The position numbers and the translations under genes were made by a program. The notes under the pieces are model-generated. The model worked only from the letters and a program-made list of their open reading frames with translations, had not been told where the DNA came from and made no database searches. A stretch of DNA of 64,000 nt from Alteraurantiacibacter aestuarii. GTDB lineage: Bacteria > Pseudomonadota > Alphaproteobacteria > Sphingomonadales > Sphingomonadaceae. This document shows, one piece after another, positions 1-64,000 of this stretch. The stretch's first letter is position 1; each line of letters starts with the position of its first letter. The stretch is taken from assembly GCF_009827405.1 (NCBI RefSeq), contig NZ_WTYY01000004.1, forward strand, positions 1 through 64,000, written 5' to 3'.

Positions 1-1
1 C

Positions 2-466
2 TTCGGTGGTTCCGAGCCGGTGGCACCGCCGCCTCCGCCTCCTCCGCCGCCGCCGCCGCCGCCTCCTCCGCCCCCGCCGCCTCCGCCTCCGCCGCCTCCG
101 CCGCCGGTCGTGCAGTGCAACCAGGGCCCGTACATCGTGTTCTTCGACTGGGATCAGTCGGATATCACGCCTGAGGCTGCTACCGTTCTCAACAGTGCTG
201 TCACTGCCTATGGCAACTGCGGCACCGCTGCGATCATGCTGGCCGGTCACGCTGACCGCTCCGGCTCGGCAACCTACAACGTCGGCCTGTCCGAACGTCG
301 TAACGCCAGCGTCCAGGCTTACCTGACGGGCCGCGGCATTCCGGCAGCGCGCATCTCCAGCGAAGCATTCGGCGAAAGCATGCCGCGTGTTGCTACCGCT
401 GACGGTGTTCGCGAACTGCAGAACCGCCGCGTGGAAATCACTTACGGTCCGGGTTCGGGTCGCTAA
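2..466 (+). CDS. OmpA-family outer membrane protein, C-terminal part (5' end outside window)
   Basis: The reading frame is open from the first bases and ends at TAA 464-466, so the gene begins outside the window. What remains is a run of 27 prolines followed by a peptidoglycan-binding OmpA domain of about 115 residues. The domain starts at the conserved FFDWDQS strand and contains the LSERRNASVQAYL segment typical of this fold (consensus LSxxRAxxVxxxL) and a closing ELQNRRVEI. In this family the domain tethers the outer membrane to the cell wall non-covalently. The missing N-terminus is expected to be a beta-barrel, which is inference. A strong terminator follows 19 bases downstream. Confidence 0.9.
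   Translation, partial: FGGSEPVAPPPPPPPPPPPPPPPPPPPPPPPPPPPVVQCNQGPYIVFFDWDQSDITPEAATVLNSAVTAYGNCGTAAIMLAGHADRSGSATYNVGLSERRNASVQAYLTGRGIPAARISSEAFGESMPRVATADGVRELQNRRVEITYGPGSGR
26..106 (+). repeat. Polyproline-coding tract (27 consecutive Pro codons)
   Basis: Every codon from 26 to 106 is CCG, CCT or CCC. The tract forms a rigid linker between the presumed barrel and the OmpA domain of the gene above. Mixed codons argue that selection acts on the protein rather than simple trinucleotide slippage. The length is likely variable between strains, which is inference. Confidence 0.9.
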
Positions 467-485
467 GCGAAGACCGCAAGGTCAC

Positions 486-522
486 AAAAAAGGGGCCGGA
501 GGGAAACCTCCGGCCCTTTTTT
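486..522 (+). terminator. Rho-independent terminator after the OmpA gene
   Basis: A 10-bp GC-rich perfect stem (493-502 with 507-516) with a GAAA-type loop is followed by six T residues and preceded by six A residues. It should therefore work in both directions. Confidence 0.92.
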
Positions 523-646
523 CATGTGCCGGTCCGGCCGAAACATCGACCGGTGGCCGCTGGCACTTGCGATTGGCGACCCATGCCATATTGACCGCAG
601 GCCCGCGCTTCTGCACGTTCGCCGCAACAATCAAAAAGGGTTCAGG

Positions 647-2074
647 ATGCAATTGATCAACGATACGCGCTTCTATCTGGACGGCGCATGGGTGGACCGT
701 CCCGATGCTCCCAGGATTGCGGTTCTCAATCCTTATTCGGAGGAGGTGATCGGCCATATCGCCGCTGGCTCCGCCGCCGATGTCGATCTGGCGGTTGCCG
801 CCGCGCGCCGCGCTTTTCCCGATTTCTCGCAGACCCCGGTTGCAGAAAGGCTGGCGCTGCTGAAGCGGATCAAGGCCTTGCTGGAGGAGCGGACGGAAGA
901 ATTCGCGCAGGCCATCACTGCGGAAATGGGCGCGGCGATCACCTTCTCACGCGGCGGACAGGTCGCGTTCGGCATCGCGCACGTCAATACGATGATCGAT
1001 GTGCTGGAGAAGTTCGCTTTCCAGACGGAGCGCGACGGGATCACCATTGTGCGGGAACCGATCGGCGTGTGCGCGCTGATCACGCCGTGGAACTGGCCGC
1101 TGTACCAGATCACCGCCAAGGTTGCCCCGGCCATCGCGGCGGGCTGCACCGTGGTGCTCAAGCCCAGCGAGATGTCACCCTTCACCGCGCAGATGTTTGC
1201 CCAGGTGATGCATGATGCCGGAACGCCTCCGGGCGTGTTCAACCTGGTTGGCGGGACCGGCGAAGTGGTGGGCAATGCCATGTCATCGCACCCCGATGTC
1301 GACATGGTCACCTTCACCGGCTCCACCCGCGCGGGCGTGCTGGTGGCCCAGTCCGCAGCAAAGACCATCAAGCGCGTGGTGCAGGAACTGGGCGGCAAGT
1401 CGCCCAATGTGTTCCTGGAAGATGCCAATTTCGAAGAGGCGGTGCCCAAGGGCATTCTGGGGGCCATGCGCAACGTCGGCCAGTCCTGCGCTGCGCCTAC
1501 CCGAATGGTGGTGCCCGCATCGCGCCTGGCCGAAGTGGAGGCGCTTGCGGCCAGCACTGCGAACGACATCATCGTCGGCAATCCGCTGGACGAGGCATGC
1601 GTTATCGGCCCGCTCGCCAATGCGCCGCAATTCGCCAAGGTGCAGGAACTGATCCAGGCCGGTATCGACGAGGGCGCAAAGCTGATCTGCGGCGGCACGG
1701 GACTTCCCGGCGGCCTCAACCACGGCTTTTTCGCCCGCCCCACGGTGTTTTCCGAAGTCACGCCGGACATGCGCATCGCGCAGGAGGAGATTTTCGGCCC
1801 GGTGGTGGTGATCATGCCCTATCTGGATGAGGCGGATGCGATCCGTATTGCCAATGATACGGTCTATGGCCTCAGCTCTCACGTCCAGTCTGCCGATCAG
1901 GAAAGCGCACGCCGGGTCGCCCGCCAGATCCGCGCAGGCCAGGTGCACATCAACTATCCGGCATGGTCCGGCTTTGCCCCGTTCGGGGGCTACAAACAGT
2001 CCGGCAATGGCCGCGAATACGGGGTCTTCGGGCTGGAGGAATACCTCGAGGTGAAGGCCATCCTTGGCTATTGA
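647..2074 (+). CDS. NAD(P)-dependent aldehyde dehydrogenase
   Basis: 475 residues, full length for the aldehyde dehydrogenase superfamily, which oxidises aldehydes to carboxylic acids in the cytoplasm. Landmarks: the TPWNWP motif with the oxyanion Asn (149), the general-base Glu in QELGGKSPN (247) and the catalytic Cys in GQSCAAP (281). A C-terminal FGGYKQSGNGREYG segment is typical of the family. The ATG at 647 was chosen because it aligns with the usual family start and has purine-rich bases just upstream; the frame continues open to 524 without family-like sequence. Substrate cannot be told from sequence. It stands alone between the OmpA gene and the convergent sigma-54 activator. Confidence 0.92.
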   Translation: MQLINDTRFYLDGAWVDRPDAPRIAVLNPYSEEVIGHIAAGSAADVDLAVAAARRAFPDFSQTPVAERLALLKRIKALLEERTEEFAQAITAEMGAAITFSRGGQVAFGIAHVNTMIDVLEKFAFQTERDGITIVREPIGVCALITPWNWPLYQITAKVAPAIAAGCTVVLKPSEMSPFTAQMFAQVMHDAGTPPGVFNLVGGTGEVVGNAMSSHPDVDMVTFTGSTRAGVLVAQSAAKTIKRVVQELGGKSPNVFLEDANFEEAVPKGILGAMRNVGQSCAAPTRMVVPASRLAEVEALAASTANDIIVGNPLDEACVIGPLANAPQFAKVQELIQAGIDEGAKLICGGTGLPGGLNHGFFARPTVFSEVTPDMRIAQEEIFGPVVVIMPYLDEADAIRIANDTVYGLSSHVQSADQESARRVARQIRAGQVHINYPAWSGFAPFGGYKQSGNGREYGVFGLEEYLEVKAILGY

Positions 2075-2191
2075 TGCAGCGCGAAGGGGGCGGGCGCAGT
2101 GGCCCGGCCCAATGGCCGCTGAACATTATGCCCGCCGCGGCTGCGGGCCTTGTTCGTTCGCCTTGGCAGTCTGCAGAACCCGTGTTGCGGG

Positions 2192-3607
2192 TCAGGCGGA
2201 CTGCCAACGGCTTTTCATCCGATAGATTGTTGATGCGCTGACGCCCAGTTCGCCCGCAGCCTTGGGGATGCTGCCGCCAGCCCTGTGGATTGCGGCCTCA
2301 ACGGCCAGCCGCTCGATATCGGCGAGCGTGGTGGGACCGCTTTGGGCAAAGTCCGGGGAGGCGGTTGCAGCGGGGTCCGCCATGAATGCAGCCGGTGCAG
2401 GGTCAGCGGCTCTGGCTGGTGCGGGATGGGTGCGTTCGAGCGGCAGATCGTCCAGGCCGATAACCGGTCCGGCGCTCATCACCACTGCACGCCGGATAAG
2501 GTTTTGCAGTTCGCGGACATTGCCAGGCCACTGGCGCTGTTCCAGCGCAGCGCTCACTTGCGCGGAAAGCGGCTCGAAGTGCTTGGCTTCCTCCTCCCCG
2601 AAGCGTTCAAGGAAACTCTGCGCTATCAGGCTGACATCGCCGGGCCGGTCCCTGAGTGGCGGCAATTCAAGCGGGATCACCGCAAGGCGATAGAACAGGT
2701 CCTCGCGAAAGCGGCCTTCGGCAACTTCGCGCGATGGATCGCGATTGGTGGCACAGATAACCCGCACGTTGACCGGTTCGGGCCGGCTTGACCCAACCGG
2801 CTGCACCATGCCGGACTGCAGGAAGCGCAGCAGTTTCACCTGCAGCGAAAGATCCATCTCGCAGATTTCGTCGAGGAAAAGCGTACCGCCATCGGCTTCG
2901 CGCGCGGCCCCCTTCCGGTCTGCAATCGCTCCGGTGAAGGAGCCTTTCACATGGCCGAACAGTTCCGATTCAAGCAGGTTTTCCGGGATCGCTCCGCAAT
3001 TGATCGCCACGAACCGCTTGCGCGCGCGCGGACCTGTCTGGTGGATCGCTTCGGCGGCCACTTCCTTGCCGGTGCCGCTTTCGCCGGTAATGAAAACCGT
3101 CGCCTTGGACGTCGCGACATTCTCGATGGCGCTATAGACTGCCTGCATGGGCGTGGATTTGCCGATGAAGCCTTGAAAGCTCTCACGGCCGACAATCCTG
3201 CTGATGACTTCGGCTTTTTCGTACAGCTTCTGGCGTTCCAGCGCATTGCGCGCGGTGGTCAGCAATCTTGGCGGGGCGATGGGCTTGACCAGGAAGTCAT
3301 AGGCGCCCAGCCGCATGGCGCTGATTGCGCGGTTGATCGATCCATCGGCGGTGACCACCACCACTGCGCTTTCCTGCGCCAATTGGGGGCGCTGTTCGAG
3401 CCAGTCCAGCCCATCGTAATCGGGCAATTGCAGGTCGAGCAGGATAGCGTCGAACGGCTTTGGCATGCTGGCAATTGCACTGTCTGCTTCGGCGCCGTTC
3501 TCCACCACCACAACCGAATGGCCGGCCCCTTCTAGGATTCCGGCGTAGGTTTGTGCCAGCGAAGGGGAATCCTCTATCACCAGTATGTGCGTTGCCGGTC
3601 TGCTCAT
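2192..3607 (-). CDS. LuxO-like sigma-54-dependent response regulator (enhancer-binding protein)
   Basis: 471 residues. Receiver domain 1-120 with phospho-acceptor Asp58 (LLDLQLP) and Lys in LVKPI. AAA+ domain about 148-380 with Walker A GESGTGKE (175-182), a sigma-54 contact loop GSFTGA (222-227, Ala to Ser against canonical GAFTGA) and Walker B LFLDE. A Fis-type helix-turn-helix ends the protein (AAGELGVSASTIYRMKSRW). The AAA+ and HTH regions read like Vibrio LuxO (CATNRDP..EGRFREDL, then IPKAAGELGVSASTIYR). The start overlaps the stop of the H-NOX gene by 4 bases (ATGA), so the two are translationally coupled. LuxO-type operators and sigma-54 promoters lie in front of the neighbouring exopolysaccharide genes, so those are the inferred targets. 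Confidence 0.93.
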   Translation of the reverse strand: MSRPATHILVIEDSPSLAQTYAGILEGAGHSVVVVENGAEADSAIASMPKPFDAILLDLQLPDYDGLDWLEQRPQLAQESAVVVVTADGSINRAISAMRLGAYDFLVKPIAPPRLLTTARNALERQKLYEKAEVISRIVGRESFQGFIGKSTPMQAVYSAIENVATSKATVFITGESGTGKEVAAEAIHQTGPRARKRFVAINCGAIPENLLESELFGHVKGSFTGAIADRKGAAREADGGTLFLDEICEMDLSLQVKLLRFLQSGMVQPVGSSRPEPVNVRVICATNRDPSREVAEGRFREDLFYRLAVIPLELPPLRDRPGDVSLIAQSFLERFGEEEAKHFEPLSAQVSAALEQRQWPGNVRELQNLIRRAVVMSAGPVIGLDDLPLERTHPAPARAADPAPAAFMADPAATASPDFAQSGPTTLADIERLAVEAAIHRAGGSIPKAAGELGVSASTIYRMKSRWQSA

Positions 3608-4140
3608 AGGGCTTTGACCAGCCGGAATTCGGCCCGATCGCCAAGTTTGCTGGATTCCCAGGTCAGTTCGCGTTCATCGCCGTAATGCTCGATGCTCTGC
3701 CTGATCAGGCCATAGGCGATATGCGCCAGCGGCCGGTGCGACTGATAGGATACCACCAGAACACCGTTTTCACGCCTGGTCGTCACGCTGGGCGGCTTGG
3801 CCCCGGGATAGAGGATGCGGACTTCCTCGTGAATGTGCGGACCGACATGATCGAGCAATTCGTCGACAGACGTATAAAGCTTCATGATATCCGGGAACAG
3901 GACGGTGAAGCGCTGGAAGAGATAGGAGCCATATTTCTGGCACAGTTCATCGACCGGCACGCCCGACTTTACGGATGCGATCGAGACCATTTTCAGCGCA
4001 TTGGTCGCCGGATAGCTGCCGACTGAGGTGAAGGCTCCGCCATCGGGCAAGTCCGCTTCCACCAGCACCTCGTCGGCGAAAACCAGTCCGAATCCCTCTT
4101 CCATGAAGTTAACGAGTTCGGTGAAGATGATGCCCTTCAT
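3604..4140 (-). CDS. hnoX: H-NOX (heme-nitric oxide/oxygen binding) sensor protein
   Basis: 178 residues, a stand-alone H-NOX domain. It begins MKGIIFTEL, the usual family start. His104, in IHEEVRILYP, fits the proximal heme ligand (H followed eight residues later by P). The heme-propionate signature Y-x-S-x-R is present as YQSHR (132-136). The family binds NO, and in some cases O2 or CO, through ferrous heme in the cytoplasm and controls a partner kinase or cyclase. Here the gene is coupled by ATGA to a LuxO-like activator, with no kinase gene between them; the hybrid kinase at the far end of the locus is the likely partner (inference). The ATG at 4140 is supported by an AAGGGAC ribosome-binding site. 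A LuxO-type operator sits directly upstream. Confidence 0.93.
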   Translation of the reverse strand: MKGIIFTELVNFMEEGFGLVFADEVLVEADLPDGGAFTSVGSYPATNALKMVSIASVKSGVPVDELCQKYGSYLFQRFTVLFPDIMKLYTSVDELLDHVGPHIHEEVRILYPGAKPPSVTTRRENGVLVVSYQSHRPLAHIAYGLIRQSIEHYGDERELTWESSKLGDRAEFRLVKAL

Positions 4141-4152
4141 TTCTTGTCCCTT

Positions 4153-4167
4153 TTTGCGAAATGCAAA
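4153..4167. promoter_or_regulatory. LuxO-type operator next to the H-NOX start
   Basis: TTTGCGAAATGCAAA, a dyad of two 6-bp halves around a 3-bp spacer. Its core matches 12 of 13 positions of the LuxO consensus TTGCA-W3-TGCAA. It lies 13-27 bases upstream of the H-NOX ATG, touching the ribosome-binding site, a position that suggests autorepression rather than activation. Confidence 0.72.
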
Positions 4168-4256
4168 TCTGCGTCCGGGCAACTAAGCATATTACGTGCC
4201 AAAATGCGAAGATCGGGCGGGTAGTACTGCAAATCCCCAATTGATCGCCCGCAGTC

Positions 4257-4314
4257 GTTGCATATTGCAGCAAATGCTTTGCAAAATGCAAACAGGCGCT
4301 TTGCAGAATGCGAA
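4257..4314. promoter_or_regulatory. Array of three LuxO-type operators upstream of the EPS export operon
   Basis: Three dyads: 4257-4271 GTTGCATATTGCAGC, 4278-4292 TTTGCAAAATGCAAA (perfect palindrome, 13/13 core match) and 4300-4314 TTTGCAGAATGCGAA. Their centres are 21 and 22 bp apart, two helical turns, so they face the same side of the DNA. The last centre is 61 bp upstream of the -24 GG of the sigma-54 promoter, a normal enhancer distance. Confidence 0.8.
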
Positions 4315-4364
4315 TTTGCGGCGGTATCTGCGCCAAAATCGCTGCAATCCCGTCCAATCGCCAG

Positions 4365-4381
4365 TTGGCACGGTCCTTGAA
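4365..4381 (+). promoter_or_regulatory. Sigma-54 (-24/-12) promoter of the EPS export operon
   Basis: TTGGCACGGTCCTTGAA fits YTGGCACG-N4-TTGCW except for one base at the -12 element (GA for GC). The GG and GA doublets are correctly spaced. Transcription would begin near 4392, about 24 bases before the first ATG. Confidence 0.85.
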
Positions 4382-4415
4382 ACGTCTCCGGCAACTGTTT
4401 CCGGAGTCCCATCAC

Positions 4416-5594
4416 ATGCGTATCATCGTTCCAGCCATTGCCAGTGCCGCGCTTCTGGCCGGCTGTACCACCGGCCCGCAGCCAGCCAATATTGCTGGTG
4501 CACTGTGGATGCCGGAGCAGCAGGCATCGGTATTACAGAGCGGCTGTTCTCAGGCTGCTGGCATGCTGCCGGATCTCCCGCAGATGTCGCGGCCCGATGG
4601 CGCAGAGCCCCTGCTTGCTCCGGGTGATCGGCTGCAACTTCGGATCATCGGCGATGCAGACCGGATTTCCGGCACTTATGTGATCGGCGCCAATGGCGAC
4701 ATTGGCCTGAACGGCATCGGATCGATTGCTGCTGCGGGGCTCTCCCTGCCAGAGCTGGAACGCAATCTTGCCGATGAGCTGGTCGCGCGGGACATTGTCC
4801 AGCGTCTGCGCAATGCCGTTCGCCTCAGCCTGCTGGAAAGCGCCGGCGTTTCCGTTGCCGTAAGCGGCGCGGTCTTCATTCCCGGCAGTGTCAGGGCCGG
4901 TGAGCGGGCGCCTGACGATCGCGTGGGGCAGCGCGAGGGCGAGGCGTTTGGCGATGCCAATGTCGGCCGCACCTTGTCCACCGCGCTGCGCGCCGCGGGC
5001 GGCGTTCGGCCCGATGCGGATATCTCGCGCATTGGACTGGTCCGCAACGGCACGCTCTCGGTCCATGATCTGCGCAGCGGGCATGACGGCACCGCGTTTC
5101 AGGACGTCGCGCTGGCAAATGGCGACAGCATTATTGTGCCAACCAGCGGCTGTTTCGATGCGCGGCTCGTCCGCCCGTCGCTGGTGACGGCGCCGGGCAT
5201 CCGCGTGCACATGTCCAACCTGACGCGCCCGGCCAACAACAATGCCGGCGCTGCGGTCGGCCAGCAGACCGCCAGCCTGCCATATGGGACGCGCTTTCTT
5301 CAGGGGCTGGTGGCAATGAACTGCGTGGGTGGTTCGCGGATGAATGCCGGGCGCCTCGCCGTGCTGATTTCGCGCAATCCGATGACCGGCCAGTCCGTGG
5401 TGGTGGAGCGTGCCGTGGAGGATCTGGTTCGCGCGGCAGACCGCGACCTGGACGATCCCTATCTGATGCCGGGTGATGCCCTGGCCTGTTATGACAGCCG
5501 CTGGATGAATTTGCGCGATGCCATCGGCATGGTCACCGATGTGGCGAGTGCGGTCACTCCTGCCCTGCTGCTCGAACAGGCGGTGACCAAGTGA
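4416..5594 (+). CDS. Wza-type polysaccharide export lipoprotein
   Basis: 392 residues. A short signal peptide ends in the lipobox LLAGC, so the mature protein is a lipoprotein. A polysaccharide-export (Poly_export) domain follows (GDRLQLRIIGDADRISGTYVIGANGDIGLNGIG), then soluble ligand-binding beta-grasp-like segments (VSGAVFIPGSVRAG and a second copy). In this family it forms the outer-membrane channel for capsule or exopolysaccharide. The ATG at 4416 has a GGAG site upstream and is the first gene after the sigma-54 promoter. It overlaps the following chain-length gene, so the two are made together. Confidence 0.9.
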   Translation: MRIIVPAIASAALLAGCTTGPQPANIAGALWMPEQQASVLQSGCSQAAGMLPDLPQMSRPDGAEPLLAPGDRLQLRIIGDADRISGTYVIGANGDIGLNGIGSIAAAGLSLPELERNLADELVARDIVQRLRNAVRLSLLESAGVSVAVSGAVFIPGSVRAGERAPDDRVGQREGEAFGDANVGRTLSTALRAAGGVRPDADISRIGLVRNGTLSVHDLRSGHDGTAFQDVALANGDSIIVPTSGCFDARLVRPSLVTAPGIRVHMSNLTRPANNNAGAAVGQQTASLPYGTRFLQGLVAMNCVGGSRMNAGRLAVLISRNPMTGQSVVVERAVEDLVRAADRDLDDPYLMPGDALACYDSRWMNLRDAIGMVTDVASAVTPALLLEQAVTK

Positions 5595-7000
5595 TGGCTT
5601 CCACGCCCCGGCCCCGGCGCCTTGTCCGATTGTGGTTTGTCATTCGTGACGGACTGCCCTCCATCCACCGCTATCGCCGCTATATCATGGCAATCGCGCC
5701 AGCCCTCCTGCTGGTCTGGGGCATAACTGCGGCCTATCTGGTTCTTGCGCCTGTTCGCTTCAGCAGTTCGATGACCCTGATCCTTCCGGGGTCCGGTGTT
5801 GGCGGATCGATGAATCTGGATTCGCTTGGTCAGGCAAGTTCGGTCACCGCATCGGCCTTTTCCAGCACCACACTCAGCCCGACCGAGAATTACAAGCGCC
5901 TGCTGATGGCTGACACGACCCGCCGCCGGGCCGCCGGCCTGTTGGGTGAAGATGGCGGGGCATTTCCCGAGCCATCCATCAAACTGCTGGATCAAACGAA
6001 TCTGATCGAAGTGAAGGTGACAGGTGAGAGTCCCGAGCATGCCCGGGCGCGCGGCGAGGCTTTGCGCAATGCGTTCCTCGCCATCCTCGATGACCTGCGC
6101 GAGAACGAGGCGCAAACGCGTGAAAGCGCCGATCGTCAGCATATCTCCGAGCTTGAGGGCAAGGTTCAGGAGGCCCAGCTGGCCCTGCTGGACTTTCAGG
6201 GGCGCACTGGCCTGGTAAGTCTTGAGCAGTTCAATGGCCGCATCGGCGCGCTGGACGGTCTGCGCGGGCTTGAAAGAAACGCACGGGCCGATCGCGCTCG
6301 TCTTGCAGCAATTCGCGGGCGGCTTGGTCAGGTTCTGCAGATCACCCCGGACAATGTTCGCCGGGCCCTGCAACTCAAGGCCGATCCTGTCTTCCGCTCA
6401 CTGCTGGATCGGTATGCCAGCATCAATACCGACGCGAGCGAAGCCAGCGCTACGCTGGGCAGCGCCCACGCCGTGCGTGAGGAACTGGAGGCCGAGCGCA
6501 ATGCCTTGCGCGGACAGATTGTCGCACGCGGCAGCTCGGTTGCCGGATTGCGGGCCGATGCGTTGCTCGCTTTCGCCGATCTGTCCGTCAGCGAAGGGCG
6601 TGAACGGATGTTTGAATCGCTCATCTCCGCCGAGGGGATGAATGCCGGCGCCAATGCGATGCTGGCGGAGATACGCGGCCAGATCGACGAGCAGGCGGCG
6701 CAGTCCGGGCCGCTGGTCGCGCAGGCAAGCGAACTGGTTGAACTGCTGCGGGCACACCGGGTGGCCGAAGCGGTCTTTTCCTCCGCCCTGGCGCGGCTCG
6801 ATACCAACAAGTCCGATCCCTTCGCCTCTTACCCGCTGGTCCAGACCTTCGAGGAACCGTCCCTGCCCACGTCCAGGGCAACCCCCTCGCTGCTGATCGC
6901 ACTCGCCGCCGCTGTGGCTGCGTCCTTCTTCATTCTCATGGGATTTGCCCTCGCATGGCTACGCCAACCGATCCTGCGCAAGCTGCTGCCGAACGTCTGA
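5594..7000 (+). CDS. Wzz-type polysaccharide chain-length / co-polymerase protein
   Basis: 468 residues with a transmembrane helix near each end (about 30-50 and 430-455) enclosing a long periplasmic part rich in heptad-like helices, the layout of Wzz/Wzc co-polymerases. There is no C-terminal tyrosine-kinase (BY-kinase) module, and none elsewhere in the window. Start: the ATG at 5594 overlaps the previous stop (TGATG); a GTG one codon earlier is possible. It probably bridges the polymerase to the Wza channel and sets polymer length. Confidence 0.85.
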   Translation: MASTPRPRRLVRLWFVIRDGLPSIHRYRRYIMAIAPALLLVWGITAAYLVLAPVRFSSSMTLILPGSGVGGSMNLDSLGQASSVTASAFSSTTLSPTENYKRLLMADTTRRRAAGLLGEDGGAFPEPSIKLLDQTNLIEVKVTGESPEHARARGEALRNAFLAILDDLRENEAQTRESADRQHISELEGKVQEAQLALLDFQGRTGLVSLEQFNGRIGALDGLRGLERNARADRARLAAIRGRLGQVLQITPDNVRRALQLKADPVFRSLLDRYASINTDASEASATLGSAHAVREELEAERNALRGQIVARGSSVAGLRADALLAFADLSVSEGRERMFESLISAEGMNAGANAMLAEIRGQIDEQAAQSGPLVAQASELVELLRAHRVAEAVFSSALARLDTNKSDPFASYPLVQTFEEPSLPTSRATPSLLIALAAAVAASFFILMGFALAWLRQPILRKLLPNV

Positions 7001-8238
7001 TAGCAGGCACTATCGGCGCGACCTGGGCGCTGTGGCTGGTTGGCGGTCTGTATATCGCCGGGCCGGTCCTCGGCTGGAGCCTGGCCGCGCTGGCCGCGTG
7101 GAAGCTCTATGCCGCGCCAGCCTTGCCGGCTGCACAAAGACCGGCTCCGCTGGGACCGATCATCTGGACATTCGTGCTGGCAATGGCGGCGATGGAGATC
7201 ATCCTGCTTGTGGGCCACACAACCAATGACCTTGGCATTGGCCAGACAATCAAGTCTTCCGTCGGCTGGGCTAAGGGCTGGGCCCTGATCGGCCTGTTTC
7301 CGCTGGCAGGATCGGTTCTCAATCCACGGCCAGAGGTGATCTGCCGCGCGGTTTGCAGGCTGGGCAGGCAAACACTTTTAATCTTGCCGCTGTTCCTTGT
7401 GGCACCGTTTGTCGGACTTCCCGAGACACTGTGGGTCTCGCCGCTCAAGATCATTGGCGGTTCCGGACCGGAATATTTCGCGGCTACCCTCTACACGATT
7501 GAACCGGGCGCCGGGACCGCACGCTGGCAGTTTTTTGCTCCGTGGTCGCCGGCAGCCGGGATGATCGCGCTGGTCCATGCTGTTTGCGCTGCCGAGGAGA
7601 GGGATCTGCGCTGGAAGATCACCGGCCTTGCCGCCGCCTTGCTGATCGCCCTGCTTTCACAATCCCGCCTGGCTCTGGTGGCGTTGGTGGTCATCTGGCC
7701 ACTGAGCTTCGGGATTTCCCGGCTGGGCAAGGCGTGGCTGTGGTGGGCAGCAGCGCCGGTTGTGCTGGGTCTTGGATTGCTGGCGCCGAGCCTGGTTGCA
7801 CTGGCCGAACAGGCGGCCTCGGACTTTTCCAGTGCCCGTGCGGACAGCTCGCGCGTTCGCGAGATACTTGGCCGCATCGCTATCGAACGTTGGCAAACCG
7901 AAGCGCCGTGGTTCGGCCACGGGATAGTCGAACAAGGCCCGCATCTGGTTGAATTCATGCCGATCGGCAGCCACCACAGCTGGTATGGGCTGCTGTTCGT
8001 CAAAGGCACGATGGGCCTGCTGGCGCTGGCGATTCCGCTGATCATGGCGCTGGCTGCGATGGCGTGGCTGGCGGTTCGCGATCCTCTGGGCCGTATCGGA
8101 CTATCCATGGTCCTGGTCATGTGTCTCTACAGCTTTGGAGAGAATCTGGAGATACTGGCTTATCTGTACTGGCCGGCGCTGGTGGTCATCGGCATTGCCG
8201 CACGCCGCGCCGTGGAGCTGCGCGCAAGCCAGAGGTGA
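6955..8238 (+). CDS. Wzy-like polysaccharide polymerase / O-antigen ligase-family membrane protein
   Basis: 427 residues, almost entirely hydrophobic helices. The large loop and following helix (SSRVREILGRIAIERWQTEAPWFGHGI, then HHSWYGLLFVKGTMGL) match the O-antigen ligase/polymerase (Wzy_C) pattern. It overlaps the preceding gene by 46 bases in another frame. Family members join polyprenyl-linked repeat units in the periplasm. Ligase and polymerase functions cannot be told apart by sequence, but the flippase and co-polymerase nearby favour polymerase. Confidence 0.82.
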   Translation: MATPTDPAQAAAERLIAGTIGATWALWLVGGLYIAGPVLGWSLAALAAWKLYAAPALPAAQRPAPLGPIIWTFVLAMAAMEIILLVGHTTNDLGIGQTIKSSVGWAKGWALIGLFPLAGSVLNPRPEVICRAVCRLGRQTLLILPLFLVAPFVGLPETLWVSPLKIIGGSGPEYFAATLYTIEPGAGTARWQFFAPWSPAAGMIALVHAVCAAEERDLRWKITGLAAALLIALLSQSRLALVALVVIWPLSFGISRLGKAWLWWAAAPVVLGLGLLAPSLVALAEQAASDFSSARADSSRVREILGRIAIERWQTEAPWFGHGIVEQGPHLVEFMPIGSHHSWYGLLFVKGTMGLLALAIPLIMALAAMAWLAVRDPLGRIGLSMVLVMCLYSFGENLEILAYLYWPALVVIGIAARRAVELRASQR

Positions 8239-8321
8239 ACGGCGCTGCGGCCCCATTCCCGTTCCGCACATGCTTCAGGCGCCTCGCCTGTGGCCGCGGC
8301 TGGCTGCATCCTGACATGACA

Positions 8322-8356
8322 ATGCCCCGGTCGCCCTTGGCAGGACGCCGGGGCAT
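8322..8356. terminator. Possible bidirectional terminator hairpin between convergent EPS operons
   Basis: Inverted repeat ATGCCCCGG (8322-8330) and CCGGGGCAT (8348-8356) in the gap between two converging genes. There is no T-run on either side, so intrinsic termination is uncertain. Confidence 0.4.
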
Positions 8357-8401
8357 CTGCCTGGGGAGCGAAGGGGGAGCGCTCCAGCAGGCATTGTCCG
8401 G

Positions 8402-9457
8402 TCAGGCTGATATGGCGAGCGTGCCGGACAGGCTTTCTGACCGGGACTTCCTGCCCGCCAGTGCCTTGCCCGCCCGGTGAAACAGCGCCTGCCATGCCTT
8501 GATGCGGGAGAATTCGGCGCCGGCCATGGACATGCGGGCGGCGACCGACATTTCCTTCAGCTGGGCGGTGCTCAGCCCGGCAAGCGCGCTGGCCAGCATG
8601 GCCGGGTCGCTGCAATCAACTACAATGCCTGCGCGGCCCACCTGTTCGGGAAGGCCATCGGCCTGCGACACGATCACCGGACGCCCGGCCATGCGCGCCT
8701 CCGCAGCCACCTGGCCAAAGGCTTCGCAGCGAGAGGGAACGACCACGACATCGCAGCGGGCATAAAAGCTGGCCACATCTTCGATACGGCCAGCGAACGC
8801 GATATTGGCCATGTCGCCTGCTGCCTTGCGCAAGGCCTGCTCCTGATCGCCAAATCCGCCAATCACCAGTTCGAAACGTGATGCAGGCAAAGCCTTCATG
8901 GCCTCAATCAGCACGTCGAAGCCCTTCACATGGTCAAAGCGGCCGATGGCGCCCAGCCTGATCGGCTGGCCTTGAGAGAATTTCGGACCGGGCAGCTTGT
9001 CGAGGCCCTGGCTGCCGCTCCACGGATGGAGCACTTTCAGCTTCACGGGGTCGACCGCCTCGATTGCGCGGAGCCATCCGGCCTGACCGTTGGATACCGC
9101 AACAACCTCGTCATACATGCGGTAGGCCAGTTTCAGCATAAGCCGGAAACGGGCTTGTGACCTGACCGTCCGGGCCTCCCAGTTTCCGGTATAGGAATGC
9201 TCTATATGGATCAGCCGGGCATGCGGATTGCGCAGCCGCAGCGATGCCAGAAACGGCAGGCTGGACCAGCTGGGCGGGAAATGCGTGACGATGACATGGG
9301 CATTCAGGCGAGGTGCCATTCTGCCGCGCGGATTGACGGGCCGGACACGGCTATCGACCATGCGGGTCAGATCCGGATGATCGTAGATACGCAGACCCTT
9401 GACCACCCCGCCCATGGCGAAATCATCGTTCAGGTGAACGCAGCGCAGCCGGGTCAT
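8402..9457 (-). CDS. Glycosyltransferase, GT-B fold (GT4-like), EPS assembly
   Basis: 351 residues. The C-terminal half carries the GT4 signature: LGAIGRFDHVKGFDVLIEAM, then CDVVVVPSRCEAFGQVAAEARMAGRPVI, including the E-x7-E type region. It would transfer a sugar from a nucleotide donor to the lipid-linked repeat unit on the cytoplasmic side. The ATG at 9457 overlaps the stop of the upstream gene by 4 bases (ATGA) and is preferred over a start 13 codons further out. It is last in a four-gene minus-strand operon. Confidence 0.9.
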   Translation of the reverse strand: MTRLRCVHLNDDFAMGGVVKGLRIYDHPDLTRMVDSRVRPVNPRGRMAPRLNAHVIVTHFPPSWSSLPFLASLRLRNPHARLIHIEHSYTGNWEARTVRSQARFRLMLKLAYRMYDEVVAVSNGQAGWLRAIEAVDPVKLKVLHPWSGSQGLDKLPGPKFSQGQPIRLGAIGRFDHVKGFDVLIEAMKALPASRFELVIGGFGDQEQALRKAAGDMANIAFAGRIEDVASFYARCDVVVVPSRCEAFGQVAAEARMAGRPVIVSQADGLPEQVGRAGIVVDCSDPAMLASALAGLSTAQLKEMSVAARMSMAGAEFSRIKAWQALFHRAGKALAGRKSRSESLSGTLAISA

Positions 9458-10449
9458 GCCGCAGCCGCCTTGCCCAGGCGGTTCCGCAGCAGACATGCCA
9501 TCATCGTTCCGGGCAGCAGCGCGCTGGCCAGGGCGGCCCCCGCCGTTCCAAGCGACTTGACCGGTTCTTCCATGAAAATCGCCGGGTAACGGGCAATCGC
9601 CTGCGATGTCAGCGCGCGGGCAAAGGCATAATCGCCCAGCTGTATGGCGCGGCGCGCCAGATAGCGCAGCTGATATGCCGCGGCGGCGTTGCCATGGCGG
9701 GCGATCAGCGCTGGCGCATAGGTTCGGGCCTTGTCGATCGCCCGCTCCCAGGTTTCAAACTGGCGCACGATATTGGCCGAAAGTCCGCCACCGATAATGC
9801 GATAATCGGTCAGCAGCCCACCAATGCCCTCGAAGCGGCAATTATGCCCAGCGGACATTCGCAGCCACATTTCGATATCCTCGGATTGGCGGAAACTCTC
9901 GTCGAACCAGCAGGTGCGTGCGGGTTCATCGGGATGGGCAAAACCCACATCGTCCAGCGCACTGCGACGTATCACCGCGGCCGAGCCATTGCCCACCGGG
10001 TTGCGCTTGAGGATATGCGCTGCATCAACAGCTTCGAGCCTTGGCCGCATGGCAACCGCGAGCGGGCGGCCATCGGCGTCAATCAGGCGTGAACCGGCAT
10101 AGCTGACGGCCACATCGGGATTGCTGCGCAGGTGAATCGCATGCAGCATGAGCTTTTCGGGCGCCCAGCGATCATCTGAATCGAGCAGTGCGATATAGGT
10201 GCCGGTTGCATGGGCAATCCCGGTGTTGCGCGCCCCTGCCAGGCCGCGGTTTTTCTGCCGGATGATGCGGATGCGCGGATCGTCGAAACTGCGCACGATA
10301 TCCATGCTGCCATCCTGCCCGCCATCATCGACGACGATCAGTTCGAGGCAATCGTGGCTCTGGTCCAGAACCGAGCGGATCGCCTCTGCAACATAGAGCT
10401 CGACATTATAGACAGGCATGATGACGGAAATTTTTTCAGGGCTGGTCAC
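9454..10449 (-). CDS. Family 2 glycosyltransferase, EPS assembly
   Basis: 331 residues. A GT2 (GT-A) domain occupies the first 220 residues: ISVIMPVYNVE, VVDDGGQDGS, KNRGLAGARNTGI and the DSDD metal-binding motif. It uses an NDP-sugar to extend the lipid-linked unit. Starts at GTG 10449, with an AAGGAG site 9-10 bases upstream. It shares about the same layout as the next gene upstream, suggesting an old duplication. Confidence 0.9.
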   Translation of the reverse strand: MTSPEKISVIMPVYNVELYVAEAIRSVLDQSHDCLELIVVDDGGQDGSMDIVRSFDDPRIRIIRQKNRGLAGARNTGIAHATGTYIALLDSDDRWAPEKLMLHAIHLRSNPDVAVSYAGSRLIDADGRPLAVAMRPRLEAVDAAHILKRNPVGNGSAAVIRRSALDDVGFAHPDEPARTCWFDESFRQSEDIEMWLRMSAGHNCRFEGIGGLLTDYRIIGGGLSANIVRQFETWERAIDKARTYAPALIARHGNAAAAYQLRYLARRAIQLGDYAFARALTSQAIARYPAIFMEEPVKSLGTAGAALASALLPGTMMACLLRNRLGKAAAA

Positions 10450-10473
10450 GGCTATTTCTCCTTGGAGCAGGGG

Positions 10474-11418
10474 TCAGGCGAAGATGCGCTGGCGCAGCGT
10501 CATCGGGATTGCAGGAGCGGTGATGGCTGCAAGCAGAGTGGAGCCTCCGCGTTTCAGATCAGACAGGAAGGCGCGGGGAGACAGGGCTATTCCGCGCATC
10601 GCGTAGTAGCGCGCTTCAGCTGGTGGATTGCCGCTGCGCAGGGACCGGCGCGCCAGATACCGGCAATATATCGCCTCGGCAGAAGCTGAGTCCGCATCGC
10701 TTGCGTGCAGTTCCACCACCCTGCGCCAGCCGGCATACATGGCGCCAAGATTGACCGAGAGACCGCCGGGCGACAGGCGATAGCCAACAAGCAATTCGTC
10801 AATCCCGCGGGCACGCTCACCCAGTGCGACGGCGCGGGCAAGCCATTCCTGGTCTTCCGCATAATCCATGCCGACATCGAATGCGCCGATACGATCGAAC
10901 GCTTCCCTTGTGGTGACGAGATTGGAGGCTGTGCAGACCGGATTCTCGGAGATGATCTGCTGCATGGTCAGGTCGCCGCGGGGCACGCTCGACATGGTGC
11001 GGCTGCGCGGCCGATCATGGGCAGTGGCTTCGAGAAAGGCGATCCTGGCGTAGCTGATGGCCAGCGTGCGATCGGCTTCATGTGCCGCACGGTGCCATGC
11101 CAGCTTGGCCGGATGCCACAGATCGTCGGCATCGCAGAAAGCCATCAACCTGCCGCTGGCCAGCTGGAGACCGTGATTGCGCGCGGCGGAAACGCCGGCA
11201 TTCTGCTGTGCCACCAGCCTGATGCGCGGATCGCGGCCTGCCTGCCGCAACATCCGCAGCAGGCTGTCATCGGTTGAGCCGTCATCGATCAGAATCAGTT
11301 CGAAATCTTCGTCGTCCTGCTCACGGATAGAGGCGATGGTCGCCTCGATCGTATCCTGCGCGTTGTAGACAGGCACGATGACCGAGAAATGCGGACGAGT
11401 TTGTGCGTTGCGGTTCAT
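10474..11418 (-). CDS. Family 2 glycosyltransferase, EPS assembly
   Basis: 314 residues. GT2 motifs: FSVIVPVYNAQDTIEATI, LIDDGSTDDS, QQNAGVSAARNHG and CDADD. Paralogue of the neighbouring GT2 gene, with a similar C-terminal helical tail. The ATG at 11418 overlaps the flippase stop by 4 bases (ATGA), so it was taken as the start although the frame is open further out. Confidence 0.9.
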   Translation of the reverse strand: MNRNAQTRPHFSVIVPVYNAQDTIEATIASIREQDDEDFELILIDDGSTDDSLLRMLRQAGRDPRIRLVAQQNAGVSAARNHGLQLASGRLMAFCDADDLWHPAKLAWHRAAHEADRTLAISYARIAFLEATAHDRPRSRTMSSVPRGDLTMQQIISENPVCTASNLVTTREAFDRIGAFDVGMDYAEDQEWLARAVALGERARGIDELLVGYRLSPGGLSVNLGAMYAGWRRVVELHASDADSASAEAIYCRYLARRSLRSGNPPAEARYYAMRGIALSPRAFLSDLKRGGSTLLAAITAPAIPMTLRQRIFA

Positions 11419-12707
11419 ATGACCACTCCCTTTGGTGTCTGGTTGTTGATGGCGGACAGGCCGAGTCCGCGAAAAAGGACGAATGCGGTGATCGGCAGCT
11501 GCACTGCCCAAAGCGCGAGGACATAGGCCCAGGCCGCTCCGTGAAGGCCGATGGTGCAGCCCAGAGCCAGCGCTCCCAGCGCGGCGATGCAGACCACGAT
11601 GGAGATCATCGCATCGCGATCAGCCCCGCCGGTGGCGCGCAGCCATGCGGTGGACACCGATGCGGTTATCGCCGGTATCGCGGCCAGGCAGAGTATTGCG
11701 ACCAGCGGGGCAATATCGGCCCATTGCTCGCCAAACAGGATCGGCACGTAGATATCGGCCAGCAGGACCTGGGCGATCACAACCGGTGTGAAAAGGCCCA
11801 GACCCAGCATAATCGAATGCTTCAGCCGGCGCATGCGATCCAGCGCCGATCTGGCGGCGCACAGATAGGGAAACAGCACGATCGACAAGGCGCTGACAAA
11901 ACTGCTGGTGATGCCAAGTCCGGCGTTGAACGCGAAGAAATAGAATCCCAGAGCCTCCGTGCCGAGCATGGCGCCGACAATGATCTTGTCGAGCTGCTGG
12001 CGCGCCACATTGGTAAATTCAGTGACCAGAACCCCCGCACTCAAGCGGGTGAATTCGTGCAAGGGCGCCGCAGCCACTCCGACAATAGGAGACCAGCATT
12101 GGGCGCGCCGGACCAGAACAAGCCATACCGGAGCGGTCAGCAGCTTGGGCAGGACAAGCGCCCAGGCCGATGGCCAGACCAGCGCGAGTGCCAGGCACAG
12201 GAAATGGTCAGCTGTCGTTTGCGTGGCGGCGATCCGGGCGGTTGTTGCCAGCCGTCCGCTGCGCATCAACAGGAAGACCTGCACCAGGCCGGCCGGCATC
12301 AGCGCGTAAACGCCGGTAAGCATGGCCAGCATTGCTGCGATCTCTGCCTGCCCGAAGACACGCCACATGATTGCAGCGCAAGCCAGCTGAACCAGCGCGA
12401 CGCCGCCGCACCACAGATAGAACAGCCGGTGTGCGGCGTTGCAGATCGATGCGAGCTCGGCATCGGTGGCGGCGATGATCCTTTGGCCAATGCCGCTGTT
12501 TGCGAGCACCCGAACAAATTCGAACAGGGCAAGCGCAAGGGCGGCAATGCCGATCTGGGCGGGCGCAATCTGACGGGCGATCACGATGATCGTGAACACC
12601 CGCAACACGCGCGTGCCAGCCTCTGCCAGGCCATAGGCAAGAAGGCCGTGCAAGACGGGTCTCAGCCCCTCTGGCAACAGTCTTTCAAGTCTGACGATGA
12701 GCGGCAT
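11415..12707 (-). CDS. Wzx-type polysaccharide flippase (oligosaccharide translocase)
   Basis: 430 residues with about 12 predicted membrane helices and the MATE/MOP-like polysaccharide synthesis pattern (LAYGLAEAGTRVLRVFTIIVIARQIAP near the N-terminus). The family flips undecaprenyl-linked repeat units to the periplasm. Start ATG 12707 has AGGAA 7 bases upstream. A TTG 17 codons earlier lies inside the sigma-54 promoter and is rejected. First gene of the minus-strand glycosyltransferase operon. Confidence 0.88.
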   Translation of the reverse strand: MPLIVRLERLLPEGLRPVLHGLLAYGLAEAGTRVLRVFTIIVIARQIAPAQIGIAALALALFEFVRVLANSGIGQRIIAATDAELASICNAAHRLFYLWCGGVALVQLACAAIMWRVFGQAEIAAMLAMLTGVYALMPAGLVQVFLLMRSGRLATTARIAATQTTADHFLCLALALVWPSAWALVLPKLLTAPVWLVLVRRAQCWSPIVGVAAAPLHEFTRLSAGVLVTEFTNVARQQLDKIIVGAMLGTEALGFYFFAFNAGLGITSSFVSALSIVLFPYLCAARSALDRMRRLKHSIMLGLGLFTPVVIAQVLLADIYVPILFGEQWADIAPLVAILCLAAIPAITASVSTAWLRATGGADRDAMISIVVCIAALGALALGCTIGLHGAAWAYVLALWAVQLPITAFVLFRGLGLSAINNQTPKGVVI

Positions 12708-12741
12708 TGGCGTGTTCCTGGCATGGTGTCGCCAAACACTG

Positions 12742-12758
12742 TTCAATATCCGTGCCAA
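12742..12758 (-). promoter_or_regulatory. Sigma-54 promoter of the flippase/glycosyltransferase operon
   Basis: On the minus strand the sequence is TTGGCACGGATATTGAA. It has the same TTGGCACG and TTGAA elements, and the same spacing, as the promoter at 4365. Predicted start of transcription is near 12731, about 24 bases before the flippase ATG. Confidence 0.85.
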
Positions 12759-12809
12759 ACGCGGTTTCCCGCCATTGTTGCCCGATTTCGGCAGTCAGGA
12801 TCGCGCCGA

Positions 12810-12867
12810 TTTGCATAATGGCCAGCAGCACTTCGCAATTCGCAATTCAGAAATTGCATTTTGCGAA
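12810..12867. promoter_or_regulatory. Array of three LuxO-type operators between two divergent sigma-54 promoters
   Basis: Dyads at 12810-12824 (left half TTTGCA intact, right half weak), 12832-12846 TTCGCAATTCGCAAT and 12853-12867 ATTGCATTTTGCGAA (12/13 core match). Centres are 22 and 21 bp apart, the same geometry as at 4257-4314. The first centre is 62 bp from the -24 GG of the leftward promoter and the last is 85 bp from that of the rightward one, so a single array could serve both. Confidence 0.75.
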
Positions 12868-12941
12868 AATGGACTGTGCCAAGACGCCCGCCGGGCGGTT
12901 AGAAACTAACTAAAAGACGGAAATATAGCGGTTTTCTAAAA

Positions 12942-12958
12942 CTGGCACGATCTCTGCG
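12942..12958 (+). promoter_or_regulatory. Sigma-54 promoter of the priming glycosyltransferase gene
   Basis: CTGGCACGATCTCTGCG matches YTGGCACG-N4-TTGCW well, with GG (12944-12945) and GC (12956-12957) correctly spaced. Predicted transcription start is near 12969, just before the ribosome-binding site CGGAGG. Confidence 0.87.
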
Positions 12959-12990
12959 CCTGTCCTCCCAACTCAAGCGGAGGATATGCA

Positions 12991-14421
12991 ATGTACCAGG
13001 ATTTCAATTTCGACAGCGCTCTGATGCAGGATTACGAGCGTGGGCCGCGTTCATCGGGCCGTGTGGCTGCGGCGGCAAGTGCGGTCAGGCTGTTCAACCT
13101 CGACCTTGTCGACGCCGATCGAAACGAGACCGCGCAAAAGCTGGTGGATCTTGCCGCCAAGGGTCGCCGCGCGACGATCGGTTTCATCAATGCGCACTGC
13201 GTCAATGTGGCTGCCCGCGACAGCAGGTATCGCGCTGCCCTGAAGTCCTGCGATCACCTTCTGCCTGATGGATCGGGAATGCGCCTTGCCGCCAGACTTG
13301 CCGGGACGAGCTATCGCGACAATCTCAACGGCACGGATCTTTTCCCGCTCATCTGCGAGGAGGCCGCCCGCAAGGGAGTGTCGATCTACCTGCTCGGCGG
13401 CGGGGAAGGCATTGCCGAAGCGGCCGGACGGGCGATGCAGCGCCGCTATCCCGATCTCAACATTGCCGGAACGCAAAACGGCTATTTCGAACAGTATGAA
13501 ACCGCGCGCGTCATCGCCGATATCAACGCCAGCGGAGCCGACATGGTCTTTGTCGGATTTGGCGTGCCGTTGCAGGAATGCTGGCTGGCCGATCACGGCG
13601 CCAGCATTGATGCCCCTGTGCAGCTCTCGGTCGGTGGATTGTTCGATTATTATTCGGGCCGAATTCCGCGGGCGCCCATGCCGATCCGCAAAGTCGGTTG
13701 CGAGTGGATCTGGCGTCTGGCGCAGGAACCGCGGCGCCTTGCCGGTCGCTATATCGCCGGGAATGGTATTTTCATCATGCATGCCCTGGCACATGCGTTT
13801 GCCATCCGCAGCGGGATCGATTGCGGTGCGGCTCTCAAGCGGGCCGGAGACCTGATCGCCGTTACGCTGGGTCTTGCGCTGCTCGCCCCGCTGTTCGCGG
13901 CCATTGCCCTGGCCATCAGGCTTGAGGATGGTGGCCCGGTGTTCTTCAGCCAGACCCGGATCGGCAAGCGCGGCAGGCCGTTCAAGGTGCTGAAATTCCG
14001 CAGTATGGTGGTCAATGCCGAGGCAATTCGCGCCCGCCTGCTGGCGCAGTCAGACAGGGATTCGATCTGTTTCAAGATGAAGAGAGATCCCCGGATCACG
14101 CGGGTCGGGTCCCTGCTGCGCCGCACGTCGCTGGATGAATTGCCACAGCTGTTCAATGTGTTGCTGGGGGATATGTCGCTGGTTGGTCCGCGTCCTGCCC
14201 TGCCGCATGAGGTGACAGCCTATTGGCAGCGCGCGCTGCGGCGGCTTGATACCCGCCCAGGTATCACCTGCATCTGGCAGGTATCGGGACGGGCAGAAAT
14301 TCCCTTCAGCCAGCAGGTGGAGATGGATATCGATTATGTCGAAAGCCAGGGCATGATGCGCGACCTGGGGCTGCTGCTGCGCACGATCCCGGCGGTGGTT
14401 ACCGCGCGCGGCGCCTACTGA
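12991..14421 (+). CDS. Fused WecB/TagA/CpsF (GT26) glycosyltransferase and polyprenyl-phosphate sugar phosphotransferase
   Basis: 476 residues with two enzymes in one chain. Residues about 28-215 are a GT26 domain (GFINAHCVNVAARD, LPDGSGMRLAARL, ADMVFVGFGVPLQECWL). Residues about 280-476 are a bacterial sugar transferase catalytic domain (FFSQTRIGKRGRPFKVLKFRSM, LLRRTSLDELPQLFNVL, GDMSLVGPRPALP). The latter transfers a sugar-1-phosphate to undecaprenyl phosphate and so starts the repeat unit; GT26 adds another sugar. The phosphotransferase half has one clear membrane-anchoring helix at its front. Start ATG 12991 has CGGAGG upstream. Confidence 0.88.
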   Translation: MYQDFNFDSALMQDYERGPRSSGRVAAAASAVRLFNLDLVDADRNETAQKLVDLAAKGRRATIGFINAHCVNVAARDSRYRAALKSCDHLLPDGSGMRLAARLAGTSYRDNLNGTDLFPLICEEAARKGVSIYLLGGGEGIAEAAGRAMQRRYPDLNIAGTQNGYFEQYETARVIADINASGADMVFVGFGVPLQECWLADHGASIDAPVQLSVGGLFDYYSGRIPRAPMPIRKVGCEWIWRLAQEPRRLAGRYIAGNGIFIMHALAHAFAIRSGIDCGAALKRAGDLIAVTLGLALLAPLFAAIALAIRLEDGGPVFFSQTRIGKRGRPFKVLKFRSMVVNAEAIRARLLAQSDRDSICFKMKRDPRITRVGSLLRRTSLDELPQLFNVLLGDMSLVGPRPALPHEVTAYWQRALRRLDTRPGITCIWQVSGRAEIPFSQQVEMDIDYVESQGMMRDLGLLLRTIPAVVTARGAY

Positions 14422-14436
14422 TCCATTGCCGGCGGT

Positions 14437-16560
14437 TCACTCGACGCTGAAACGGTGACGGATATCGGCAATCGTATCCGTCACCACCTGATCGAGCACC
14501 CCGGCATCGATTTGCGCACCTTCGGCCAGCAGCGAAGCCAGCCTCATCGCGCCGATATTGCCGCCAACGCCGCGCAGGCTGTGCGCCTCCCGCCGGGCCT
14601 TCCCGTGGTCGCCAGACCGGATCGCGGCAGACAGCTTCTTGCCCAGACTGGCCATATCGCGCAGCGACAGTGCCAGCACCGTGTTGCGCCGATCTTCGGG
14701 CAATGCATCGAACAATTGCCGCGTGGCCTCTTCATCAATCAACGGGATGGTGGCCGGGTCGGCGGCGGTGCCCGCGCTCTGGCGCAACACTTCCTCCATG
14801 CGCGCGGTCAGGGACGCCAGATCGACGGGTTTGGAGACCAGCGCGTTCATTCCCGCTTCCAGCAGCTCATCATGGTCCGATTGCATGACATGCGCGGTCA
14901 CTCCAACCACGGGAACCTGACCTTTCGCGCCGGGCAATTGCCTGATCAGGCGTGTTGCTTCCTTGCCATCCAGCAGCGGCATGTTCACGTCCATCAGGAT
15001 AATATCGAAATCACCATTCTGAACAGCGACAATCGCTTCCCGGCCATCTTCGGCAAACTCGAACGTGCACCCTGTGAGTTCCAGCATGGAGGCCAGTACT
15101 TGCCGATTGGTGGCGATGTCTTCTGCGATCAGCACATGTGCGGCCAGCTTGACGGGCGGACTGGCAACCGGCTGCCTGGGCACATGGCCGGTCCTGTCGA
15201 AAGAGAGGATGCGAACCAGCGGAATCTCGAACCAGAAACGACTTCCCTTGCCGACTTCGCTTACAACGCCGATCGTGCCTTCCATTGCCCTGACCAGCCG
15301 CTTGCAGATCGCCAGGCCCAGGCCTGCGCTATATCCGGACCCTGCGGTCATCGTCCGCAGCCGGGTGAAATCGGTGAACAGCCTTCGCTGCAGTTCCTCC
15401 CTGATTCCGGGGCCGTCATCCTCGACCTCGATCCGCAGGGTTGCGCCCTTGTTCTGTGCGATGACCTGGACCGTGCCGCCGGGTGTATATTTCAGTGCAT
15501 TGGACACGAGATTGTCGATCAATTGCCGGAAACGGGTCGGATCGACGAGTACGGTTTTGGGTATGTCCGGATCGATGCGGCTGGTAAGCACGACATTCGG
15601 ATTGGGATTGGCCACCTGCCAGAACTCCACGATATTGCCCAGGGCCATATGCAGGTCCACCGCTTCGGGTTGCAGCTCGATCTTGCCGGTTTCGGCGCGC
15701 ACGAATTCGATAATGTCATTCAGCAGGATGTTGAGCTGGAGGCCGGAACTGCGCGCTAGGTTGAGCTTGTGGCGCTGCGCATCATCCAGATCGCTGTGAG
15801 ACAAGGTTTCGAGCAGTCCCAGAATACCATTCATCGGTGTGCGGATGTCATGGCTCATCATGGCAAGGAACTGGGACTTCGACCGATTGGCTTCCTCGGC
15901 TTCGGCATGGGACAGGGCCAGCTCGTCTGAAAGCTTGCTCAGGGTCTTGACCCGCCGCCCGGCAATAAGGCTGAGTGCGCGTGCATGCCTTTCCGTGTGG
16001 CGCTGCAAGGTGATGTCCTGAACGGTACCAAAGACTGATTGAAAACGGCCCCGATCATCAGTTTCCCGGCGCAACGTCCACCTGATCCAGCGCACCTCCT
16101 GATCCACCGGCCTTATGATGCGGTGTTCGTAGATGTGATCAATGTCGGTTGGCATTTCAGTGTAGAATTTTATCTCGTCAGTAGCCACGCGCTTGCGGTC
16201 CAGCCGATGAATTCTGGTCTGCAGCAGTTCGGGATTCAGGTCGCAACCGGAAGGCAGGCCGAGGATCTGGCGCAATTCGGGAGAGTAGATGAACTTCCCC
16301 CCGCGAGGCCTGAATACGGTGGCAATCCGGGCGGTGCGCTGGGCTGCCAGCAATTCCCGGTTCCCCAGCTCCAGACGGCTTTGCAGCACTTCTTCCCGTT
16401 CGAGCAGTTCACGATTGATTCTGTCGAGTTCGCGCGCACGCCTTTCCAGCAGCGCTTCTGCGTCAAGCCGCGCTTTTTCGGAGCGTTGCAACCTGCGCTT
16501 GAGCAGGTTCACTTGCTCTTCGGGCGTCAGTTTGCCCAGTGCTTCTTCGATACTCACCAC
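14437..16560 (-). CDS. Hybrid sensor histidine kinase with PAS, receiver and HPt domains
   Basis: 707 residues, no membrane segment. N-terminal coiled coil (about 1-75), PAS/PAC domain (80-185), second coiled coil, HisKA with His237 (MMSHDIRTPMNG), HATPase (VEDDGPGIREEL and GLGLAICKRLV), receiver (about 475-590; acceptor Asp in LMDVNMP) and a C-terminal HPt (REAHSLRGVGGN). This soluble His-Asp-His relay could pass phosphate to the LuxO-like regulator, taking the place of Vibrio LuxU. The coiled-coil/PAS front and its place at the end of the H-NOX/EPS locus make it a candidate H-NOX partner; that pairing is inference. Confidence 0.9.
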   Translation of the reverse strand: MVSIEEALGKLTPEEQVNLLKRRLQRSEKARLDAEALLERRARELDRINRELLEREEVLQSRLELGNRELLAAQRTARIATVFRPRGGKFIYSPELRQILGLPSGCDLNPELLQTRIHRLDRKRVATDEIKFYTEMPTDIDHIYEHRIIRPVDQEVRWIRWTLRRETDDRGRFQSVFGTVQDITLQRHTERHARALSLIAGRRVKTLSKLSDELALSHAEAEEANRSKSQFLAMMSHDIRTPMNGILGLLETLSHSDLDDAQRHKLNLARSSGLQLNILLNDIIEFVRAETGKIELQPEAVDLHMALGNIVEFWQVANPNPNVVLTSRIDPDIPKTVLVDPTRFRQLIDNLVSNALKYTPGGTVQVIAQNKGATLRIEVEDDGPGIREELQRRLFTDFTRLRTMTAGSGYSAGLGLAICKRLVRAMEGTIGVVSEVGKGSRFWFEIPLVRILSFDRTGHVPRQPVASPPVKLAAHVLIAEDIATNRQVLASMLELTGCTFEFAEDGREAIVAVQNGDFDIILMDVNMPLLDGKEATRLIRQLPGAKGQVPVVGVTAHVMQSDHDELLEAGMNALVSKPVDLASLTARMEEVLRQSAGTAADPATIPLIDEEATRQLFDALPEDRRNTVLALSLRDMASLGKKLSAAIRSGDHGKARREAHSLRGVGGNIGAMRLASLLAEGAQIDAGVLDQVVTDTIADIRHRFSVE

Positions 16561-16787
16561 AGTCTACAGGCATTCGCTCATGGAAGTTGCTGTCGAGGTA
16601 TGGTCTATCTTACCCAGGACAGATTGCGAAATTCTCACCGGTACAGTAGCGCATTGTTGATACCTCAGGCCGTCAGGGGATATTGCCCGGGCGCAGCGAG
16701 ATGGTCCGGCCGGGCCCCCCGGGTAAGGCCGCTGGCCCAGTGCCAGCCGGATTGTCTGAAACCGCGGCAGCCGCCAATCCCGGCGCG

Positions 16788-19463
16788 TTATTCGCGCCGG
16801 GGTGCTCCTTCATTCTGCGCGGCTGAACTGACCTGAACCGACCTGCTGACGTCGAGGCTGGCGCCTGCATCGAAAGCGCCACCGGGACCGGGGCCGACCG
16901 TGCTCACGCCGGCACCAACCCTGCCGATGGAAACGCTCTGGCCGGCATTGTTGTCGACCACAAGCTTGACCCACAAGCTGTTGTCATCCCTGAACCAGGA
17001 GGTCTCACCGGCAGCGCGCAGCGCGGCCAGGCTGGCTTGCTCTGCACCCCCGGCAGTGGTGCTGAATCCGGGCAGTTCAAAGATTACCGAGGAGCCGTTG
17101 TCCATTTCCCGCAGGGACAGTGACAGGGCTTCCCTGCTGGTCTCCACCCTGACGTCGGCTCCGCTGCGGATCGTGGTCTGCCCGGTGTACTCCCACCGCC
17201 TGCCGTTACGGCTGAGCATGACCGGATCGGTGATGGGACCACCGCCAAATCCGAAATTGCCGCCCACGCCAAAGTGGCCGAAGTCACCGCGGCACACAGC
17301 AGCGCCCCAGTCCGGCCTGATGTCACAGGCTTCGTCATCGGACGCGATGCCGTTGTCGAGCACGATATAGGAATTGGGCACACCGCCGACAGAGCCATCC
17401 CGGTCATGGATCGCCGCGCCCCTCCAGGCATTGGCACGCCCCAGATCGGAGGCCCAGCTGCGCACATATGGCGGGAAACTGACCGGCTTGGAATTGACGA
17501 ACTGTGCGCCCTCAATGGCGTTTTCGGTGCTCATCCCGAAGCTGGTATACATCAGGTAGGAGATCGCTCCCGCATCGCGCGTATCGTTGGGCATGAAGTT
17601 GACGAAAGTGGTGTTCACCACATCGTGCCGCATGTCGTAATACTCGTAACCGCGGATCGGGAAATCCGTGAGGTCGTTCGGCATGCTGCGACCATAGGCG
17701 ATTTCCTGCGGCGTGCTGGGATTTCCGATATTGCCGGATTCACCCACGAACACCGAATCGACCACCTTTGACGTATAGGCGGCCTGACCAACTGCGGCAG
17801 CCGCGTGGGTAAAGCCGACAGCATTGTCGGCCACTCTCAGGTTGGTGAACAGATGCAGTTCACCGCGACCCCATACGCCGCCGTGCCGGTTCTTGTAGCT
17901 GGTGAAATTCTCGAAGTGCGACACCAGCTTCTCGCTATTCGTGTCGGCCGGATCGGCATGGGCGAAATGGTAGTTGCTGCCACCGACACTGAAGGTGTTG
18001 TCGGGATTGGGACCACGGTCGAACATGAACCCGTCGTAATTGGAGTGGGCGGTGTTGCCGCTGAACTCGCGCACCGCAGTGCGGCGCGGCCATGTGTTGG
18101 CACTGGTCTCCGTACCTTCAAACTGGCCCGTAGGATGAACCGGCAAGGCGAACCAGAAACCTATCTGGTCGGAACCTGCAGCCACGTTGTCACGATAGAT
18201 ATTGTCCGGATTGGTGATCCAGAACGTTGACGCCGTGTTGTCCGAGGCAATCAGGACATGGTCGGAGCTCTGACCAGCGGCACTCGATGCAAAAGTCGAT
18301 GTATCGGCCGATCCTGCCGGTCCCAGGTTGGTCGGCTGACAGGGCAGGGTGGGGTGACACTTGGTCATGATCCCCAGATTGTGGACGAACTGGTTGCCCG
18401 TCTCCACCGCGTCTTCCAGGAAGAAGCAGTGACCCACGGTGTTGAAGGTGACGTTGTTTTCCACCCGCACATTATTGGTGCCATGCACCGTTACGCAGCG
18501 GCTGTAGGTATCGTGGATTGCGGAGTTCTGGATGTACTGCCCCTGGCCTTCGCCAACGAGGTGCCAGTGCATCGGGTAGCGGGCCAGATGCATGTTCTGC
18601 CCCATGCGGTTCAGCTCCACGCCGGAGACGCGCACGGTCGATGCGAGCATCGCCATGATGTGCCCGCCGAAGTAGTTGTTGTCCGCGTCTTCCGAAGCCT
18701 GGATCACGATATTGCGCGTCAGCAGGCCCACTTCGCCGCGCTCGTCCACGCCGAAGGTGATTTCACCGAAATGCATGTATTCCAGCGCGCGATCGAGCGT
18801 GATCACGTTCCCGTTGACGGCGGCGATGGTTCGCCTCTCTGCCTGACGCGGGTTGAAGTCGGTTGATGCCAGCACGATCTGATCGCCCTGTCGCCAGTCA
18901 CTGGCATCCAGCACTTCGATTTCGGCGCTGCCGGCCTGCGCCGTTCTGGCAAGCTTGGTCCAGGTGTGCTCCCGGTTGCCATGCAGGTTCAGCGTGCCGC
19001 CCATGATCAGAATGCCGCGGTCCCCCATGGTGTTGATGTCTTCATCGGGGACATTGTCTGTCAGGGTAATGGTCGCATTATGCGTGAAGGGCCGCTCCTC
19101 GCTGCCGATCTGCAATTCGCCCCGGCGCAAATAGATCCACTCGGTCTCCAGCGCGATATCGTGATCGTCCGCAAAGCGCAGCTTGCCGTCGATGGTAAGG
19201 CTGCGCAGCGCAGGCGGGCTGACGTCCAGGACAACTTCCATGTCCCGGCCAATCATGACCTCTTCGCCTGCGCCCGGCACCTTGCCGTCCGGCCATGCGG
19301 CAGGATCGGACCACTGCACTGTCCGGACCACCGCAGGAGGCGCATCAGTGCCCGCGTCCATATGCTGGTGGGCTTCCTGAGCATCAGCCTGTGCACCCAT
19401 GCCAAGCAAAACGGACACAGGAAGAAGCAAAGACACAAGGAGCAGGCGAGATTGCATGCGCAT
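16788..19463 (-). CDS. Secreted G8-domain protein related to CEMIP/TMEM2 hyaluronidases
   Basis: 891 residues. A signal peptide (1-28, ending GAQADA) is followed by a G8 domain (about 48-170: W..PAAWPDGKVPGAGEEV) and a long right-handed beta-helix. Several stretches read like animal CEMIP/TMEM2: MHWHLVGEG, AIHDTYSRCVTVHGTNN, GHCFFLEDAVE, VGESGNIG, HDRDGSVGGVPNSY. Those proteins depolymerise hyaluronan. Here the substrate may be an acidic polysaccharide, possibly the neighbouring EPS (inference). Start ATG 19463 has a GAGGGG site; a second in-frame ATG follows two codons later. It is transcribed toward the EPS locus but has its own upstream gap. Confidence 0.8.
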   Translation of the reverse strand: MRMQSRLLLVSLLLPVSVLLGMGAQADAQEAHQHMDAGTDAPPAVVRTVQWSDPAAWPDGKVPGAGEEVMIGRDMEVVLDVSPPALRSLTIDGKLRFADDHDIALETEWIYLRRGELQIGSEERPFTHNATITLTDNVPDEDINTMGDRGILIMGGTLNLHGNREHTWTKLARTAQAGSAEIEVLDASDWRQGDQIVLASTDFNPRQAERRTIAAVNGNVITLDRALEYMHFGEITFGVDERGEVGLLTRNIVIQASEDADNNYFGGHIMAMLASTVRVSGVELNRMGQNMHLARYPMHWHLVGEGQGQYIQNSAIHDTYSRCVTVHGTNNVRVENNVTFNTVGHCFFLEDAVETGNQFVHNLGIMTKCHPTLPCQPTNLGPAGSADTSTFASSAAGQSSDHVLIASDNTASTFWITNPDNIYRDNVAAGSDQIGFWFALPVHPTGQFEGTETSANTWPRRTAVREFSGNTAHSNYDGFMFDRGPNPDNTFSVGGSNYHFAHADPADTNSEKLVSHFENFTSYKNRHGGVWGRGELHLFTNLRVADNAVGFTHAAAAVGQAAYTSKVVDSVFVGESGNIGNPSTPQEIAYGRSMPNDLTDFPIRGYEYYDMRHDVVNTTFVNFMPNDTRDAGAISYLMYTSFGMSTENAIEGAQFVNSKPVSFPPYVRSWASDLGRANAWRGAAIHDRDGSVGGVPNSYIVLDNGIASDDEACDIRPDWGAAVCRGDFGHFGVGGNFGFGGGPITDPVMLSRNGRRWEYTGQTTIRSGADVRVETSREALSLSLREMDNGSSVIFELPGFSTTAGGAEQASLAALRAAGETSWFRDDNSLWVKLVVDNNAGQSVSIGRVGAGVSTVGPGPGGAFDAGASLDVSRSVQVSSAAQNEGAPRRE

Positions 19464-19733
19464 GACGATTATCCCCTCAACCGGGACTTTGAGCCCCGCT
19501 TTTTATAATTGGCCATGACTTTGCAACGGATGGCCGGATTTGCCAAGACGATATCAGGCCTGCGCCGAGACTGGTTGTAATTGATTGTAACAGTTTTCGC
19601 ATCTTTGCAGTTGCCCGCACCTCTGGCCCACCCCTGTGAGATGGACCGATACAGCGATGACGCCTGGAAAGTGGCCACCAGCGACGGGCGGCAATCGATC
19701 GGGATCGATCTCTATCCGATATTTTCAGGTGAG

Positions 19734-19809
19734 TGGTGCCGCTTAGGTGACTCGAACACCTGACCCCATCATTACGAATGATGTGCTCTACCAACTGAGC
19801 TAAAGCGGC
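19734..19809 (-). tRNA. tRNA-Thr(CGU)
   Basis: Minus-strand cloverleaf of 76 bases with 7-bp acceptor stem GCCGCTT/AAGCGGC, D-arm TAGCTCAGTTGGTAGAGCA, anticodon loop TTCGTAA, T-arm GTTCGAGTC and an encoded CCA end. Confidence 0.97.
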
Positions 19810-19862
19810 ACTGCACTCGCGCCATTATCGCTGGCCTTGGGCAAGCGCAATGGGCGAAAATA

Positions 19863-19936
19863 TGGAGGCCCGAGCCGGAATCGAACCGGCGTGCAAGGAT
19901 TTGCAGTCCTCTGCGTAACCACTCCGCCATCGGGCC
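19863..19936 (-). tRNA. tRNA-Cys(GCA)
   Basis: Minus-strand cloverleaf of 74 bases with acceptor stem GGCCCGA/TCGGGCC, anticodon loop CTGCAAA, T-loop GTTCGATTC, discriminator U and an encoded CCA end. It lies 53 bases upstream of tRNA-Thr and is probably co-transcribed with it. Confidence 0.97.
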
Positions 19937-20125
19937 GGAACCCTCGCTATTCGCGGGGGAGGCGGCGGACTAGCGGGGAATTGCCATCATGGCAATGCTT
20001 CCTTTCCTGCCCCCTGCCGGGCTGGTTACAGGCCGGCCGGATGCGGTGACAATAATTTCGCCGCGGCCGCCTGAAAAAAGTGGTATTTTTTGCCTCGCTC
20101 CGGTCGCCGGAGCGGAGGGGGTGCC

Positions 20126-20812
20126 ATGACGGATATACGCAAGCCAATATTCGATGCCGTGCGCGCAGCGGGCAAGTCCGGCCTGTTCAATGACAGCGCG
20201 AAGATCACTGCTCTTGATGCGCTGCTGGACGATTTCGGCATCCCGAAATCGGAACCTGCGGTCACCGATGTGACGCTCAAGATCCTGCTGGAAATCGCTA
20301 AGCACGAAGGAATCGTGCCCGAAGCCTATAAGGATAGCGTGGGCGTGTGGACCTGGGGGATTGGCGTCACCAACGCCAGCGGGCACCAGGTCTATCCGCG
20401 ATACAAGGACAATCCGCAGACGCTTCCCTATACGCTGAAGGTCGCCGTGTGGCTGATGCGGCAGAAGTATCTGCCCCCTGTGCTGGCGGCGTTCGAGGAC
20501 TGTAATCTGACCGAGAACGAGCTGGGTGCGGCGCTTTCCTTCCAGTACAACACCGGCGGAATTGCGCGGGCGACGTGGGTCAAGCAGGTGGTTGCCGGCC
20601 AGCTTGCAGAGGCGCGTGTGTCGATCCTCAACTGGAACAAGCCGCCGGAGATTCTCGGTCGCCGCAAAGCGGAGCGGGACCTGTTCTTCGATGGCAAATG
20701 GGCAGGCGACGGCAAGGCGCTGGTCTATGGCGTCGCCAAGCCGAGCTATCATCCCAAGGGTGCGGTCAACACCGATATCACCGCAGCGGCGCGCGAGGCG
20801 TTGAAACCTTAG
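20126..20812 (+). CDS. GH24 (T4-type) lysozyme-like muramidase
   Basis: 228 residues. The T4-lysozyme triad is present with exact spacing: Glu61 (KHEG), Asp70 (YKDSVG) and Thr76 (WTWGIG). FQYNTGGIARAT and a C-terminal lysozyme fold follow. There is an N-terminal extension of about 50 residues but no signal peptide, as in holin-dependent endolysins. The ATG at 20126 is preceded by GGAGGGG. No holin, spanin or other phage gene is nearby, so it may be a relic or a domesticated cell-wall enzyme. Confidence 0.85.
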   Translation: MTDIRKPIFDAVRAAGKSGLFNDSAKITALDALLDDFGIPKSEPAVTDVTLKILLEIAKHEGIVPEAYKDSVGVWTWGIGVTNASGHQVYPRYKDNPQTLPYTLKVAVWLMRQKYLPPVLAAFEDCNLTENELGAALSFQYNTGGIARATWVKQVVAGQLAEARVSILNWNKPPEILGRRKAERDLFFDGKWAGDGKALVYGVAKPSYHPKGAVNTDITAAAREALKP

Positions 20813-20906
20813 CGGCTCCGGGCCTGTCACATTGGGTCCATCACACTTGTCGAGGCTGCGCGCAGGCTCTAGCCACGGGGCCACAGCGCAACAGGATATG
20901 GTGCAG

Positions 20907-22385
20907 ATGGCCGACGACAAACCCAAATTGCAGCGGATCGCGGGGCATAGCGAGGAGCGCTTCCTCGGCTCCGACGTGTTCGAGAGTGACCGGCGCAACC
21001 TGCCGCCGCCCAATGGCTCCGGTACCATCCGTGAGGATGCGCGCGATATCGATATCTACCACCAGTGCGATGTGGCGGTGATCGGCGGCGGACCGGCTGG
21101 TTGCGCGGCGGCGTGGGCTGCGGCCAGGGCGGGCGCCGATGTCACCTTGGTGGAGCGCTACAACTGCCTGGGCGGGCTTTCCACCGGCGGTCTGGTGATG
21201 TGGATTGACCGCATGACAGACTGGCAGGGCAACCATGTGATCCAGGGCTTTGCCCGCGAATTCATCGAGCGCATGCCGCCCGAGGCCGTGGCCGGTCCTC
21301 CGCGAGCGGACTGGGGCAGCCGCGACCCGGTGAAGGCGGGCTATTGGGGCAATCGCACCACTGCCTTTCACGGCATCGTGCAATGGGCGCCCACGCTCGA
21401 TCCCGAACGGATGAAGCTCAACGCGCAGGAAATGCTGCTGGAGGCGGGCGTGCGCATCGTCTTCCACGCATGGGCCGCGCGCCCGCTGGTGGAGGATGGT
21501 GCGGCAAAGGGCGTGATCTTCGAAAGCAAGGCCGGGCGCAACGCACTGCTGGCCAAGGTGGTGGTGGATACCACCGGCGATGGCGACATGTTCGCCCGCG
21601 CCGGGGCCGAATTCGACACCGATATCGAGGAAGGCGACGTCCACCATTCGATGAACACCGGCTGGGTGCTGGGCGGCGTGAACATGGATCGCTGGATCGA
21701 CTGGAAGGTGCATGACCCGGACGGCCTGCGCGAATTCATGGCGCGCGGACGTGAGGAGCTGGGATATTTCCAGACTCCTTATGTCAGCTGGCGGCCCGAT
21801 ATCGCGCTGTTCCTGGGGCCGCGCCAGTCTGGCCTGTCGGCGCTCGACGTGGATGACATGACCGAGGTCGAGATTCGCAGCCACCGTCTGATGGAGGGCC
21901 ATTGCCAGTTCTTCCGCAAACATGCGCCGGGCTTCGAAAGCGCCTATTCGCTGCAAAGCGCCAGCCAGCTGGGCGTGCGCCACACGCGGCGGCTGGCAGG
22001 GCTTGGCCGGATAGAGCGCAAGGACTGGGGCGAGGATATTCCCGCAACGGATGAAGTGGGCATTTCCCCCTCGATCAGCCCCAAGTTTCCGGTCGTGTCC
22101 GTGCCATACGGATCGCTCGTCCCGCGCGCGCTGGACGGGCTGCTGGTGGGCGGACGGCACATCAGCTGCGATGCCAATTCCCACGGCTTCATGCGCGAGA
22201 TTCCGCAATGCTGGCTGACCGGCCACGCGGCAGGCGTGGGCGCCGCGCTGGCTGCCGATGGCGGCGTGCAGCCGCGCGATGTGAATGTGGACCAGATTCG
22301 CAAGGTCCTGCGGGCGCAAGGTGCGCATCTGACCGACGATGCAGCGGTGGCGGCGGTGCGGGCGGAGGCTGTTCCGGCGCAATAA
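20907..22385 (+). CDS. FAD-dependent oxidoreductase
   Basis: 492 residues. A Rossmann FAD-binding site lies near residue 50 (CDVAVIGGGPAGCAAAWAAA, then VTLVER), and a second FAD contact near the end (DGLLVGGRHISCDANSHG). It belongs to the FAD_oxidored group of putative dehydrogenases; no substrate can be read from it. Two nearby ATGs (20898 and 20907) are possible; 20907 has an AGGA site at better spacing. It stands 94 bases after the lysozyme gene and faces the diguanylate cyclase. Confidence 0.85.
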   Translation: MADDKPKLQRIAGHSEERFLGSDVFESDRRNLPPPNGSGTIREDARDIDIYHQCDVAVIGGGPAGCAAAWAAARAGADVTLVERYNCLGGLSTGGLVMWIDRMTDWQGNHVIQGFAREFIERMPPEAVAGPPRADWGSRDPVKAGYWGNRTTAFHGIVQWAPTLDPERMKLNAQEMLLEAGVRIVFHAWAARPLVEDGAAKGVIFESKAGRNALLAKVVVDTTGDGDMFARAGAEFDTDIEEGDVHHSMNTGWVLGGVNMDRWIDWKVHDPDGLREFMARGREELGYFQTPYVSWRPDIALFLGPRQSGLSALDVDDMTEVEIRSHRLMEGHCQFFRKHAPGFESAYSLQSASQLGVRHTRRLAGLGRIERKDWGEDIPATDEVGISPSISPKFPVVSVPYGSLVPRALDGLLVGGRHISCDANSHGFMREIPQCWLTGHAAGVGAALAADGGVQPRDVNVDQIRKVLRAQGAHLTDDAAVAAVRAEAVPAQ

Positions 22386-22508
22386 ATCACACCTGATGCA
22401 GCGGAGAACAAGGGGGCAAAGGTGCGGCCTGCCGGCAGGCGCGCGCTCTGCTGGCGCTGGCGGCAGGCTGGCGGCGCGCACGGCCAGCTTGGCCAGAGCC
22501 CTCACCAT

Positions 22509-23486
22509 CTATGGCGAGTGAGGAGCCCGCCTGTCGTGCTTGGTGACCTGCCTTGTCGATATGGCACTTATCAGGGGCCGCACGCCGCCCCGCGCACTTC
22601 CAGTCCTGATCGGCGAGACGGCCACGCCCGCCATTCCAACCTGCATGCAGGAACCCTTCACCTTGGCTTCGTACATCAGGTGATCCGCTTCGCCCACCAA
22701 CAGCTCCAGCGAAGCGCTTCCGGGTGGGACCAGCAAGGCACCCAGGCTACACAGAAAATTGCCCTCCGGCCCGGTTCGCCTGTCGTTCAATGTTGTATCC
22801 AGTCGTCTGGCGAGGCCGCGCGCTGCGTCCTCACTTTTCACCGGCATGAAGATGACGAATTCGTCCCCGCCCATCCGGGCAAAGACGTCTCCGCGCCGGA
22901 TTGATTTTCTGACAAGAGAAGAGAAATCCTTCAGCCGCTTGTCTCCGGCGGCGTGGCCGTGCCGGTCATTTACGGCCTTCAGTCCATCAAGATCGGCATA
23001 TATGAGAAGGCGCCATTGTCGGCTGCTGCACAAGGACTCGGCAAATTCAAAAAACGCCTGCCTGTTCAGTGCTCCGGTCAGCGGTTCGATCCGTGCCAGC
23101 CACCACTCTCTCAGGAAGGCACCGCGCACCGCCGCGATGACAATTATGAGCATTGAAAGAGCGACAAATCGCAGCCCAAGGTCCCACGAAAGAGCCGCTG
23201 AACCATAGGGGTAGAGTTCAAATCCATTGATCCAGAATGTCAGCAACATGCAGCAGACCGCAACTGCGTAGCCCCGCGTCAGGCCCAGCAGCCACGTGGC
23301 ACCGCACATCACAAACAGATAGACCGGCCCAAACCAGACGTTTGCCCCGGTGATCACATCTGCCAGCAGGGCAAGATCGACCAGCAACAGAACTATGATC
23401 CAGGCAGTTGCCCGCCGCAGGCGTTGGGTTGTGTATGCCCAGCTCGATATGTGGCTGAAAGCATTCAGTGAAGGCGGCGCTTGCAT
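22509..23486 (-). CDS. Membrane-bound diguanylate cyclase (GGDEF)
   Basis: 325 residues. About five membrane helices (28-122) are followed by a GGDEF domain with an intact active site (GGDEF 206-210) and the product-inhibition I-site RRGD (197-200) five residues before it. It should make cyclic di-GMP from GTP at the inner membrane. The ATG at 23486 has AGAGGG upstream; a TTG six codons earlier is less likely. There is no EAL domain. Cyclic di-GMP commonly raises EPS synthesis, so it may feed the EPS locus (inference). Confidence 0.92.
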   Translation of the reverse strand: MQAPPSLNAFSHISSWAYTTQRLRRATAWIIVLLLVDLALLADVITGANVWFGPVYLFVMCGATWLLGLTRGYAVAVCCMLLTFWINGFELYPYGSAALSWDLGLRFVALSMLIIVIAAVRGAFLREWWLARIEPLTGALNRQAFFEFAESLCSSRQWRLLIYADLDGLKAVNDRHGHAAGDKRLKDFSSLVRKSIRRGDVFARMGGDEFVIFMPVKSEDAARGLARRLDTTLNDRRTGPEGNFLCSLGALLVPPGSASLELLVGEADHLMYEAKVKGSCMQVGMAGVAVSPIRTGSARGGVRPLISAISTRQVTKHDRRAPHSP

Positions 23487-23536
23487 GGCCCTCTTTTCGG
23501 CCAAAAAGGTAAATTTGCGCTTATCGAATTGCCCTG

Positions 23537-23568
23537 TTTCGTGAAGCTATCTGGGTTTCGTGAAGCTA
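23537..23568. repeat. 13-bp direct repeat upstream of the diguanylate cyclase gene
   Basis: TTTCGTGAAGCTA occurs at 23537-23549 and 23556-23568, 19 bp apart and 50-80 bp upstream of the cyclase ATG. It could be a tandem regulator site or a small local duplication. Confidence 0.6.
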
Positions 23569-23669
23569 GCTGGACGCATTCTCACCATGTCCGTGCAATT
23601 GGCCGGGATTTTTCAGACATCGCAAACAACTGGCGGAGCTATAGCTCAATCTGCTCGGTGCAGGAAAGA

Positions 23670-23698
23670 GCGCGCCGCCAATCGGTCTGGCGGCGCGC
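23670..23698. terminator. Strong hairpin downstream of the small secreted-protein gene
   Basis: GCGCGCCGCC (23670-23679) and GGCGGCGCGC (23689-23698) form a perfect 10-bp stem. On the minus strand it is followed by a short pyrimidine run, so it is a probable terminator for the gene at 23717. Confidence 0.6.
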
Positions 23699-23716
23699 CT
23701 CACTTTCGATTCCGGA

Positions 23717-23938
23717 TCAGCAAACCTGACCGGGATACCATTCGGTGACCATCGGCGTGCCCGAAATTGTGCCCTGTTGATAGAAGATTGTCAGGTTGTC
23801 ATCGCAGACATACTGGACGCCATTCCCATAGGAATTGAACCAGGTCACGACGTACATTGCCTGTGCGGGGGCTGCCATCCCGAGGGCGGCCAGAGCAAGT
23901 CCCGCGGCTGCGAGCCGCTTACGGCGGAAGTTCAACAT
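23717..23938 (-). CDS. Small secreted cysteine-containing protein (DUF6289-like)
   Basis: 73 residues. A basic start (MLNFRRKR), a hydrophobic core and an APAQA cleavage site give a mature peptide of about 46 residues rich in Tyr, Trp and Phe, with two cysteines (VQYVCDD and the C-terminal GQVC) that may form a disulfide. The ATG at 23938 is chosen because AGAGGAG lies 6 bases upstream; two in-frame ATGs further out fit less well. The overall shape resembles the small DUF6289 proteins of sphingomonads; I am not certain of that. Function unknown. Confidence 0.7.
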   Translation of the reverse strand: MLNFRRKRLAAAGLALAALGMAAPAQAMYVVTWFNSYGNGVQYVCDDNLTIFYQQGTISGTPMVTEWYPGQVC

Positions 23939-24262
23939 ATCCATCTCCTCTGTACGCGACTCCAGTAGTCGCAAGCGAAGGATATGAATATAAGAAATGG
24001 AGTCAATAATAGTAGTTGGAGATACGCAATGTTACTTATTTAGAATATTATCACAAAATATATGAATAATATTCCGTTTTCCTTGTCAATTCACTATTCA
24101 AACGCGGAGCGGATGGCGGTTTTATATGGCTGATGGACGCTCGTCCCGGATCGGATTACCATACGATGGAAGCCGATATTGTGAATACCGCACGGCTGAC
24201 CAGTCAGGCGAATGTAGTCTTTTTGATCAGTGTGCGCCTCACTGCCATGGGCCGCACCCTGC
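23939..24262. other. Intergenic region with an AT-rich patch
   Basis: About 320 bases without a credible gene. From about 23975 to 24105 the sequence is strongly AT-rich, in sharp contrast to its GC-rich surroundings. It probably holds the promoter of the small secreted-protein gene. The rest shows no recognised feature. Confidence 0.7.
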
Positions 24263-25108
24263 TCACGCACCAGCCAGAAATGCGCGCAGCACGCGCTCGC
24301 TGCCTTCGGGATCATCGCGGTAGCTGCCGTGGCCGCAGCCTTCGAACACTTCCAGCTGCGCGCGTCCGGCAAATGCTTCGGCCAGTTCCTGCGCACAGAT
24401 CACCGGAGTGATCGGATCTTCGGTTCCGGCCAGGATCAGCGTGGGGCAGGTGATGGCGGCCAGCTGCGGGCGCAGGTCCATGTCCTGTAATTCGCCCTTG
24501 AAGAAGTGGATCGTCACCTCATCCTTGCGGATTGCGCGATTCATTGCCGCAGCGGGATCGGTCGCGGGGTTGCGGTTGTAGAGCGGCAGGCAGACACTGG
24601 TATAGCGCGCGAAGCTCTCCTTGCTGGGCTGCTCCCAGTTGGCCCGGGCCACTTCCACGGCCTCGGCGCCGCCCAGCTTCTCGAATATCGCCAGCGTATG
24701 GTCATAGCGCATGCGCGCAGCGGTAGAGGAGAGGATCAGTTTTGATGGTCCATGCGGGTGCCGCGCGGCATAATGCATCGCCACCATGCCGCCAAAGCTC
24801 TGCCCCAGCACCACCGGCTTTTCGATCCCCAGTGCGGCGCAGAAATCGGCAATGTCATCGGCCCAGCGGTCCAGATGCATGTCAGCAAAATCGCCGGTGG
24901 AACGGCCGTTGCCCCGGTGGTCCAGATAGATCACCTGATGCGTATCGGCGAAACGATCGAAATAGGGGCGCAAGGTCGAGTGATCGAACCCTGGCCCGCC
25001 ATGCAGCACCAGCAGGGTGGGGCGCGGCTCCATGCCCTCCGGCCCCGGCATCAGCTGCGATCCGGCGGTGTCGAAGAAGATGCGCGCGCGGTCCAGCTGG
25101 ATGAACAT
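24263..25108 (-). CDS. Alpha/beta hydrolase (proline iminopeptidase-like)
   Basis: 281 residues. HGGPGFDH forms the oxyanion region. The nucleophile is Ser104 in GQSFGG, the acid Asp lies in LAGTEDPITP and the base His in GCGHGSYRDD. The HGGPG motif is typical of the S33 iminopeptidase family, but many members are esterases or C-C hydrolases. It starts 6 bases after the dehydratase stop, so it is the last gene of the MFS-dehydratase-hydrolase operon and probably acts in the same pathway. Confidence 0.87.
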   Translation of the reverse strand: MFIQLDRARIFFDTAGSQLMPGPEGMEPRPTLLVLHGGPGFDHSTLRPYFDRFADTHQVIYLDHRGNGRSTGDFADMHLDRWADDIADFCAALGIEKPVVLGQSFGGMVAMHYAARHPHGPSKLILSSTAARMRYDHTLAIFEKLGGAEAVEVARANWEQPSKESFARYTSVCLPLYNRNPATDPAAAMNRAIRKDEVTIHFFKGELQDMDLRPQLAAITCPTLILAGTEDPITPVICAQELAEAFAGRAQLEVFEGCGHGSYRDDPEGSERVLRAFLAGA

Positions 25109-25114
25109 GGTGGT

Positions 25115-26773
25115 CTATTCCTTGGCTGGCAGCAACACGCCTCCGGTGCGCATCGGCTGCACGTCCTGGCGGAAGGTGCTGAGGTAGCCGGTGGCGGGAA
25201 TGCGGAAGCCCGGGCCGGTGCGGGTGGCCATCTCCTCGGCTGTCAGGTCAATATCGATGCTGCGGTTCTGGACAGAGATGCGGATGATATCGCCATCCTG
25301 CACCAGCCCGATGGGACCGCCGATGGCTGCCTCGGGCGCCACTTCGGCCACGGTCAGGCCCTTCAGGCACAGGCCCGAAAGCTGGCCATCGGTGACGAAG
25401 GCGGTGGTCTTGGCAAGGCCTGCCGCGTCGAGCGCAAACAGCACCAGGCTGGCGCTGCCGCCCATCGCCGGGCCGCCTTTCAGCCCCTGATTGCGGGCGA
25501 TCACCACGTCGCCCGGCTTGACCACGCCGTCCTCGATCCCCTGCAGGCACTCCATGGAACTTTCGAACACGCGGGCAGGGCCTTCAAATTCCTCTGGCCG
25601 GGAGCCATCGCGAATGCCCAGCCGGACCACCGCTGTATCGGCGAAATTGCCGCCGAGAATGGCGATGGCGGGGCCGGGGCCGATGGGATTGTCCAGCGGG
25701 CGGATCACGTCCGGTCCCTCAACCTCATAGCCTTCAAGATTTTCCGCCAGCGTCTTGCCGGTGCAGGTGAGCGCGGAACCTTCGATCATCGGCAGCAGGC
25801 GCTTCAATATGGCGCGCGCGCCGCCGGCATCCTCAAACTGTTCGATCCGCACTTCGCCCGTTGGCCGCACGGCGGAAAGCACCGGCACATCGGCCATCTC
25901 CTCCCACATGGCGAAGATATCGAGGCCGTTTTCCGCCTCGATGGCGGTCGCCTGCAAATGCTTGATGGCATTGATTGAGCCGCTGACGGCCAGCACGGTG
26001 GCGATCGCATTGCGGAATGCGCCTTCGGTCAGGATCGAGCGCGGCTTGAGGTCCTCACCCACCATTTCCACGATGCGGCGGGCGGCGGCGCGGGCGTTTT
26101 CCTGCATCTTGGGCGAATTGCCGCGCACGGGCGCATGGCCGGGCAGTGCCATGCCCAGCGCTTCGACCACCGAATGCATGGTGTTGGCCGTGGCCATGCC
26201 CGCGCAAACACCGGGCCCCATGATGGCATTTTCAGCCAGGTCGGCGATGGGGAACTTGGGCTTCTTGCCGAACCGCTCACCAATCTGGCCCGACCACACA
26301 TCCTCCACGTCCACCGGCTCACCATCGATCTGGCCTGCCTGCTGGTAGCCGCCGATGACAAGGATGGTGGGAATGTTGAGGCGCGCTGCGGCCATCAGGT
26401 GGCCCGGCGGCGTCTTGTCGCAGCTGGTCAGGCAGATCATGCCATCCAGCAGCGCGGCTTCCACCTGCACCTCAATGTCATTGGCGATGATGTCACGCCC
26501 GGCCAGGATATAGGACCCGGCCTTGTTGGCGCCGGTGATGAAGTCCGACGGGGCGGCGGTGCGCACTTCGAATGGTATGCCGCCAGCCTTGCGGATTTCC
26601 TCCTTCACGATCCTGGCGATGCCATCGAGGTGGGCATAGCAGATCGCCAGCTCGCTGGAGGAATTGACCACCGCGATCTTGGGCTTGAGCATGTCCTCCT
26701 GCGACAGGCCGAGCGCCTTCCAGTTCGCCCGGCGAGACGGAGAGTTCGCGGCGAGGCTGCGTAGTTCTGGCAT
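25115..26773 (-). CDS. IlvD/Edd-family dehydratase (probable sugar-acid or hydroxyacid dehydratase)
   Basis: 552 residues. Three cysteines placed for an Fe-S cluster are present: Cys45 (ELAIC), Cys118 (TSCDKTPPG) and Cys190 (GPGVCAGMATANTM). The C-terminal domain carries KGGPAMGGSAS. The family removes water from 2,3-dihydroxy acids or aldonic acids. With a transporter and hydrolase in the same operon and no branched-chain genes nearby, a catabolic sugar-acid role is more likely than IlvD; this is inference. The ATG at 26773 has AGGA upstream. Confidence 0.85.
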   Translation of the reverse strand: MPELRSLAANSPSRRANWKALGLSQEDMLKPKIAVVNSSSELAICYAHLDGIARIVKEEIRKAGGIPFEVRTAAPSDFITGANKAGSYILAGRDIIANDIEVQVEAALLDGMICLTSCDKTPPGHLMAAARLNIPTILVIGGYQQAGQIDGEPVDVEDVWSGQIGERFGKKPKFPIADLAENAIMGPGVCAGMATANTMHSVVEALGMALPGHAPVRGNSPKMQENARAAARRIVEMVGEDLKPRSILTEGAFRNAIATVLAVSGSINAIKHLQATAIEAENGLDIFAMWEEMADVPVLSAVRPTGEVRIEQFEDAGGARAILKRLLPMIEGSALTCTGKTLAENLEGYEVEGPDVIRPLDNPIGPGPAIAILGGNFADTAVVRLGIRDGSRPEEFEGPARVFESSMECLQGIEDGVVKPGDVVIARNQGLKGGPAMGGSASLVLFALDAAGLAKTTAFVTDGQLSGLCLKGLTVAEVAPEAAIGGPIGLVQDGDIIRISVQNRSIDIDLTAEEMATRTGPGFRIPATGYLSTFRQDVQPMRTGGVLLPAKE

Positions 26774-26798
26774 GGGTAAATCCTGCTTGGGTGGCCTT

Positions 26799-28205
26799 CT
26801 ATTCGGCCGGTTGGGGCTGCGCATCTTCCAGCAGGCGATCTGCCGCCAGCTTGCGCGCGAAATAGGCCAGCGCCATCAGTCCGATCACCACACCCACCAG
26901 GCACAGTGCCGTGAACATATAGCCATCGAGCACGGCGGACTTGCTGGAAAGGAACCAGGCGGCACCCACATTGGGCGCGGCCACGGCGGCGAACTTGGCC
27001 ATGAAGCTGGCCCAGCCACCCCCGGTGGCGCGCACGGCGCTGGGGTAATAGATGCTGGTGATGGAAATCACCGCCGCATGTCCGGCGCTGATCATGATCG
27101 ATCCGGCCAGCACCACGGGAATGAACAGCGCGCCTTCCAGCAGCGCTCCCGATCCGATCAGCATGGCCAGCGGAATCCCCAGCAACGGCGCGGCGGCAAT
27201 CCATGCAGGTCCGCGCTTTTCGGTGAACACCAGCAGCAGCACACCGGCAATGGCGCCGATCATCCCGCCGATGGAGCTGAGATCGGCGGCCATCGTGCGC
27301 TCTATCCCCAGCTCCTCCAGGAACAGCACGCCAAAGCTGGATTTGAGATAGATCGCAAAGCTGGAGCAGAAATAGGCGAACCAGATCAGCGGGGTGATAT
27401 AGATCAGCCAGCCACGGAACAGCTCCGCCAGATTGGCCAGCGGGTCCTGCCGGGCATTGGCCTTGCGCTCATCCGACAGCACGAAATGGGTAAAGCGCTT
27501 GAGGTCGGCAGCAGGATCGAAGCGGTTGAGCAGCGGCACTATGCGGTCTGCCGGCTTGCCCTTGGCGGCCAGCCAGCGGGCGCTTTCAGGCATGGTGAAC
27601 AGCAGGATCAGCGCCAGCACGCCGGTGGCGGCACCGCAGGCAAAGAACACGCCTTCCCAGCCATAGACCGGGGCGAGGAAATTGGTCACCTGACCTGCCG
27701 CCGCACCGCCAAAGCTGAAGCCCAGCATGATGATGGTGACAGCGCGCGCCTTCTTGCCCGCGGGCATGCTTTCGATATTGATCGACCATGCCGGAGCCAG
27801 CAGGCCGCCAATCGCCAGCCCGCCCAGCAGACGCAGCACGATCAGCATCCACGGCCCGTCGGCAAAGCCGGTGATGAAAGTCAGCACCGCGCTGAGCAAC
27901 GTGCACCAGATGATGACCGGGCGCCGCCCGACGATATCGGCGATATAGGAGCCGACCAGCGATCCGATCATCTGCCCCAGGAACGCTGCCGAACTGACCA
28001 GGCCGGTCATAGTATCGGTCAGCGCCATTTCCTCGCGCAGATAGGGCAGGGTGAAGGAGATCAGCGAGAAGTCCAGCCCGTCGAAGAATGTGACGCAGCT
28101 GGAAATGACAAGCAGATAGATATGGAAGCGCGTCATCCCGCGATCTTCCAGGAATTTCGCGACGTCCAGCGTATTGGCCGGTGTAGTGGCCTGCGTACTG
28201 GCCAT
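26799..28205 (-). CDS. MFS transporter (sugar/acid symporter type)
   Basis: 468 residues with 12 predicted membrane helices. The A-loop motif between helices 2 and 3 reads GSYIADIVGRRP, and helix 1 contains FFDGLDFSL, as in the aromatic-acid/organic-acid MFS group. It is first in the operon; GGAGAGGA precedes the ATG. It would import the substrate used by the dehydratase 26 bases downstream. Confidence 0.87.
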   Translation of the reverse strand: MASTQATTPANTLDVAKFLEDRGMTRFHIYLLVISSCVTFFDGLDFSLISFTLPYLREEMALTDTMTGLVSSAAFLGQMIGSLVGSYIADIVGRRPVIIWCTLLSAVLTFITGFADGPWMLIVLRLLGGLAIGGLLAPAWSINIESMPAGKKARAVTIIMLGFSFGGAAAGQVTNFLAPVYGWEGVFFACGAATGVLALILLFTMPESARWLAAKGKPADRIVPLLNRFDPAADLKRFTHFVLSDERKANARQDPLANLAELFRGWLIYITPLIWFAYFCSSFAIYLKSSFGVLFLEELGIERTMAADLSSIGGMIGAIAGVLLLVFTEKRGPAWIAAAPLLGIPLAMLIGSGALLEGALFIPVVLAGSIMISAGHAAVISITSIYYPSAVRATGGGWASFMAKFAAVAAPNVGAAWFLSSKSAVLDGYMFTALCLVGVVIGLMALAYFARKLAADRLLEDAQPQPAE

Positions 28206-28309
28206 GATCGATCCTCTCCCCAGATCCCCTTTTATGGCGATGACGATAGAGGCAGGCGGGCAAGTCCGCTAGGTGGCAATTGGTCAAAAATTGTATTGGC
28301 TGAAAAAGT

Positions 28310-29053
28310 TCAGAATTGGGATGCCTTGACCTTTTCGCCTTCATGCCAATCCAGATCGCGCAGATAATTGTCCAGGGCATCGGCCTGCGTCGGCGTTTGC
28401 GCGAACATGAACGGCGTGTGGTTGACGATCCGGTAGCCACCTTCGGGCGCGGTCTGGATCAGCGTTTCGCAATCCGCTGCCGCCAGCTTGGCCCGCAGGC
28501 GCGATACATGCACTTCCACGCTGTTGGTTTCCGGCTCGTGGCTGATGCGCCACACGTCTTTCAGCAATTGCCCGCGCGTGACCCGTTCGCCGGGATTATC
28601 GGCCAGACGCCACAATACGCCGAATTCGCGCGGATGCAGGCTGAGCCAGCGCGCTCCGCGCCGTGCATCGCGGTGAAACAGGTCCAGCGTGATCGGCCCC
28701 AGCGTGCGCCAGCGCGGCAACAGGCCGAACATTTCCGCCACGCGCTGCGATCTGGCGGAAAGTTCGCGCATGCTGGCGCAATCGGGCAGGACTTCCGCGC
28801 ACCCCATGGACAGCAGACTGGCGCGTTCGGCGGCATCGGCCACGCCCACCAGGATCAGCCGCCACGCCGGACGGTCAGCCTCGGCCAGGCCACAGCGCTG
28901 CGCCGGGGTAAGGCTCCGCACATCGCAGATCAGGACATGCTTGCAGTCGGCCCGACAGCCATCACGACCCCTGCACAATTGCCAGCCCCCCAGCCGCAGG
29001 TCCCACTTTTCGGGCGGTTCAGATGTATCGGCTACCCAGCCGAAGTATGCCAC
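28310..29053 (-). CDS. Winged-helix (OmpR-type) regulator with degenerate receiver-like N-terminus
   Basis: 247 residues. The last 100 are an OmpR/PhoB DNA-binding domain (LHPREFGVLWRLADNPGERVTRGQLL, NSVEVHVSRLRAKL, EGGYRIV). The first part has receiver-like strands (HVLICDVRSL, LILVGVADAA) but lacks the acidic pocket and conserved Lys, so phosphorylation is unlikely. Four cysteines lie close together (LCRGRDGCRADC, then CDV). Starts at GTG 29053 with AGGAG 7 bases upstream. It is 104 bases upstream of the MFS operon on the same strand and is its likely regulator. Confidence 0.8.
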   Translation of the reverse strand: MAYFGWVADTSEPPEKWDLRLGGWQLCRGRDGCRADCKHVLICDVRSLTPAQRCGLAEADRPAWRLILVGVADAAERASLLSMGCAEVLPDCASMRELSARSQRVAEMFGLLPRWRTLGPITLDLFHRDARRGARWLSLHPREFGVLWRLADNPGERVTRGQLLKDVWRISHEPETNSVEVHVSRLRAKLAAADCETLIQTAPEGGYRIVNHTPFMFAQTPTQADALDNYLRDLDWHEGEKVKASQF

Positions 29054-29174
29054 AACTCCACTCCTGCCCCATTTCAGCTGTGCATGGCACAGCCAAACGG
29101 ACAAACATGCAATTCAGTATTATGCACGATTGCTCGGACTGCCCATGGGCCTACATGATTTGCTTTTCGGCACC

Positions 29175-30374
29175 TCAGGCGGCGGAAGAGTTTACCCCCA
29201 TGCTTTGCAGGTAGCGTTTGATATTGCGCGCTGCCTGCCGCAGCCTCTGTTCGTTTTCGACCATGGCGATGCGCACGAACCCTTCGCCATCCTCGCCATA
29301 GCCCACGCCCGGCGCCACGGCGACTTCGGCGTGGATCAGCAACTGCTTGGAAAATTCCAGGCTGCCCATTTCCTTCAGTTGCGGCGGCAAGGGCGCCCAG
29401 GCGAACATGCTGGCGGGGGGCGGGGGAATTTCCCAGCCGGCGCGGCCAAACGCCTCGACCATCACGTCGCGTCGCTTGTGATACAGCAGGCGGTTCTTTT
29501 CGACGATGTCCTGCGGCCCGTTCAGCGCGGCGCAGGCGGCCGCCTGAATCGGGGTGAAGGCGCCGTAATCGATATAGGACTTCACCCGCGTGAGGGCGGA
29601 GATCAGCGTCGGATTGCCCACGGCAAATCCGATCCGCCAGCCAGCCATGGAATAGGTTTTGGACAGGCTGGTGAATTCCACCGCCACATCCTTTGCACCC
29701 TTGGCCTGCAGGATCGAGGGAGTGGGCTTGCCGTTGAAATACAGCTCCGAATAGGCGAGGTCGGACAGCAGCCACACCTTGTGGAACTTGGCCCAGTCCA
29801 CCAGCTGCTCATAAAACGCCAGATCGACCACTTCGGCGGTGGGGTTGGAGGGGAAATTGACCACCAGCACCGTGGGGCGCGGGACGGTGAAGTTCATCGC
29901 CTTTTCCAGCTCCGCCCAATAGCGGTCGTCGGGCGTTGTGGGGACAGAGCGGATCGATGCCCCGGCAATGATGAAGCCGAAAGTGTGGATCGGATAGGAC
30001 GGATTGGGCGCAAGAATGGTATCGCCCGGCGCGGTGATCGCCGTGGCCAGGCTGGCCAGACCTTCCTTGGACCCCAGCGTGACGACCACTTCCTTTTCAG
30101 GATCGACTTCCACCCCGAAGCGGGTCTGGTAGTAATTGGCCTGAGCCTTGCGCAGGCCGGGAATGCCCTTGGATTGCGAATAGCCGTGCGACGAGGGATC
30201 GCGCGCAACTTCGCACAATTTGTCGATCACATGGGCAGGCGGGGGCAGATCGGGATTGCCCATGCCAAGGTCGATGATATCGCGCCCTTCCGCTCGCGCG
30301 GCCGCTCGCATCGCGTTGACTTCGGCGATGACATATGGCGGCAGGCGCTTGATGCGGTAGAATTCGGTATCCAT
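29175..30374 (-). CDS. Class I/II PLP-dependent aminotransferase (AlaC-like)
   Basis: 399 residues. The PLP-binding Lys lies in SLSKTYSMAGWRIGFAVG; PNPSYPIHTFG and NFPSNPTAEVVD are family landmarks. It resembles the glutamate-pyruvate/aspartate aminotransferases of the AlaC branch, which make alanine from pyruvate. The ATG at 30374 was chosen because MDTEFYRIKRLPPYVI is the usual beginning. It is divergent from phaC with a 126-base gap. Confidence 0.87.
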   Translation of the reverse strand: MDTEFYRIKRLPPYVIAEVNAMRAAARAEGRDIIDLGMGNPDLPPPAHVIDKLCEVARDPSSHGYSQSKGIPGLRKAQANYYQTRFGVEVDPEKEVVVTLGSKEGLASLATAITAPGDTILAPNPSYPIHTFGFIIAGASIRSVPTTPDDRYWAELEKAMNFTVPRPTVLVVNFPSNPTAEVVDLAFYEQLVDWAKFHKVWLLSDLAYSELYFNGKPTPSILQAKGAKDVAVEFTSLSKTYSMAGWRIGFAVGNPTLISALTRVKSYIDYGAFTPIQAAACAALNGPQDIVEKNRLLYHKRRDVMVEAFGRAGWEIPPPPASMFAWAPLPPQLKEMGSLEFSKQLLIHAEVAVAPGVGYGEDGEGFVRIAMVENEQRLRQAARNIKRYLQSMGVNSSAA

Positions 30375-30500
30375 GATTTCCGTTTCATCAGGTTGATGGT
30401 GCTGCGCGAGTGTGGCCGAATCGACCGCGTCGCGCAACGCAGGTCGATACATCGGGCGGTATTGTCTCCCAAATCACATATTTCCTTCTATGATGATTAA

Positions 30501-32399
30501 ATGAGCAAGAAAACGGGCGAAGCCGATAAAGCGGCAGACATATTCACCGAAATGCTGCGCATGCAGGGCGAGGCGGCACGGCAGGTCATGCAGACCTTCG
30601 CGCCCGAAGTGGCCCGCCACATGCCCGACCAGCACGATGTGGATGAGCTGGGCGCATCGATCATGGCCTTCCAGCAAAGCTGGTTCGACATGAACAGCAA
30701 GAGCGATGGCAAGGGCGGGGTGATGCCCGCGCCGTTCATGGCCGATCCGGCGCAGTGGATGGCGATGATGCAGGCCTGGTATGACCAGATGCCGTTCCTC
30801 GATCCCGAAGAGCAGGCCGAGCTGTGGGAAGAGGGCGTGCAATTGTGGGAGAAGATCCTCACCCATTACGGGCCGGAGGGCGAGCAGGAAGATGCCGCCG
30901 CCAGCGCCACCGATGATCCGCATTTCCCGCGCAAGGACCGGCGCTTTGCCGATCCGGCATGGCGCCAGCAGCCGGTGTTCGCGCTGATCCACCAGACCTA
31001 TCTGCTGCTGGCAGAGCGCGTGGCAGAGGCGGTGGACGAGGTCGACGGGCTGGAGCCGGAGGAGCGCGAGCAGTTGCGCTTCGCCACCAGGAATATCCTC
31101 GACGCGATGAGCCCGTCCAATTTCCCGATGATGAATCCGGTGGTGCTGCAACGCACGATCGAAACCCATGGCGAGAATCTGGTGAAGGGCATGGAGCGGT
31201 TGACCGCCGATATCGAAAAGGGCCAGCTGACCCACACCGATACCAGCCAGTTCAAATTGGGCGAGAACATCGCCTGCACGCCGGGCAAGGTGATCTATGA
31301 AACGCGGCTTTTCCAGCTGATCCAGTACACGCCCACCACCGAGACGGTGCTGGAAACCCCGCTGGTAATCTTCCCGCCGTGGATCAACCGCTTCTACATC
31401 CTCGATCTCAACCCGAAGAAGAGCTTCGTCAAATGGGCGGTGGATCAGGGGCTGAGCGTGATCATGGTCAGCTGGCGATCCGCTGACGAGAGCATGGCCG
31501 ATGTGACATGGGACGATTACATCCGCGCGCAGGTGGAAGCGATTGACGTCGTGCGCGAGCGGCTGAAAGTGCCAAGCGTGCACACCATCGGCTATTGCGT
31601 GGCGGGCACCACGCTGGCCGCGACGCTGGCGGTCCTTGCGCGGCGTGAGCAGGCGGACAGGGTGGCCAGCGCCACCTTCCTGACCGCGCAGGTCGATTTC
31701 GAACGCGCGGGTGAGCTGAAAATGTTCATCGACGATACCAAGCTGGAAATGATCCGGCAGGCGAGCCAGGGCGGGTTTCTGGACGGGCGCTATATGGCGG
31801 CCACGTTCAACATGCTGCGCGGGACGGACCTGATCTGGAACTATGTGGTCAACCACTATCTGCTGGGTGAGAACTACCCGGCTTTCGACCTGCTGTACTG
31901 GAACGGCGATGTCACCAACCTGCCGGCCAAATGGCACGAATCCTATCTGCGCGATCTCTACCGCGACAATCGGCTGGTGAAGCCGGACGAGATGTCCGCC
32001 GATGGCACGCCGATAGACCTGAGCCGGATCACCACGCCCGCCTATGTGCAGGCCGGGCGGGAGGATCACATCGCTCCGCCCGAAAGCGTGTTCCGCATGA
32101 TCGGCCAGCTGTCAGGGCCAGTGCGCTTCGTGCTGGCGGGCAGCGGCCATATCGCCGGGGTGATCAATCCGCCGTCCGCCCACAAGTACCAGTACTGGAC
32201 CGGTGCAGCGGACAGTTCGTCGCTCGAGGATTTCGAGGCCCGGGCGAAGGAACACCCCGGCAGCTGGTGGACGGACTGGATCGGCTGGATTGAATCGCTG
32301 GGATCGGACCGCGTCAAAGCCACCGGCAGGCGCAAGCCGGGCGGCAAGAACAATCCGGCACTGGAGGATGCTCCGGGCCGTTATGTGGCGATGCGCTGA
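30501..32399 (+). CDS. phaC: Class I poly(3-hydroxyalkanoate) synthase
   Basis: 632 residues, normal for class I. The lipase-like box is G-Y-C-V-A-G with the catalytic Cys366; the C-terminal catalytic His lies in GSGHIAGVINPP. PWINRFYILDLNPKKSF and VSWR are highly conserved PhaC segments. It polymerises 3-hydroxyacyl-CoA into storage polyester on granules. The phasin gene follows 140 bases downstream with its own promoter. No phaA, phaB or phaR is in the window. Confidence 0.96.
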   Translation: MSKKTGEADKAADIFTEMLRMQGEAARQVMQTFAPEVARHMPDQHDVDELGASIMAFQQSWFDMNSKSDGKGGVMPAPFMADPAQWMAMMQAWYDQMPFLDPEEQAELWEEGVQLWEKILTHYGPEGEQEDAAASATDDPHFPRKDRRFADPAWRQQPVFALIHQTYLLLAERVAEAVDEVDGLEPEEREQLRFATRNILDAMSPSNFPMMNPVVLQRTIETHGENLVKGMERLTADIEKGQLTHTDTSQFKLGENIACTPGKVIYETRLFQLIQYTPTTETVLETPLVIFPPWINRFYILDLNPKKSFVKWAVDQGLSVIMVSWRSADESMADVTWDDYIRAQVEAIDVVRERLKVPSVHTIGYCVAGTTLAATLAVLARREQADRVASATFLTAQVDFERAGELKMFIDDTKLEMIRQASQGGFLDGRYMAATFNMLRGTDLIWNYVVNHYLLGENYPAFDLLYWNGDVTNLPAKWHESYLRDLYRDNRLVKPDEMSADGTPIDLSRITTPAYVQAGREDHIAPPESVFRMIGQLSGPVRFVLAGSGHIAGVINPPSAHKYQYWTGAADSSSLEDFEARAKEHPGSWWTDWIGWIESLGSDRVKATGRRKPGGKNNPALEDAPGRYVAMR

Positions 32400-32442
32400 G
32401 GGCACGAAACCGCCCGCAAGGGACGCGCATCCTCACTTATGG

Positions 32443-32454
32443 TGCACTGCAACA
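32443..32454. promoter_or_regulatory. PhaR-like operator, site 1
   Basis: TGCACTGCAACA resembles the TGC-rich element bound by alphaproteobacterial PhaR (AniA) repressors. It is located 8 bases upstream of the -35 element of the phasin promoter. Confidence 0.5.
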
Positions 32455-32461
32455 TTTTTCC

Positions 32462-32489
32462 TTGACTTCGCACCTGCGATTGCTATTTG
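32462..32489 (+). promoter_or_regulatory. Sigma-70-type promoter of the phasin gene
   Basis: TTGACT (32462-32467), a 16-bp spacer and TATTTG (32484-32489) preceded by TGC, an extended -10. Placed between two PhaR-like sites. Confidence 0.65.
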
Positions 32490-32501
32490 TGCATTGCAGC
32501 A
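32490..32501. promoter_or_regulatory. PhaR-like operator, site 2
   Basis: TGCATTGCAGCA fits the TGC-rich PhaR motif and lies directly after the -10 box. A repressor bound there would block transcription start, as PhaR does at phasin genes when no polymer is present. Confidence 0.55.
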
Positions 32502-32539
32502 ATTAGCTGTCCGGACACCAATGCAACAAGCGAGGAAAC

Positions 32540-33385
32540 ATGGCCGACCCGAAAGAGTCCAAAGCCAGTGAAGCTGAAAATGCCAAAACCAATGCAGTGT
32601 CATCTGCTGCGGTGAAGGCAGACAAAGTGGCAACGCCCGCGCCTGCTGCTGTTGAACCGGCAGCTGTAAAGCCGGCGGTTGCTCCTGTCGCCGCGGTCCC
32701 CGCAGCGAAGAAGGCACCTGCCAAGGCCGCACCGGTCAAGAAGGTGGCTGTGACGAGGAAGGCAGCTCCGGCTGCCAAGACCAGGCCAGCGGCCAAGCCG
32801 GCCAAACCGGCAGCAAAAAAGAAATCTCCTCCGGCCGCAAGAAAGGTTCCGGTCAAGACCGCAGCCAAGCCCGCGACCACACCAGTTACCACCCCCCACA
32901 AGACACCCAGTGTCACCGAATTGAAGGAAAAGATAATGGCTACCAAGACCGCCGACGTAACCGAGATGATGAGCAAGTCGATGACTGAAGCCGTCTCTGA
33001 AATGCAGACCAAGGCTCAGGAAGCTTACGACAAGGGTACCGGCATGGTTTCGGAAATGACCGAAGTTGCCAAGGGCAATGTCGAAGCGATCGTCGAGAGC
33101 AGCAAGATCATGGCCGGCGCCATTCAGGATCTGGGCAAGACCTATGCTGATGAAGCGAAGTCTGCCTATGAAACCATCACCGCCGACATGAAGGAAATGG
33201 CTGCCGTGAAGAGCCCGACCGAGCTGTTCCAGCTTCAGGGCAAGATCCTGCGTCGCAATTTCGATGCCATGGTCGCCACTTCCTCGAAGAGCAGCGAAGC
33301 CGCCATGAAGCTGGCGAATGATGTCATGGCGCCGATTTCCGGCCGCGTGACCATCGCTGTCGAGAAGCTTTCCAAGGTCGCATAA
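32540..33385 (+). CDS. phaP: Phasin with Ala/Lys/Pro-rich histone-H1-like N-terminus
   Basis: 281 residues. Residues about 30-125 are Ala/Lys/Pro/Val repeats (PAAKKAPAKAAPVKK style) like histone H1 or PhaF tails and should bind DNA. Residues about 135-281 are a phasin_2 domain: amphipathic helices without Trp or Cys (MSKSMTEAVSEMQTKAQEAY, LFQLQGKILRRNFDAMVA). It coats PHA granules and, by analogy with Pseudomonas PhaF, may tie them to the nucleoid. In PhaF the basic part is C-terminal, whereas here it is N-terminal. A start at MATKTADVTEMM (32937) would give a plain phasin. Confidence 0.87.
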   Translation: MADPKESKASEAENAKTNAVSSAAVKADKVATPAPAAVEPAAVKPAVAPVAAVPAAKKAPAKAAPVKKVAVTRKAAPAAKTRPAAKPAKPAAKKKSPPAARKVPVKTAAKPATTPVTTPHKTPSVTELKEKIMATKTADVTEMMSKSMTEAVSEMQTKAQEAYDKGTGMVSEMTEVAKGNVEAIVESSKIMAGAIQDLGKTYADEAKSAYETITADMKEMAAVKSPTELFQLQGKILRRNFDAMVATSSKSSEAAMKLANDVMAPISGRVTIAVEKLSKVA

Positions 33386-33430
33386 GCGACACGATCTACC
33401 GCCGGTCTCTCCTCTCCCGCCGGCGTTCTG

Positions 33431-33463
33431 AATGGGCCGGGCAGTCAGACTGCCCGGCCCATT
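33431..33463. terminator. Perfect 15-bp inverted repeat after the phasin gene
   Basis: AATGGGCCGGGCAGT, a 3-base loop, then its exact complement. The arms end in A/T so it can read as a bidirectional terminator, though the T-run is short. Confidence 0.75.
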
Positions 33464-33569
33464 TGCATCTGTTGGCCCGGACTCCAGCCCCCGCCGGACA
33501 AGCCACTTGGTGATGAATTTCACCGGGCATCTTGCACCTGAACACTTCGATACGATATTTGGCTCTTCC

Positions 33570-34031
33570 ATGATCCGCGATTTCGAACCCCTTGAACCGA
33601 ACCACACTGATGCGTGCATGGGTGCGTGTCCGCTGACGCTTGCCGTTGGCCAGCGCGCCGGAAACAGGAGTCATGACGGGGGTGATGGCGGCGATGATGG
33701 CGGCGGAGCAGGGGACGGCGACAAGGGTCCCGGCGACGGCCAGCTTGGCGTTGCCACCCGGACCCGCACCAAATCCAAGAAGCCCAGCCAGTACAAGGTG
33801 CTGATGCTCAACGATGACTACACCCCGATGGAATTCGTGGTGATGGTGCTCAAGCGCTTCTTCCGCATGGATCTGGAACAGGCGACGCGGGTGATGCTGC
33901 ATGTCCACCAGCGCGGCGTGGGCGTGTGTGGCATCTTCCCCTATGAAGTGGCCGAGACCAAGGTCAATCAGGTGATGGATTTCGCCCGCGAGAACCAGCA
34001 CCCGTTGCAGTGCACGCTGGAAAAGGCCTGA
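33570..34031 (+). CDS. clpS: ATP-dependent Clp protease adaptor ClpS
   Basis: 153 residues. The ClpS core is from about residue 72 on ([44 protein letters not shown]). It delivers N-degron proteins to ClpAP. The N-terminal third is a Gly/Asp-rich disordered stretch ([19 protein letters not shown]) typical of sphingomonads. The start is uncertain: ATG 33570 and ATG 33618 are both possible; starts before 33464 would run through the terminator hairpin and are rejected. Confidence 0.9.
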
Positions 34032-34153
34032 CCGTTTCGGCTCGTGCGCAGATTTGCGCGCATTTCTCCACCGGTATATCAGGGCATGACCGCGCCCACA
34101 TTCTTCGCTAAGGCCTTGGGTAGCAATCCGCACTGAACCGCTGGGTCCATTCC

Positions 34154-35395
34154 TTGTCGCACTTCATCACCGCAATTGATCGCTACATTTTCCGGCTTGT
34201 GCTGGTGCCGATGATCGGCATCTTCGTGCTTGCCGCCAGCCTGCTGCTGCTGGAAAAAATGCTCCGCCTGTTTGAGTTCGTATCGACAGAAGGCGGGCCG
34301 GTGAACGTGGTCTTCCGGATGCTGGTCAACCTCATTCCCGAATATGCCGGTCTGGCGATTCCGCTGGGGCTGATGCTGGGTATCCTGTTCGCCTTTCGCA
34401 AGCTGGCCATTTCCAGCGAGCTGGACGTGATGCGCGCGGTGGGCATGTCCTACACCCGCCTGCTGCGCGTGCCCTACCTGATGACCTTTGCGCTGATGGC
34501 GCTCAATTTCGCCATCGTCGGCTATCTCCAGCCGCTGGCGCGCTATGCCTATGAGGAAATGGAGTTCGAGCTGCGATCGGGCGCGCTGGGCGCATCGATC
34601 AAGGTGGGCGAATTCAACACTATCGAGGATCGCATGGCGCTGCGCATCGAAGCCAGCCAGGATGAGGGGCGCGACCTGATGGGCATTTTCGCCCGCGTCG
34701 CCAATGACAAGGGGCAGGTGCTGTCCATCTCCGCGCGCGAGGGGCGCTTCCTCGCCAATCGGGAGGATCGCAACACCATCATCCTGCGGCTGATCGACGG
34801 CACCATCATCCATACCGTGCCCAGTGGCCGCTCACGCGTGCTCAGCTTCAGCCAGCATGACCTGCCGATAGACCTGCCCGCGCTGGAAAGATTCCGCGCG
34901 CGCGGCGATGCGGAGCGCGAATATGTCCTGCCCGAGCTGCTGGAGATCGGCTGGAGCCGTGAAGCCAGCGTGCAGGACCGGCAGGGCAGCCGCGCCAATT
35001 TCAACTATCGCATGGTGGAAGTGGTGATGATGATCATGTTGCCGCTGATGGCGGTGGCGCTGGCCATTCCGCCCAAGCGCTCCACCTCGTCTCTGGGCAT
35101 CTTCCTCTCGATCGTGATCGTGGTCGCCTATCACAAGGTCAACCAGTATGGGGAAAGCGTGGCGGAGCTGGGCCGGATCGATCCGTTCCTGGCGCTGTGG
35201 GGGCCGTTTGCCCTGCTGTTCGCGCTGATCGGGTGGATGTATTATCAGGTCGCCTTTGTGCCCGGCGGACAGCCGATTGGCGGGCTGGAGAATATCTATG
35301 CCAAGCTGGCACGGCAGATAAAGGCCCTGCTGCGCCGCCGCCATCGCGGAGAACGGTCCGCAGAGCCAGAGGAAGAGACAATCATTGCTGCTTGA
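34154..35395 (+). CDS. lptF: LPS export ABC transporter permease LptF
   Basis: 413 residues in the LptF/LptG (YjgP/YjgQ) family. Three helices at each end enclose a periplasmic jellyroll-like domain. LEKMLRLFEFV, AIPLGLMLGILFAFRKL and the ELDVMRAVGMS coupling helix are conserved. With LptG and LptB it pulls lipopolysaccharide from the inner membrane. It appears to start at TTG 34154, since no ATG is available in frame before the first helix. It overlaps lptG by 11 bases. Confidence 0.92.
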   Translation: MSHFITAIDRYIFRLVLVPMIGIFVLAASLLLLEKMLRLFEFVSTEGGPVNVVFRMLVNLIPEYAGLAIPLGLMLGILFAFRKLAISSELDVMRAVGMSYTRLLRVPYLMTFALMALNFAIVGYLQPLARYAYEEMEFELRSGALGASIKVGEFNTIEDRMALRIEASQDEGRDLMGIFARVANDKGQVLSISAREGRFLANREDRNTIILRLIDGTIIHTVPSGRSRVLSFSQHDLPIDLPALERFRARGDAEREYVLPELLEIGWSREASVQDRQGSRANFNYRMVEVVMMIMLPLMAVALAIPPKRSTSSLGIFLSIVIVVAYHKVNQYGESVAELGRIDPFLALWGPFALLFALIGWMYYQVAFVPGGQPIGGLENIYAKLARQIKALLRRRHRGERSAEPEEETIIAA

Positions 35396-36485
35396 TTTCT
35401 TCCCCTCGCGCCGCCTGACCATTTATCTGGCCAAGATGTTCGCCGTGCGCATCGTTGCCGTGCTGGCGATGCTGGTGCTGGTGCTGATGATGCTCGACCT
35501 GCTCAGCCGCACGGCCGATATCCTCGCCTTTGAGGGCAATGGGGAGAGCGAGCTGTTCACCTATGTCAGCCTGCGTGTTCCGCAGCTGATCCAGCGCTTC
35601 CTTCCCTATTCGGTGCTGCTGGCCACCATCCTCACGCTGGCAGGTCTCAACCAGAACAGCGAAGTGGTGGCGATGAAGGCGGCAGGCCTCTCCGCGCACC
35701 AGATCCTGGCTCCGCTGCTGCTGACGGCGGCGTTCGTGGCGCTCGCCAGTTTCAGCTTCAACGAACGCGTCGTCACCCGCGCCACCGCCACGCTGAAGGC
35801 GTGGGAGAACGTGGAATATGGCGTGGTCCCGGTCGATCCCGACACGAGGCTCAACGTCTATTTCAACGATGGCAATGATGTGCTGATGGCGCGCGAGCTG
35901 AGCGGGCTTGGCGATGATGCCGTGCTGACCGGTGTGACTTTCTATGAACGCGACGATGCAGGCATGATCACCCGCCAGATCACCGGCAGCCGCGCCACTT
36001 TTGCCAATCCCGGCTGGCTGCTGGACGATGCGCAGGTGTTCGATGTGGTCACCGCGCAGAGCACCGCCGCGACGGAGCCGCTGGTTGTCGCGCCCGGCAC
36101 CACCATCAGTCAGGTGGAGCTGCGCAAGGTCGATCCCGATGCGGAAACGCTGGCGCAGCTGTCACGGTCTATCGATGCGCTGAAGGCCGCCGGACGCCGC
36201 ACGGCGGAGCTGGAAGGCAAATGGTGGCACAAGATATCCGGCCCGCTGTCCGCCATGCTGATGCCCTTGCTGGGCGCAGTGGCGGGTTTTGGCCTGGCGC
36301 GTTCGGGCCATCTGTTCGCCCGCGCGGTGATCGGAATGGCGCTGGGCTTTGCCTATTTCGTGGTCGAGAATGCCGCGCTGGCGCTGGGCAGTTTCGGCGG
36401 ATATCCGCCGCTGCTGGCCGCATGGGCGCCCTTCATACTCTTCTTCCTCCTGGGAGAGACGGTGCTGGTGCGGACCGAGGAATAG
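35385..36485 (+). CDS. lptG: LPS export ABC transporter permease LptG
   Basis: 366 residues with the same architecture as LptF: LLSRTADILAF, LPYSVLLATILTLAGLNQNSEVVAMKAAGLS and C-terminal helices (ISGPLSAMLMPLLGAVAGF). It forms the permease heterodimer with LptF. Starts at TTG 35385 inside the end of lptF, with AGGAAGAG upstream. Confidence 0.93.
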   Translation: MLLDFFPSRRLTIYLAKMFAVRIVAVLAMLVLVLMMLDLLSRTADILAFEGNGESELFTYVSLRVPQLIQRFLPYSVLLATILTLAGLNQNSEVVAMKAAGLSAHQILAPLLLTAAFVALASFSFNERVVTRATATLKAWENVEYGVVPVDPDTRLNVYFNDGNDVLMARELSGLGDDAVLTGVTFYERDDAGMITRQITGSRATFANPGWLLDDAQVFDVVTAQSTAATEPLVVAPGTTISQVELRKVDPDAETLAQLSRSIDALKAAGRRTAELEGKWWHKISGPLSAMLMPLLGAVAGFGLARSGHLFARAVIGMALGFAYFVVENAALALGSFGGYPPLLAAWAPFILFFLLGETVLVRTEE

Positions 36486-36596
36486 GATTGCCCGCCGACG
36501 GTCGTGCCTGATCTATCTTGCCTTGTTTTTGCCCTTTTTGGGAACAGCTGCATCGCCCAGGAGTCTCTCTGCCAGTAACCACCAAGGAGTATTGGT

Positions 36597-36881
36597 ATGA
36601 TCAAGCGTAGTCTGACAGCCCTTTCCGCCCTGGCCATTCTGGGCCTGGCGGCATGCGGCGACACGGTGGAAGAAGGCGATACCACCGTTGTCGAAGCCAA
36701 TACCCCCGAGCCGGCCTATGTGCCTGCGCCATCTGCTGCGCCTGCCGATGCCGACAACAGCTCGGCTGGTGACAGTCTTTCGATTAGCGAAAAGGGTATC
36801 AGCGCCACCATGAATGATGGCGGCACCACCATTAGCGCAGATATTGACGGCAACCCCTCATTCTCCGTTGAACGCAACTGA
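36597..36881 (+). CDS. Small lipoprotein of unknown function
   Basis: 94 residues. Signal peptide with lipobox LAAC (about Cys20), then an acidic, Pro/Ala-rich low-complexity stretch and a short C-terminal beta-like part (ISATMNDGGTTISADIDG). AAGGAG is placed well before the ATG. No family recognised. A terminator follows. Confidence 0.8.
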   Translation: MIKRSLTALSALAILGLAACGDTVEEGDTTVVEANTPEPAYVPAPSAAPADADNSSAGDSLSISEKGISATMNDGGTTISADIDGNPSFSVERN

Positions 36882-36907
36882 AGCGACAGGTTTAGCCACC
36901 AGGCAGG

Positions 36908-36938
36908 AAGGCCCTCGCCCGATGGCGGGGGCCTTTTT
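36908..36938 (+). terminator. Rho-independent terminator after the small lipoprotein gene
   Basis: AAGGCC-CTCGCC, loop CGAT, then GGCG-GGGGCCTT ending in TTTTT. Shared by the converging desaturase gene. Confidence 0.87.
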
Positions 36939-36978
36939 CGTTCTGGCTGCTGGTTGCTTTGTGTCGTCTGCGCGGGCC

Positions 36979-38070
36979 TTAGCCGCGCCGCCCCATGGTG
37001 CTGCGGCCGATCCGCCAGACCAGCGGCCACATGCCCTTGTGCACCGCGCCCTGATAGGTCGATTCCACCCCCAGATGCGCGGCAATGCGGTGATGGGCTG
37101 TGTGCAGCGAGTGATAGGGCAGGCTTGGCAGCAGGTGATGCAGCGCGTGATAGCGCAGGCCTACAGGCGCCCACAGGCCGGCAATGAAGGTCGGAACGTT
37201 GACCGAATCCAGATATTGCGCGGTCACCGTCATCGCCTCCCCGTCATTCTCCCACAGATGGGCGACCAGCGTGCGCAGCTGGTTGAAGGTGGCGACCGCC
37301 GATGCGATGGCCATCGCCACCAGCAGCGGCTTCCACCCCAGCCAGAACGGTGTGGAGATCAGGAACAGCGCCCAGATGCTGGCGCCGATCTGCTGCCACG
37401 CGAACCAGCGGCGCTGCTCGTCATTTTCGGGTGGGCGGCGACGGAAATCGGGATTGATGGAGAGCGAGGATGCCCGCTCCCACGTGAATTTGCGCACGGC
37501 CGGGAAGATCAGCCCCAGCGGCGCCAGCACGCCCCAGCGGATCAGCAGGCCCACAGGGGCCAGTAGCGCCACCAGGATGAACAGCGGCAGCGACCACGGC
37601 TTCATCAGCGCCAGCGGCAGATATTCCGGGTCCTCCGGCGTGCCATAGCGCATGCGCGAATGGTGCAGCGTGTGCACCTGCTCATACATCAGGCTGGGGG
37701 TGAGCATGGGGATGCCCACCAGCATGTTCCACGCGGTGCGAAAGCCGGGCAAGGCGTTGCGATGCAGATGGGTGATTTCGTGAATGAACAGCAGCGCGCG
37801 GTACAGCGCCATGAAGGACAACAGGCCAAATGCCACCGCCACCCACGTGTCCGTGGCCAGGATCGCGCCCGCCAGCGCGCCATAGCCCACCAGCGCCGAA
37901 AGGATCATGTCCGGCCAGTAGATCGCGGGCCGCGCCACGTTGATATCGCGCGTCAGCTCCGCCGCGGCGCGCAGCATCGCCTTGTCGTCAGCGATCTGCG
38001 ACTTGCGCACGCGCGTGCTGCCATCGGTTGCCATGGCACCTGCGGGGCCGAGAGATTGGGTCGCGGTCAT
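36979..38070 (-). CDS. Membrane fatty-acid desaturase
   Basis: 363 residues. Three histidine clusters bind the di-iron centre: HEITHLH, HTLHHS and the C-terminal HALHH plus HTAHH. Membrane helices lie between them. It introduces a double bond into acyl chains, though the regiospecificity (or a hydroxylase role) cannot be told. The ATG at 38070 precedes MTATQSLGP; the frame is open to 38121 without a better start. Confidence 0.85.
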   Translation of the reverse strand: MTATQSLGPAGAMATDGSTRVRKSQIADDKAMLRAAAELTRDINVARPAIYWPDMILSALVGYGALAGAILATDTWVAVAFGLLSFMALYRALLFIHEITHLHRNALPGFRTAWNMLVGIPMLTPSLMYEQVHTLHHSRMRYGTPEDPEYLPLALMKPWSLPLFILVALLAPVGLLIRWGVLAPLGLIFPAVRKFTWERASSLSINPDFRRRPPENDEQRRWFAWQQIGASIWALFLISTPFWLGWKPLLVAMAIASAVATFNQLRTLVAHLWENDGEAMTVTAQYLDSVNVPTFIAGLWAPVGLRYHALHHLLPSLPYHSLHTAHHRIAAHLGVESTYQGAVHKGMWPLVWRIGRSTMGRRG

Positions 38071-38210
38071 ATCCAGTCTTCGCCAGTTCTTATCTTGCCT
38101 TGTGCGGCTTGCCATTGCCAAAGATCAATCTTCGGCACGGCGCGGGGCCGCTTGACATCGCCGGCAAAGCATAAGCAGAGCGAAGGCAGAATGAACAAGG
38201 GCAATGGATC

Positions 38211-39368
38211 GTGTCTGGCAGTAAAATAGATATTGTACCGGTATCCGGCAAGGGTGGGCTGAAGGCCTTCATAGAACTGGCCTATCGCCTCAATGCCGAT
38301 GATCCCAACTGGGTGCCGCCGCTGCGGGCCGACATGGTGGAACTGCTGACGCCGGGCAAGAACCCGTTTCACGAACATGCGCGGATGCAATTGTTCCTCG
38401 CCCGGCGCGATGGCCGCGATGTGGGCCGCATTTCCGCACATATAGACGAGCTGGCGCTGACCCAGCCGGAGAAGCAGGGCATGGGTCCGGGCACCGGTAA
38501 CTGGGGCCTGCTGGAGGCCGAGGATGAGGCAGTCGCCCACGCGCTGATCGCCGCCGCGGAAGACTGGCTGCGCGCGGAGGGAATGACCCGCGTGCTGGCC
38601 CCGATCAGCCTGTCCGTGTGGGAGGAGCCGGGGCTGCTGACCCACGGCCATGACCATCCGCCAATGTTCATGATGGGCCATGACAATGCCGCCTATCAGG
38701 CATGGGTGGAAAGCGCCGGTTATGAAGTGGCGAAGAAGCTCTACACCTATGACCTGGAGGTTCACGAAGGTTTCCCGCCGATCGTCAACCGCATCGTGAA
38801 ATCGGGTGAGCGCAATGAAAACATCACCGTGCGCACGGTCGACCTGAAGCATTTCGATCGCGACGCGGCCATCTTCATCGATATCCTGAACGAGGCATGG
38901 TCGAACAACTGGGGCTTCGTGCCCTTTACCGAGGCCGAGAAGGCCTATGCCGCCAAGAAGCTGAAGCCGATCATCATTGAAGGCGCAAACATGATTGCGG
39001 AGGTCGATGGGGAACCGGTCGCCTTCATGATGTCTCTGCCGGACATGAATGAGAAGCTGATTACCATGCGCGGCAGGCTGTTCCCGTTCAACTGGGCGCG
39101 ACTGCTGTGGTGGCTGCGCAAACCCAGGGGCGCGAACTTCCGCGTGCCGTTGATGGGCGTGGTGCGCAAATACCAGAACAGCCGCCTGGCCAGCCAGCTG
39201 GCCTTCATGATGATCGAATATATCCGCCGCTATGCGGTTGCCGAACACGGCGTGAAACGCGCCGAAGTGGGCTGGGTGCTGGAAGATAATCAGGGGATGG
39301 TGGCCATTGCCGAAGCCATCCAGGCCAAGATGAACCGGGAGTACCGGATCTATGGCAAGCCGCTCTGA
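38211..39368 (+). CDS. Conserved GNAT-like protein (putative N-acetyltransferase)
   Basis: 385 residues, soluble. Two GNAT-like halves seem present: one around DGRDVGRISAHID and a second around MIAEVDGEPVAFMMSLPDMNE, and the end (VKRAEVGWVLEDNQGMVAIAEAI) has the acetyl-CoA-loop look of the fold. Similar proteins occur widely in alphaproteobacteria without a proven role. Starts at GTG 38211 with AAGGGC nine bases upstream. Confidence 0.72.
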   Translation: MSGSKIDIVPVSGKGGLKAFIELAYRLNADDPNWVPPLRADMVELLTPGKNPFHEHARMQLFLARRDGRDVGRISAHIDELALTQPEKQGMGPGTGNWGLLEAEDEAVAHALIAAAEDWLRAEGMTRVLAPISLSVWEEPGLLTHGHDHPPMFMMGHDNAAYQAWVESAGYEVAKKLYTYDLEVHEGFPPIVNRIVKSGERNENITVRTVDLKHFDRDAAIFIDILNEAWSNNWGFVPFTEAEKAYAAKKLKPIIIEGANMIAEVDGEPVAFMMSLPDMNEKLITMRGRLFPFNWARLLWWLRKPRGANFRVPLMGVVRKYQNSRLASQLAFMMIEYIRRYAVAEHGVKRAEVGWVLEDNQGMVAIAEAIQAKMNREYRIYGKPL

Positions 39369-39433
39369 CGGGCAGCAATTGTTGGCAGTATTGCAACAGT
39401 TGCGCCCATAAGAGTGCTTTTTGTGCAGCGCCG

Positions 39434-39459
39434 GGAACCACCAAGCCACTGACCACGTT
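39434..39459 (+). promoter_or_regulatory. EcfG-type general-stress promoter
   Basis: GGAAC (39434-39438), 17 bp, CGTT (39456-39459): an exact match to the alphaproteobacterial EcfG consensus. It lies 39 bases upstream of the response-regulator ATG. Confidence 0.8.
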
Positions 39460-39497
39460 AGCTGTCCGGATGGCGTGGGCCATCTGCTGGGGACACT

Positions 39498-39929
39498 ATG
39501 GCAAAGAACAAGCCTGCAAAGCCGAAGAAGAATCCGATGCAGCGCGTTCTGCTGGTGGAGGATGATCCGGTACTGGCGCTTTCACTGGAAGCGGCGCTGA
39601 TCGATGGCGGCGCGGGTGAGGTTATCATCTGTTCCAGCATGGCGGCCACCGTGGCCGAACTGGAGAAAGCGCGCCCCGATGCCATTATCCTCGACGTCCA
39701 CCTGACCGATCGCGATGATGGCTGGGCGCTGGCCGAACTGGTCAGCCTGCTTGGCCCAAAACGCCCGCGCATCGCCTTTTCCACCGGATCGCCGGAAGAT
39801 ATTCCCGCCTCGGTCAAGGAGATGGGCGCGGTGTTCGAAAAGCCTTACGATCCCGCGCAGCTGGTTGAAGTCCTGATGAGCGGCAACAAGACCGGCCTTA
39901 TCGCCCGCCTGCGCAGCGCGCTGCGCTGA
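39498..39929 (+). CDS. Single-domain response regulator (FATGUY-like, general stress)
   Basis: 143 residues: a basic N-terminal tail (KNKPAKPKKN) and a receiver domain with acceptor Asp66 (ILDVHLT) and Lys115 (FEKPYDP). RIAFSTGSP takes the place of the FATGY motif that defines the receivers acting in the general stress response of sphingomonads (SdrG and relatives). There is no output domain. Its promoter is EcfG-type, and phyR lies 362 bases downstream, both fitting a role in that pathway. Confidence 0.83.
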   Translation: MAKNKPAKPKKNPMQRVLLVEDDPVLALSLEAALIDGGAGEVIICSSMAATVAELEKARPDAIILDVHLTDRDDGWALAELVSLLGPKRPRIAFSTGSPEDIPASVKEMGAVFEKPYDPAQLVEVLMSGNKTGLIARLRSALR

Positions 39930-40010
39930 TCCGAGCTGCGCTGAGCCACAACCACTCTTCCACTCCACATTTTCCCGCAGTGGCAAATTAACCCGGCCCC
40001 AAAGTTAAAA

Positions 40011-40036
40011 GGCCTCCGCTCAATGGAGCGGAGGCC
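40011..40036. terminator. Terminator hairpin after the single-domain response regulator
   Basis: GGCCTCCGCTC, loop AATG, then its exact 11-base complement. An A-run on the left makes it an intrinsic terminator for the minus strand as well. Confidence 0.75.
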
Positions 40037-40235
40037 CTTCGGGATCATGTCACCAGCCGTTTGGACGGGAGGGGGGGTCTCGGCGGTGACATAGGATAAA
40101 ATGCGCCAATCATTGCGCGGTTCCGGCGGCCGCAAAATAATTTTCGCGCCTTTTCAAAAGCGCTTTGCAATCAGGGGGTTGCCATTGCGGACCAGAGCAT
40201 GTCTGGCTGCATATAACGCCAAATTTTCCGCCGCC

Positions 40236-40260
40236 GGAACCAGCTTTGATCCGGCGCGTT
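40236..40260 (+). promoter_or_regulatory. EcfG-type promoter of phyR
   Basis: GGAAC (40236-40240), 16 bp, CGTT (40257-40260), 31 bases upstream of the phyR start. It implies that PhyR synthesis rises with the stress response it controls. Confidence 0.78.
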
Positions 40261-40291
40261 CAAGCCCCAAGCAATCATCGGGAAGGGTCCT

Positions 40292-41086
40292 ATGTCCATT
40301 GGTGCTGAAGTTGCCGCTCATCTTCCGTTTCTCCGCCGCTATGCCCGCGCGCTTACCGGCTCGCAGACAACCGGCGATGCCTTTGTAAAGGCCACGCTGG
40401 AGGCCGCGCTGGCCGATCAGGACGTGGCAGACAGCCTGCGCGGCGGACGTGTGCCGCTGTACCGCGCATTCAACAAATTATGGTCCAGCGCCTATCTCGA
40501 CGATGGAGAGGGCAATGGCGGGGCCAGCCTGCATGAAGTGGCAGCGCAGGATCAGCTCAAGAAGATCACCCCGCTCAACCGGCAGGCGCTGTTGCTGACC
40601 ACGGTGGAGGATTTCACCCCGGCCGAAGCAGCCCAGATCATGGAGATCGACGAGGCCGACGTGGAATCGCTGGTGCGTGAGGCGGTGGAGGAAATCGACC
40701 GCGAGAGCACCACCAACGTGCTGATCATCGAGGATGAGCCGCTGATCTCCATGCAGCTGGAAGACCTCGTGCGATCGCTTGGCCATGACATTTGCGGCAC
40801 CGCCGCCACGCGGACGCAGGCGCAGGAAGTGGTCGCCGGAGAAATGCCGGGCTTGGTGCTGGCCGATATCCAGCTGGCAGATGGCTCCTCCGGGCTTGAT
40901 GCGGTGGACGATATCCTGGCCACGGGCAGCATGCCGGTGATCTTCATCACCGCCTATCCCGAGCGGCTGCTGACGGGTAACCGGCCAGAGCCGACCTATC
41001 TGATCACCAAGCCTTTCCAGGAAGACACGGTGCGTGCGGCGATCAGTCAGGCGTTGTTCTTCGGTTCCAGCCGTCCGCTCAGCTGA
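40292..41086 (+). CDS. phyR: PhyR, anti-anti-sigma response regulator of the general stress response
   Basis: 264 residues. Residues 1-125 mimic an ECF sigma factor (sigma2-like HLPFLRRYARALTGSQTTGDAFV and sigma4-like LTTVEDFTPAEAAQIM). Residues about 142-260 are a receiver with Asp192 (LADIQLADG) and Lys in LITKPF. Once phosphorylated, PhyR binds the anti-sigma factor NepR and frees EcfG. It starts at TTG or ATG close to 40292 in frame with MSIGAEVAAHL. The ModE-like gene follows 17 bases later. Confidence 0.95.
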   Translation: MSIGAEVAAHLPFLRRYARALTGSQTTGDAFVKATLEAALADQDVADSLRGGRVPLYRAFNKLWSSAYLDDGEGNGGASLHEVAAQDQLKKITPLNRQALLLTTVEDFTPAEAAQIMEIDEADVESLVREAVEEIDRESTTNVLIIEDEPLISMQLEDLVRSLGHDICGTAATRTQAQEVVAGEMPGLVLADIQLADGSSGLDAVDDILATGSMPVIFITAYPERLLTGNRPEPTYLITKPFQEDTVRAAISQALFFGSSRPLS

Positions 41087-41103
41087 TTGCCGGGGCGCCA
41101 GCG

Positions 41104-41472
41104 ATGGACCGCCTCAAGCTGAAGATCCAGTTGCTGTGCGCGGACCAAATCGCCATCGGTCCGGGCAAGGCAGACCTGCTCGATGCGATCCGGGATACCG
41201 GCTCCATCTCCGCGGCCGCGCGCGCGCTGGGGATGAGCTATCGCCGGGCTTGGCAGCTGGTGGATGTGATGAACCGCTGTTTCGCTGAAAAGCTGGTGGA
41301 AACGCAGCCCGGTGGCGGCGGAAGTGCCGGTGCCCGGCTGACCGATGCCGGCACGCAGATGCTGGCGGCCTATCGTGCGTTGTCCGCGCAGGTGGAAGGC
41401 CATACCGGCGGCGAGGATTTCGACACTCTGGCGCAAGGCTTGCGCAAAGTGCCGCTGCCGCCTGCCGACTGA
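41104..41472 (+). CDS. ModE-like winged-helix DNA-binding protein without molybdate domain
   Basis: 122 residues. The LysR/ModE-type helix-turn-helix is clear (LLDAIRDTGSISAAARALGMSYRRAWQLVDVMN) and the rest is a short tail. Full ModE has two C-terminal molybdate-binding (TOBE/MOP) domains; these are absent, so it either senses something else or acts as a simple regulator. It probably shares the phyR transcript. The nearby [2Fe-2S] subunit at 54.3 kb belongs to a molybdenum enzyme family, a loose link. Confidence 0.85.
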   Translation: MDRLKLKIQLLCADQIAIGPGKADLLDAIRDTGSISAAARALGMSYRRAWQLVDVMNRCFAEKLVETQPGGGGSAGARLTDAGTQMLAAYRALSAQVEGHTGGEDFDTLAQGLRKVPLPPAD

Positions 41473-41486
41473 GAATTTCCTGCCGA

Positions 41487-42851
41487 TCAGGCGGCCTGCG
41501 GCTCTGCCCGGTCCATGCGCCGGTGCGAGAATATCCACCAGGCAATCGCCATCGATACTGCGCCGCCCGCCAGATTGGCGAGCAATTCGCCGCCATAGAC
41601 CGCGTCCGCGCCCCAGGCGCCTTGCAGTATCAGCGCGAACGGCACCATCACCAGCGCCACGCGGGCGAGTGACAGCATCAGCGCGGTGGAGGCCTGATCG
41701 ATGGCATTGAACGCGCCATTGCCCATGATGAATAGGCCATAGGCCCAGTATCCCCACACGGCGATTTCCAGATAGCGCATGGCGGCATCCACCGTGGCTG
41801 CATCCTCGCTGAAGATGCCGGCAAACCAGCCGCGCCCGAAATACAGCAGGCCGCCCGCCAGCAATCCGTACAACAGGCAGAAACCGCCCGCCTGCAACAT
41901 GGCCAAGCGCGCGCGGTCATATCGCTTCGCGCCCCAGTTCTGCCCCACGATCGCGCCGATGGAGCCGGACAGGCCGAGCAGCGGAACCACGGCAAACATC
42001 TGCAATCGTCCGCCCACGCCAAAGCCGCCGACCGCCGCCTCTCCCTCATGGGCCAGGAAAGTGGTCATCACGGCAAGGCCCACAGGGTTGATCGAATTGG
42101 TCAGCGCGGCGGGCACCGCCACGCGCAGCACATCGCGGATGCCGTGGACCCAGTCGGCATGCAGCAATGATGACAGGGCAAAGGGTATCTGGCCCTTTTG
42201 CAGCATCACAAAGCCGACGATCACCCCCAGCACCCAGCCGCCGATGGTGGCATAGGCGGCCCCGGCAATGCCGAAGCCCGCAAAGCCGAACGCGCCATCG
42301 ATCAGGATCGGATCGAGCACCCAGTTGGCGATGGCAAAGCTGAGCGAGACCACGGTGCTGCGCCGCGCGGCACCCTGCGCGCGCAGCACTCCATTGATGC
42401 CCGACACTGTCAGCAGCAGCGGAAAGCCCAGCGCGAACGGCAGCATGTACAGGCCGATCAGCCGCAGCATCTCGCCCTCTGCCCGCATCAGGCCGAACAG
42501 TTGATCGTGAAACAGCGCCAGCAGCACGGCCACGGCAATTCCGGTCAGCAGGCCAAGGGCTATGCCCAGGCTGGCGCACTGGCTGGCGCGGTCATCCTTG
42601 CCTGCCCCCAGCGCGCGGCTGACAACAGAGCTGGTGCCCGCCATCACCCCCACGCCAAGGCAGGAAAGCGCCGTGCTGACCGGGAAGATAAAGCTCATCG
42701 CCGCCAGCTCCGTGGCGCCAAGGCGGCCGACGAAATAGGCATCGATAATGCCGATGGACATGATCGCCGCCACGCCCACGATCAGCGGCGCTGTCTGGTT
42801 GACCAGATGGCCGGCGATCGAGCCGGTGATCAGTTTGGCGTTCTTGGCCAT
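41487..42851 (-). CDS. MATE-family efflux transporter
   Basis: 454 residues with 12 predicted helices in two related halves (GHLVNQTAPLIVGVAAIMSIGIIDAYFVGRLG and a matching second half). MATE proteins export drugs or metabolites using Na+ or H+. It is the last gene of the long minus-strand catabolic array, 23 bases after the alcohol dehydrogenase, and may export an intermediate or toxic substrate. Confidence 0.88.
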   Translation of the reverse strand: MAKNAKLITGSIAGHLVNQTAPLIVGVAAIMSIGIIDAYFVGRLGATELAAMSFIFPVSTALSCLGVGVMAGTSSVVSRALGAGKDDRASQCASLGIALGLLTGIAVAVLLALFHDQLFGLMRAEGEMLRLIGLYMLPFALGFPLLLTVSGINGVLRAQGAARRSTVVSLSFAIANWVLDPILIDGAFGFAGFGIAGAAYATIGGWVLGVIVGFVMLQKGQIPFALSSLLHADWVHGIRDVLRVAVPAALTNSINPVGLAVMTTFLAHEGEAAVGGFGVGGRLQMFAVVPLLGLSGSIGAIVGQNWGAKRYDRARLAMLQAGGFCLLYGLLAGGLLYFGRGWFAGIFSEDAATVDAAMRYLEIAVWGYWAYGLFIMGNGAFNAIDQASTALMLSLARVALVMVPFALILQGAWGADAVYGGELLANLAGGAVSMAIAWWIFSHRRMDRAEPQAA

Positions 42852-42873
42852 GAATGGATGCGCAGCCCCGAGG

Positions 42874-43875
42874 TCAGGGCGCGATCATCACCTTGCACTG
42901 GGTGGTGCGATGCTTGAGGCTTTCGAACACATCGGGGGTGTTCGCCAGGGAGATCGTGTCGGTGATCAGCCGGCGGGGCTCGATTGCGCCCGCTTCCAGC
43001 GCGGCCAGCGATGCGACATATTCCTGTCGGGTGAAGAACGCGCTGGTCACCAGCCGCACCTGCTTTGACAGCATGGCGAAGGTGTTGAGCGTATCGGGCT
43101 TTGTGCACAGGCCCAGCAGCACGATGGTGCCATCGCCGCGCACCTGGCTGACTGCCTGATCGATCAGACCGGGAATGCCCACGCATTCGAACACGATGTC
43201 CGCCTTGCCGCCCAGCCCCTGTTCGGCGCTGCCGACCGGGTCCTGCGGATCGACCACGAACACGTCCGCGCCCATCTCCAGCGCGCGCATCTCCTGAAAA
43301 TCGGCGATGTCCTGCACCGCCACCTTGCCTGCGCCAAAACGCTTGGCCCAGAAGGCGACCGCCAGCCCGATGGGGCCTGCGCCCAGCACCAGCACCTTGT
43401 CGCCGGTCTTCATGGCCGCAAGGTTCACGCCGTGCAGCGCCACCGCCATCGGCTCTATAATCGCGCCATCGGCCAGCGTCAGATCGGTGGGCAGGGGGAT
43501 GCACTGGTTGGGGCGGGTCACGGCATATTCGGAATAGCCGCCGCCCTGCAGGCCGAACTCGGCGCACCACTGCACCGCGCCCTTGCGGCAATGCTCGCAG
43601 TGCCCGCAGCTCTTCAGCGGGATGACGGAGACCAGATCGCCGGGCCTGAACTGCGTGGTGCCCTTGCCCAGCGCCATCACTTCTCCGGCGAATTCATGGC
43701 CCAGCACATCGCCGTGCTTGCAGCCGTAGGCCGCATCCTCGGTCATGTGCAGGTCGCTGCCGCAAATGCCGCAGCGGCCCACTTTCACCACCAGCTCGCC
43801 CTCGCCGGGCGTGGGGTCGGGAATGTCCTCATAGGCGAGCTTCTTGTGCAGGCCCTGGAAGGTAACGGCTTTCAT
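42874..43875 (-). CDS. Zinc-dependent alcohol dehydrogenase (MDR family), first copy
   Basis: 333 residues. Catalytic zinc ligands Cys38 (GICGSD) and His60-Glu61 (GHE); structural zinc site SCGHCEHC..WC; NAD-binding VLVLGAGPIGLAV. It resembles sorbitol/threonine-type dehydrogenases (GCKHGDVLGHEFAGEV). It oxidises a secondary or sugar-like alcohol; the substrate is unknown. 13 bases separate it from the MBL-fold gene upstream in the same operon. Confidence 0.88.
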   Translation of the reverse strand: MKAVTFQGLHKKLAYEDIPDPTPGEGELVVKVGRCGICGSDLHMTEDAAYGCKHGDVLGHEFAGEVMALGKGTTQFRPGDLVSVIPLKSCGHCEHCRKGAVQWCAEFGLQGGGYSEYAVTRPNQCIPLPTDLTLADGAIIEPMAVALHGVNLAAMKTGDKVLVLGAGPIGLAVAFWAKRFGAGKVAVQDIADFQEMRALEMGADVFVVDPQDPVGSAEQGLGGKADIVFECVGIPGLIDQAVSQVRGDGTIVLLGLCTKPDTLNTFAMLSKQVRLVTSAFFTRQEYVASLAALEAGAIEPRRLITDTISLANTPDVFESLKHRTTQCKVMIAP

Positions 43876-43887
43876 GCGGGCATATTC

Positions 43888-44784
43888 CTATTCGGTCCAG
43901 ATCGGCTGCTCGCCCATTGCCACCTGGGTGGAATTGACGAGGATGAAATTGTCCAGCACGTCTATCGTGGTGGGAAATTCAGCGCGCACCAGTTGCTGCA
44001 GATCGGCGGCATCGGCGGCGCGGGCGACCAGCTGCGGCCACTGGTCCAGATAGCGTGCGGTGAACGCCAGGCCGCTGGCATCATCGGGCAGGCCGGGGCG
44101 GGCATGGCCGGCCACCACGATGGCAGGGTCCAGCGCGATCAGGCGGTCCACCGAAGCGCCCCATTCGGCCACGGCTGCGGGATCGTGTTCGCCCAGCCAC
44201 AGATGCACTTCGTTGAACACCAGGTCGCCCGGCAGCAGCGCGCGGATTTCCGGCACCCACAGCGCGGTGGAGTGGACATGATCGCCTTGCATTGGCCCCA
44301 GCACGCGCAGTTCATGCCCTTCCAGCATGATGACATCGCTGGTCAGTGCATGCGGGGCGCTGGGGTAGGAGGGGCCATTTTCGGCCAGGCCGGGGCTCCA
44401 GCGGATGACCTTGAACGGCAGGGATCGCCAGATATCGGCCACCACCGTGGGATGGGCGACAATCTCCGCATCGGGAAAGGCCTGTTCCAGCACTTCCATC
44501 GCGAAGAAATGATCGGGGTGATCGTGCGTGACGAAAATATGCGTCAGCGTCTTGCCGCTATCCAGCACCATTGCCGCCACCCGGTGAGCATCGGCCAGCG
44601 TAAAGGGCGGATCGACCAGCACCGCATCATGCGCGCCCATGATCAGGGCGGAATTGACATGCAGCGATCCGGCGCTGGTGCGCAGCACTTCCACCCGCAG
44701 CGGGGGTTCATCCTGTGCGGCCAGCGGCGTTGCCAGCGACGTTGCCAGAGTGAGCGCGATCAGGGCGAGGAGTTTGCGGATCAT
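43888..44784 (-). CDS. Secreted MBL-fold metallo-hydrolase
   Basis: 298 residues. Signal peptide MIRKLLALIALTLATSLATPLAAQ, then the metallo-beta-lactamase fold with THDHPDHF as the zinc motif, VVAGHARPG for the later ligand and LPGDLVFNEVHLW. It hydrolyses an unknown substrate in the periplasm. ATG 44784 has AAGG close by; GTG 44793, overlapping the upstream stop (GTGA), is an alternative. Confidence 0.85.
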   Translation of the reverse strand: MIRKLLALIALTLATSLATPLAAQDEPPLRVEVLRTSAGSLHVNSALIMGAHDAVLVDPPFTLADAHRVAAMVLDSGKTLTHIFVTHDHPDHFFAMEVLEQAFPDAEIVAHPTVVADIWRSLPFKVIRWSPGLAENGPSYPSAPHALTSDVIMLEGHELRVLGPMQGDHVHSTALWVPEIRALLPGDLVFNEVHLWLGEHDPAAVAEWGASVDRLIALDPAIVVAGHARPGLPDDASGLAFTARYLDQWPQLVARAADAADLQQLVRAEFPTTIDVLDNFILVNSTQVAMGEQPIWTE

Positions 44785-44789
44785 CGCCT

Positions 44790-45908
44790 TCACTCTGCCG
44801 ATATGCGCAGGACAGGCTTGACCACTTCGCCGCTCTCGCTGGCTTCGATCGCTTCATTGATCTTTTCGAACGGGAAATAGCGGATCAGCCGGTCGAACGG
44901 GAACTCGCCGCGCGCGTGATAGGCGATCAGCTCGCACAGGAAGGCTCCGACATCGCTGTCCCCGCCCAGAATGCCGATCACCCGCTTGCCGCCGCCCATC
45001 AGCGAGCTTTCGTTGAGCACCAGATCGTCCGTGGGGGCAGAGGCACCGACAAGGCCGAGAATGCCCTTGGGCGCGATCAGCGGGAACACGCCTTCGATGA
45101 CCTTTTTCACACCCGTGGTGTCAAACGCATAGGCCAGCCCCTGCGGCACCAGCTGCGCGATCTGCCCCATGGCATCCCCGCGAGCGCTGATCGTGTGCGT
45201 GGCGCCCAGTTCCTTCGCCAGATCGAGGCGGCTGTCATGCATGTCGACCGCGATGATCGGGTTTGCGCCGGCAATCTTGGCCGCCATCACCGCGGCAAGC
45301 CCCACCGTGCCGACGCCGAAAATGGCAATCGGCATGCCCGCGCGCACGTCCATGCTGCGCAGCACAGCGCCCGCGCCGGTCATCAGCCCGCAACCGATCG
45401 GGGCGAGGCGTTCGAGCGGGATATCGCTCGCGCTGTCGGGAATTTTCACCACGTTGCGCTGATGCGCGATGGCGTGGCTGGCAAAGCTGGACTGGCCGAA
45501 GAAGTTGCCGCTCACCGTCTCCCCGCCTTGCGTGATGGTGGCGCTGCCATCGGCGCGCGCTCCGGCAAAATTATGCGGGAAGAAATTGTAGCAATAGGTC
45601 GGCGCGGAAACATCGCAGCTGGGGCAATGGCCGCAGCTGTTGAAGCTCATCAGCACACGGTCCCCTGCCGCCACGGAGGTGACATTGCTGCCCACCGCCT
45701 CGACAATACCGGCCCCTTCATGGCCCAGCACGGCTGGCAGCGGGGTGGGCAATTGCCGGTCGCGCACCGCCATATCGGTGTGGCAGATGCCGCTGGCGAC
45801 CATCCGCACCAGGATTTCGTCCCCGCGCAAATCATCCAGCTGCACATGCTCAAGCGTGAAGTCCTTGCCCGGTCCCTGGCAAATGGCGGCGCGTGCCTGT
45901 GTGGTCAT
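44790..45908 (-). CDS. Zinc-dependent aryl/benzyl-alcohol-type dehydrogenase
   Basis: 372 residues. Zinc ligands Cys42 (GICHTD) and His63-Glu64 (GHEGAG); structural site SCGHCPSC..YC; Rossmann IFGVGTVGLAAVMAAK. The FAGARADGSATI and NFFGQSSFASHAI segments are typical of benzyl-alcohol dehydrogenases (XylB group). It likely oxidises an aromatic alcohol to its aldehyde. Part of the catabolic operon, 24 bases after the SDR. Confidence 0.88.
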   Translation of the reverse strand: MTTQARAAICQGPGKDFTLEHVQLDDLRGDEILVRMVASGICHTDMAVRDRQLPTPLPAVLGHEGAGIVEAVGSNVTSVAAGDRVLMSFNSCGHCPSCDVSAPTYCYNFFPHNFAGARADGSATITQGGETVSGNFFGQSSFASHAIAHQRNVVKIPDSASDIPLERLAPIGCGLMTGAGAVLRSMDVRAGMPIAIFGVGTVGLAAVMAAKIAGANPIIAVDMHDSRLDLAKELGATHTISARGDAMGQIAQLVPQGLAYAFDTTGVKKVIEGVFPLIAPKGILGLVGASAPTDDLVLNESSLMGGGKRVIGILGGDSDVGAFLCELIAYHARGEFPFDRLIRYFPFEKINEAIEASESGEVVKPVLRISAE

Positions 45909-45932
45909 GGTCTCTCCCGGAGATGTGTCTTG

Positions 45933-46784
45933 TCAGTCGTTCAGCGGCTTGATCGGTCCCAATTGCATGCCGCCATCGATCATCACGTGGCTGCCGGTCA
46001 TGTAACTGCCGGCATCGCTGGCCAGCAGCAGGGCGAGCGGCTTGATCTGGTAGGTTTCGGCCATGCGGCCAACCGGCACCAGCTCGTCCCACGCCTTCTT
46101 CGCCGCCGGGTTCTTCTTCACCCAGCCATCGCCGATGTTGGTGACGAACGGGCCGGGCGCGATGGCGTTCACACGGATGCCATAGGCGGCCAGTTCATAG
46201 GCCGAATGGCGCATGAAATGCTTCACCCCCGCCTTGGCAGCCATATAGGGCACGCCGACGATGGCCTCATTCACTTCGGCAGCGTTGGAGCTGGTGATGA
46301 CGATGGAGCCGCCGCGGCGATAGCCGTTGGCTTCATTCGCCTTCATCACCCGCGCTGCTTCGCGCACGGTGTGGAAGCAGCCATTGAGGTTGATGCCGAT
46401 GGACTTGTACCAGCGCTCGGGATCATAGACGTCGATCTGGCCTTCGGGGTTGCGGTTGCCCTCCGGTGTCCAGAAGCCATTGCCCACATCAAGCCCGGCA
46501 TTGGCAAAGGCGACATCGCATCCGCCAAATGCTGCCACGTGATTGTCAAACGCCTGCGCCACCTGCGCCAGATCGGACACGTCGCAGACATCCCAGCGCG
46601 TCTGATAGCCCTGATCCGCCAGCCGCTTCGCCTCCCGCTCTGCGCCCGCCGCATCGACATCGGTCAGCGTAACCTTTGCGCCGGCCTCGGCCAGCACTTC
46701 GGCATAGGCCAGGCCAATGCCCGAAGCTGCGCCGGTGACGATGCCGGACCGTCCGGTCAGGTCGAACTGGTCGAGTGTTTTCAC
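45933..46784 (-). CDS. Short-chain dehydrogenase/reductase
   Basis: 283 residues. Cofactor motif TGAASGIG (17-24), NAG in FANAGLD, catalytic Ser in ITSSNAAE and YMAAK. It ends IDGGMQLGP. A long insert after the NAG motif (GNGFWTPEGNRNPEGQIDVYDPERWYKS) is unusual. The start overlaps the Rieske gene stop by 4 bases (ATGA). Confidence 0.9.
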   Translation of the reverse strand: MKTLDQFDLTGRSGIVTGAASGIGLAYAEVLAEAGAKVTLTDVDAAGAEREAKRLADQGYQTRWDVCDVSDLAQVAQAFDNHVAAFGGCDVAFANAGLDVGNGFWTPEGNRNPEGQIDVYDPERWYKSIGINLNGCFHTVREAARVMKANEANGYRRGGSIVITSSNAAEVNEAIVGVPYMAAKAGVKHFMRHSAYELAAYGIRVNAIAPGPFVTNIGDGWVKKNPAAKKAWDELVPVGRMAETYQIKPLALLLASDAGSYMTGSHVMIDGGMQLGPIKPLND

Positions 46785-47872
46785 GCTGTTTCCTTCTCCT
46801 GCATGGCGGCTTTGCGCGCGGCCAGCAGCCGCTTGTTTACCGCTTCATATTTCAGCACCGCCTGGTCCATCGCCAGCGGCATGATACGTGTACCGGTTGC
46901 CTGCATGGTGCGCCACTGCGCCTCGATCATGCGCTTGTCCTCGTGGAATGCCCTGAGGCCAAGGTCGGCGAAAAAATCCTGCTTTTCGGCTTCTGCCGCC
47001 CATGGGCCGAAAGCGAAGAAATAGCAGGTGGTGTCGGCGGTCAGCGGGGTGACCGCCTGACAAGTGAACGTGGTGAACTGCGAAAGACCTTCGCAGCGGC
47101 CCTGACTGGCGCGGTCCATCGTGCCGTGGGGATAGGTTTCGGTGCGCAGGATGAACACGCCCGGCACGGTGAAGTCATAGCGGCTCCACACGTCGGCCTC
47201 ATCCACATGACGGCCACCGGCCGGGTTGGGCGGCATCCCGGCCATGGCGCGTTCCACCGCCACGCCGTTGGGCAGGGTGATGTTGGAAATCTTCGCCGCC
47301 AACCAGCCATCAGCCGATTCCTCGCTGCCCCCGGCAAAGGTCGCCGCGTGGACATAGGCAATGTGCGAAAGGTCGAGCAAATTGTCGTGAATCAGCCTTG
47401 CGGGCGCTTCGTAATCCAGCCGTCCGGGCGTCATCGCCCAGTCGGGATGGCGGTAACCGATAAATTCGGGAATCTGCCCGGCGTCAGCCAGCGCCGGATC
47501 GCCCATCCACACCCAGATCGCGGCGTGGCGTTCCACCACCGGGTAGGCGCGGGCGCGCAAGGCGGGCGGGATCACATCCTGGCCGGGCACTTCCACCGCG
47601 CGTCCATCGCTGGCGAAGCGGATGCCGTGATACAGGCAGCGCAGGCCGCCGCCTTCGCACCGGCCAAGCGACAGCGGCGCGGCGCGGTGCGGGCAGCGGT
47701 CTTCCAGCGCGAACACCGTGCCTGCTTCGTCGCGGGCCAGCGCCAGCGGCTGGCCGAGCATGGTGATCGCGGTAATCTCGCCGGGCGGAACATCCTTGTC
47801 CCACCCGGCCATGTACCAGGCATCGCGCGGGTGCTGCCAACCCACCGCGTCTATGAAGGCTTCGGTCGTCAT
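46781..47872 (-). CDS. Rieske non-heme iron oxygenase, alpha subunit (VanA-like)
   Basis: 363 residues. Rieske cluster CPH (60-62) and C-L-Y-H (79-82). Mononuclear iron site NLLDLSHIAYVH. The length and single-subunit form suit vanillate O-demethylase-type demethylases or ring-cleaving monooxygenases. These need a reductase, which is not in the window. It is preceded on the same strand by three cupin genes, the nearest only 2 bases away. Confidence 0.9.
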   Translation of the reverse strand: MTTEAFIDAVGWQHPRDAWYMAGWDKDVPPGEITAITMLGQPLALARDEAGTVFALEDRCPHRAAPLSLGRCEGGGLRCLYHGIRFASDGRAVEVPGQDVIPPALRARAYPVVERHAAIWVWMGDPALADAGQIPEFIGYRHPDWAMTPGRLDYEAPARLIHDNLLDLSHIAYVHAATFAGGSEESADGWLAAKISNITLPNGVAVERAMAGMPPNPAGGRHVDEADVWSRYDFTVPGVFILRTETYPHGTMDRASQGRCEGLSQFTTFTCQAVTPLTADTTCYFFAFGPWAAEAEKQDFFADLGLRAFHEDKRMIEAQWRTMQATGTRIMPLAMDQAVLKYEAVNKRLLAARKAAMQEKETA

Positions 47873-47874
47873 CC

Positions 47875-48432
47875 CTACAGATACAGCTGCTTGTTGATCT
47901 CGAGGCCGTTCTCTTTGCAGTAGGTTTCATAGTGGTTCATGAACCACCACACGTCGAGCGTTTCGACGAACTCACCGTTCTCGTCATAGAACTCGTTGGC
48001 GCCCTGCATCCAGAAGAAGGCCTTCATGCCGTCTTCCTCATCGGTCACCAGCGTGTGCGCATGGCCGGGGAATTCGGTGATGAATTCGCCGGGATGGCAG
48101 ACCCAGTCATATTCCAGATAGCGGAAGGTGCCTTCCAGCCCGATGGCCCACACCATGCCGCGATGCTTGTGCGTGCCGATCACGCCCTTGGACTTGATCC
48201 ACAGCACATTGGCATAGACGTTGTTGCGCACGTCGAAGGCCAGGTGGCGGATGGCGGCATTGTCGCCAAAGGGAACCCACGGGCTCTCCTCCTCCGACAG
48301 GCCGACATACGTGCCCGACACGCAATATTTGTCGAGCATGTTGCTGTGCGGTTCCGGCACGGAAACGATCTTGAATGCGCCGGATGGGGGTGCCTTAATA
48401 CCGCCCAGCCTGGATTTTTCCTGTGTGGCCAT
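47875..48432 (-). CDS. Cupin dioxygenase-like protein, paralogue 1 (2,4'-dihydroxyacetophenone dioxygenase family)
   Basis: 185 residues. Cupin motifs: GTHKHRGMVWAIGLEG and, after a strand, PGHAHTLV. The usual acidic ligand of motif 1 is missing, leaving a probable three-His iron site. The family reference cleaves the side-chain C-C bond of 2,4'-dihydroxyacetophenone into 4-hydroxybenzoate and formate. One of three tandem paralogues; shares YLEYDWV, HTLVT and the end NHYETYCKENGL..LYL with copy 2. Confidence 0.85.
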   Translation of the reverse strand: MATQEKSRLGGIKAPPSGAFKIVSVPEPHSNMLDKYCVSGTYVGLSEEESPWVPFGDNAAIRHLAFDVRNNVYANVLWIKSKGVIGTHKHRGMVWAIGLEGTFRYLEYDWVCHPGEFITEFPGHAHTLVTDEEDGMKAFFWMQGANEFYDENGEFVETLDVWWFMNHYETYCKENGLEINKQLYL

Positions 48433-48444
48433 GATGGTCTCTCC

Positions 48445-48987
48445 TTACAGGTACAGCTTGGGATTGAGGGGGATGCCGTTTTCCTTGCAGTAGGTCTCAT
48501 AGTGGGTGATCATCCACCACACGTCGACCGTGTCTGCATAGACGCCTTCGGCATCGAAGAAATCGATCGGGCCGTTCATCCAGCCGAACAGCTTGCAGCC
48601 TTCGGGATGCTCGGTCACCAGCGTATGCGCCTCGCCCGGAACTTCCAGGATCAGCCCGCCCGGCGTGCCGACCCAGTCATATTCCAGATAGCGAACACTG
48701 CCCGTCAGCGTGACCATCGTCACCGTGCCGCGGTGAAGATGCGTGCCGATGGTGCCGGGGCCCTTCATCCACAGGATGTTGGAATAGGTGTTGGTGCGCA
48801 CGTCGAACATCAGGTGCTTGATCGCCGCGCCATCGCCAAACGGAACCCACGGGCTGTCCACGTCGGTGCCCATGTCGATATAGCGCCCGCCCGGGCTCAG
48901 CCGGTCCACGGTTTCGCGGTAGGCCCATGGCACATCGACGATTTCCTTGGTGTCGGACGCGGGGGCTTTCATCTTGTTGGTAGCCAT
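48445..48987 (-). CDS. Cupin dioxygenase-like protein, paralogue 2
   Basis: 180 residues, clearly a duplicate of copy 1: SPWVPFGDGAAIKHLMFDVRTN, GTHLHRGTVTM, YLEYDWVGTPGG, PGEAHTLVTEH and the same LYL ending. The His-x-His and later His are kept. 12 bases separate it from copies 1 and 3, so all three are one transcript. The strong likeness of copies 1 and 2 suggests a heteromer or recent duplication. Confidence 0.85.
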   Translation of the reverse strand: MATNKMKAPASDTKEIVDVPWAYRETVDRLSPGGRYIDMGTDVDSPWVPFGDGAAIKHLMFDVRTNTYSNILWMKGPGTIGTHLHRGTVTMVTLTGSVRYLEYDWVGTPGGLILEVPGEAHTLVTEHPEGCKLFGWMNGPIDFFDAEGVYADTVDVWWMITHYETYCKENGIPLNPKLYL

Positions 48988-48998
48988 TGTTTTTCCTC

Positions 48999-49532
48999 TT
49001 AACGGATCAGAGTGTCGACATAATCGGCACCGATGCCGACCTTGTCATAATGTTCGCGGGCGGCCTTCATGTAGTCAAACACGTCATAATGGCCGACAGT
49101 GTTGCCCTCTTCATCCAGCCACATCAGCGGACCGGAGACGACGAAGAATACCTTCATCGGGTCGGGATGCTCATAGGAGACGAGCGTGTGGCTTTCTCCC
49201 GGAGTCTCGAAGATGAAATCGCCTGCCGTGGCGGTCCATTCATGCTCCAGATACGCCCATTTGCCGCTGATGGTGTAGGCCCAGATCGGCTTGGGGTGGT
49301 AATGCCGGTTCACGATGCAGGCCTTCTTGGCCATCAGCACATCGGCCCACATGTTCAGCGACGGGCTGATCCAAACGGGCTTGGAGAACACGTCTTCCAC
49401 GATCGGAACCCACAGCCGCTCATCCCCTTCGGCGATCTTGGCCATATAGGCTTCGGGCTTCGCGCCGGGGCGCAGCGCGTGGGGAACAGGCTTGGTACCG
49501 GCCCATGGTTCTGTGGTGGGTGCTTCAGGCAT
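48999..49532 (-). CDS. Cupin dioxygenase-like protein, paralogue 3 (divergent)
   Basis: 177 residues. Same fold as its neighbours, less similar in sequence: LWVPIVEDVFSKPVWISPSLN, VNRHYHPKPIWAYTISG, YLEHEWTATAGDFIF, PGESHTLVSYEHPD. The first histidine pair is H-Y-H. Could have its own activity or act as a partner subunit. GAGAGGA lies upstream of the ATG at 49532. Confidence 0.82.
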   Translation of the reverse strand: MPEAPTTEPWAGTKPVPHALRPGAKPEAYMAKIAEGDERLWVPIVEDVFSKPVWISPSLNMWADVLMAKKACIVNRHYHPKPIWAYTISGKWAYLEHEWTATAGDFIFETPGESHTLVSYEHPDPMKVFFVVSGPLMWLDEEGNTVGHYDVFDYMKAAREHYDKVGIGADYVDTLIR

Positions 49533-49676
49533 GATGCAGCGTCCTCTCGATAATTGCGCAGCCTTGCTGGCCGCATCCTATCGCGGCAGAATAGGCCTCC
49601 CTTTGATCGAACGCTAGGACTGAAGCGAAAGCGGGCAGGGACTCAAGCGCAACGACTCAAGCGCAACTGGGGGCAA

Positions 49677-50606
49677 TCAGTTGCGAATGCGAAACTCGCG
49701 CGGGGTCACGCCATTGCGCCGGCGGAAACAGCGGGTGAAATAGGCGCTGTCATTGAAGCCGTGATCGAAGGCGATCTGGGTGATTGTCGCCTCGGGATGG
49801 GTGACCAGCTTCTCCGCCGCGCGGACAAGGCGGCGTTCCTGGATATAGGCGCTGGGCGTGGTGCCCATCGCAGCAAAGATCATCTGCACCGCACGCACGG
49901 AGATCTGGCAGTCCAGCGCAATGGCCGAACCGCTGAATTGCGGGTCCTGCAGGCGCGCTTCCACCAGCGCGCGCACGCGTTGCAGCAGCGCCGGTTCGCT
50001 GCGCCGGTTGTGGTCGAACGCGGCCCCGCGCAACGCCATCGCCAGCAATTGCGAGAACACGCTGCTGACTTCGTCTTCCCACCCTTCATGGTGGGTTTCG
50101 CGGTAGCCCTGCTGCCACAGCGACAGCAGGAAATCGTGCAGGATGCGCAGCGATGGCGATGTGCCGGGCAGCTTGCTGACCAGCCATTGGTTCAGCCCGT
50201 CGATCTCGCCCGCCAGCAGGTGGCGGGGAAATTCCACCACCAGCGTTTCATGCCGTGACAGGTCAATGCGATAGCTGCGATCGGTGCGGCACAGCACCGC
50301 ATCGCCGGGGTTGAGCCGCACGCGGCGGCCACCCTGTTCGTGATCGCTCACACCGCGGCATTGCAGGTGCATGATCAGGCGCGGCTCACCATCGAGGATC
50401 GGCGTGCGGGTGACGCGGCACGCATTGGTGCGCGGGCGCAGCAGGCGCAGCCGGCCCAGGTTCCACGATGACACCTCGCCATTGAAGTCCGAATAGGCAG
50501 CATCGACCTGGCTGCCAGCATAGTGCTGCTGCGCCAGGTCGTTCCAGTAACGCGCCCGCTGGTCCGGGGCGACGTCGAGGGTATTGAACTGCTCAATCGT
50601 GCTCAA
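49677..50606 (-). CDS. AraC-family transcriptional regulator
   Basis: 309 residues. Residues 1-190 form an AraC-binding-like cupin sensor domain (WNLGRLRLLRPRTNACRVTRT, LIMHLQCRGVSDHEQGGRRVRLNPGDAVLC). The C-terminal domain holds two HTHs (ISVRAVQMIFAAMGTTPSAYIQERRL, TQIAFDHGFNDSAYFTRCFRRRNGVTP). Starts at TTG 50606 with GGAGG upstream. Placed between transporter and cupin genes, so it is the likely activator of the catabolic operon. Confidence 0.9.
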   Translation of the reverse strand: MSTIEQFNTLDVAPDQRARYWNDLAQQHYAGSQVDAAYSDFNGEVSSWNLGRLRLLRPRTNACRVTRTPILDGEPRLIMHLQCRGVSDHEQGGRRVRLNPGDAVLCRTDRSYRIDLSRHETLVVEFPRHLLAGEIDGLNQWLVSKLPGTSPSLRILHDFLLSLWQQGYRETHHEGWEDEVSSVFSQLLAMALRGAAFDHNRRSEPALLQRVRALVEARLQDPQFSGSAIALDCQISVRAVQMIFAAMGTTPSAYIQERRLVRAAEKLVTHPEATITQIAFDHGFNDSAYFTRCFRRRNGVTPREFRIRN

Positions 50607-50650
50607 GACGGCCTCCGAAACCGGAAGTTAGAGCCGCGCTCCTTGTGCGG

Positions 50651-51997
50651 TCAAGCGAACTCTGGCGTGATCCCCTTGCGGCGCAATGCGGCCGGCGCGG
50701 TTTCGCGAAGGCCCATGGATACAAATCCGCTGACCACGGCCAGCCCCATCAACAGGTACAGGAAGCTGTCAGCGCCAAAGCCATCGTTGATCCAGCCCGC
50801 CACAATCGGTCCGAACACGCCGCCCAGCACTTCGCAGCTGCCCATGGCCAGACCCAGCACGGTGGCATGGTGGATCGGCTTGAAGCTCTCGGAAGGAATG
50901 GTGGCCATAAAGATCGGGAAAATGCCGTTGACCATCCAGCCGATGAAGAAGATCGGCACCAGGACAAGCGCATAATTGGACAGGCCGAACAGGCCCGTGC
51001 CCGCAAAACCGGCCGGATCGAGCAGCAGCACGCCCAGCGGGCCGACTACGGACAGGAATGGCAGGAACACCATCACCGGCTTGCGCCCGATCTTGTCCGA
51101 AAGGCCGGACACGACGATCGAATAGATGGCTGCGGCAATGCCCAGCGAACCCATCAGCCAGCTCATCGATGTTTCATCCATGCCGCGTTGCTGCACCAGA
51201 AACAGCGGCATAAACGCCCAGGTGGTGACAAAATGCCCCACCATCAGCACGCCCACGACCACGCTGATCCACATGTTGCGAACCGCCAGGGCCTTGCCCG
51301 TTTCGGCCAGAAAATCTGTTACCGTCTGGCCCATCGTCTTCTTGGGAGCAGGTTCCTTGGCGGGCATCTGCGGCTCTTCCAGCATGAACCAGATGAGCGC
51401 GGCACTGATCAGGCCGGGAATGGCGGCCAGATAAAAGGCCTCCCGCCAGCTGAACATTTGCGCAAAGGCCACCAGCACCACCGGCGCGGCAAAGCTGCCC
51501 AGAAGGTTGGAACCAAGGTTCTGCGCCACGCCCTGCGCCAGTCCGCGCCGCTCCGGGTTCACCTCGCTGGCCACCATCGCATGGCTGATCGGCATCACGC
51601 CGCCTTCGGCCACGCCCATCAGCAGGCGCGCGGCGAACAGGAACAGGAAGCTGGTGGCAATGCCCGAAAGGAACGAACACAGCGAAAACGCCACCGTGGC
51701 AATCACCAGCAGGATCTTGCGCTTGCCCATCGAATCGGACAGCCGCCCGACGAAGAATGCGGCAATGGCCCAGGAAAAGCTCAGCCCTGCGGCCAGCAGG
51801 CCGACTTGCGTGCCGGTGAGGCCCAGTTCGGGCTGAACGAACGGCATCAAGGCATTGAGCGCCTGCCGGTCGAAGAACACGATACCGAAATTCAGGCTGA
51901 GCAGAAATACCAGCAGCGCCTGATATTTTGGCGAATTTTTCATCCAGTTGCCGGTGGGTGTCGTGCCCTCAGCGGCAATATCTGTTGCAGTTGCCAT
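50651..51997 (-). CDS. MFS transporter (ACS/AAHS-type anion symporter)
   Basis: 448 residues, 12 helices. NFGIVFFDRQALNALMPFV in helix 1 and FFVGRLSDSMGKRK as the A-loop are typical of organic-anion/glucarate-type importers. It starts 14 bases after the VOC gene. It would import the pathway substrate. Confidence 0.88.
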   Translation of the reverse strand: MATATDIAAEGTTPTGNWMKNSPKYQALLVFLLSLNFGIVFFDRQALNALMPFVQPELGLTGTQVGLLAAGLSFSWAIAAFFVGRLSDSMGKRKILLVIATVAFSLCSFLSGIATSFLFLFAARLLMGVAEGGVMPISHAMVASEVNPERRGLAQGVAQNLGSNLLGSFAAPVVLVAFAQMFSWREAFYLAAIPGLISAALIWFMLEEPQMPAKEPAPKKTMGQTVTDFLAETGKALAVRNMWISVVVGVLMVGHFVTTWAFMPLFLVQQRGMDETSMSWLMGSLGIAAAIYSIVVSGLSDKIGRKPVMVFLPFLSVVGPLGVLLLDPAGFAGTGLFGLSNYALVLVPIFFIGWMVNGIFPIFMATIPSESFKPIHHATVLGLAMGSCEVLGGVFGPIVAGWINDGFGADSFLYLLMGLAVVSGFVSMGLRETAPAALRRKGITPEFA

Positions 51998-52011
51998 AAT
52001 CTGTCAGTCTC

Positions 52012-52557
52012 TCACATGAAGGGCCGCGCCGGGTCGTTGCCATCCCAATTGCGGGAGGCCTCCCAGAAGCGGGTGAAGGTCTCATTCATGCCGGGGGTGA
52101 CCGGCAGAAGTTCGATAAATCCGATGTCGGCACCAGTGCCGTTGTCGAGGTAGATCACCTCTCCGCCGGTCGGCACGGCGGCGCGGTAAGCCTCATGGTA
52201 TCCGCGTGTCTGATAGTCGGCGCTGGCGGCTTCCACGTCATCGCAGGCAATGCCCATGTGGTGATAGCCATAGCCGCGCTTCTCGATCGTCTCTCGGTAT
52301 ACGGACGGGTTTTCATCCAGCGGCTGGATCAGTTCGATCATCATGTGACCGGCAAAGCCCATCGCCAATGTCACATCGGCAGTGCTTTCGCTGCCGCGAT
52401 AGGTCTGGCCGGGGCTGAGCAGGTTGGGCAGCACGAAGAACGGGCCTGTGCCCATGTTGGCAACCCAGTGATGGATCGCCGCCTGCAGGTTCGGCACGAT
52501 GAATGCCGTCTGCGCCACGCCCCCCATCGGCTGGCCAAAGCCAAGCTGCGTTACCAT
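52012..52557 (-). CDS. VOC-superfamily protein, copy 1
   Basis: 181 residues with two beta-alpha-beta-beta-beta modules (VAQTAFIVPNLQAAIHHWV, YGYHHMGIACDDVEAA, GGEVIYLDNGTGADIGFIELLP). VOC folds serve as glyoxalases, ring-cleaving dioxygenases, isomerases or epimerases; no clear metal set identifies which. ATG 52557 has GGAGAGGA upstream. Paralogue of the next gene upstream. Confidence 0.82.
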   Translation of the reverse strand: MVTQLGFGQPMGGVAQTAFIVPNLQAAIHHWVANMGTGPFFVLPNLLSPGQTYRGSESTADVTLAMGFAGHMMIELIQPLDENPSVYRETIEKRGYGYHHMGIACDDVEAASADYQTRGYHEAYRAAVPTGGEVIYLDNGTGADIGFIELLPVTPGMNETFTRFWEASRNWDGNDPARPFM

Positions 52558-52673
52558 CGAATCCTCTCCCCCCAAATGCGGGCCGTGCGCCGACTTTGGC
52601 CGGTCGCGGCGCATTGGCTCGCGAATTGGCGGGGCAAAGTCAATCTCGAACCGGAATATTGCGCGCCAAGGCG

Positions 52674-53219
52674 TCAGCCGAAATCGCGGACAGGGTCGGT
52701 TCCGTCCCACCCTTGCGCCGCCTGCCAGTAGCGGGTGAACATCTCGTCCATCGCTTCTGTGTAAGGGATCAGCTCCAGATAGCCGCGATGCACAGGGTCT
52801 GGCGATTGCAGGAACACCACCGTGCCGCCGGTGGGCACGGGCGTGGAGCCGACCAGCTCATACCCCTCACCATAATAGGCGGGCAGCACCGCCTCCACAT
52901 CATCATGCACCACGCCGTAATGGTGGAAGCCGTATCCCTCCGCCTCCACCGCTTCCTTGAACAGCGATGGCGCATCGTCATGCTGCTGGATCAGTTCGAT
53001 CTGCATATTGCCGACAAAGCCCATCGCCAGGCTGCTTTCGGTAAGCGATTCCATCCCGCGATAGATGCGGCCCGGCGCCGTGCGGTGCGGCAGGGTGAAG
53101 AACGGGCCGATATTGAGCGTGCGGGTATAGTAGTGCAGCGCCGCCGCCAGGTCCTCCACCACGAAGGCGGTCTGTATCACCGTCTTGGTCGGACGGCCGA
53201 AACCCATCATAGTCTGCAT
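52674..53219 (-). CDS. VOC-superfamily protein, copy 2
   Basis: 181 residues, same layout as copy 1 (IQTAFVVEDLAAALHYYT, GPFFTLPHRTAPGRIYRGMES, YGFHHYGVVHDDVEAV, GYLELIPYTEAMDEMFTRYWQAAQGWDG). First gene of the minus-strand catabolic array; the 76-base gap to the divergent aldolase should hold both promoters. GGAGAGG precedes ATG 53219. Confidence 0.82.
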   Translation of the reverse strand: MQTMMGFGRPTKTVIQTAFVVEDLAAALHYYTRTLNIGPFFTLPHRTAPGRIYRGMESLTESSLAMGFVGNMQIELIQQHDDAPSLFKEAVEAEGYGFHHYGVVHDDVEAVLPAYYGEGYELVGSTPVPTGGTVVFLQSPDPVHRGYLELIPYTEAMDEMFTRYWQAAQGWDGTDPVRDFG

Positions 53220-53295
53220 CACGCCTCTCCCCATTGGCGAAAGACTATCCTATCCCTACAAGCACGAAAGAGGAAAGTTTGCGTGGGAGATGACG

Positions 53296-54069
53296 ATGGC
53301 AACGCAGTTGAAGCCGGATGCGGCCAAGCCGCCGATTGATTGCAGCGATGAGGAATGGACGGCCCGGCAGGAGCTGGCCGCCTGTTACCGCATTTTCGAT
53401 CACATGGGCTGGTGCGAGGGGATCTATAACCACATCACCCTGCGCGTTCCGGGTGAACGCGATGCTTTCCTGATCAATCCGTTCGGGCTGATGTGGGATG
53501 AGGTGACAGCCTCCAACCTGATCAAGATCGATGGCCAGGGCAACAAGTTGTCGCCCAGCCCCTATCCGGTCAATCTGGCGGGCTTCACCCAGCATGGCAC
53601 CTTCCACAAGTCGCTCGACTGGGCGCATGCCATTGTTCACACGCACACGACCGATACGATGGCGGTGTGCTGTTCGAAGGAAGGGCTGACCCCGACCAAT
53701 TTCTACAGCTGCTTCTTCGAAGGGCTGGTCGGCTATCACGATTTCGAAGGCATCACCGTGCGCGCCGAAGAAGGCGAGCGGCTGGTCCGCAATCTGGGCA
53801 ACCGGCAGGTGCTGATGCTGCGCAATCACGGCCCGGTGGTGATGGGCAAGACCATCTATGAGATGTTCTTCCTGTATTACATGTTCCAGCGCGCGTGCGA
53901 GGTGCAGGTCAAGACCGGGGCGCTGGGCGATCCGGTCGTGGTGCCGCCCGAAGTGATCGAAGTGCACCAGCGCGACCGCGACCTGATGCTGGTGGATGAT
54001 TTCGGCAAGCTTGATTTCGAAGCCTGGACACGGCGGATCGACAAGATCGATTCCAGCTGGCGCAACTGA
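53296..54069 (+). CDS. Class II aldolase/adducin-family protein
   Basis: 257 residues. Metal-binding histidines in HTHTTDTM, and LRNHGPVVMG. The fold serves fuculose- and rhamnulose-phosphate aldolases, ribulose epimerases and decarboxylases; in catabolic clusters it often cleaves or decarboxylates a ring-derived intermediate. ATG 53296 is preferred (GGAG 6 bases upstream) to 53290. It faces away from the VOC/cupin array and overlaps the zinc-ribbon gene (TGATG). Confidence 0.87.
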   Translation: MATQLKPDAAKPPIDCSDEEWTARQELAACYRIFDHMGWCEGIYNHITLRVPGERDAFLINPFGLMWDEVTASNLIKIDGQGNKLSPSPYPVNLAGFTQHGTFHKSLDWAHAIVHTHTTDTMAVCCSKEGLTPTNFYSCFFEGLVGYHDFEGITVRAEEGERLVRNLGNRQVLMLRNHGPVVMGKTIYEMFFLYYMFQRACEVQVKTGALGDPVVVPPEVIEVHQRDRDLMLVDDFGKLDFEAWTRRIDKIDSSWRN

Positions 54070-54293
54070 TGGCGCCGGAATCCCGGACCTGTCCCAAATG
54101 CGCTGGAAGAATGGCCAAGGGCACAACCCTGACCAAGGATTCCAACGGCGCCAGGGTTGTGGGCAACTGGGTCGAAGGCATTTTGGAACGCAGCATCTGG
54201 ACGGGTTACAAGACAAAGGGCAAATCGCTGTTGCCCATCACCACCTATCGCTGCGGCAAATGCGGCCTGCTTGAAAATTACGCTGAGGGCTGA
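54069..54293 (+). CDS. Small zinc-ribbon protein
   Basis: 74 residues. Two C-x-x-C knuckles: CPKC near the start and CGKC near the end, with a basic middle. It overlaps the aldolase stop by one base (TGATG). No known role; could chaperone a metal enzyme or bind nucleic acid. Confidence 0.8.
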   Translation: MAPESRTCPKCAGRMAKGTTLTKDSNGARVVGNWVEGILERSIWTGYKTKGKSLLPITTYRCGKCGLLENYAEG

Positions 54294-54305
54294 CAGGCGC
54301 TTCCC

Positions 54306-54854
54306 ATGACCCAGATGACCGTCAATGACCGTCCGGTCCGTTTCGATATGGACGCGCAAACGCCCCTTCTGTGGGCGCTGCGCGATGCCGCCAATCTCAC
54401 CGGCACCAAATATGGCTGCGGCGTGGGCGATTGCGGCGCCTGCCTGGTGCTGATCGATGGGGAGGCGCTGCGGTCCTGCCTGGTCACGCTGGCAGAGGCG
54501 GAGGGGCGCTTCATCACCACCATCGAAGGGCTGGCGCGCGATCGCAGCCATCCGGTGCAACAGGCGCTGGTGGCCGAACAGGCGATCCAGTGCGGGTTCT
54601 GCACGCCGGGCATCGCCATTGCCGCCGCCGCACTGATCGCCCGCAATCCCGATCCCAGCGAGGCCGATATCAAACAGGCCGTGCCCAATCTGTGCCGCTG
54701 CGGTGTCTATCCGCGGCTGGTCAGGGCCATCCAGCGGGCAGGGCGCGTGGCCCGCCGCCGGGAAACCATCAGCGCCGCGCCTGCACCCGGCATCGATCCT
54801 GCCGATGCCGCGCAGGCGGTGCCGGCACTCAGGATGCTGGGTGAGGAAGAATAA
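54306..54854 (+). CDS. (2Fe-2S)-binding subunit of a xanthine-oxidase-type molybdenum hydroxylase
   Basis: 182 residues. Plant-type ferredoxin cluster CGVGDCGACLVLIDG..SC, then a helical [2Fe-2S] domain CGFCTPG..LCRCGVYP, as in IorA/CoxS. These subunits pass electrons for a large molybdopterin-cytosine-dinucleotide subunit. No large subunit follows: the next gene is a TonB receptor on the other strand. A C-terminal tail of about 30 residues (APGIDPADAAQAVPAL) is longer than usual. Confidence 0.9.
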   Translation: MTQMTVNDRPVRFDMDAQTPLLWALRDAANLTGTKYGCGVGDCGACLVLIDGEALRSCLVTLAEAEGRFITTIEGLARDRSHPVQQALVAEQAIQCGFCTPGIAIAAAALIARNPDPSEADIKQAVPNLCRCGVYPRLVRAIQRAGRVARRRETISAAPAPGIDPADAAQAVPALRMLGEEE

Positions 54855-54856
54855 CT

Positions 54857-54990
54857 CGTTATTGCGAGGAGCGCAGCGACGAAGCAATCCAGTGCAGTGC
54901 AAGCCAAACCGCAGTGGCGGGATATGTTCGCTGCCCTCGGCCCTTGATCGCCGTGGATTGCCGCGGCCCTTACAGGTCCTCGCAATGACG
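54857..54990. repeat. Palindromic intergenic repeat (CATTGCGAGGAGC...GCAATCC type)
   Basis: The left arm (54857-54891, TTATTGCGAGGAGCGCAG then GAAGCAATCCA) is loosely mirrored by the right arm (54954-54990, TGGATTGCC to CCTCGCAATGACG). This is the familiar dispersed REP-like element of many alphaproteobacteria. It fills the gap between converging genes and can act as terminator or stabiliser of the RNA 3' ends. Confidence 0.8.
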
Positions 54991-55004
54991 AAGTGCCTGT
55001 TGCC

Positions 55005-57131
55005 CTAGAACTTCATCCGGGCGCCCAGCGTGGCTGTCAGCGGCTTGGCGGGCTGGATGTTGTTGTCGCCGTGGGCGGAGGGGTAATATTCCTCGTCGAA
55101 CAGGTTCTCGATATTGACCTGCAGGCCAAGGCTGTCGGTCACGTCGAAATAGATCGCCGCATCCACCCGGGTATAGGCGGGCAGCACCACGTTGTTGGAC
55201 ATGGAGGCGAACTGGCGCGACTGGTGGATCACGCCTGCACCAAAGCCCAGCCGGTCCGTCACGTCATAGCGCGTCCAGGCGGTGATGTGGTGCTTGGCCA
55301 CCTGTTGCAGCGTGGTTCCGGCAACGGCGGCGCTGGTCGTTTCGGTGATCTCGCCGTCCAGATAGGCATAGCCCAGGCTGACATTCAGATTGTCCACCAG
55401 TTCCCCCGCAAGGCCGAATTCAAAGCCTTCCACCTGGCTTTCCCCGGCAGCCACGGTCAGGCCGGATCCGGCCGGATCGGGAGCCTGCGTGTTGTCGCGC
55501 GTCAGGCGGAAGATGGCTGCGGTCAGGAACAATTCGGGATGGATCGACCATTTGATACCGGCTTCCCAGTTCTCGAAAGTCTCCGGCTTGAGCGCCACAT
55601 CGACCGAATCGAGCACGGTGAACTGGTCGCCCGACTGCGGCAGGAAGCTCTCCGAGAAGCTGGCATAGAGCGAGATATTGTCCTGCGGCTTGACGATCAC
55701 GCCCAGCCGCGGGCTGAAGCGGCTGTCCTTGCGGGCAGCGGCATAATTGGCGACCAGATCGGTCGAAGACAGGTCGAACTCGTCATAGCGAACGCCCGCC
55801 ACCAGCTGGACAATGCCCAGGTCCATCTGTTCCTGAATGTAGAAGGAGACGGTGGACAGGTCGGATGTGGTGGCGCGCTGCGGCACCAGGGTGAAGGCGG
55901 GCGGCACGATCACATCGGCCAGCGGCACGGTGATCGACGTATCCGCGCCATTGTTGAACCGGGCCTGATTGCGCACCGAATCGGTATCGCCAGAGGTGAA
56001 CTCCGCGCCCACCAGTATCGTGTGAGCAATGGAGCCGGTGTCGAAATTGCCGACCAGATTGGCCTGACCGATCAGATTGGTGCGGGTGGTGGCGCTTTCA
56101 TATCCGGCCAGCCGCGTGGTGGTGGCGGTGGTGCCGCTGCTGGGGACCAGATTGGCATAGAACTTGTCATAATCGGCATATTGCAGGCTGGCATTCACGC
56201 TGATCGCGCGCGAGAAATCATGCTCCACCCGGGCGCGGGCGATGTGTACTTCAACTTCGCTGTTGTTGTAATCGGGATCGCCGAAGAAGGTCTTGTCATA
56301 GCCCGCCAGCGGCAGGCCGTTCAGGCTGGGGATGCCGCGATCGGTGACGCGCTCGTCATTGTCATAGGTGTAGCTGGCGATGAAGCGCGTGTCGGCGCCC
56401 GGCTCGATCGTCAGCGTGGGGGTAACGCCGATGAAGCGGCCATTGTAGAAATCGCGGTGGTTGGCGAAATCCTCATAGGTGGCATTCAGGCGCAGCGCCG
56501 CAGTGGATGACACGGGCGTGTTCACATCGCCCGAAACGCTGAACGCACCAAAGCTGTCGATGCTGGCCGCGCCGCTGCCAAAGGCCATGTCGGTTTCGGC
56601 CATCTTGCTGACGCGGTTGACCGCGCCGCCGCCCGCACCGCGCCCGAAGATCAGCGCATTGGCGCCCTTGAGCACCTCGATCCGGTCAACATTATACAGC
56701 GAGCGGTAATATTGCGCATCGTCGCGCAGGCCGTCGAGGTAGAAGTCGGCGGTGGTTTCCTGGCCGCGGATGAACACTTCATCGCGGTGGCCCTCGCCGC
56801 TTTCCAGGCTGACACCGGGGACATAGCGCAAGGCATTGCCCAGCTGGGTCACGCCCTGATCCTCAATCTGGTCGGAGGTGATCACGGTAACGGTCTGCGG
56901 CACGTCGATCAGCGGGGTGGGGGTCTTGGTGGCGGTCGATCCATCGTCGCCCACATAGCTGTCGACCTGTGCTGTCACCACGATGTGGGTCGGCAGGTAA
57001 TCGCGCTGGGCGGCTTCGTTCGCCTGCGCCGGCACTGCCAGGAACAGGGACGATGCGGACAGCAACAGGGCGGAGCGAAGAGTGGTGGAATGTGTCAAGT
57101 GACCCTCGATTTTCTTGCGAATGATTTGCAA
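55005..57131 (-). CDS. TonB-dependent siderophore receptor
   Basis: 708 residues. Signal peptide ending VPAQA, plug domain (PLIDVPQTVTVITSDQIEDQG, DEVFIRGQETTADFYLDGLRDDAQYYRSLYNVDRIEVLKG, GAGGGAVN) and a barrel closing with an aromatic Phe (LGARMKF). The plug is of the FhuA/FoxA/catecholate siderophore type. It starts at TTG 57131 with GAGG upstream; TTG 57098 with GAGGG is an alternative. The upstream box suggests iron control. Confidence 0.9.
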   Translation of the reverse strand: MQIIRKKIEGHLTHSTTLRSALLLSASSLFLAVPAQANEAAQRDYLPTHIVVTAQVDSYVGDDGSTATKTPTPLIDVPQTVTVITSDQIEDQGVTQLGNALRYVPGVSLESGEGHRDEVFIRGQETTADFYLDGLRDDAQYYRSLYNVDRIEVLKGANALIFGRGAGGGAVNRVSKMAETDMAFGSGAASIDSFGAFSVSGDVNTPVSSTAALRLNATYEDFANHRDFYNGRFIGVTPTLTIEPGADTRFIASYTYDNDERVTDRGIPSLNGLPLAGYDKTFFGDPDYNNSEVEVHIARARVEHDFSRAISVNASLQYADYDKFYANLVPSSGTTATTTRLAGYESATTRTNLIGQANLVGNFDTGSIAHTILVGAEFTSGDTDSVRNQARFNNGADTSITVPLADVIVPPAFTLVPQRATTSDLSTVSFYIQEQMDLGIVQLVAGVRYDEFDLSSTDLVANYAAARKDSRFSPRLGVIVKPQDNISLYASFSESFLPQSGDQFTVLDSVDVALKPETFENWEAGIKWSIHPELFLTAAIFRLTRDNTQAPDPAGSGLTVAAGESQVEGFEFGLAGELVDNLNVSLGYAYLDGEITETTSAAVAGTTLQQVAKHHITAWTRYDVTDRLGFGAGVIHQSRQFASMSNNVVLPAYTRVDAAIYFDVTDSLGLQVNIENLFDEEYYPSAHGDNNIQPAKPLTATLGARMKF

Positions 57132-57138
57132 AAGCGCC

Positions 57139-57157
57139 TCTATTGAGAGTCATTTGC
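57139..57157. promoter_or_regulatory. Fur-like box of the TonB receptor gene
   Basis: A 19-base window with about 12 matches to GATAATGATAATCATTATC (core TCATT), 8 bases upstream of the receptor start. Position and target gene fit repression by Fur when iron is plentiful. Confidence 0.5.
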
Positions 57158-57241
57158 AATCGCAATAGAAAACTGGGCCTTGGCCAAATTTTTGTGCCGG
57201 GCTAGGCCTCGTGGCTACAATTCGAAGGGGAGTTCGAGCCG

Positions 57242-57586
57242 ATGAAGGCCACCATCTGGCACAATCCGCGTTGCAGCAAATCACGCCAGGCGCTGCAAAT
57301 CCTGCGCGATGCGGGCGATATCGACATCGAAGTGGTGGAATATCTCAAGCAACCGCCAGGCCGGGAAAAGCTGGCTCAGCTCTACCGCGATGCCGGCATG
57401 TCTCCGGCTGAGGGATTGCGGCTGGGCGGAACTGACGCCAGGGAACGCGGACTGCCCGGCGCCGATGCAGACACGGTTCTGGATGCGATGGCCGCCGATC
57501 CCGCGCTGATAGAACGTCCGCTGGTGGAAACCGAAAAGGGCGTGCGCCTGTGCCGTCCGCCGGAACGGCTGGAAGAAATCCTCTAG
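57242..57586 (+). CDS. arsC: ArsC/YfgD-type arsenate reductase family protein
   Basis: 114 residues, thioredoxin-like fold. Active Cys11 in HNPRCSKSRQAL; RPLVETEKGVRLCRP supplies the substrate arginine. Uses glutathione and glutaredoxin in the family model. It is alone, with no arsB, arsR or acr3 nearby, so a general redox role like YfgD is as likely as arsenic resistance. Confidence 0.88.
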   Translation: MKATIWHNPRCSKSRQALQILRDAGDIDIEVVEYLKQPPGREKLAQLYRDAGMSPAEGLRLGGTDARERGLPGADADTVLDAMAADPALIERPLVETEKGVRLCRPPERLEEIL

Positions 57587-57735
57587 GCCGGCATCCCAAC
57601 CCCTTGCGAAATTCGCCATGCGAGACCAATTTGCGACCTGAAAGTTGCAAAAGCCGGACAATTTTGCGACTGGATCGATAATCCTGAAAGGCGCGTCATG
57701 TCGTGTCGGCTGAGCTGGGGGCATGAAATTTTTCA

Positions 57736-58362
57736 ATGAATGGCAATGAATTGGCCGAGCAGCGCGGAATTCCGCGTCTGCTGAACAGGTTGAAGCGCTC
57801 TTTTGGACCGGCTGGCGTGTTCTTTCGCGGCTTCATGGACAATCCGCGCATGGTCGGCGCGATCATGCCGTCTTCCCCCATGACGGTGAAGGCGATGCTG
57901 GATCCGGTGGACTGGCAGCGCTGCAAGCTGTTCGTCGAATATGGTCCGGGCGTGGGCACGTTCTGCCAGCCCGTGCTCGACCGCCTGCCGCGCGACGGGG
58001 AATTGCTGGTGATCGACACCAACCCGATGTTCATCGATTACCTGCGCCGCACGATCACCGACAGCCGCTTTCACGCCGTGCTGGGATCGGCAGAGGATGT
58101 GGAGGACATCGTCCGCTCCATCGGCCATGAACGGGCCGATTACGTGCTCTCCGGCCTGCCCTTTTCCACCCTGCCCGAAGGCGTGGGCCCGGCCATTGCA
58201 GCGGCCACTGCCCGCGTGATCCGCAAGGGCGGAGCGTTCCTGACATACCAGTACACCGGCTCTGCCCGCGATCTTACCGCGCGCTATTTCCCGCGGGTGG
58301 AATCGGGTTACGTGTGGGCCAATATCCCGCCCTGCGTGCTCGCCTGGGGCTGGCAGGACTGA
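57736..58362 (+). CDS. SAM-dependent methyltransferase (PmtA-like phospholipid N-methyltransferase)
   Basis: 208 residues. SAM motif VEYGPGVGTFCQPVL, FFRGFMDNPRMVGAIMPSS at the N-terminus and YVLSGLPFSTLPEG are shared by the KsgA-like/PmtA group, which methylates phosphatidylethanolamine toward phosphatidylcholine. Amphipathic Lys/Arg-rich helix at the front could bind the membrane. Starts near 57736 after an AATGA-rich leader. Confidence 0.8.
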   Translation: MNGNELAEQRGIPRLLNRLKRSFGPAGVFFRGFMDNPRMVGAIMPSSPMTVKAMLDPVDWQRCKLFVEYGPGVGTFCQPVLDRLPRDGELLVIDTNPMFIDYLRRTITDSRFHAVLGSAEDVEDIVRSIGHERADYVLSGLPFSTLPEGVGPAIAAATARVIRKGGAFLTYQYTGSARDLTARYFPRVESGYVWANIPPCVLAWGWQD

Positions 58363-58428
58363 CAGCTGGCGAGGGCCAGACGGAGGGGCAGAGTGCCGCC
58401 CCGGCCAATCCCTCAGCCGCCCGGCTGA

Positions 58429-59250
58429 TTACCCAAAAGTCTGGTTCAGCGCGCTGGTGGACGGACCGGACAATTGCCGGTGGATGGCTGCCAGAACCGC
58501 CACGAACAGAACCGTGACCGCGGCGCCGACCAGCGACGATATCACCGTCAGCACCGTGCTCAGCACCCCGCCGGATGTCAGCGCGCCCAACGCTCCCACG
58601 ATCATGCCAATGACCAAGGCCAGGACGATATAGGCGACGATGATCAGCGCGAAGAAGGCAAAGATACGCACGCTGTTGCCCTTGGTCAGCTGCCAGCTGC
58701 GCTGCAGCACGCGGATGGGATTGGAAACCCGGTCGATCGCGATCACCGGCGCTGCCAGCGAGAATTTGACCGAAACATAAATCATCCCGACCACGCCGAT
58801 CAGCGATGCCAGGCCTATCAGCACGCCAATACCGCTTGCCGCTGAGACGCCGATCAGCAGCGTCAGCGCCAGAGTGGCGCCGATCACGAACAGCAGATAG
58901 GTCCCCAGTGCGGGCAGAATGCCCTTGATCCCGGTCTGGATCGCCGCACCTACAGTGGGATGGCTGTCATCGCGCAGCAGCGCCAGCAGCGACAGATATC
59001 CCACCAGCTGGGCCATGAAGCTGATCAGCACCAGCCACCAGTAATCGGCATAGAATGCCTGCACCACACCGGTGAACCGGGCGATGGCGGCCTCATCAAC
59101 GGATTCGAGCGGCGGAAAATCGGGTGTGGTCAGCGAGAGAATCACCCCAGGCAGGAAGAAGAACAGGCCCGCCACAATCGCCAGAACCTCACGATTTGCC
59201 CCGATCATGCTGGTCGCCTCGCTCCAGGCCTTGCTCATATCGAATTTCAT
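58429..59250 (-). CDS. Multi-pass membrane protein (GDPD-membrane-domain-like)
   Basis: 273 residues with about six long hydrophobic helices and conserved [15 protein letters not shown]. This pattern resembles the membrane domain found with glycerophosphodiester phosphodiesterases (DUF975/YciC type), without the enzyme. ATG 59250 is chosen for the GGAGAGGA site; the open frame beyond it is only antisense to lipB. Confidence 0.75.
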
Positions 59251-59337
59251 GGCGCTATTCCTCTCCCCTTGTCGGCGCATGTGATAACCGCCAAAGCACC
59301 CTCCACGCAATCTCCCAAAGAAAATGGCCCAGAGACA

Positions 59338-60033
59338 ATGGCCCAATTGCCCGATCCCGATACGCATCCGCCCGCTGGCCCGATCGAATGGCGCACCAGC
59401 CACACAGCGGTGCCCTATCGTGAGGCGCTGGCCGTGCAGCAGGCGCGCAATGAGGCGATCCATGCCGGCGGCGAGCGCGAACTGATCTGGCTGCTGGAGC
59501 ATCCGCCGGTCTATACCGCCGGGACCAGCGCCGATGCCGCCGAAGTGCTCGATCCGCGCTTCGAGGTGGTGGAGACCGGGCGCGGCGGGCGCCATACCTA
59601 TCACGGGCCGGGGCAGCGGGTGGGCTATGTGCTGCTGGATCTGGCCAAGCGCGGCAAGGACGTGCGCCGCTTCGTCCACGGGCTGGAGAACTGGGTTATC
59701 GCCACGCTGGGCGATTTCGGGGTGGAGGCGTGGGCAGTGCCCGACAGGATCGGCATCTGGACCACCGACATTGACGGGACCGAGGCGAAGATCGGGGCGA
59801 TTGGCGTGCGCGTGCGGCGCTGGGTCACGATGCATGGCTTCGCCGTCAACCTGTCCCCCGACCTGACGCATTTTACCGGCATCGTGCCGTGCGGAATTGC
59901 CGAATATGGCGTCACCAGCATGGACAGGCTGGGCATCACGCTTGCACCGGGGGAGTGGGATGAGGCATTGCAGCGACGCAGCGGCGAATTCCTGGCCGCC
60001 ATCAGCGATCATCAGCCATCCTGGCCTGATTGA
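59338..60033 (+). CDS. lipB: Octanoyltransferase LipB
   Basis: 231 residues. Conserved [12 protein letters not shown], catalytic Lys151 ([10 protein letters not shown]) and Cys185 (GIVPCGI). It moves octanoyl from acyl-carrier protein to lipoyl domains, the first step of lipoate synthesis. ATG 59338 follows from the family start; the gap of 87 bases to the divergent membrane-protein gene holds its promoter. Confidence 0.94.
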
Positions 60034-60039
60034 ACCGGA

Positions 60040-60411
60040 GTGAAACAATTGCGCGTGACCCGTATTGCCCAGCGTTCGGCCCAGCGTTCGGCCCGGTTTT
60101 TGACCCGGTGTTTGACCCGGTGTTTGACCCTGTGCGGCCCCGTCCTGCTGCTGGCTGCCTGCAGTGATGATCCCGATGCGGTTCAGGAAAGCGACGGACG
60201 TGAGGCTTCGGGCGAAGTGCTCGAAGGATCGATCAGCGATGAGATGATCCCGCTCGACCAGCTGCAATCGCAGGCACCGCATTTGCAGGAAGTACCCGCG
60301 AGCGGTGCCCCGACCGCTGCCGCAGATGAAGGCGATGCCGAACCATCGGCGGATGACACGGGTGAGGCGGCGGAGCCCGAAGCCGCGCCCGCACCGCCTG
60401 AACCGGAGTAA
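60040..60411 (+). CDS. Small lipoprotein with repeated N-terminal segment
   Basis: About 120 residues. A basic N-terminus with repeats (RSAQRSA, LTRCLTRCLTLC) leads into a hydrophobic core and lipobox LLAAC; the rest is acidic and Pro/Ala-rich. Start is GTG 60040 or TTG 60049 (GGAG 8 bases upstream). The repeats lengthen the signal peptide. No family recognised. Confidence 0.65.
   Translation: MKQLRVTRIAQRSAQRSARFLTRCLTRCLTLCGPVLLLAACSDDPDAVQESDGREASGEVLEGSISDEMIPLDQLQSQAPHLQEVPASGAPTAAADEGDAEPSADDTGEAAEPEAAPAPPEPE
60068..60134 (+). repeat. 12-bp tandem repeats inside the small lipoprotein gene
   Basis: CCCAGCGTTCGG twice (60068-60091) and TTTGACCCGGTG three times (60099-60134, last copy with one change). 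Units of 12 keep the frame, so copy number could vary without loss of the gene. Confidence 0.85.
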
Positions 60412-60511
60412 AGCTCAGCCGGGTTTTTCCGGACCGACGTTTTTCCCACGCGCGCTTCCCCGGGTGGTGCTATCACCCGCCATTATTGCAAAAGACAATA
60501 AGGGGGGAATC

Positions 60512-61765
60512 ATGCAAACCGACAAGAAGACCGAAGGCTGGGATACCAGCTACGAGTGGAAGATCATCCTGATCCTGAGCCTGACCTTCGGGCTGGTGGG
60601 TCTGGATCGCTTCATCCTGCCAGTCCTGTTTCCGGCATTCATGGATGAACTGGGCCTCACTTATGAGGATCTGGGCAATCTGGTCGGCATCCTTGCCGTG
60701 TTCTGGGGCATATCCGCCTTTGCCATGGGCTTCCTGTCGGACCGGGTGGGGCGGCGCAAGGTCCTGATCCCTGCGGTCATCATCTTCTCGCTGATGTCCG
60801 CGCTCAGCGGCATGGCGGGCGGACTGGTGGGCCTGCTGATCATCCGCGCCATCATGGGCCTGGCCGAAGGGCCGGTGGCCTCCACCGGCGTGGCCGTGGC
60901 GGTGGAAGCATCGCATCCCAAGCGGCGCGGCATGAACAACGGCATCTTCCAGTGCATGATCTCGCTGTTCGGCAATGCCATCGGACCGATCATCGCCACC
61001 CAGCTGCTGCTGGTAACGGACTGGCGCACGGTGTTCATGCTGGTGGGTATTCCCGGCCTGATCATGGCTGCGGCCATGTTCTTCGTGATTCGCGAACCTG
61101 CCCATCATGTGGCCGCCGGCAAGGCGGCACCGGGTGAGCCAGCTGCGGCCCCGGTGGTGCGGCCCAGCATTCCCGATCTGTTCAAGCACCGCAACGTGCC
61201 ATTGGCGATGTTCACGCTGATGTGCGCGATGGGCGGCGTGTTCGTGATGGGCGCAATGATGCCCAATTACCTGACAGACTATCTGCAGCTGTCGTTGCAG
61301 GACATGGGCATTGTGACTGCGGCCATCGGCTTTGGCGGCTGCATCGGCCAGTTTGCCATGCCGACCCTGTCCGATTTCATCGGCCGCAAGGTGACCATCC
61401 TGATCTCCTATATACTGGCGGCGGTGTTCACCTATCTGTTCACGCAGGCGGGAGCGGAAAGCCTTTCCACCCTGTTCTGGCTGCTGTTCTTCGCCGCGCT
61501 GTTCAACTTCTCCGCCCTGGCCATTCTGGCCGGGCCGGTTGCGGCAGAGGCAGCTCCGCTGGGGATGGTGGCATCGGTGGCCGGTCTGGTGATCGGTGCG
61601 GGTGAGATATTCGGCGGCGGCGTGGCGCCGGTCATTGCCGGGCAGATCGCCGGGTCCAGCGGCATCCAGCACGTGTTTACCTTTGCCATCGCCAGCCTGA
61701 TCGTGGGCTTCTTCATCGCCCTGTTCCTGAAGGAAACGGCACCGCGCAAGACGGGACTGGAATAA
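60512..61765 (+). CDS. MFS transporter
   Basis: 417 residues, 12 helices. A-loop motif MGFLSDRVGRRK; LGLTYEDLGNLVGILAVFWGISAF and GLVGLDRFILP in helix 1. Similar to organic-acid or sugar-phosphate-like importers. ATG 60512 is preceded by AAGGGGGGA. Its likely partner is the convergent CitE-like gene, but no proof. Confidence 0.87.
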   Translation: MQTDKKTEGWDTSYEWKIILILSLTFGLVGLDRFILPVLFPAFMDELGLTYEDLGNLVGILAVFWGISAFAMGFLSDRVGRRKVLIPAVIIFSLMSALSGMAGGLVGLLIIRAIMGLAEGPVASTGVAVAVEASHPKRRGMNNGIFQCMISLFGNAIGPIIATQLLLVTDWRTVFMLVGIPGLIMAAAMFFVIREPAHHVAAGKAAPGEPAAAPVVRPSIPDLFKHRNVPLAMFTLMCAMGGVFVMGAMMPNYLTDYLQLSLQDMGIVTAAIGFGGCIGQFAMPTLSDFIGRKVTILISYILAAVFTYLFTQAGAESLSTLFWLLFFAALFNFSALAILAGPVAAEAAPLGMVASVAGLVIGAGEIFGGGVAPVIAGQIAGSSGIQHVFTFAIASLIVGFFIALFLKETAPRKTGLE

Positions 61766-61847
61766 GACGGGTCTGGAGTAATCACCGTATCGGCGGGCGT
61801 TGCCTTCTGGTGAAGGCGCGCCCGCCGCGCGGTGCCGGTGGCTGGCC

Positions 61848-62732
61848 CTAGCGCACGCTTTCCAGCAGGCGGCGTGCCTGTGCCAGATGCGGCTGGTCGA
61901 TCATCCGCCCTTCCAGTTGCAGCGCCCCTGCGCCCGGACTGGCGGCAAAGGCATCGACAATCGCCTGCGCCTCGGCAATCTGCGCCTTGCCGGGCCAGAA
62001 CGCCTCATTGATGATCGGCACCTGATCGGGATGGATGGCCAGCATGCCGCAAAATCCGTCGGCAAAGCTGTTTGCGGCAATCGTCTTCAGGCCGTCCAGA
62101 TCCCTGAAATCGGCATGCAGCGTGTCTATCGCGGCCACCCCGCGCGCATGGGCGGCCAGCAGCACCATGGACCGGACCATGCGGAACAGGTCTGTCCACG
62201 CCCCGTCAGCATCGCGCTTGCGTGATGCGCCGATGGCGGCGGACAGGTCCTCTGCGCCCCAGGTCAGCCCGGCAAGCCGGGGCAATGTGTCACTTGCATA
62301 ATCGGCGATGGACAGGCTGGCGCGGGCGGTCTCGCTCACCAGCGGCAGGATGCGGGTGGCATTGGGGGCAATGCCGCTGCGCTGCTCGATCTCGTAAAGC
62401 TCTGCCGCCAGCATCCGCAACTGCTCAGGCCCCATCGCCTTTGGCACCATGATTCCGTCAGGATGGCCGGGCAGGACAGCGGCCAGATCGTCGCGCCACA
62501 GGTTCCCGTCCAGCGGGTTGATCCGCACCCAGCGCTGAAACCCATCGCCCGATGTCACCTGCCGGCGGTGCGCGGACAGCCATTGCTGCGCCATGCCGCG
62601 CGCGGCCACCTTGGCATGCGGCGCAACCGCATCTTCCAGATCGACGATGACCACATCGGCGCCCGCAGAGGCGACCTTGGCCAGCTTCTTCTCGCTATCA
62701 CCTGGCACGAACAGCCAGCTTCGCATCTTCAT
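61848..62732 (-). CDS. CitE-like lyase (HpcH/HpaI aldolase family)
   Basis: 294 residues. RSWLFVPGDSEKKLAKVASAGADVVIVDLEDAV and WGAEDLSAAIGA are CitE-family landmarks; Arg, Glu and Asp for Mg2+ and CoA-thioester binding are in place. Stand-alone CitE proteins act as malyl-CoA, citramalyl-CoA or related lyases. No citrate lyase alpha or gamma subunits occur. ATG 62732 has GGAGAG upstream. Confidence 0.87.
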   Translation of the reverse strand: MKMRSWLFVPGDSEKKLAKVASAGADVVIVDLEDAVAPHAKVAARGMAQQWLSAHRRQVTSGDGFQRWVRINPLDGNLWRDDLAAVLPGHPDGIMVPKAMGPEQLRMLAAELYEIEQRSGIAPNATRILPLVSETARASLSIADYASDTLPRLAGLTWGAEDLSAAIGASRKRDADGAWTDLFRMVRSMVLLAAHARGVAAIDTLHADFRDLDGLKTIAANSFADGFCGMLAIHPDQVPIINEAFWPGKAQIAEAQAIVDAFAASPGAGALQLEGRMIDQPHLAQARRLLESVR

Positions 62733-62791
62733 CCAAGCTCTCCTGACCCGTGATGGGCCGATTGTATCAGCCGTGCACATGGCAGCAAAGC

Positions 62792-64000
62792 CTAAGGGCT
62801 TGATGAAACGGCGCGGTTAAAGCTTGTAAATCTCTCTTCCACTTCGGCCAGGTCCGGGCCGCCCAGAGACAGCCGTGCCTGATCGCGCAACAACACGCCC
62901 TCGCGGTGCAGAATGGCAATCCTTTTCAGGTCCCTGATCGGGGCGGCTGCATTGCGCAGCGTGTCCAGCATGACCTTGGCGGCAATCGGGTTGGTGGCCA
63001 CGGCGCTGCGGATCGCGCCAAACCCGCGCGCAACATAATGGGCAAAATCATCGGGCAGCGGGTGGACCCGGCATGATCCGTCATCATCCGGACAGATCAA
63101 CTTGGTCAGCCTGCGGCAGCCCAGCTCGGACGTTGCCGCGCCCAGCCAGTGCAGCGCGGTGATGGCGGTGAAGGGATCGTTGATGCCGGGGGACAGCGCG
63201 CGCAGGCCGATCTCCACCAGCTCATCGATCAGGAATTGCGGGTCCTGTTCGGGCGTGCGCGATGCGCCCAGTGTGAAGTTGTCGAGCAGGGCCTGCCTGA
63301 TTGCATCGGTGTCATCGCAGCCGCTCACCTGCAGCAGCGCCATCCCCGGATGCACGAAATCGCCGGTGCGCACCCGCAAGATGATATCGCAGTCCTCCTT
63401 CGCGCCGATGGCTGCCAACTCGGTAAACTCGATCAGCTGCACATAGCCGGGCCTGTGCGCCAGGATGGCCTTGCCCTGGGGCCGGTCCTGCCCGTCATCC
63501 TCGCCGCCCGGATCGGGATAGGTCTCCTCAATGCCCTCGATCAGCCGCTGGCCGATGCCTTTCAGCACATTGTTGATGCGAATGCCCGATGGCACGTGGT
63601 TGAGGAAATAGACCAGCACCGCGATCGAAAGGGCCATCAGCGCATAGGCGACCAGCAGCGAGAGTTGCGGCACAAAGCCGGGCAGGGCGGTGGAGGCGGC
63701 ATCGGCGGCACTGGCCGCGCTCTCATCCTCGCCGCGGATGGTGCGCAGCACGGTGATGGAATAGACGAATGTGCCGATGAAGGTGGCGAGCGAAAGCTGG
63801 TTGCCCTTGTCCTCCATGAAATTGGTCAGCAGGCGCGGGCCATAAGTGCCGCTGGCATAGCTGACCGCGACGATGGTGATGGAAAACACGGTGGAGGCAA
63901 CCGCGATCATCGATCCGGCGATCACCGTCAGCATGTTGGACGCGCCATCTGGCCGCGCAGGCGTGATCCAGCTCAGGTCATTGACCCACGCGGCAAAGCC
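62792..64000 (-). CDS. DUF2254 membrane protein (5' end outside window)
   Basis: At least 402 residues; the frame is open to the window edge, so the N-terminus is missing. Two visible helices (IAGSMIAVASTVFSITIVAV and LSLLVAYALMALSIAVLVYFL) precede a cytoplasmic region with ALSPGINDPFTAITALHWLG, the hallmark of the family. Function unknown. Confidence 0.85.
   Translation of the reverse strand, partial: GFAAWVNDLSWITPARPDGASNMLTVIAGSMIAVASTVFSITIVAVSYASGTYGPRLLTNFMEDKGNQLSLATFIGTFVYSITVLRTIRGEDESAASAADAASTALPGFVPQLSLLVAYALMALSIAVLVYFLNHVPSGIRINNVLKGIGQRLIEGIEETYPDPGGEDDGQDRPQGKAILAHRPGYVQLIEFTELAAIGAKEDCDIILRVRTGDFVHPGMALLQVSGCDDTDAIRQALLDNFTLGASRTPEQDPQFLIDELVEIGLRALSPGINDPFTAITALHWLGAATSELGCRRLTKLICPDDDGSCRVHPLPDDFAHYVARGFGAIRSAVATNPIAAKVMLDTLRNAAAPIRDLKRIAILHREGVLLRDQARLSLGGPDLAEVEERFTSFNRAVSSSP

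Follow-up and report, generated by a model that had tools for sequence, protein, structure and literature searches.

The exopolysaccharide (EPS) gene cluster at 2192-16560 of the window (the whole 64-kb stretch analysed here, the first part of its contig in a 2.24-Mb genome that looks sphingomonad-like in content and is incomplete at 69.7%) carries two intergenic arrays of short dyads, each enclosed by two sigma-54-type promoters that point outward. With a probability of roughly 0.75, these dyads are upstream activating sites of the cluster's own LuxO/SypG-type regulator, each array looping to two promoters. Motifs, conservation, spacing, phasing and linkage can be read directly from the DNA, and it is on these that we propose the binding, the looping, the kinase and nitric oxide (NO) input and the feedback described below. 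Open reading frames and domain profiles define the following genes:

2192..3607, minus strand: LuxO/SypG-type sigma-54 response regulator with receiver, AAA+ and Fis-type HTH domains (Pfam Response_reg, Sigma54_activat, HTH_8)
3604..4140, minus strand: H-NOX (haem NO-binding) protein of 178 aa, the proposed sensor (PF07700, 103 bits, cut-off 25.5)
4416-5594, plus strand: Wza-like export gene (Poly_export, 39.7 bits, cut-off 28)
5591-7000, plus strand: Wzc-like gene (EpsF, TIGR03017, match below cut-off; no Pfam match)
6955-8238, plus strand: Wzy-like gene (Wzy_C, 28.2 bits, under its cut-off of 31.7)
8402-9496, 9454-10449 and 10474-11511 (start of the last uncertain), minus strand: three glycosyltransferases (profile matches)
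11415..12707, minus strand: Wzx-type flippase (PF13440, 115 bits)
12991..14421, plus strand: WecG/TagA and polyprenyl glycosylphosphotransferase fusion, the priming transferase (PF03808, 191 bits; PF02397, 213 bits)
14437..16560, minus strand: hybrid histidine kinase, HisKA-HATPase-REC-HPt, the proposed phosphate donor (domain profiles)

These genes would make up a putative Wzx/Wzy-dependent EPS set, in which Wzx, Wza and the priming transferase score above their Pfam cut-offs and Wzy_C below. The flippase start at 12707 was set from the sequence, the reading frame being open at that point. RpoN is encoded in the genome. The joining of a WecG/TagA-type transferase and a polyprenyl glycosylphosphotransferase in a single protein is matched in 31 of the 34 related clusters described below.

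The array B gap comprises 283 bp between the start codons of the flippase gene (12707) and the priming-transferase fusion gene (12991), and it contains two outward-pointing sigma-54-type promoters with three dyads in between:

12743..12757, minus strand: sigma-54-type promoter of the flippase and glycosyltransferases, TGGCACGGATATTGA, an exact match to TGGCACGNNNNTTGM
12810-12824, 12832-12846 and 12853-12867: array B dyads, with 3, 2 and 1 mismatches to TTYGCANNNTGCRAA
12943..12957, plus strand: sigma-54-type promoter of the priming transferase, TGGCACGATCTCTGC, 1 mismatch

Motif and spacing thus bear out the divergent promoter pair and the three dyads at 12810-12867 described in the first-pass annotation. 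The dyad centres are 22 and 21 bp apart and lie at -85, -107 and -128 relative to the leftward start; here and throughout, transcription starts are placed from the -12 element and are not mapped. Since matches at ≤3 mismatches are common in the window, the first two dyads are not distinctive by themselves; too weak to stand alone, they are carried by spacing, register and conservation.

The same layout recurs in the array A gap at 4141-4415, between the leftward H-NOX/LuxO-like regulator pair and the rightward EPS export operon, so the cluster carries two such arrays; that this array also sits between divergent promoters is a point absent from the earlier annotation.

4153..4167: lone dyad between the inferred H-NOX transcription start, which it closely follows, and the start codon, 1 mismatch
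4187..4201, minus strand: sigma-54-type promoter of the H-NOX/regulator pair, TGGCACGTAATATGC, 1 mismatch
4257-4271 (weak, 3 mismatches), 4278-4292 and 4300-4314 (both exact): array A dyads from the motif scan
4366..4380, plus strand: sigma-54-type promoter of the EPS export operon, TGGCACGGTCCTTGA, exact

Array A dyads are spaced by 21 and 22 bp, with centres at -84, -106 and -127 from the inferred start of the 4366 promoter. The leftward array B promoter had been described as a copy of the one at 4365 (placed here at 4366), and both are indeed among the genome's five exact matches to TGGCACGNNNNTTGM. The near-identity of their distances to the nearest dyad is likewise right, the values being 52 bp (12758-12809) and 51 bp (4315-4365) rather than the 62 and 61 bp first given. 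The lone dyad at 4153-4167 is possibly autorepressive, as is the case for Vibrio LuxO. The idea that such an autorepressive site is conserved was set aside as too weak, dyads near the H-NOX start occurring in 5 of 27 A gaps at ≤2 mismatches, the window's own included.

The dyad consensus, TTYGCA-N3-TGCRAA, encloses the published Vibrio LuxO enhancer core TTGCAWWWTGCAA. In the 64-kb window, dyads at ≤1 mismatch number four, all of them within the two gaps. The promoters carry GG at -24 and a GC-type element at -12 at fixed spacing, except that two of the four in the window have GA at -12 (TTGA instead of TTGC). Taken by itself, the sigma-54 motif is weak evidence: 122 matches at ≤1 mismatch occur genome-wide versus 74 for the reversed pattern, and a loose version yields 98 matches in the window versus 105 expected, which is not above chance. 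Across both gaps of four genomes, 16 sigma-54 sites at ≤1 mismatch were counted against a mean of 0.22 (max 3), and 15 dyads at ≤1 mismatch, where 500 Markov-1 simulations gave a mean of 0.17 (max 2). As an observation on the -12 element, the flippase-side and export-side promoters (12743-12757 and 4366-4380) end in TTGA in many genomes, and the transferase-side promoter mostly ends in TGC.

Conservation of the cluster was assessed with a Wzc-like query, which located it in 33 of the 397 genomes of the family and in 21 of 96 genera. The sample consists of 34 clusters from 20 genera, namely 32 of those 33 genomes (G456 was left out as fragmented) plus G022 and G019; three B gaps are missing from the count, two at contig ends (G613, G630) and one with unmatched flippase and transferase genes (G231), and the A gap of G630 was taken as the 500 bp before Wza. 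The regulator is matched in 33/34 clusters, an H-NOX gene lies between regulator and Wza in 30/34, and the flippase and transferase genes are present in 31/34. Both promoters are found at ≤1 mismatch in 25/34 A gaps and 23/31 B gaps; both promoters (≤2 mismatches) together with a dyad (≤1) more than 55 bp upstream of each occur in 25/34 and 24/31, respectively. In the three closest genomes, 77 of 288 alignment columns (A) and 95 of 300 (B) are identical, including large parts of the dyads and promoters. The first-pass annotation had proposed aligning relatives to see whether the dyads diverge; given the conservation of both dyads and promoters across the 34 clusters, divergence is not what the relatives display. 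No dyad at ≤1 mismatch is found in 3/34 A gaps and 6/31 B gaps, and none at ≤2 mismatches between the promoters in 2/31 B gaps (G213, G442). The leftward promoter is missing at ≤2 mismatches in seven of the 34 A gaps: four have it at 3 mismatches, one at 4 mismatches only (G549) and one not at all (G526), the seventh being G630. A plasmid search with the Wzc-like protein returned only relatives of 33.5-37.6% in five records.

Beyond the cluster, the same genome holds seven dyads at ≤1 mismatch, and a sigma-54-like site lies no more than 400 bp from only one of them (L010); this locus was rejected as a further regulon member because the evidence is too weak, the -12 element of the site reading TTGG. 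Two strict dyads 4-9 bp apart, used as a search pattern, gave 0 matches in 396 genomes, a pattern judged too strict because it misses the window as well. Likewise, among the 80 loci listed in a regulator-alignment scan, mostly distant relatives, none has two dyads at ≤1 mismatch.

The dyads are also arranged in helical phase. Their centres recur relative to the four inferred starts with a period of ~10.5-11.25 bp over all gaps, with phase R values of 0.56 (A right), 0.42 (A left), 0.62 (B right) and 0.58 (B left). When each position is counted once per genus, R becomes 0.54, 0.41, 0.59 and 0.58, values reached 0, 11, 0 and 0 times in 2000 draws of a random-phase-per-genus null (same promoter order). 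Start-to-start distances show no clean helical period (best 11.75-13.25). A shared enhancer would be expected to show such phasing on both sides, and layout and phase would together fit one set of sites serving both promoters as a bidirectional sigma-54 enhancer. The shared bidirectional array of the earlier annotation thus gains probable support from conservation and phasing, although its distances were ~10 bp off. Upstream of the rightward B promoter, an IHF-like site lies on the same strand at -57/-58 with ≤2 mismatches in 17 of 29 B gaps, the next-commonest position being shared by five; the window's own -57 copy has 3 mismatches, and no IHF-like site recurs at the other three promoters.

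Three other explanations were weighed against activation of both flanking promoters by the linked regulator. That the arrays reflect chance or composition is very improbable. The gaps are AT-richer (46-56% GC in the four closest genomes versus 62% for the window) and loose matches are common, but the related clusters hold 96 dyads at ≤1 mismatch in 22,135 bp of gaps (4.34/kb) versus 13 in 612,697 bp outside (0.021/kb), the reversed motif occurs 0 times in gaps and once outside, and Markov-1 shuffled gaps average 1.01 dyads (max 4 in 100) against 95 observed, one fewer than 96 because counting was there confined to the cut gaps. These densities are to be read in the light of the common ancestry of the clusters and of a motif and cut-offs that were settled once the sequence had been seen. 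Less easily dismissed, yet still unlikely, is an array that serves one promoter only, or separate dyads that serve separate promoters, with sharing reduced to proximity. Array and promoter pair are not strictly tied, as seen in six A gaps that have dyads (≤2 mismatches) despite a missing or degraded leftward promoter (G315, G347, G371, G382, G526, G549) and in G213, which retains both B promoters with no dyad between them. Against this, the gaps hold no second set of dyads, in either gap the dyads keep phase with both starts, and in G442, a single case, the absence of the B dyads goes together with that of the rightward promoter and of any good leftward one. The strongest form of sharing, in which the arrays are genuine two-way enhancers, both promoters of a pair are served by one regulator assembly so that phase is conserved to both sides, and array A closes a positive loop on the H-NOX/regulator pair to form an NO-gated on/off switch for EPS, is a tentative proposal that we hold to be possible rather than probable.

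The remaining alternative, somewhat less probable than the one-promoter arrangement, is that the dyads bind another regulator (a sigma-54 activator or a repressor) and not the linked LuxO-like protein, which we propose as the binder. This protein (2192-3607) has LuxO as its best NCBIfam match (NF041946, 524 bits, below the equivalog cut-off of 800) and as its best PDB match (5ep0, E 2.5e-116); its sigma-54 activator domain (PF00158) scores 233 bits, and the loop reads GSFTGA in the window and GAFTGA in G019. The dyad motif matches the LuxO upstream activating sequence (UAS), which counts against a different binder: the core TTGCAWWWTGCAA, given alongside the SypG motif in PMC10162802, is exact at 4279-4291 and has one mismatch at 12854-12866, and 27 exact copies occur in 19/65 gaps, while the SypG UAS TTCTCANNNTGMDWN (last N omitted) is exact in 2/65, neither in the window. 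Linkage points the same way. Twelve genomes picked for carrying the regulator hold 21 strict dyads, of which 18 are no more than ~15 kb from the regulator gene; one of these 18 falls inside the H-NOX coding sequence (G241). Of the other three, one is in G185 and two are in G105, where one has a sigma-54-like site 94 bp away and the other none within 250 bp; the reversed motif occurs once in these genomes. Ten more distant regulator loci were sampled at 20 kb each (others, e.g. G050, fall outside the sample). In three of them (L048, plus L050 and L051 of a single genus), H-NOX and a hybrid kinase are close by, and the DNA immediately before H-NOX carries dyads and an exact sigma-54 site, whereas in the seven without an H-NOX match (L052-L058) dyads and a sigma-54 site never occur together: six have no dyad at ≤1 mismatch, and L052 has one dyad with no sigma-54 site in 20 kb. 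In L058, the kinase adjoins the regulator, with neither H-NOX nor dyads. What favours a different binder is that the HTH segments of regulators with and without nearby dyads look alike, so that binding is deduced from linkage and not from residues, and that G630 has dyads beside Wza with neither regulator nor H-NOX matched in 4.7 kb upstream. As a side observation, L048, L050 and L051 are loci of relatives lacking the window's EPS arrangement, and in L050 and L051 an extra dyad and sigma-54 site lie beside a sugar-transferase match.

Under activation by the linked regulator, the protein bound at one array would loop to RNA polymerase-sigma-54 on either side. Array B would thereby induce the flippase and glycosyltransferases together with the priming transferase, and array A the export and polymerase genes together with the H-NOX/regulator pair; array A would give positive feedback on that pair. 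The hybrid kinase nearby would supply phosphate via its HPt domain, and H-NOX would gate that kinase in response to NO. The sensor assignment draws on a PF07700 match with the haem His and the YxSxR motif aligned with solved H-NOX proteins; the roles of these residues and of the distal Tyr are presumably as in that family, and an Ile at the distal Tyr position would make the protein NO-selective. In two of the 34 clusters (G154, G549), the H-NOX match lies beside the hybrid kinase and not the regulator, which suggests that the two may work as a pair. Matches to the kinase occur in 30/34 clusters, many of them partial and, once the three closest genomes are set apart, 29-43% identical, so its role appears less conserved than the rest and is the least certain step.

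The nearest known counterpart is the syp polysaccharide locus of Vibrio fischeri, where, according to passages of PMC12369376, HnoX restrains HahK, and HahK acts via SypF (and LuxU) and SypG. Both systems combine H-NOX, a hybrid kinase, an HPt relay and a sigma-54 response regulator (HnoX-HahK-SypF-SypG in V. fischeri) with a polysaccharide locus that has sigma-54 promoters and enhancer sites (parts of PMC12369376 and PMC10804989). Unlike in syp, the arrays here are common to paired divergent promoters, the sites are nearer the LuxO UAS than SypG's TTCTCANNNTGMDWN, the H-NOX and regulator genes are themselves under an array, and a single hybrid kinase with its HPt domain lies inside the cluster. 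The qrr promoters activated by Vibrio LuxO share the dyad core, sigma-54 and a LuxO-type activator (passages of PMC10162802), whereas the proposed targets here are EPS genes and not small RNAs. The first-pass remark that shared bidirectional sigma-54 enhancers are uncommon was somewhat overstated, since passages of PMC3844500 and PMC8743547 document that a single activator, FhlA, governs two divergent sigma-54 promoters within the hycA/hypA gap of enterobacteria. The present gaps resemble hycA/hypA in the promoter pair and differ in activator and genes. Another divergent sigma-54 precedent is Caulobacter flaN/flbG, which has FlbD sites.

A general link of sigma-54 to exopolysaccharide genes has been proposed (passages of PMC3162934). 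Apparently new is the combination of two conserved and symmetric arrays within a single EPS cluster and a LuxO-like regulator, linked to H-NOX, whose own gene lies under one of these arrays. Searches of open-licence PMC papers gave no such NO-linked EPS/biofilm circuit for this group, and a prior description elsewhere is possible. The arrangement predicts an NO-linked switch for EPS/biofilm genes in the group, and if true, this would be an NO-gated switch of a whole EPS pathway in many genera of one alphaproteobacterial family. The 34 clusters and their 65 gaps are natural replicates in which to test whether a pair of divergent promoters can be served by one sigma-54 enhancer, and the same set could show how helical phase constrains such sharing.

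The EPS cluster is adjoined at 16788-19463 by a gene whose 891-aa product has G8 and CEMIP beta-helix domains. Two tRNA genes (19737-19936), the only RNA matches in an Rfam search of window positions 1-24000, lie between this gene and a GGDEF gene at 22509-23504.
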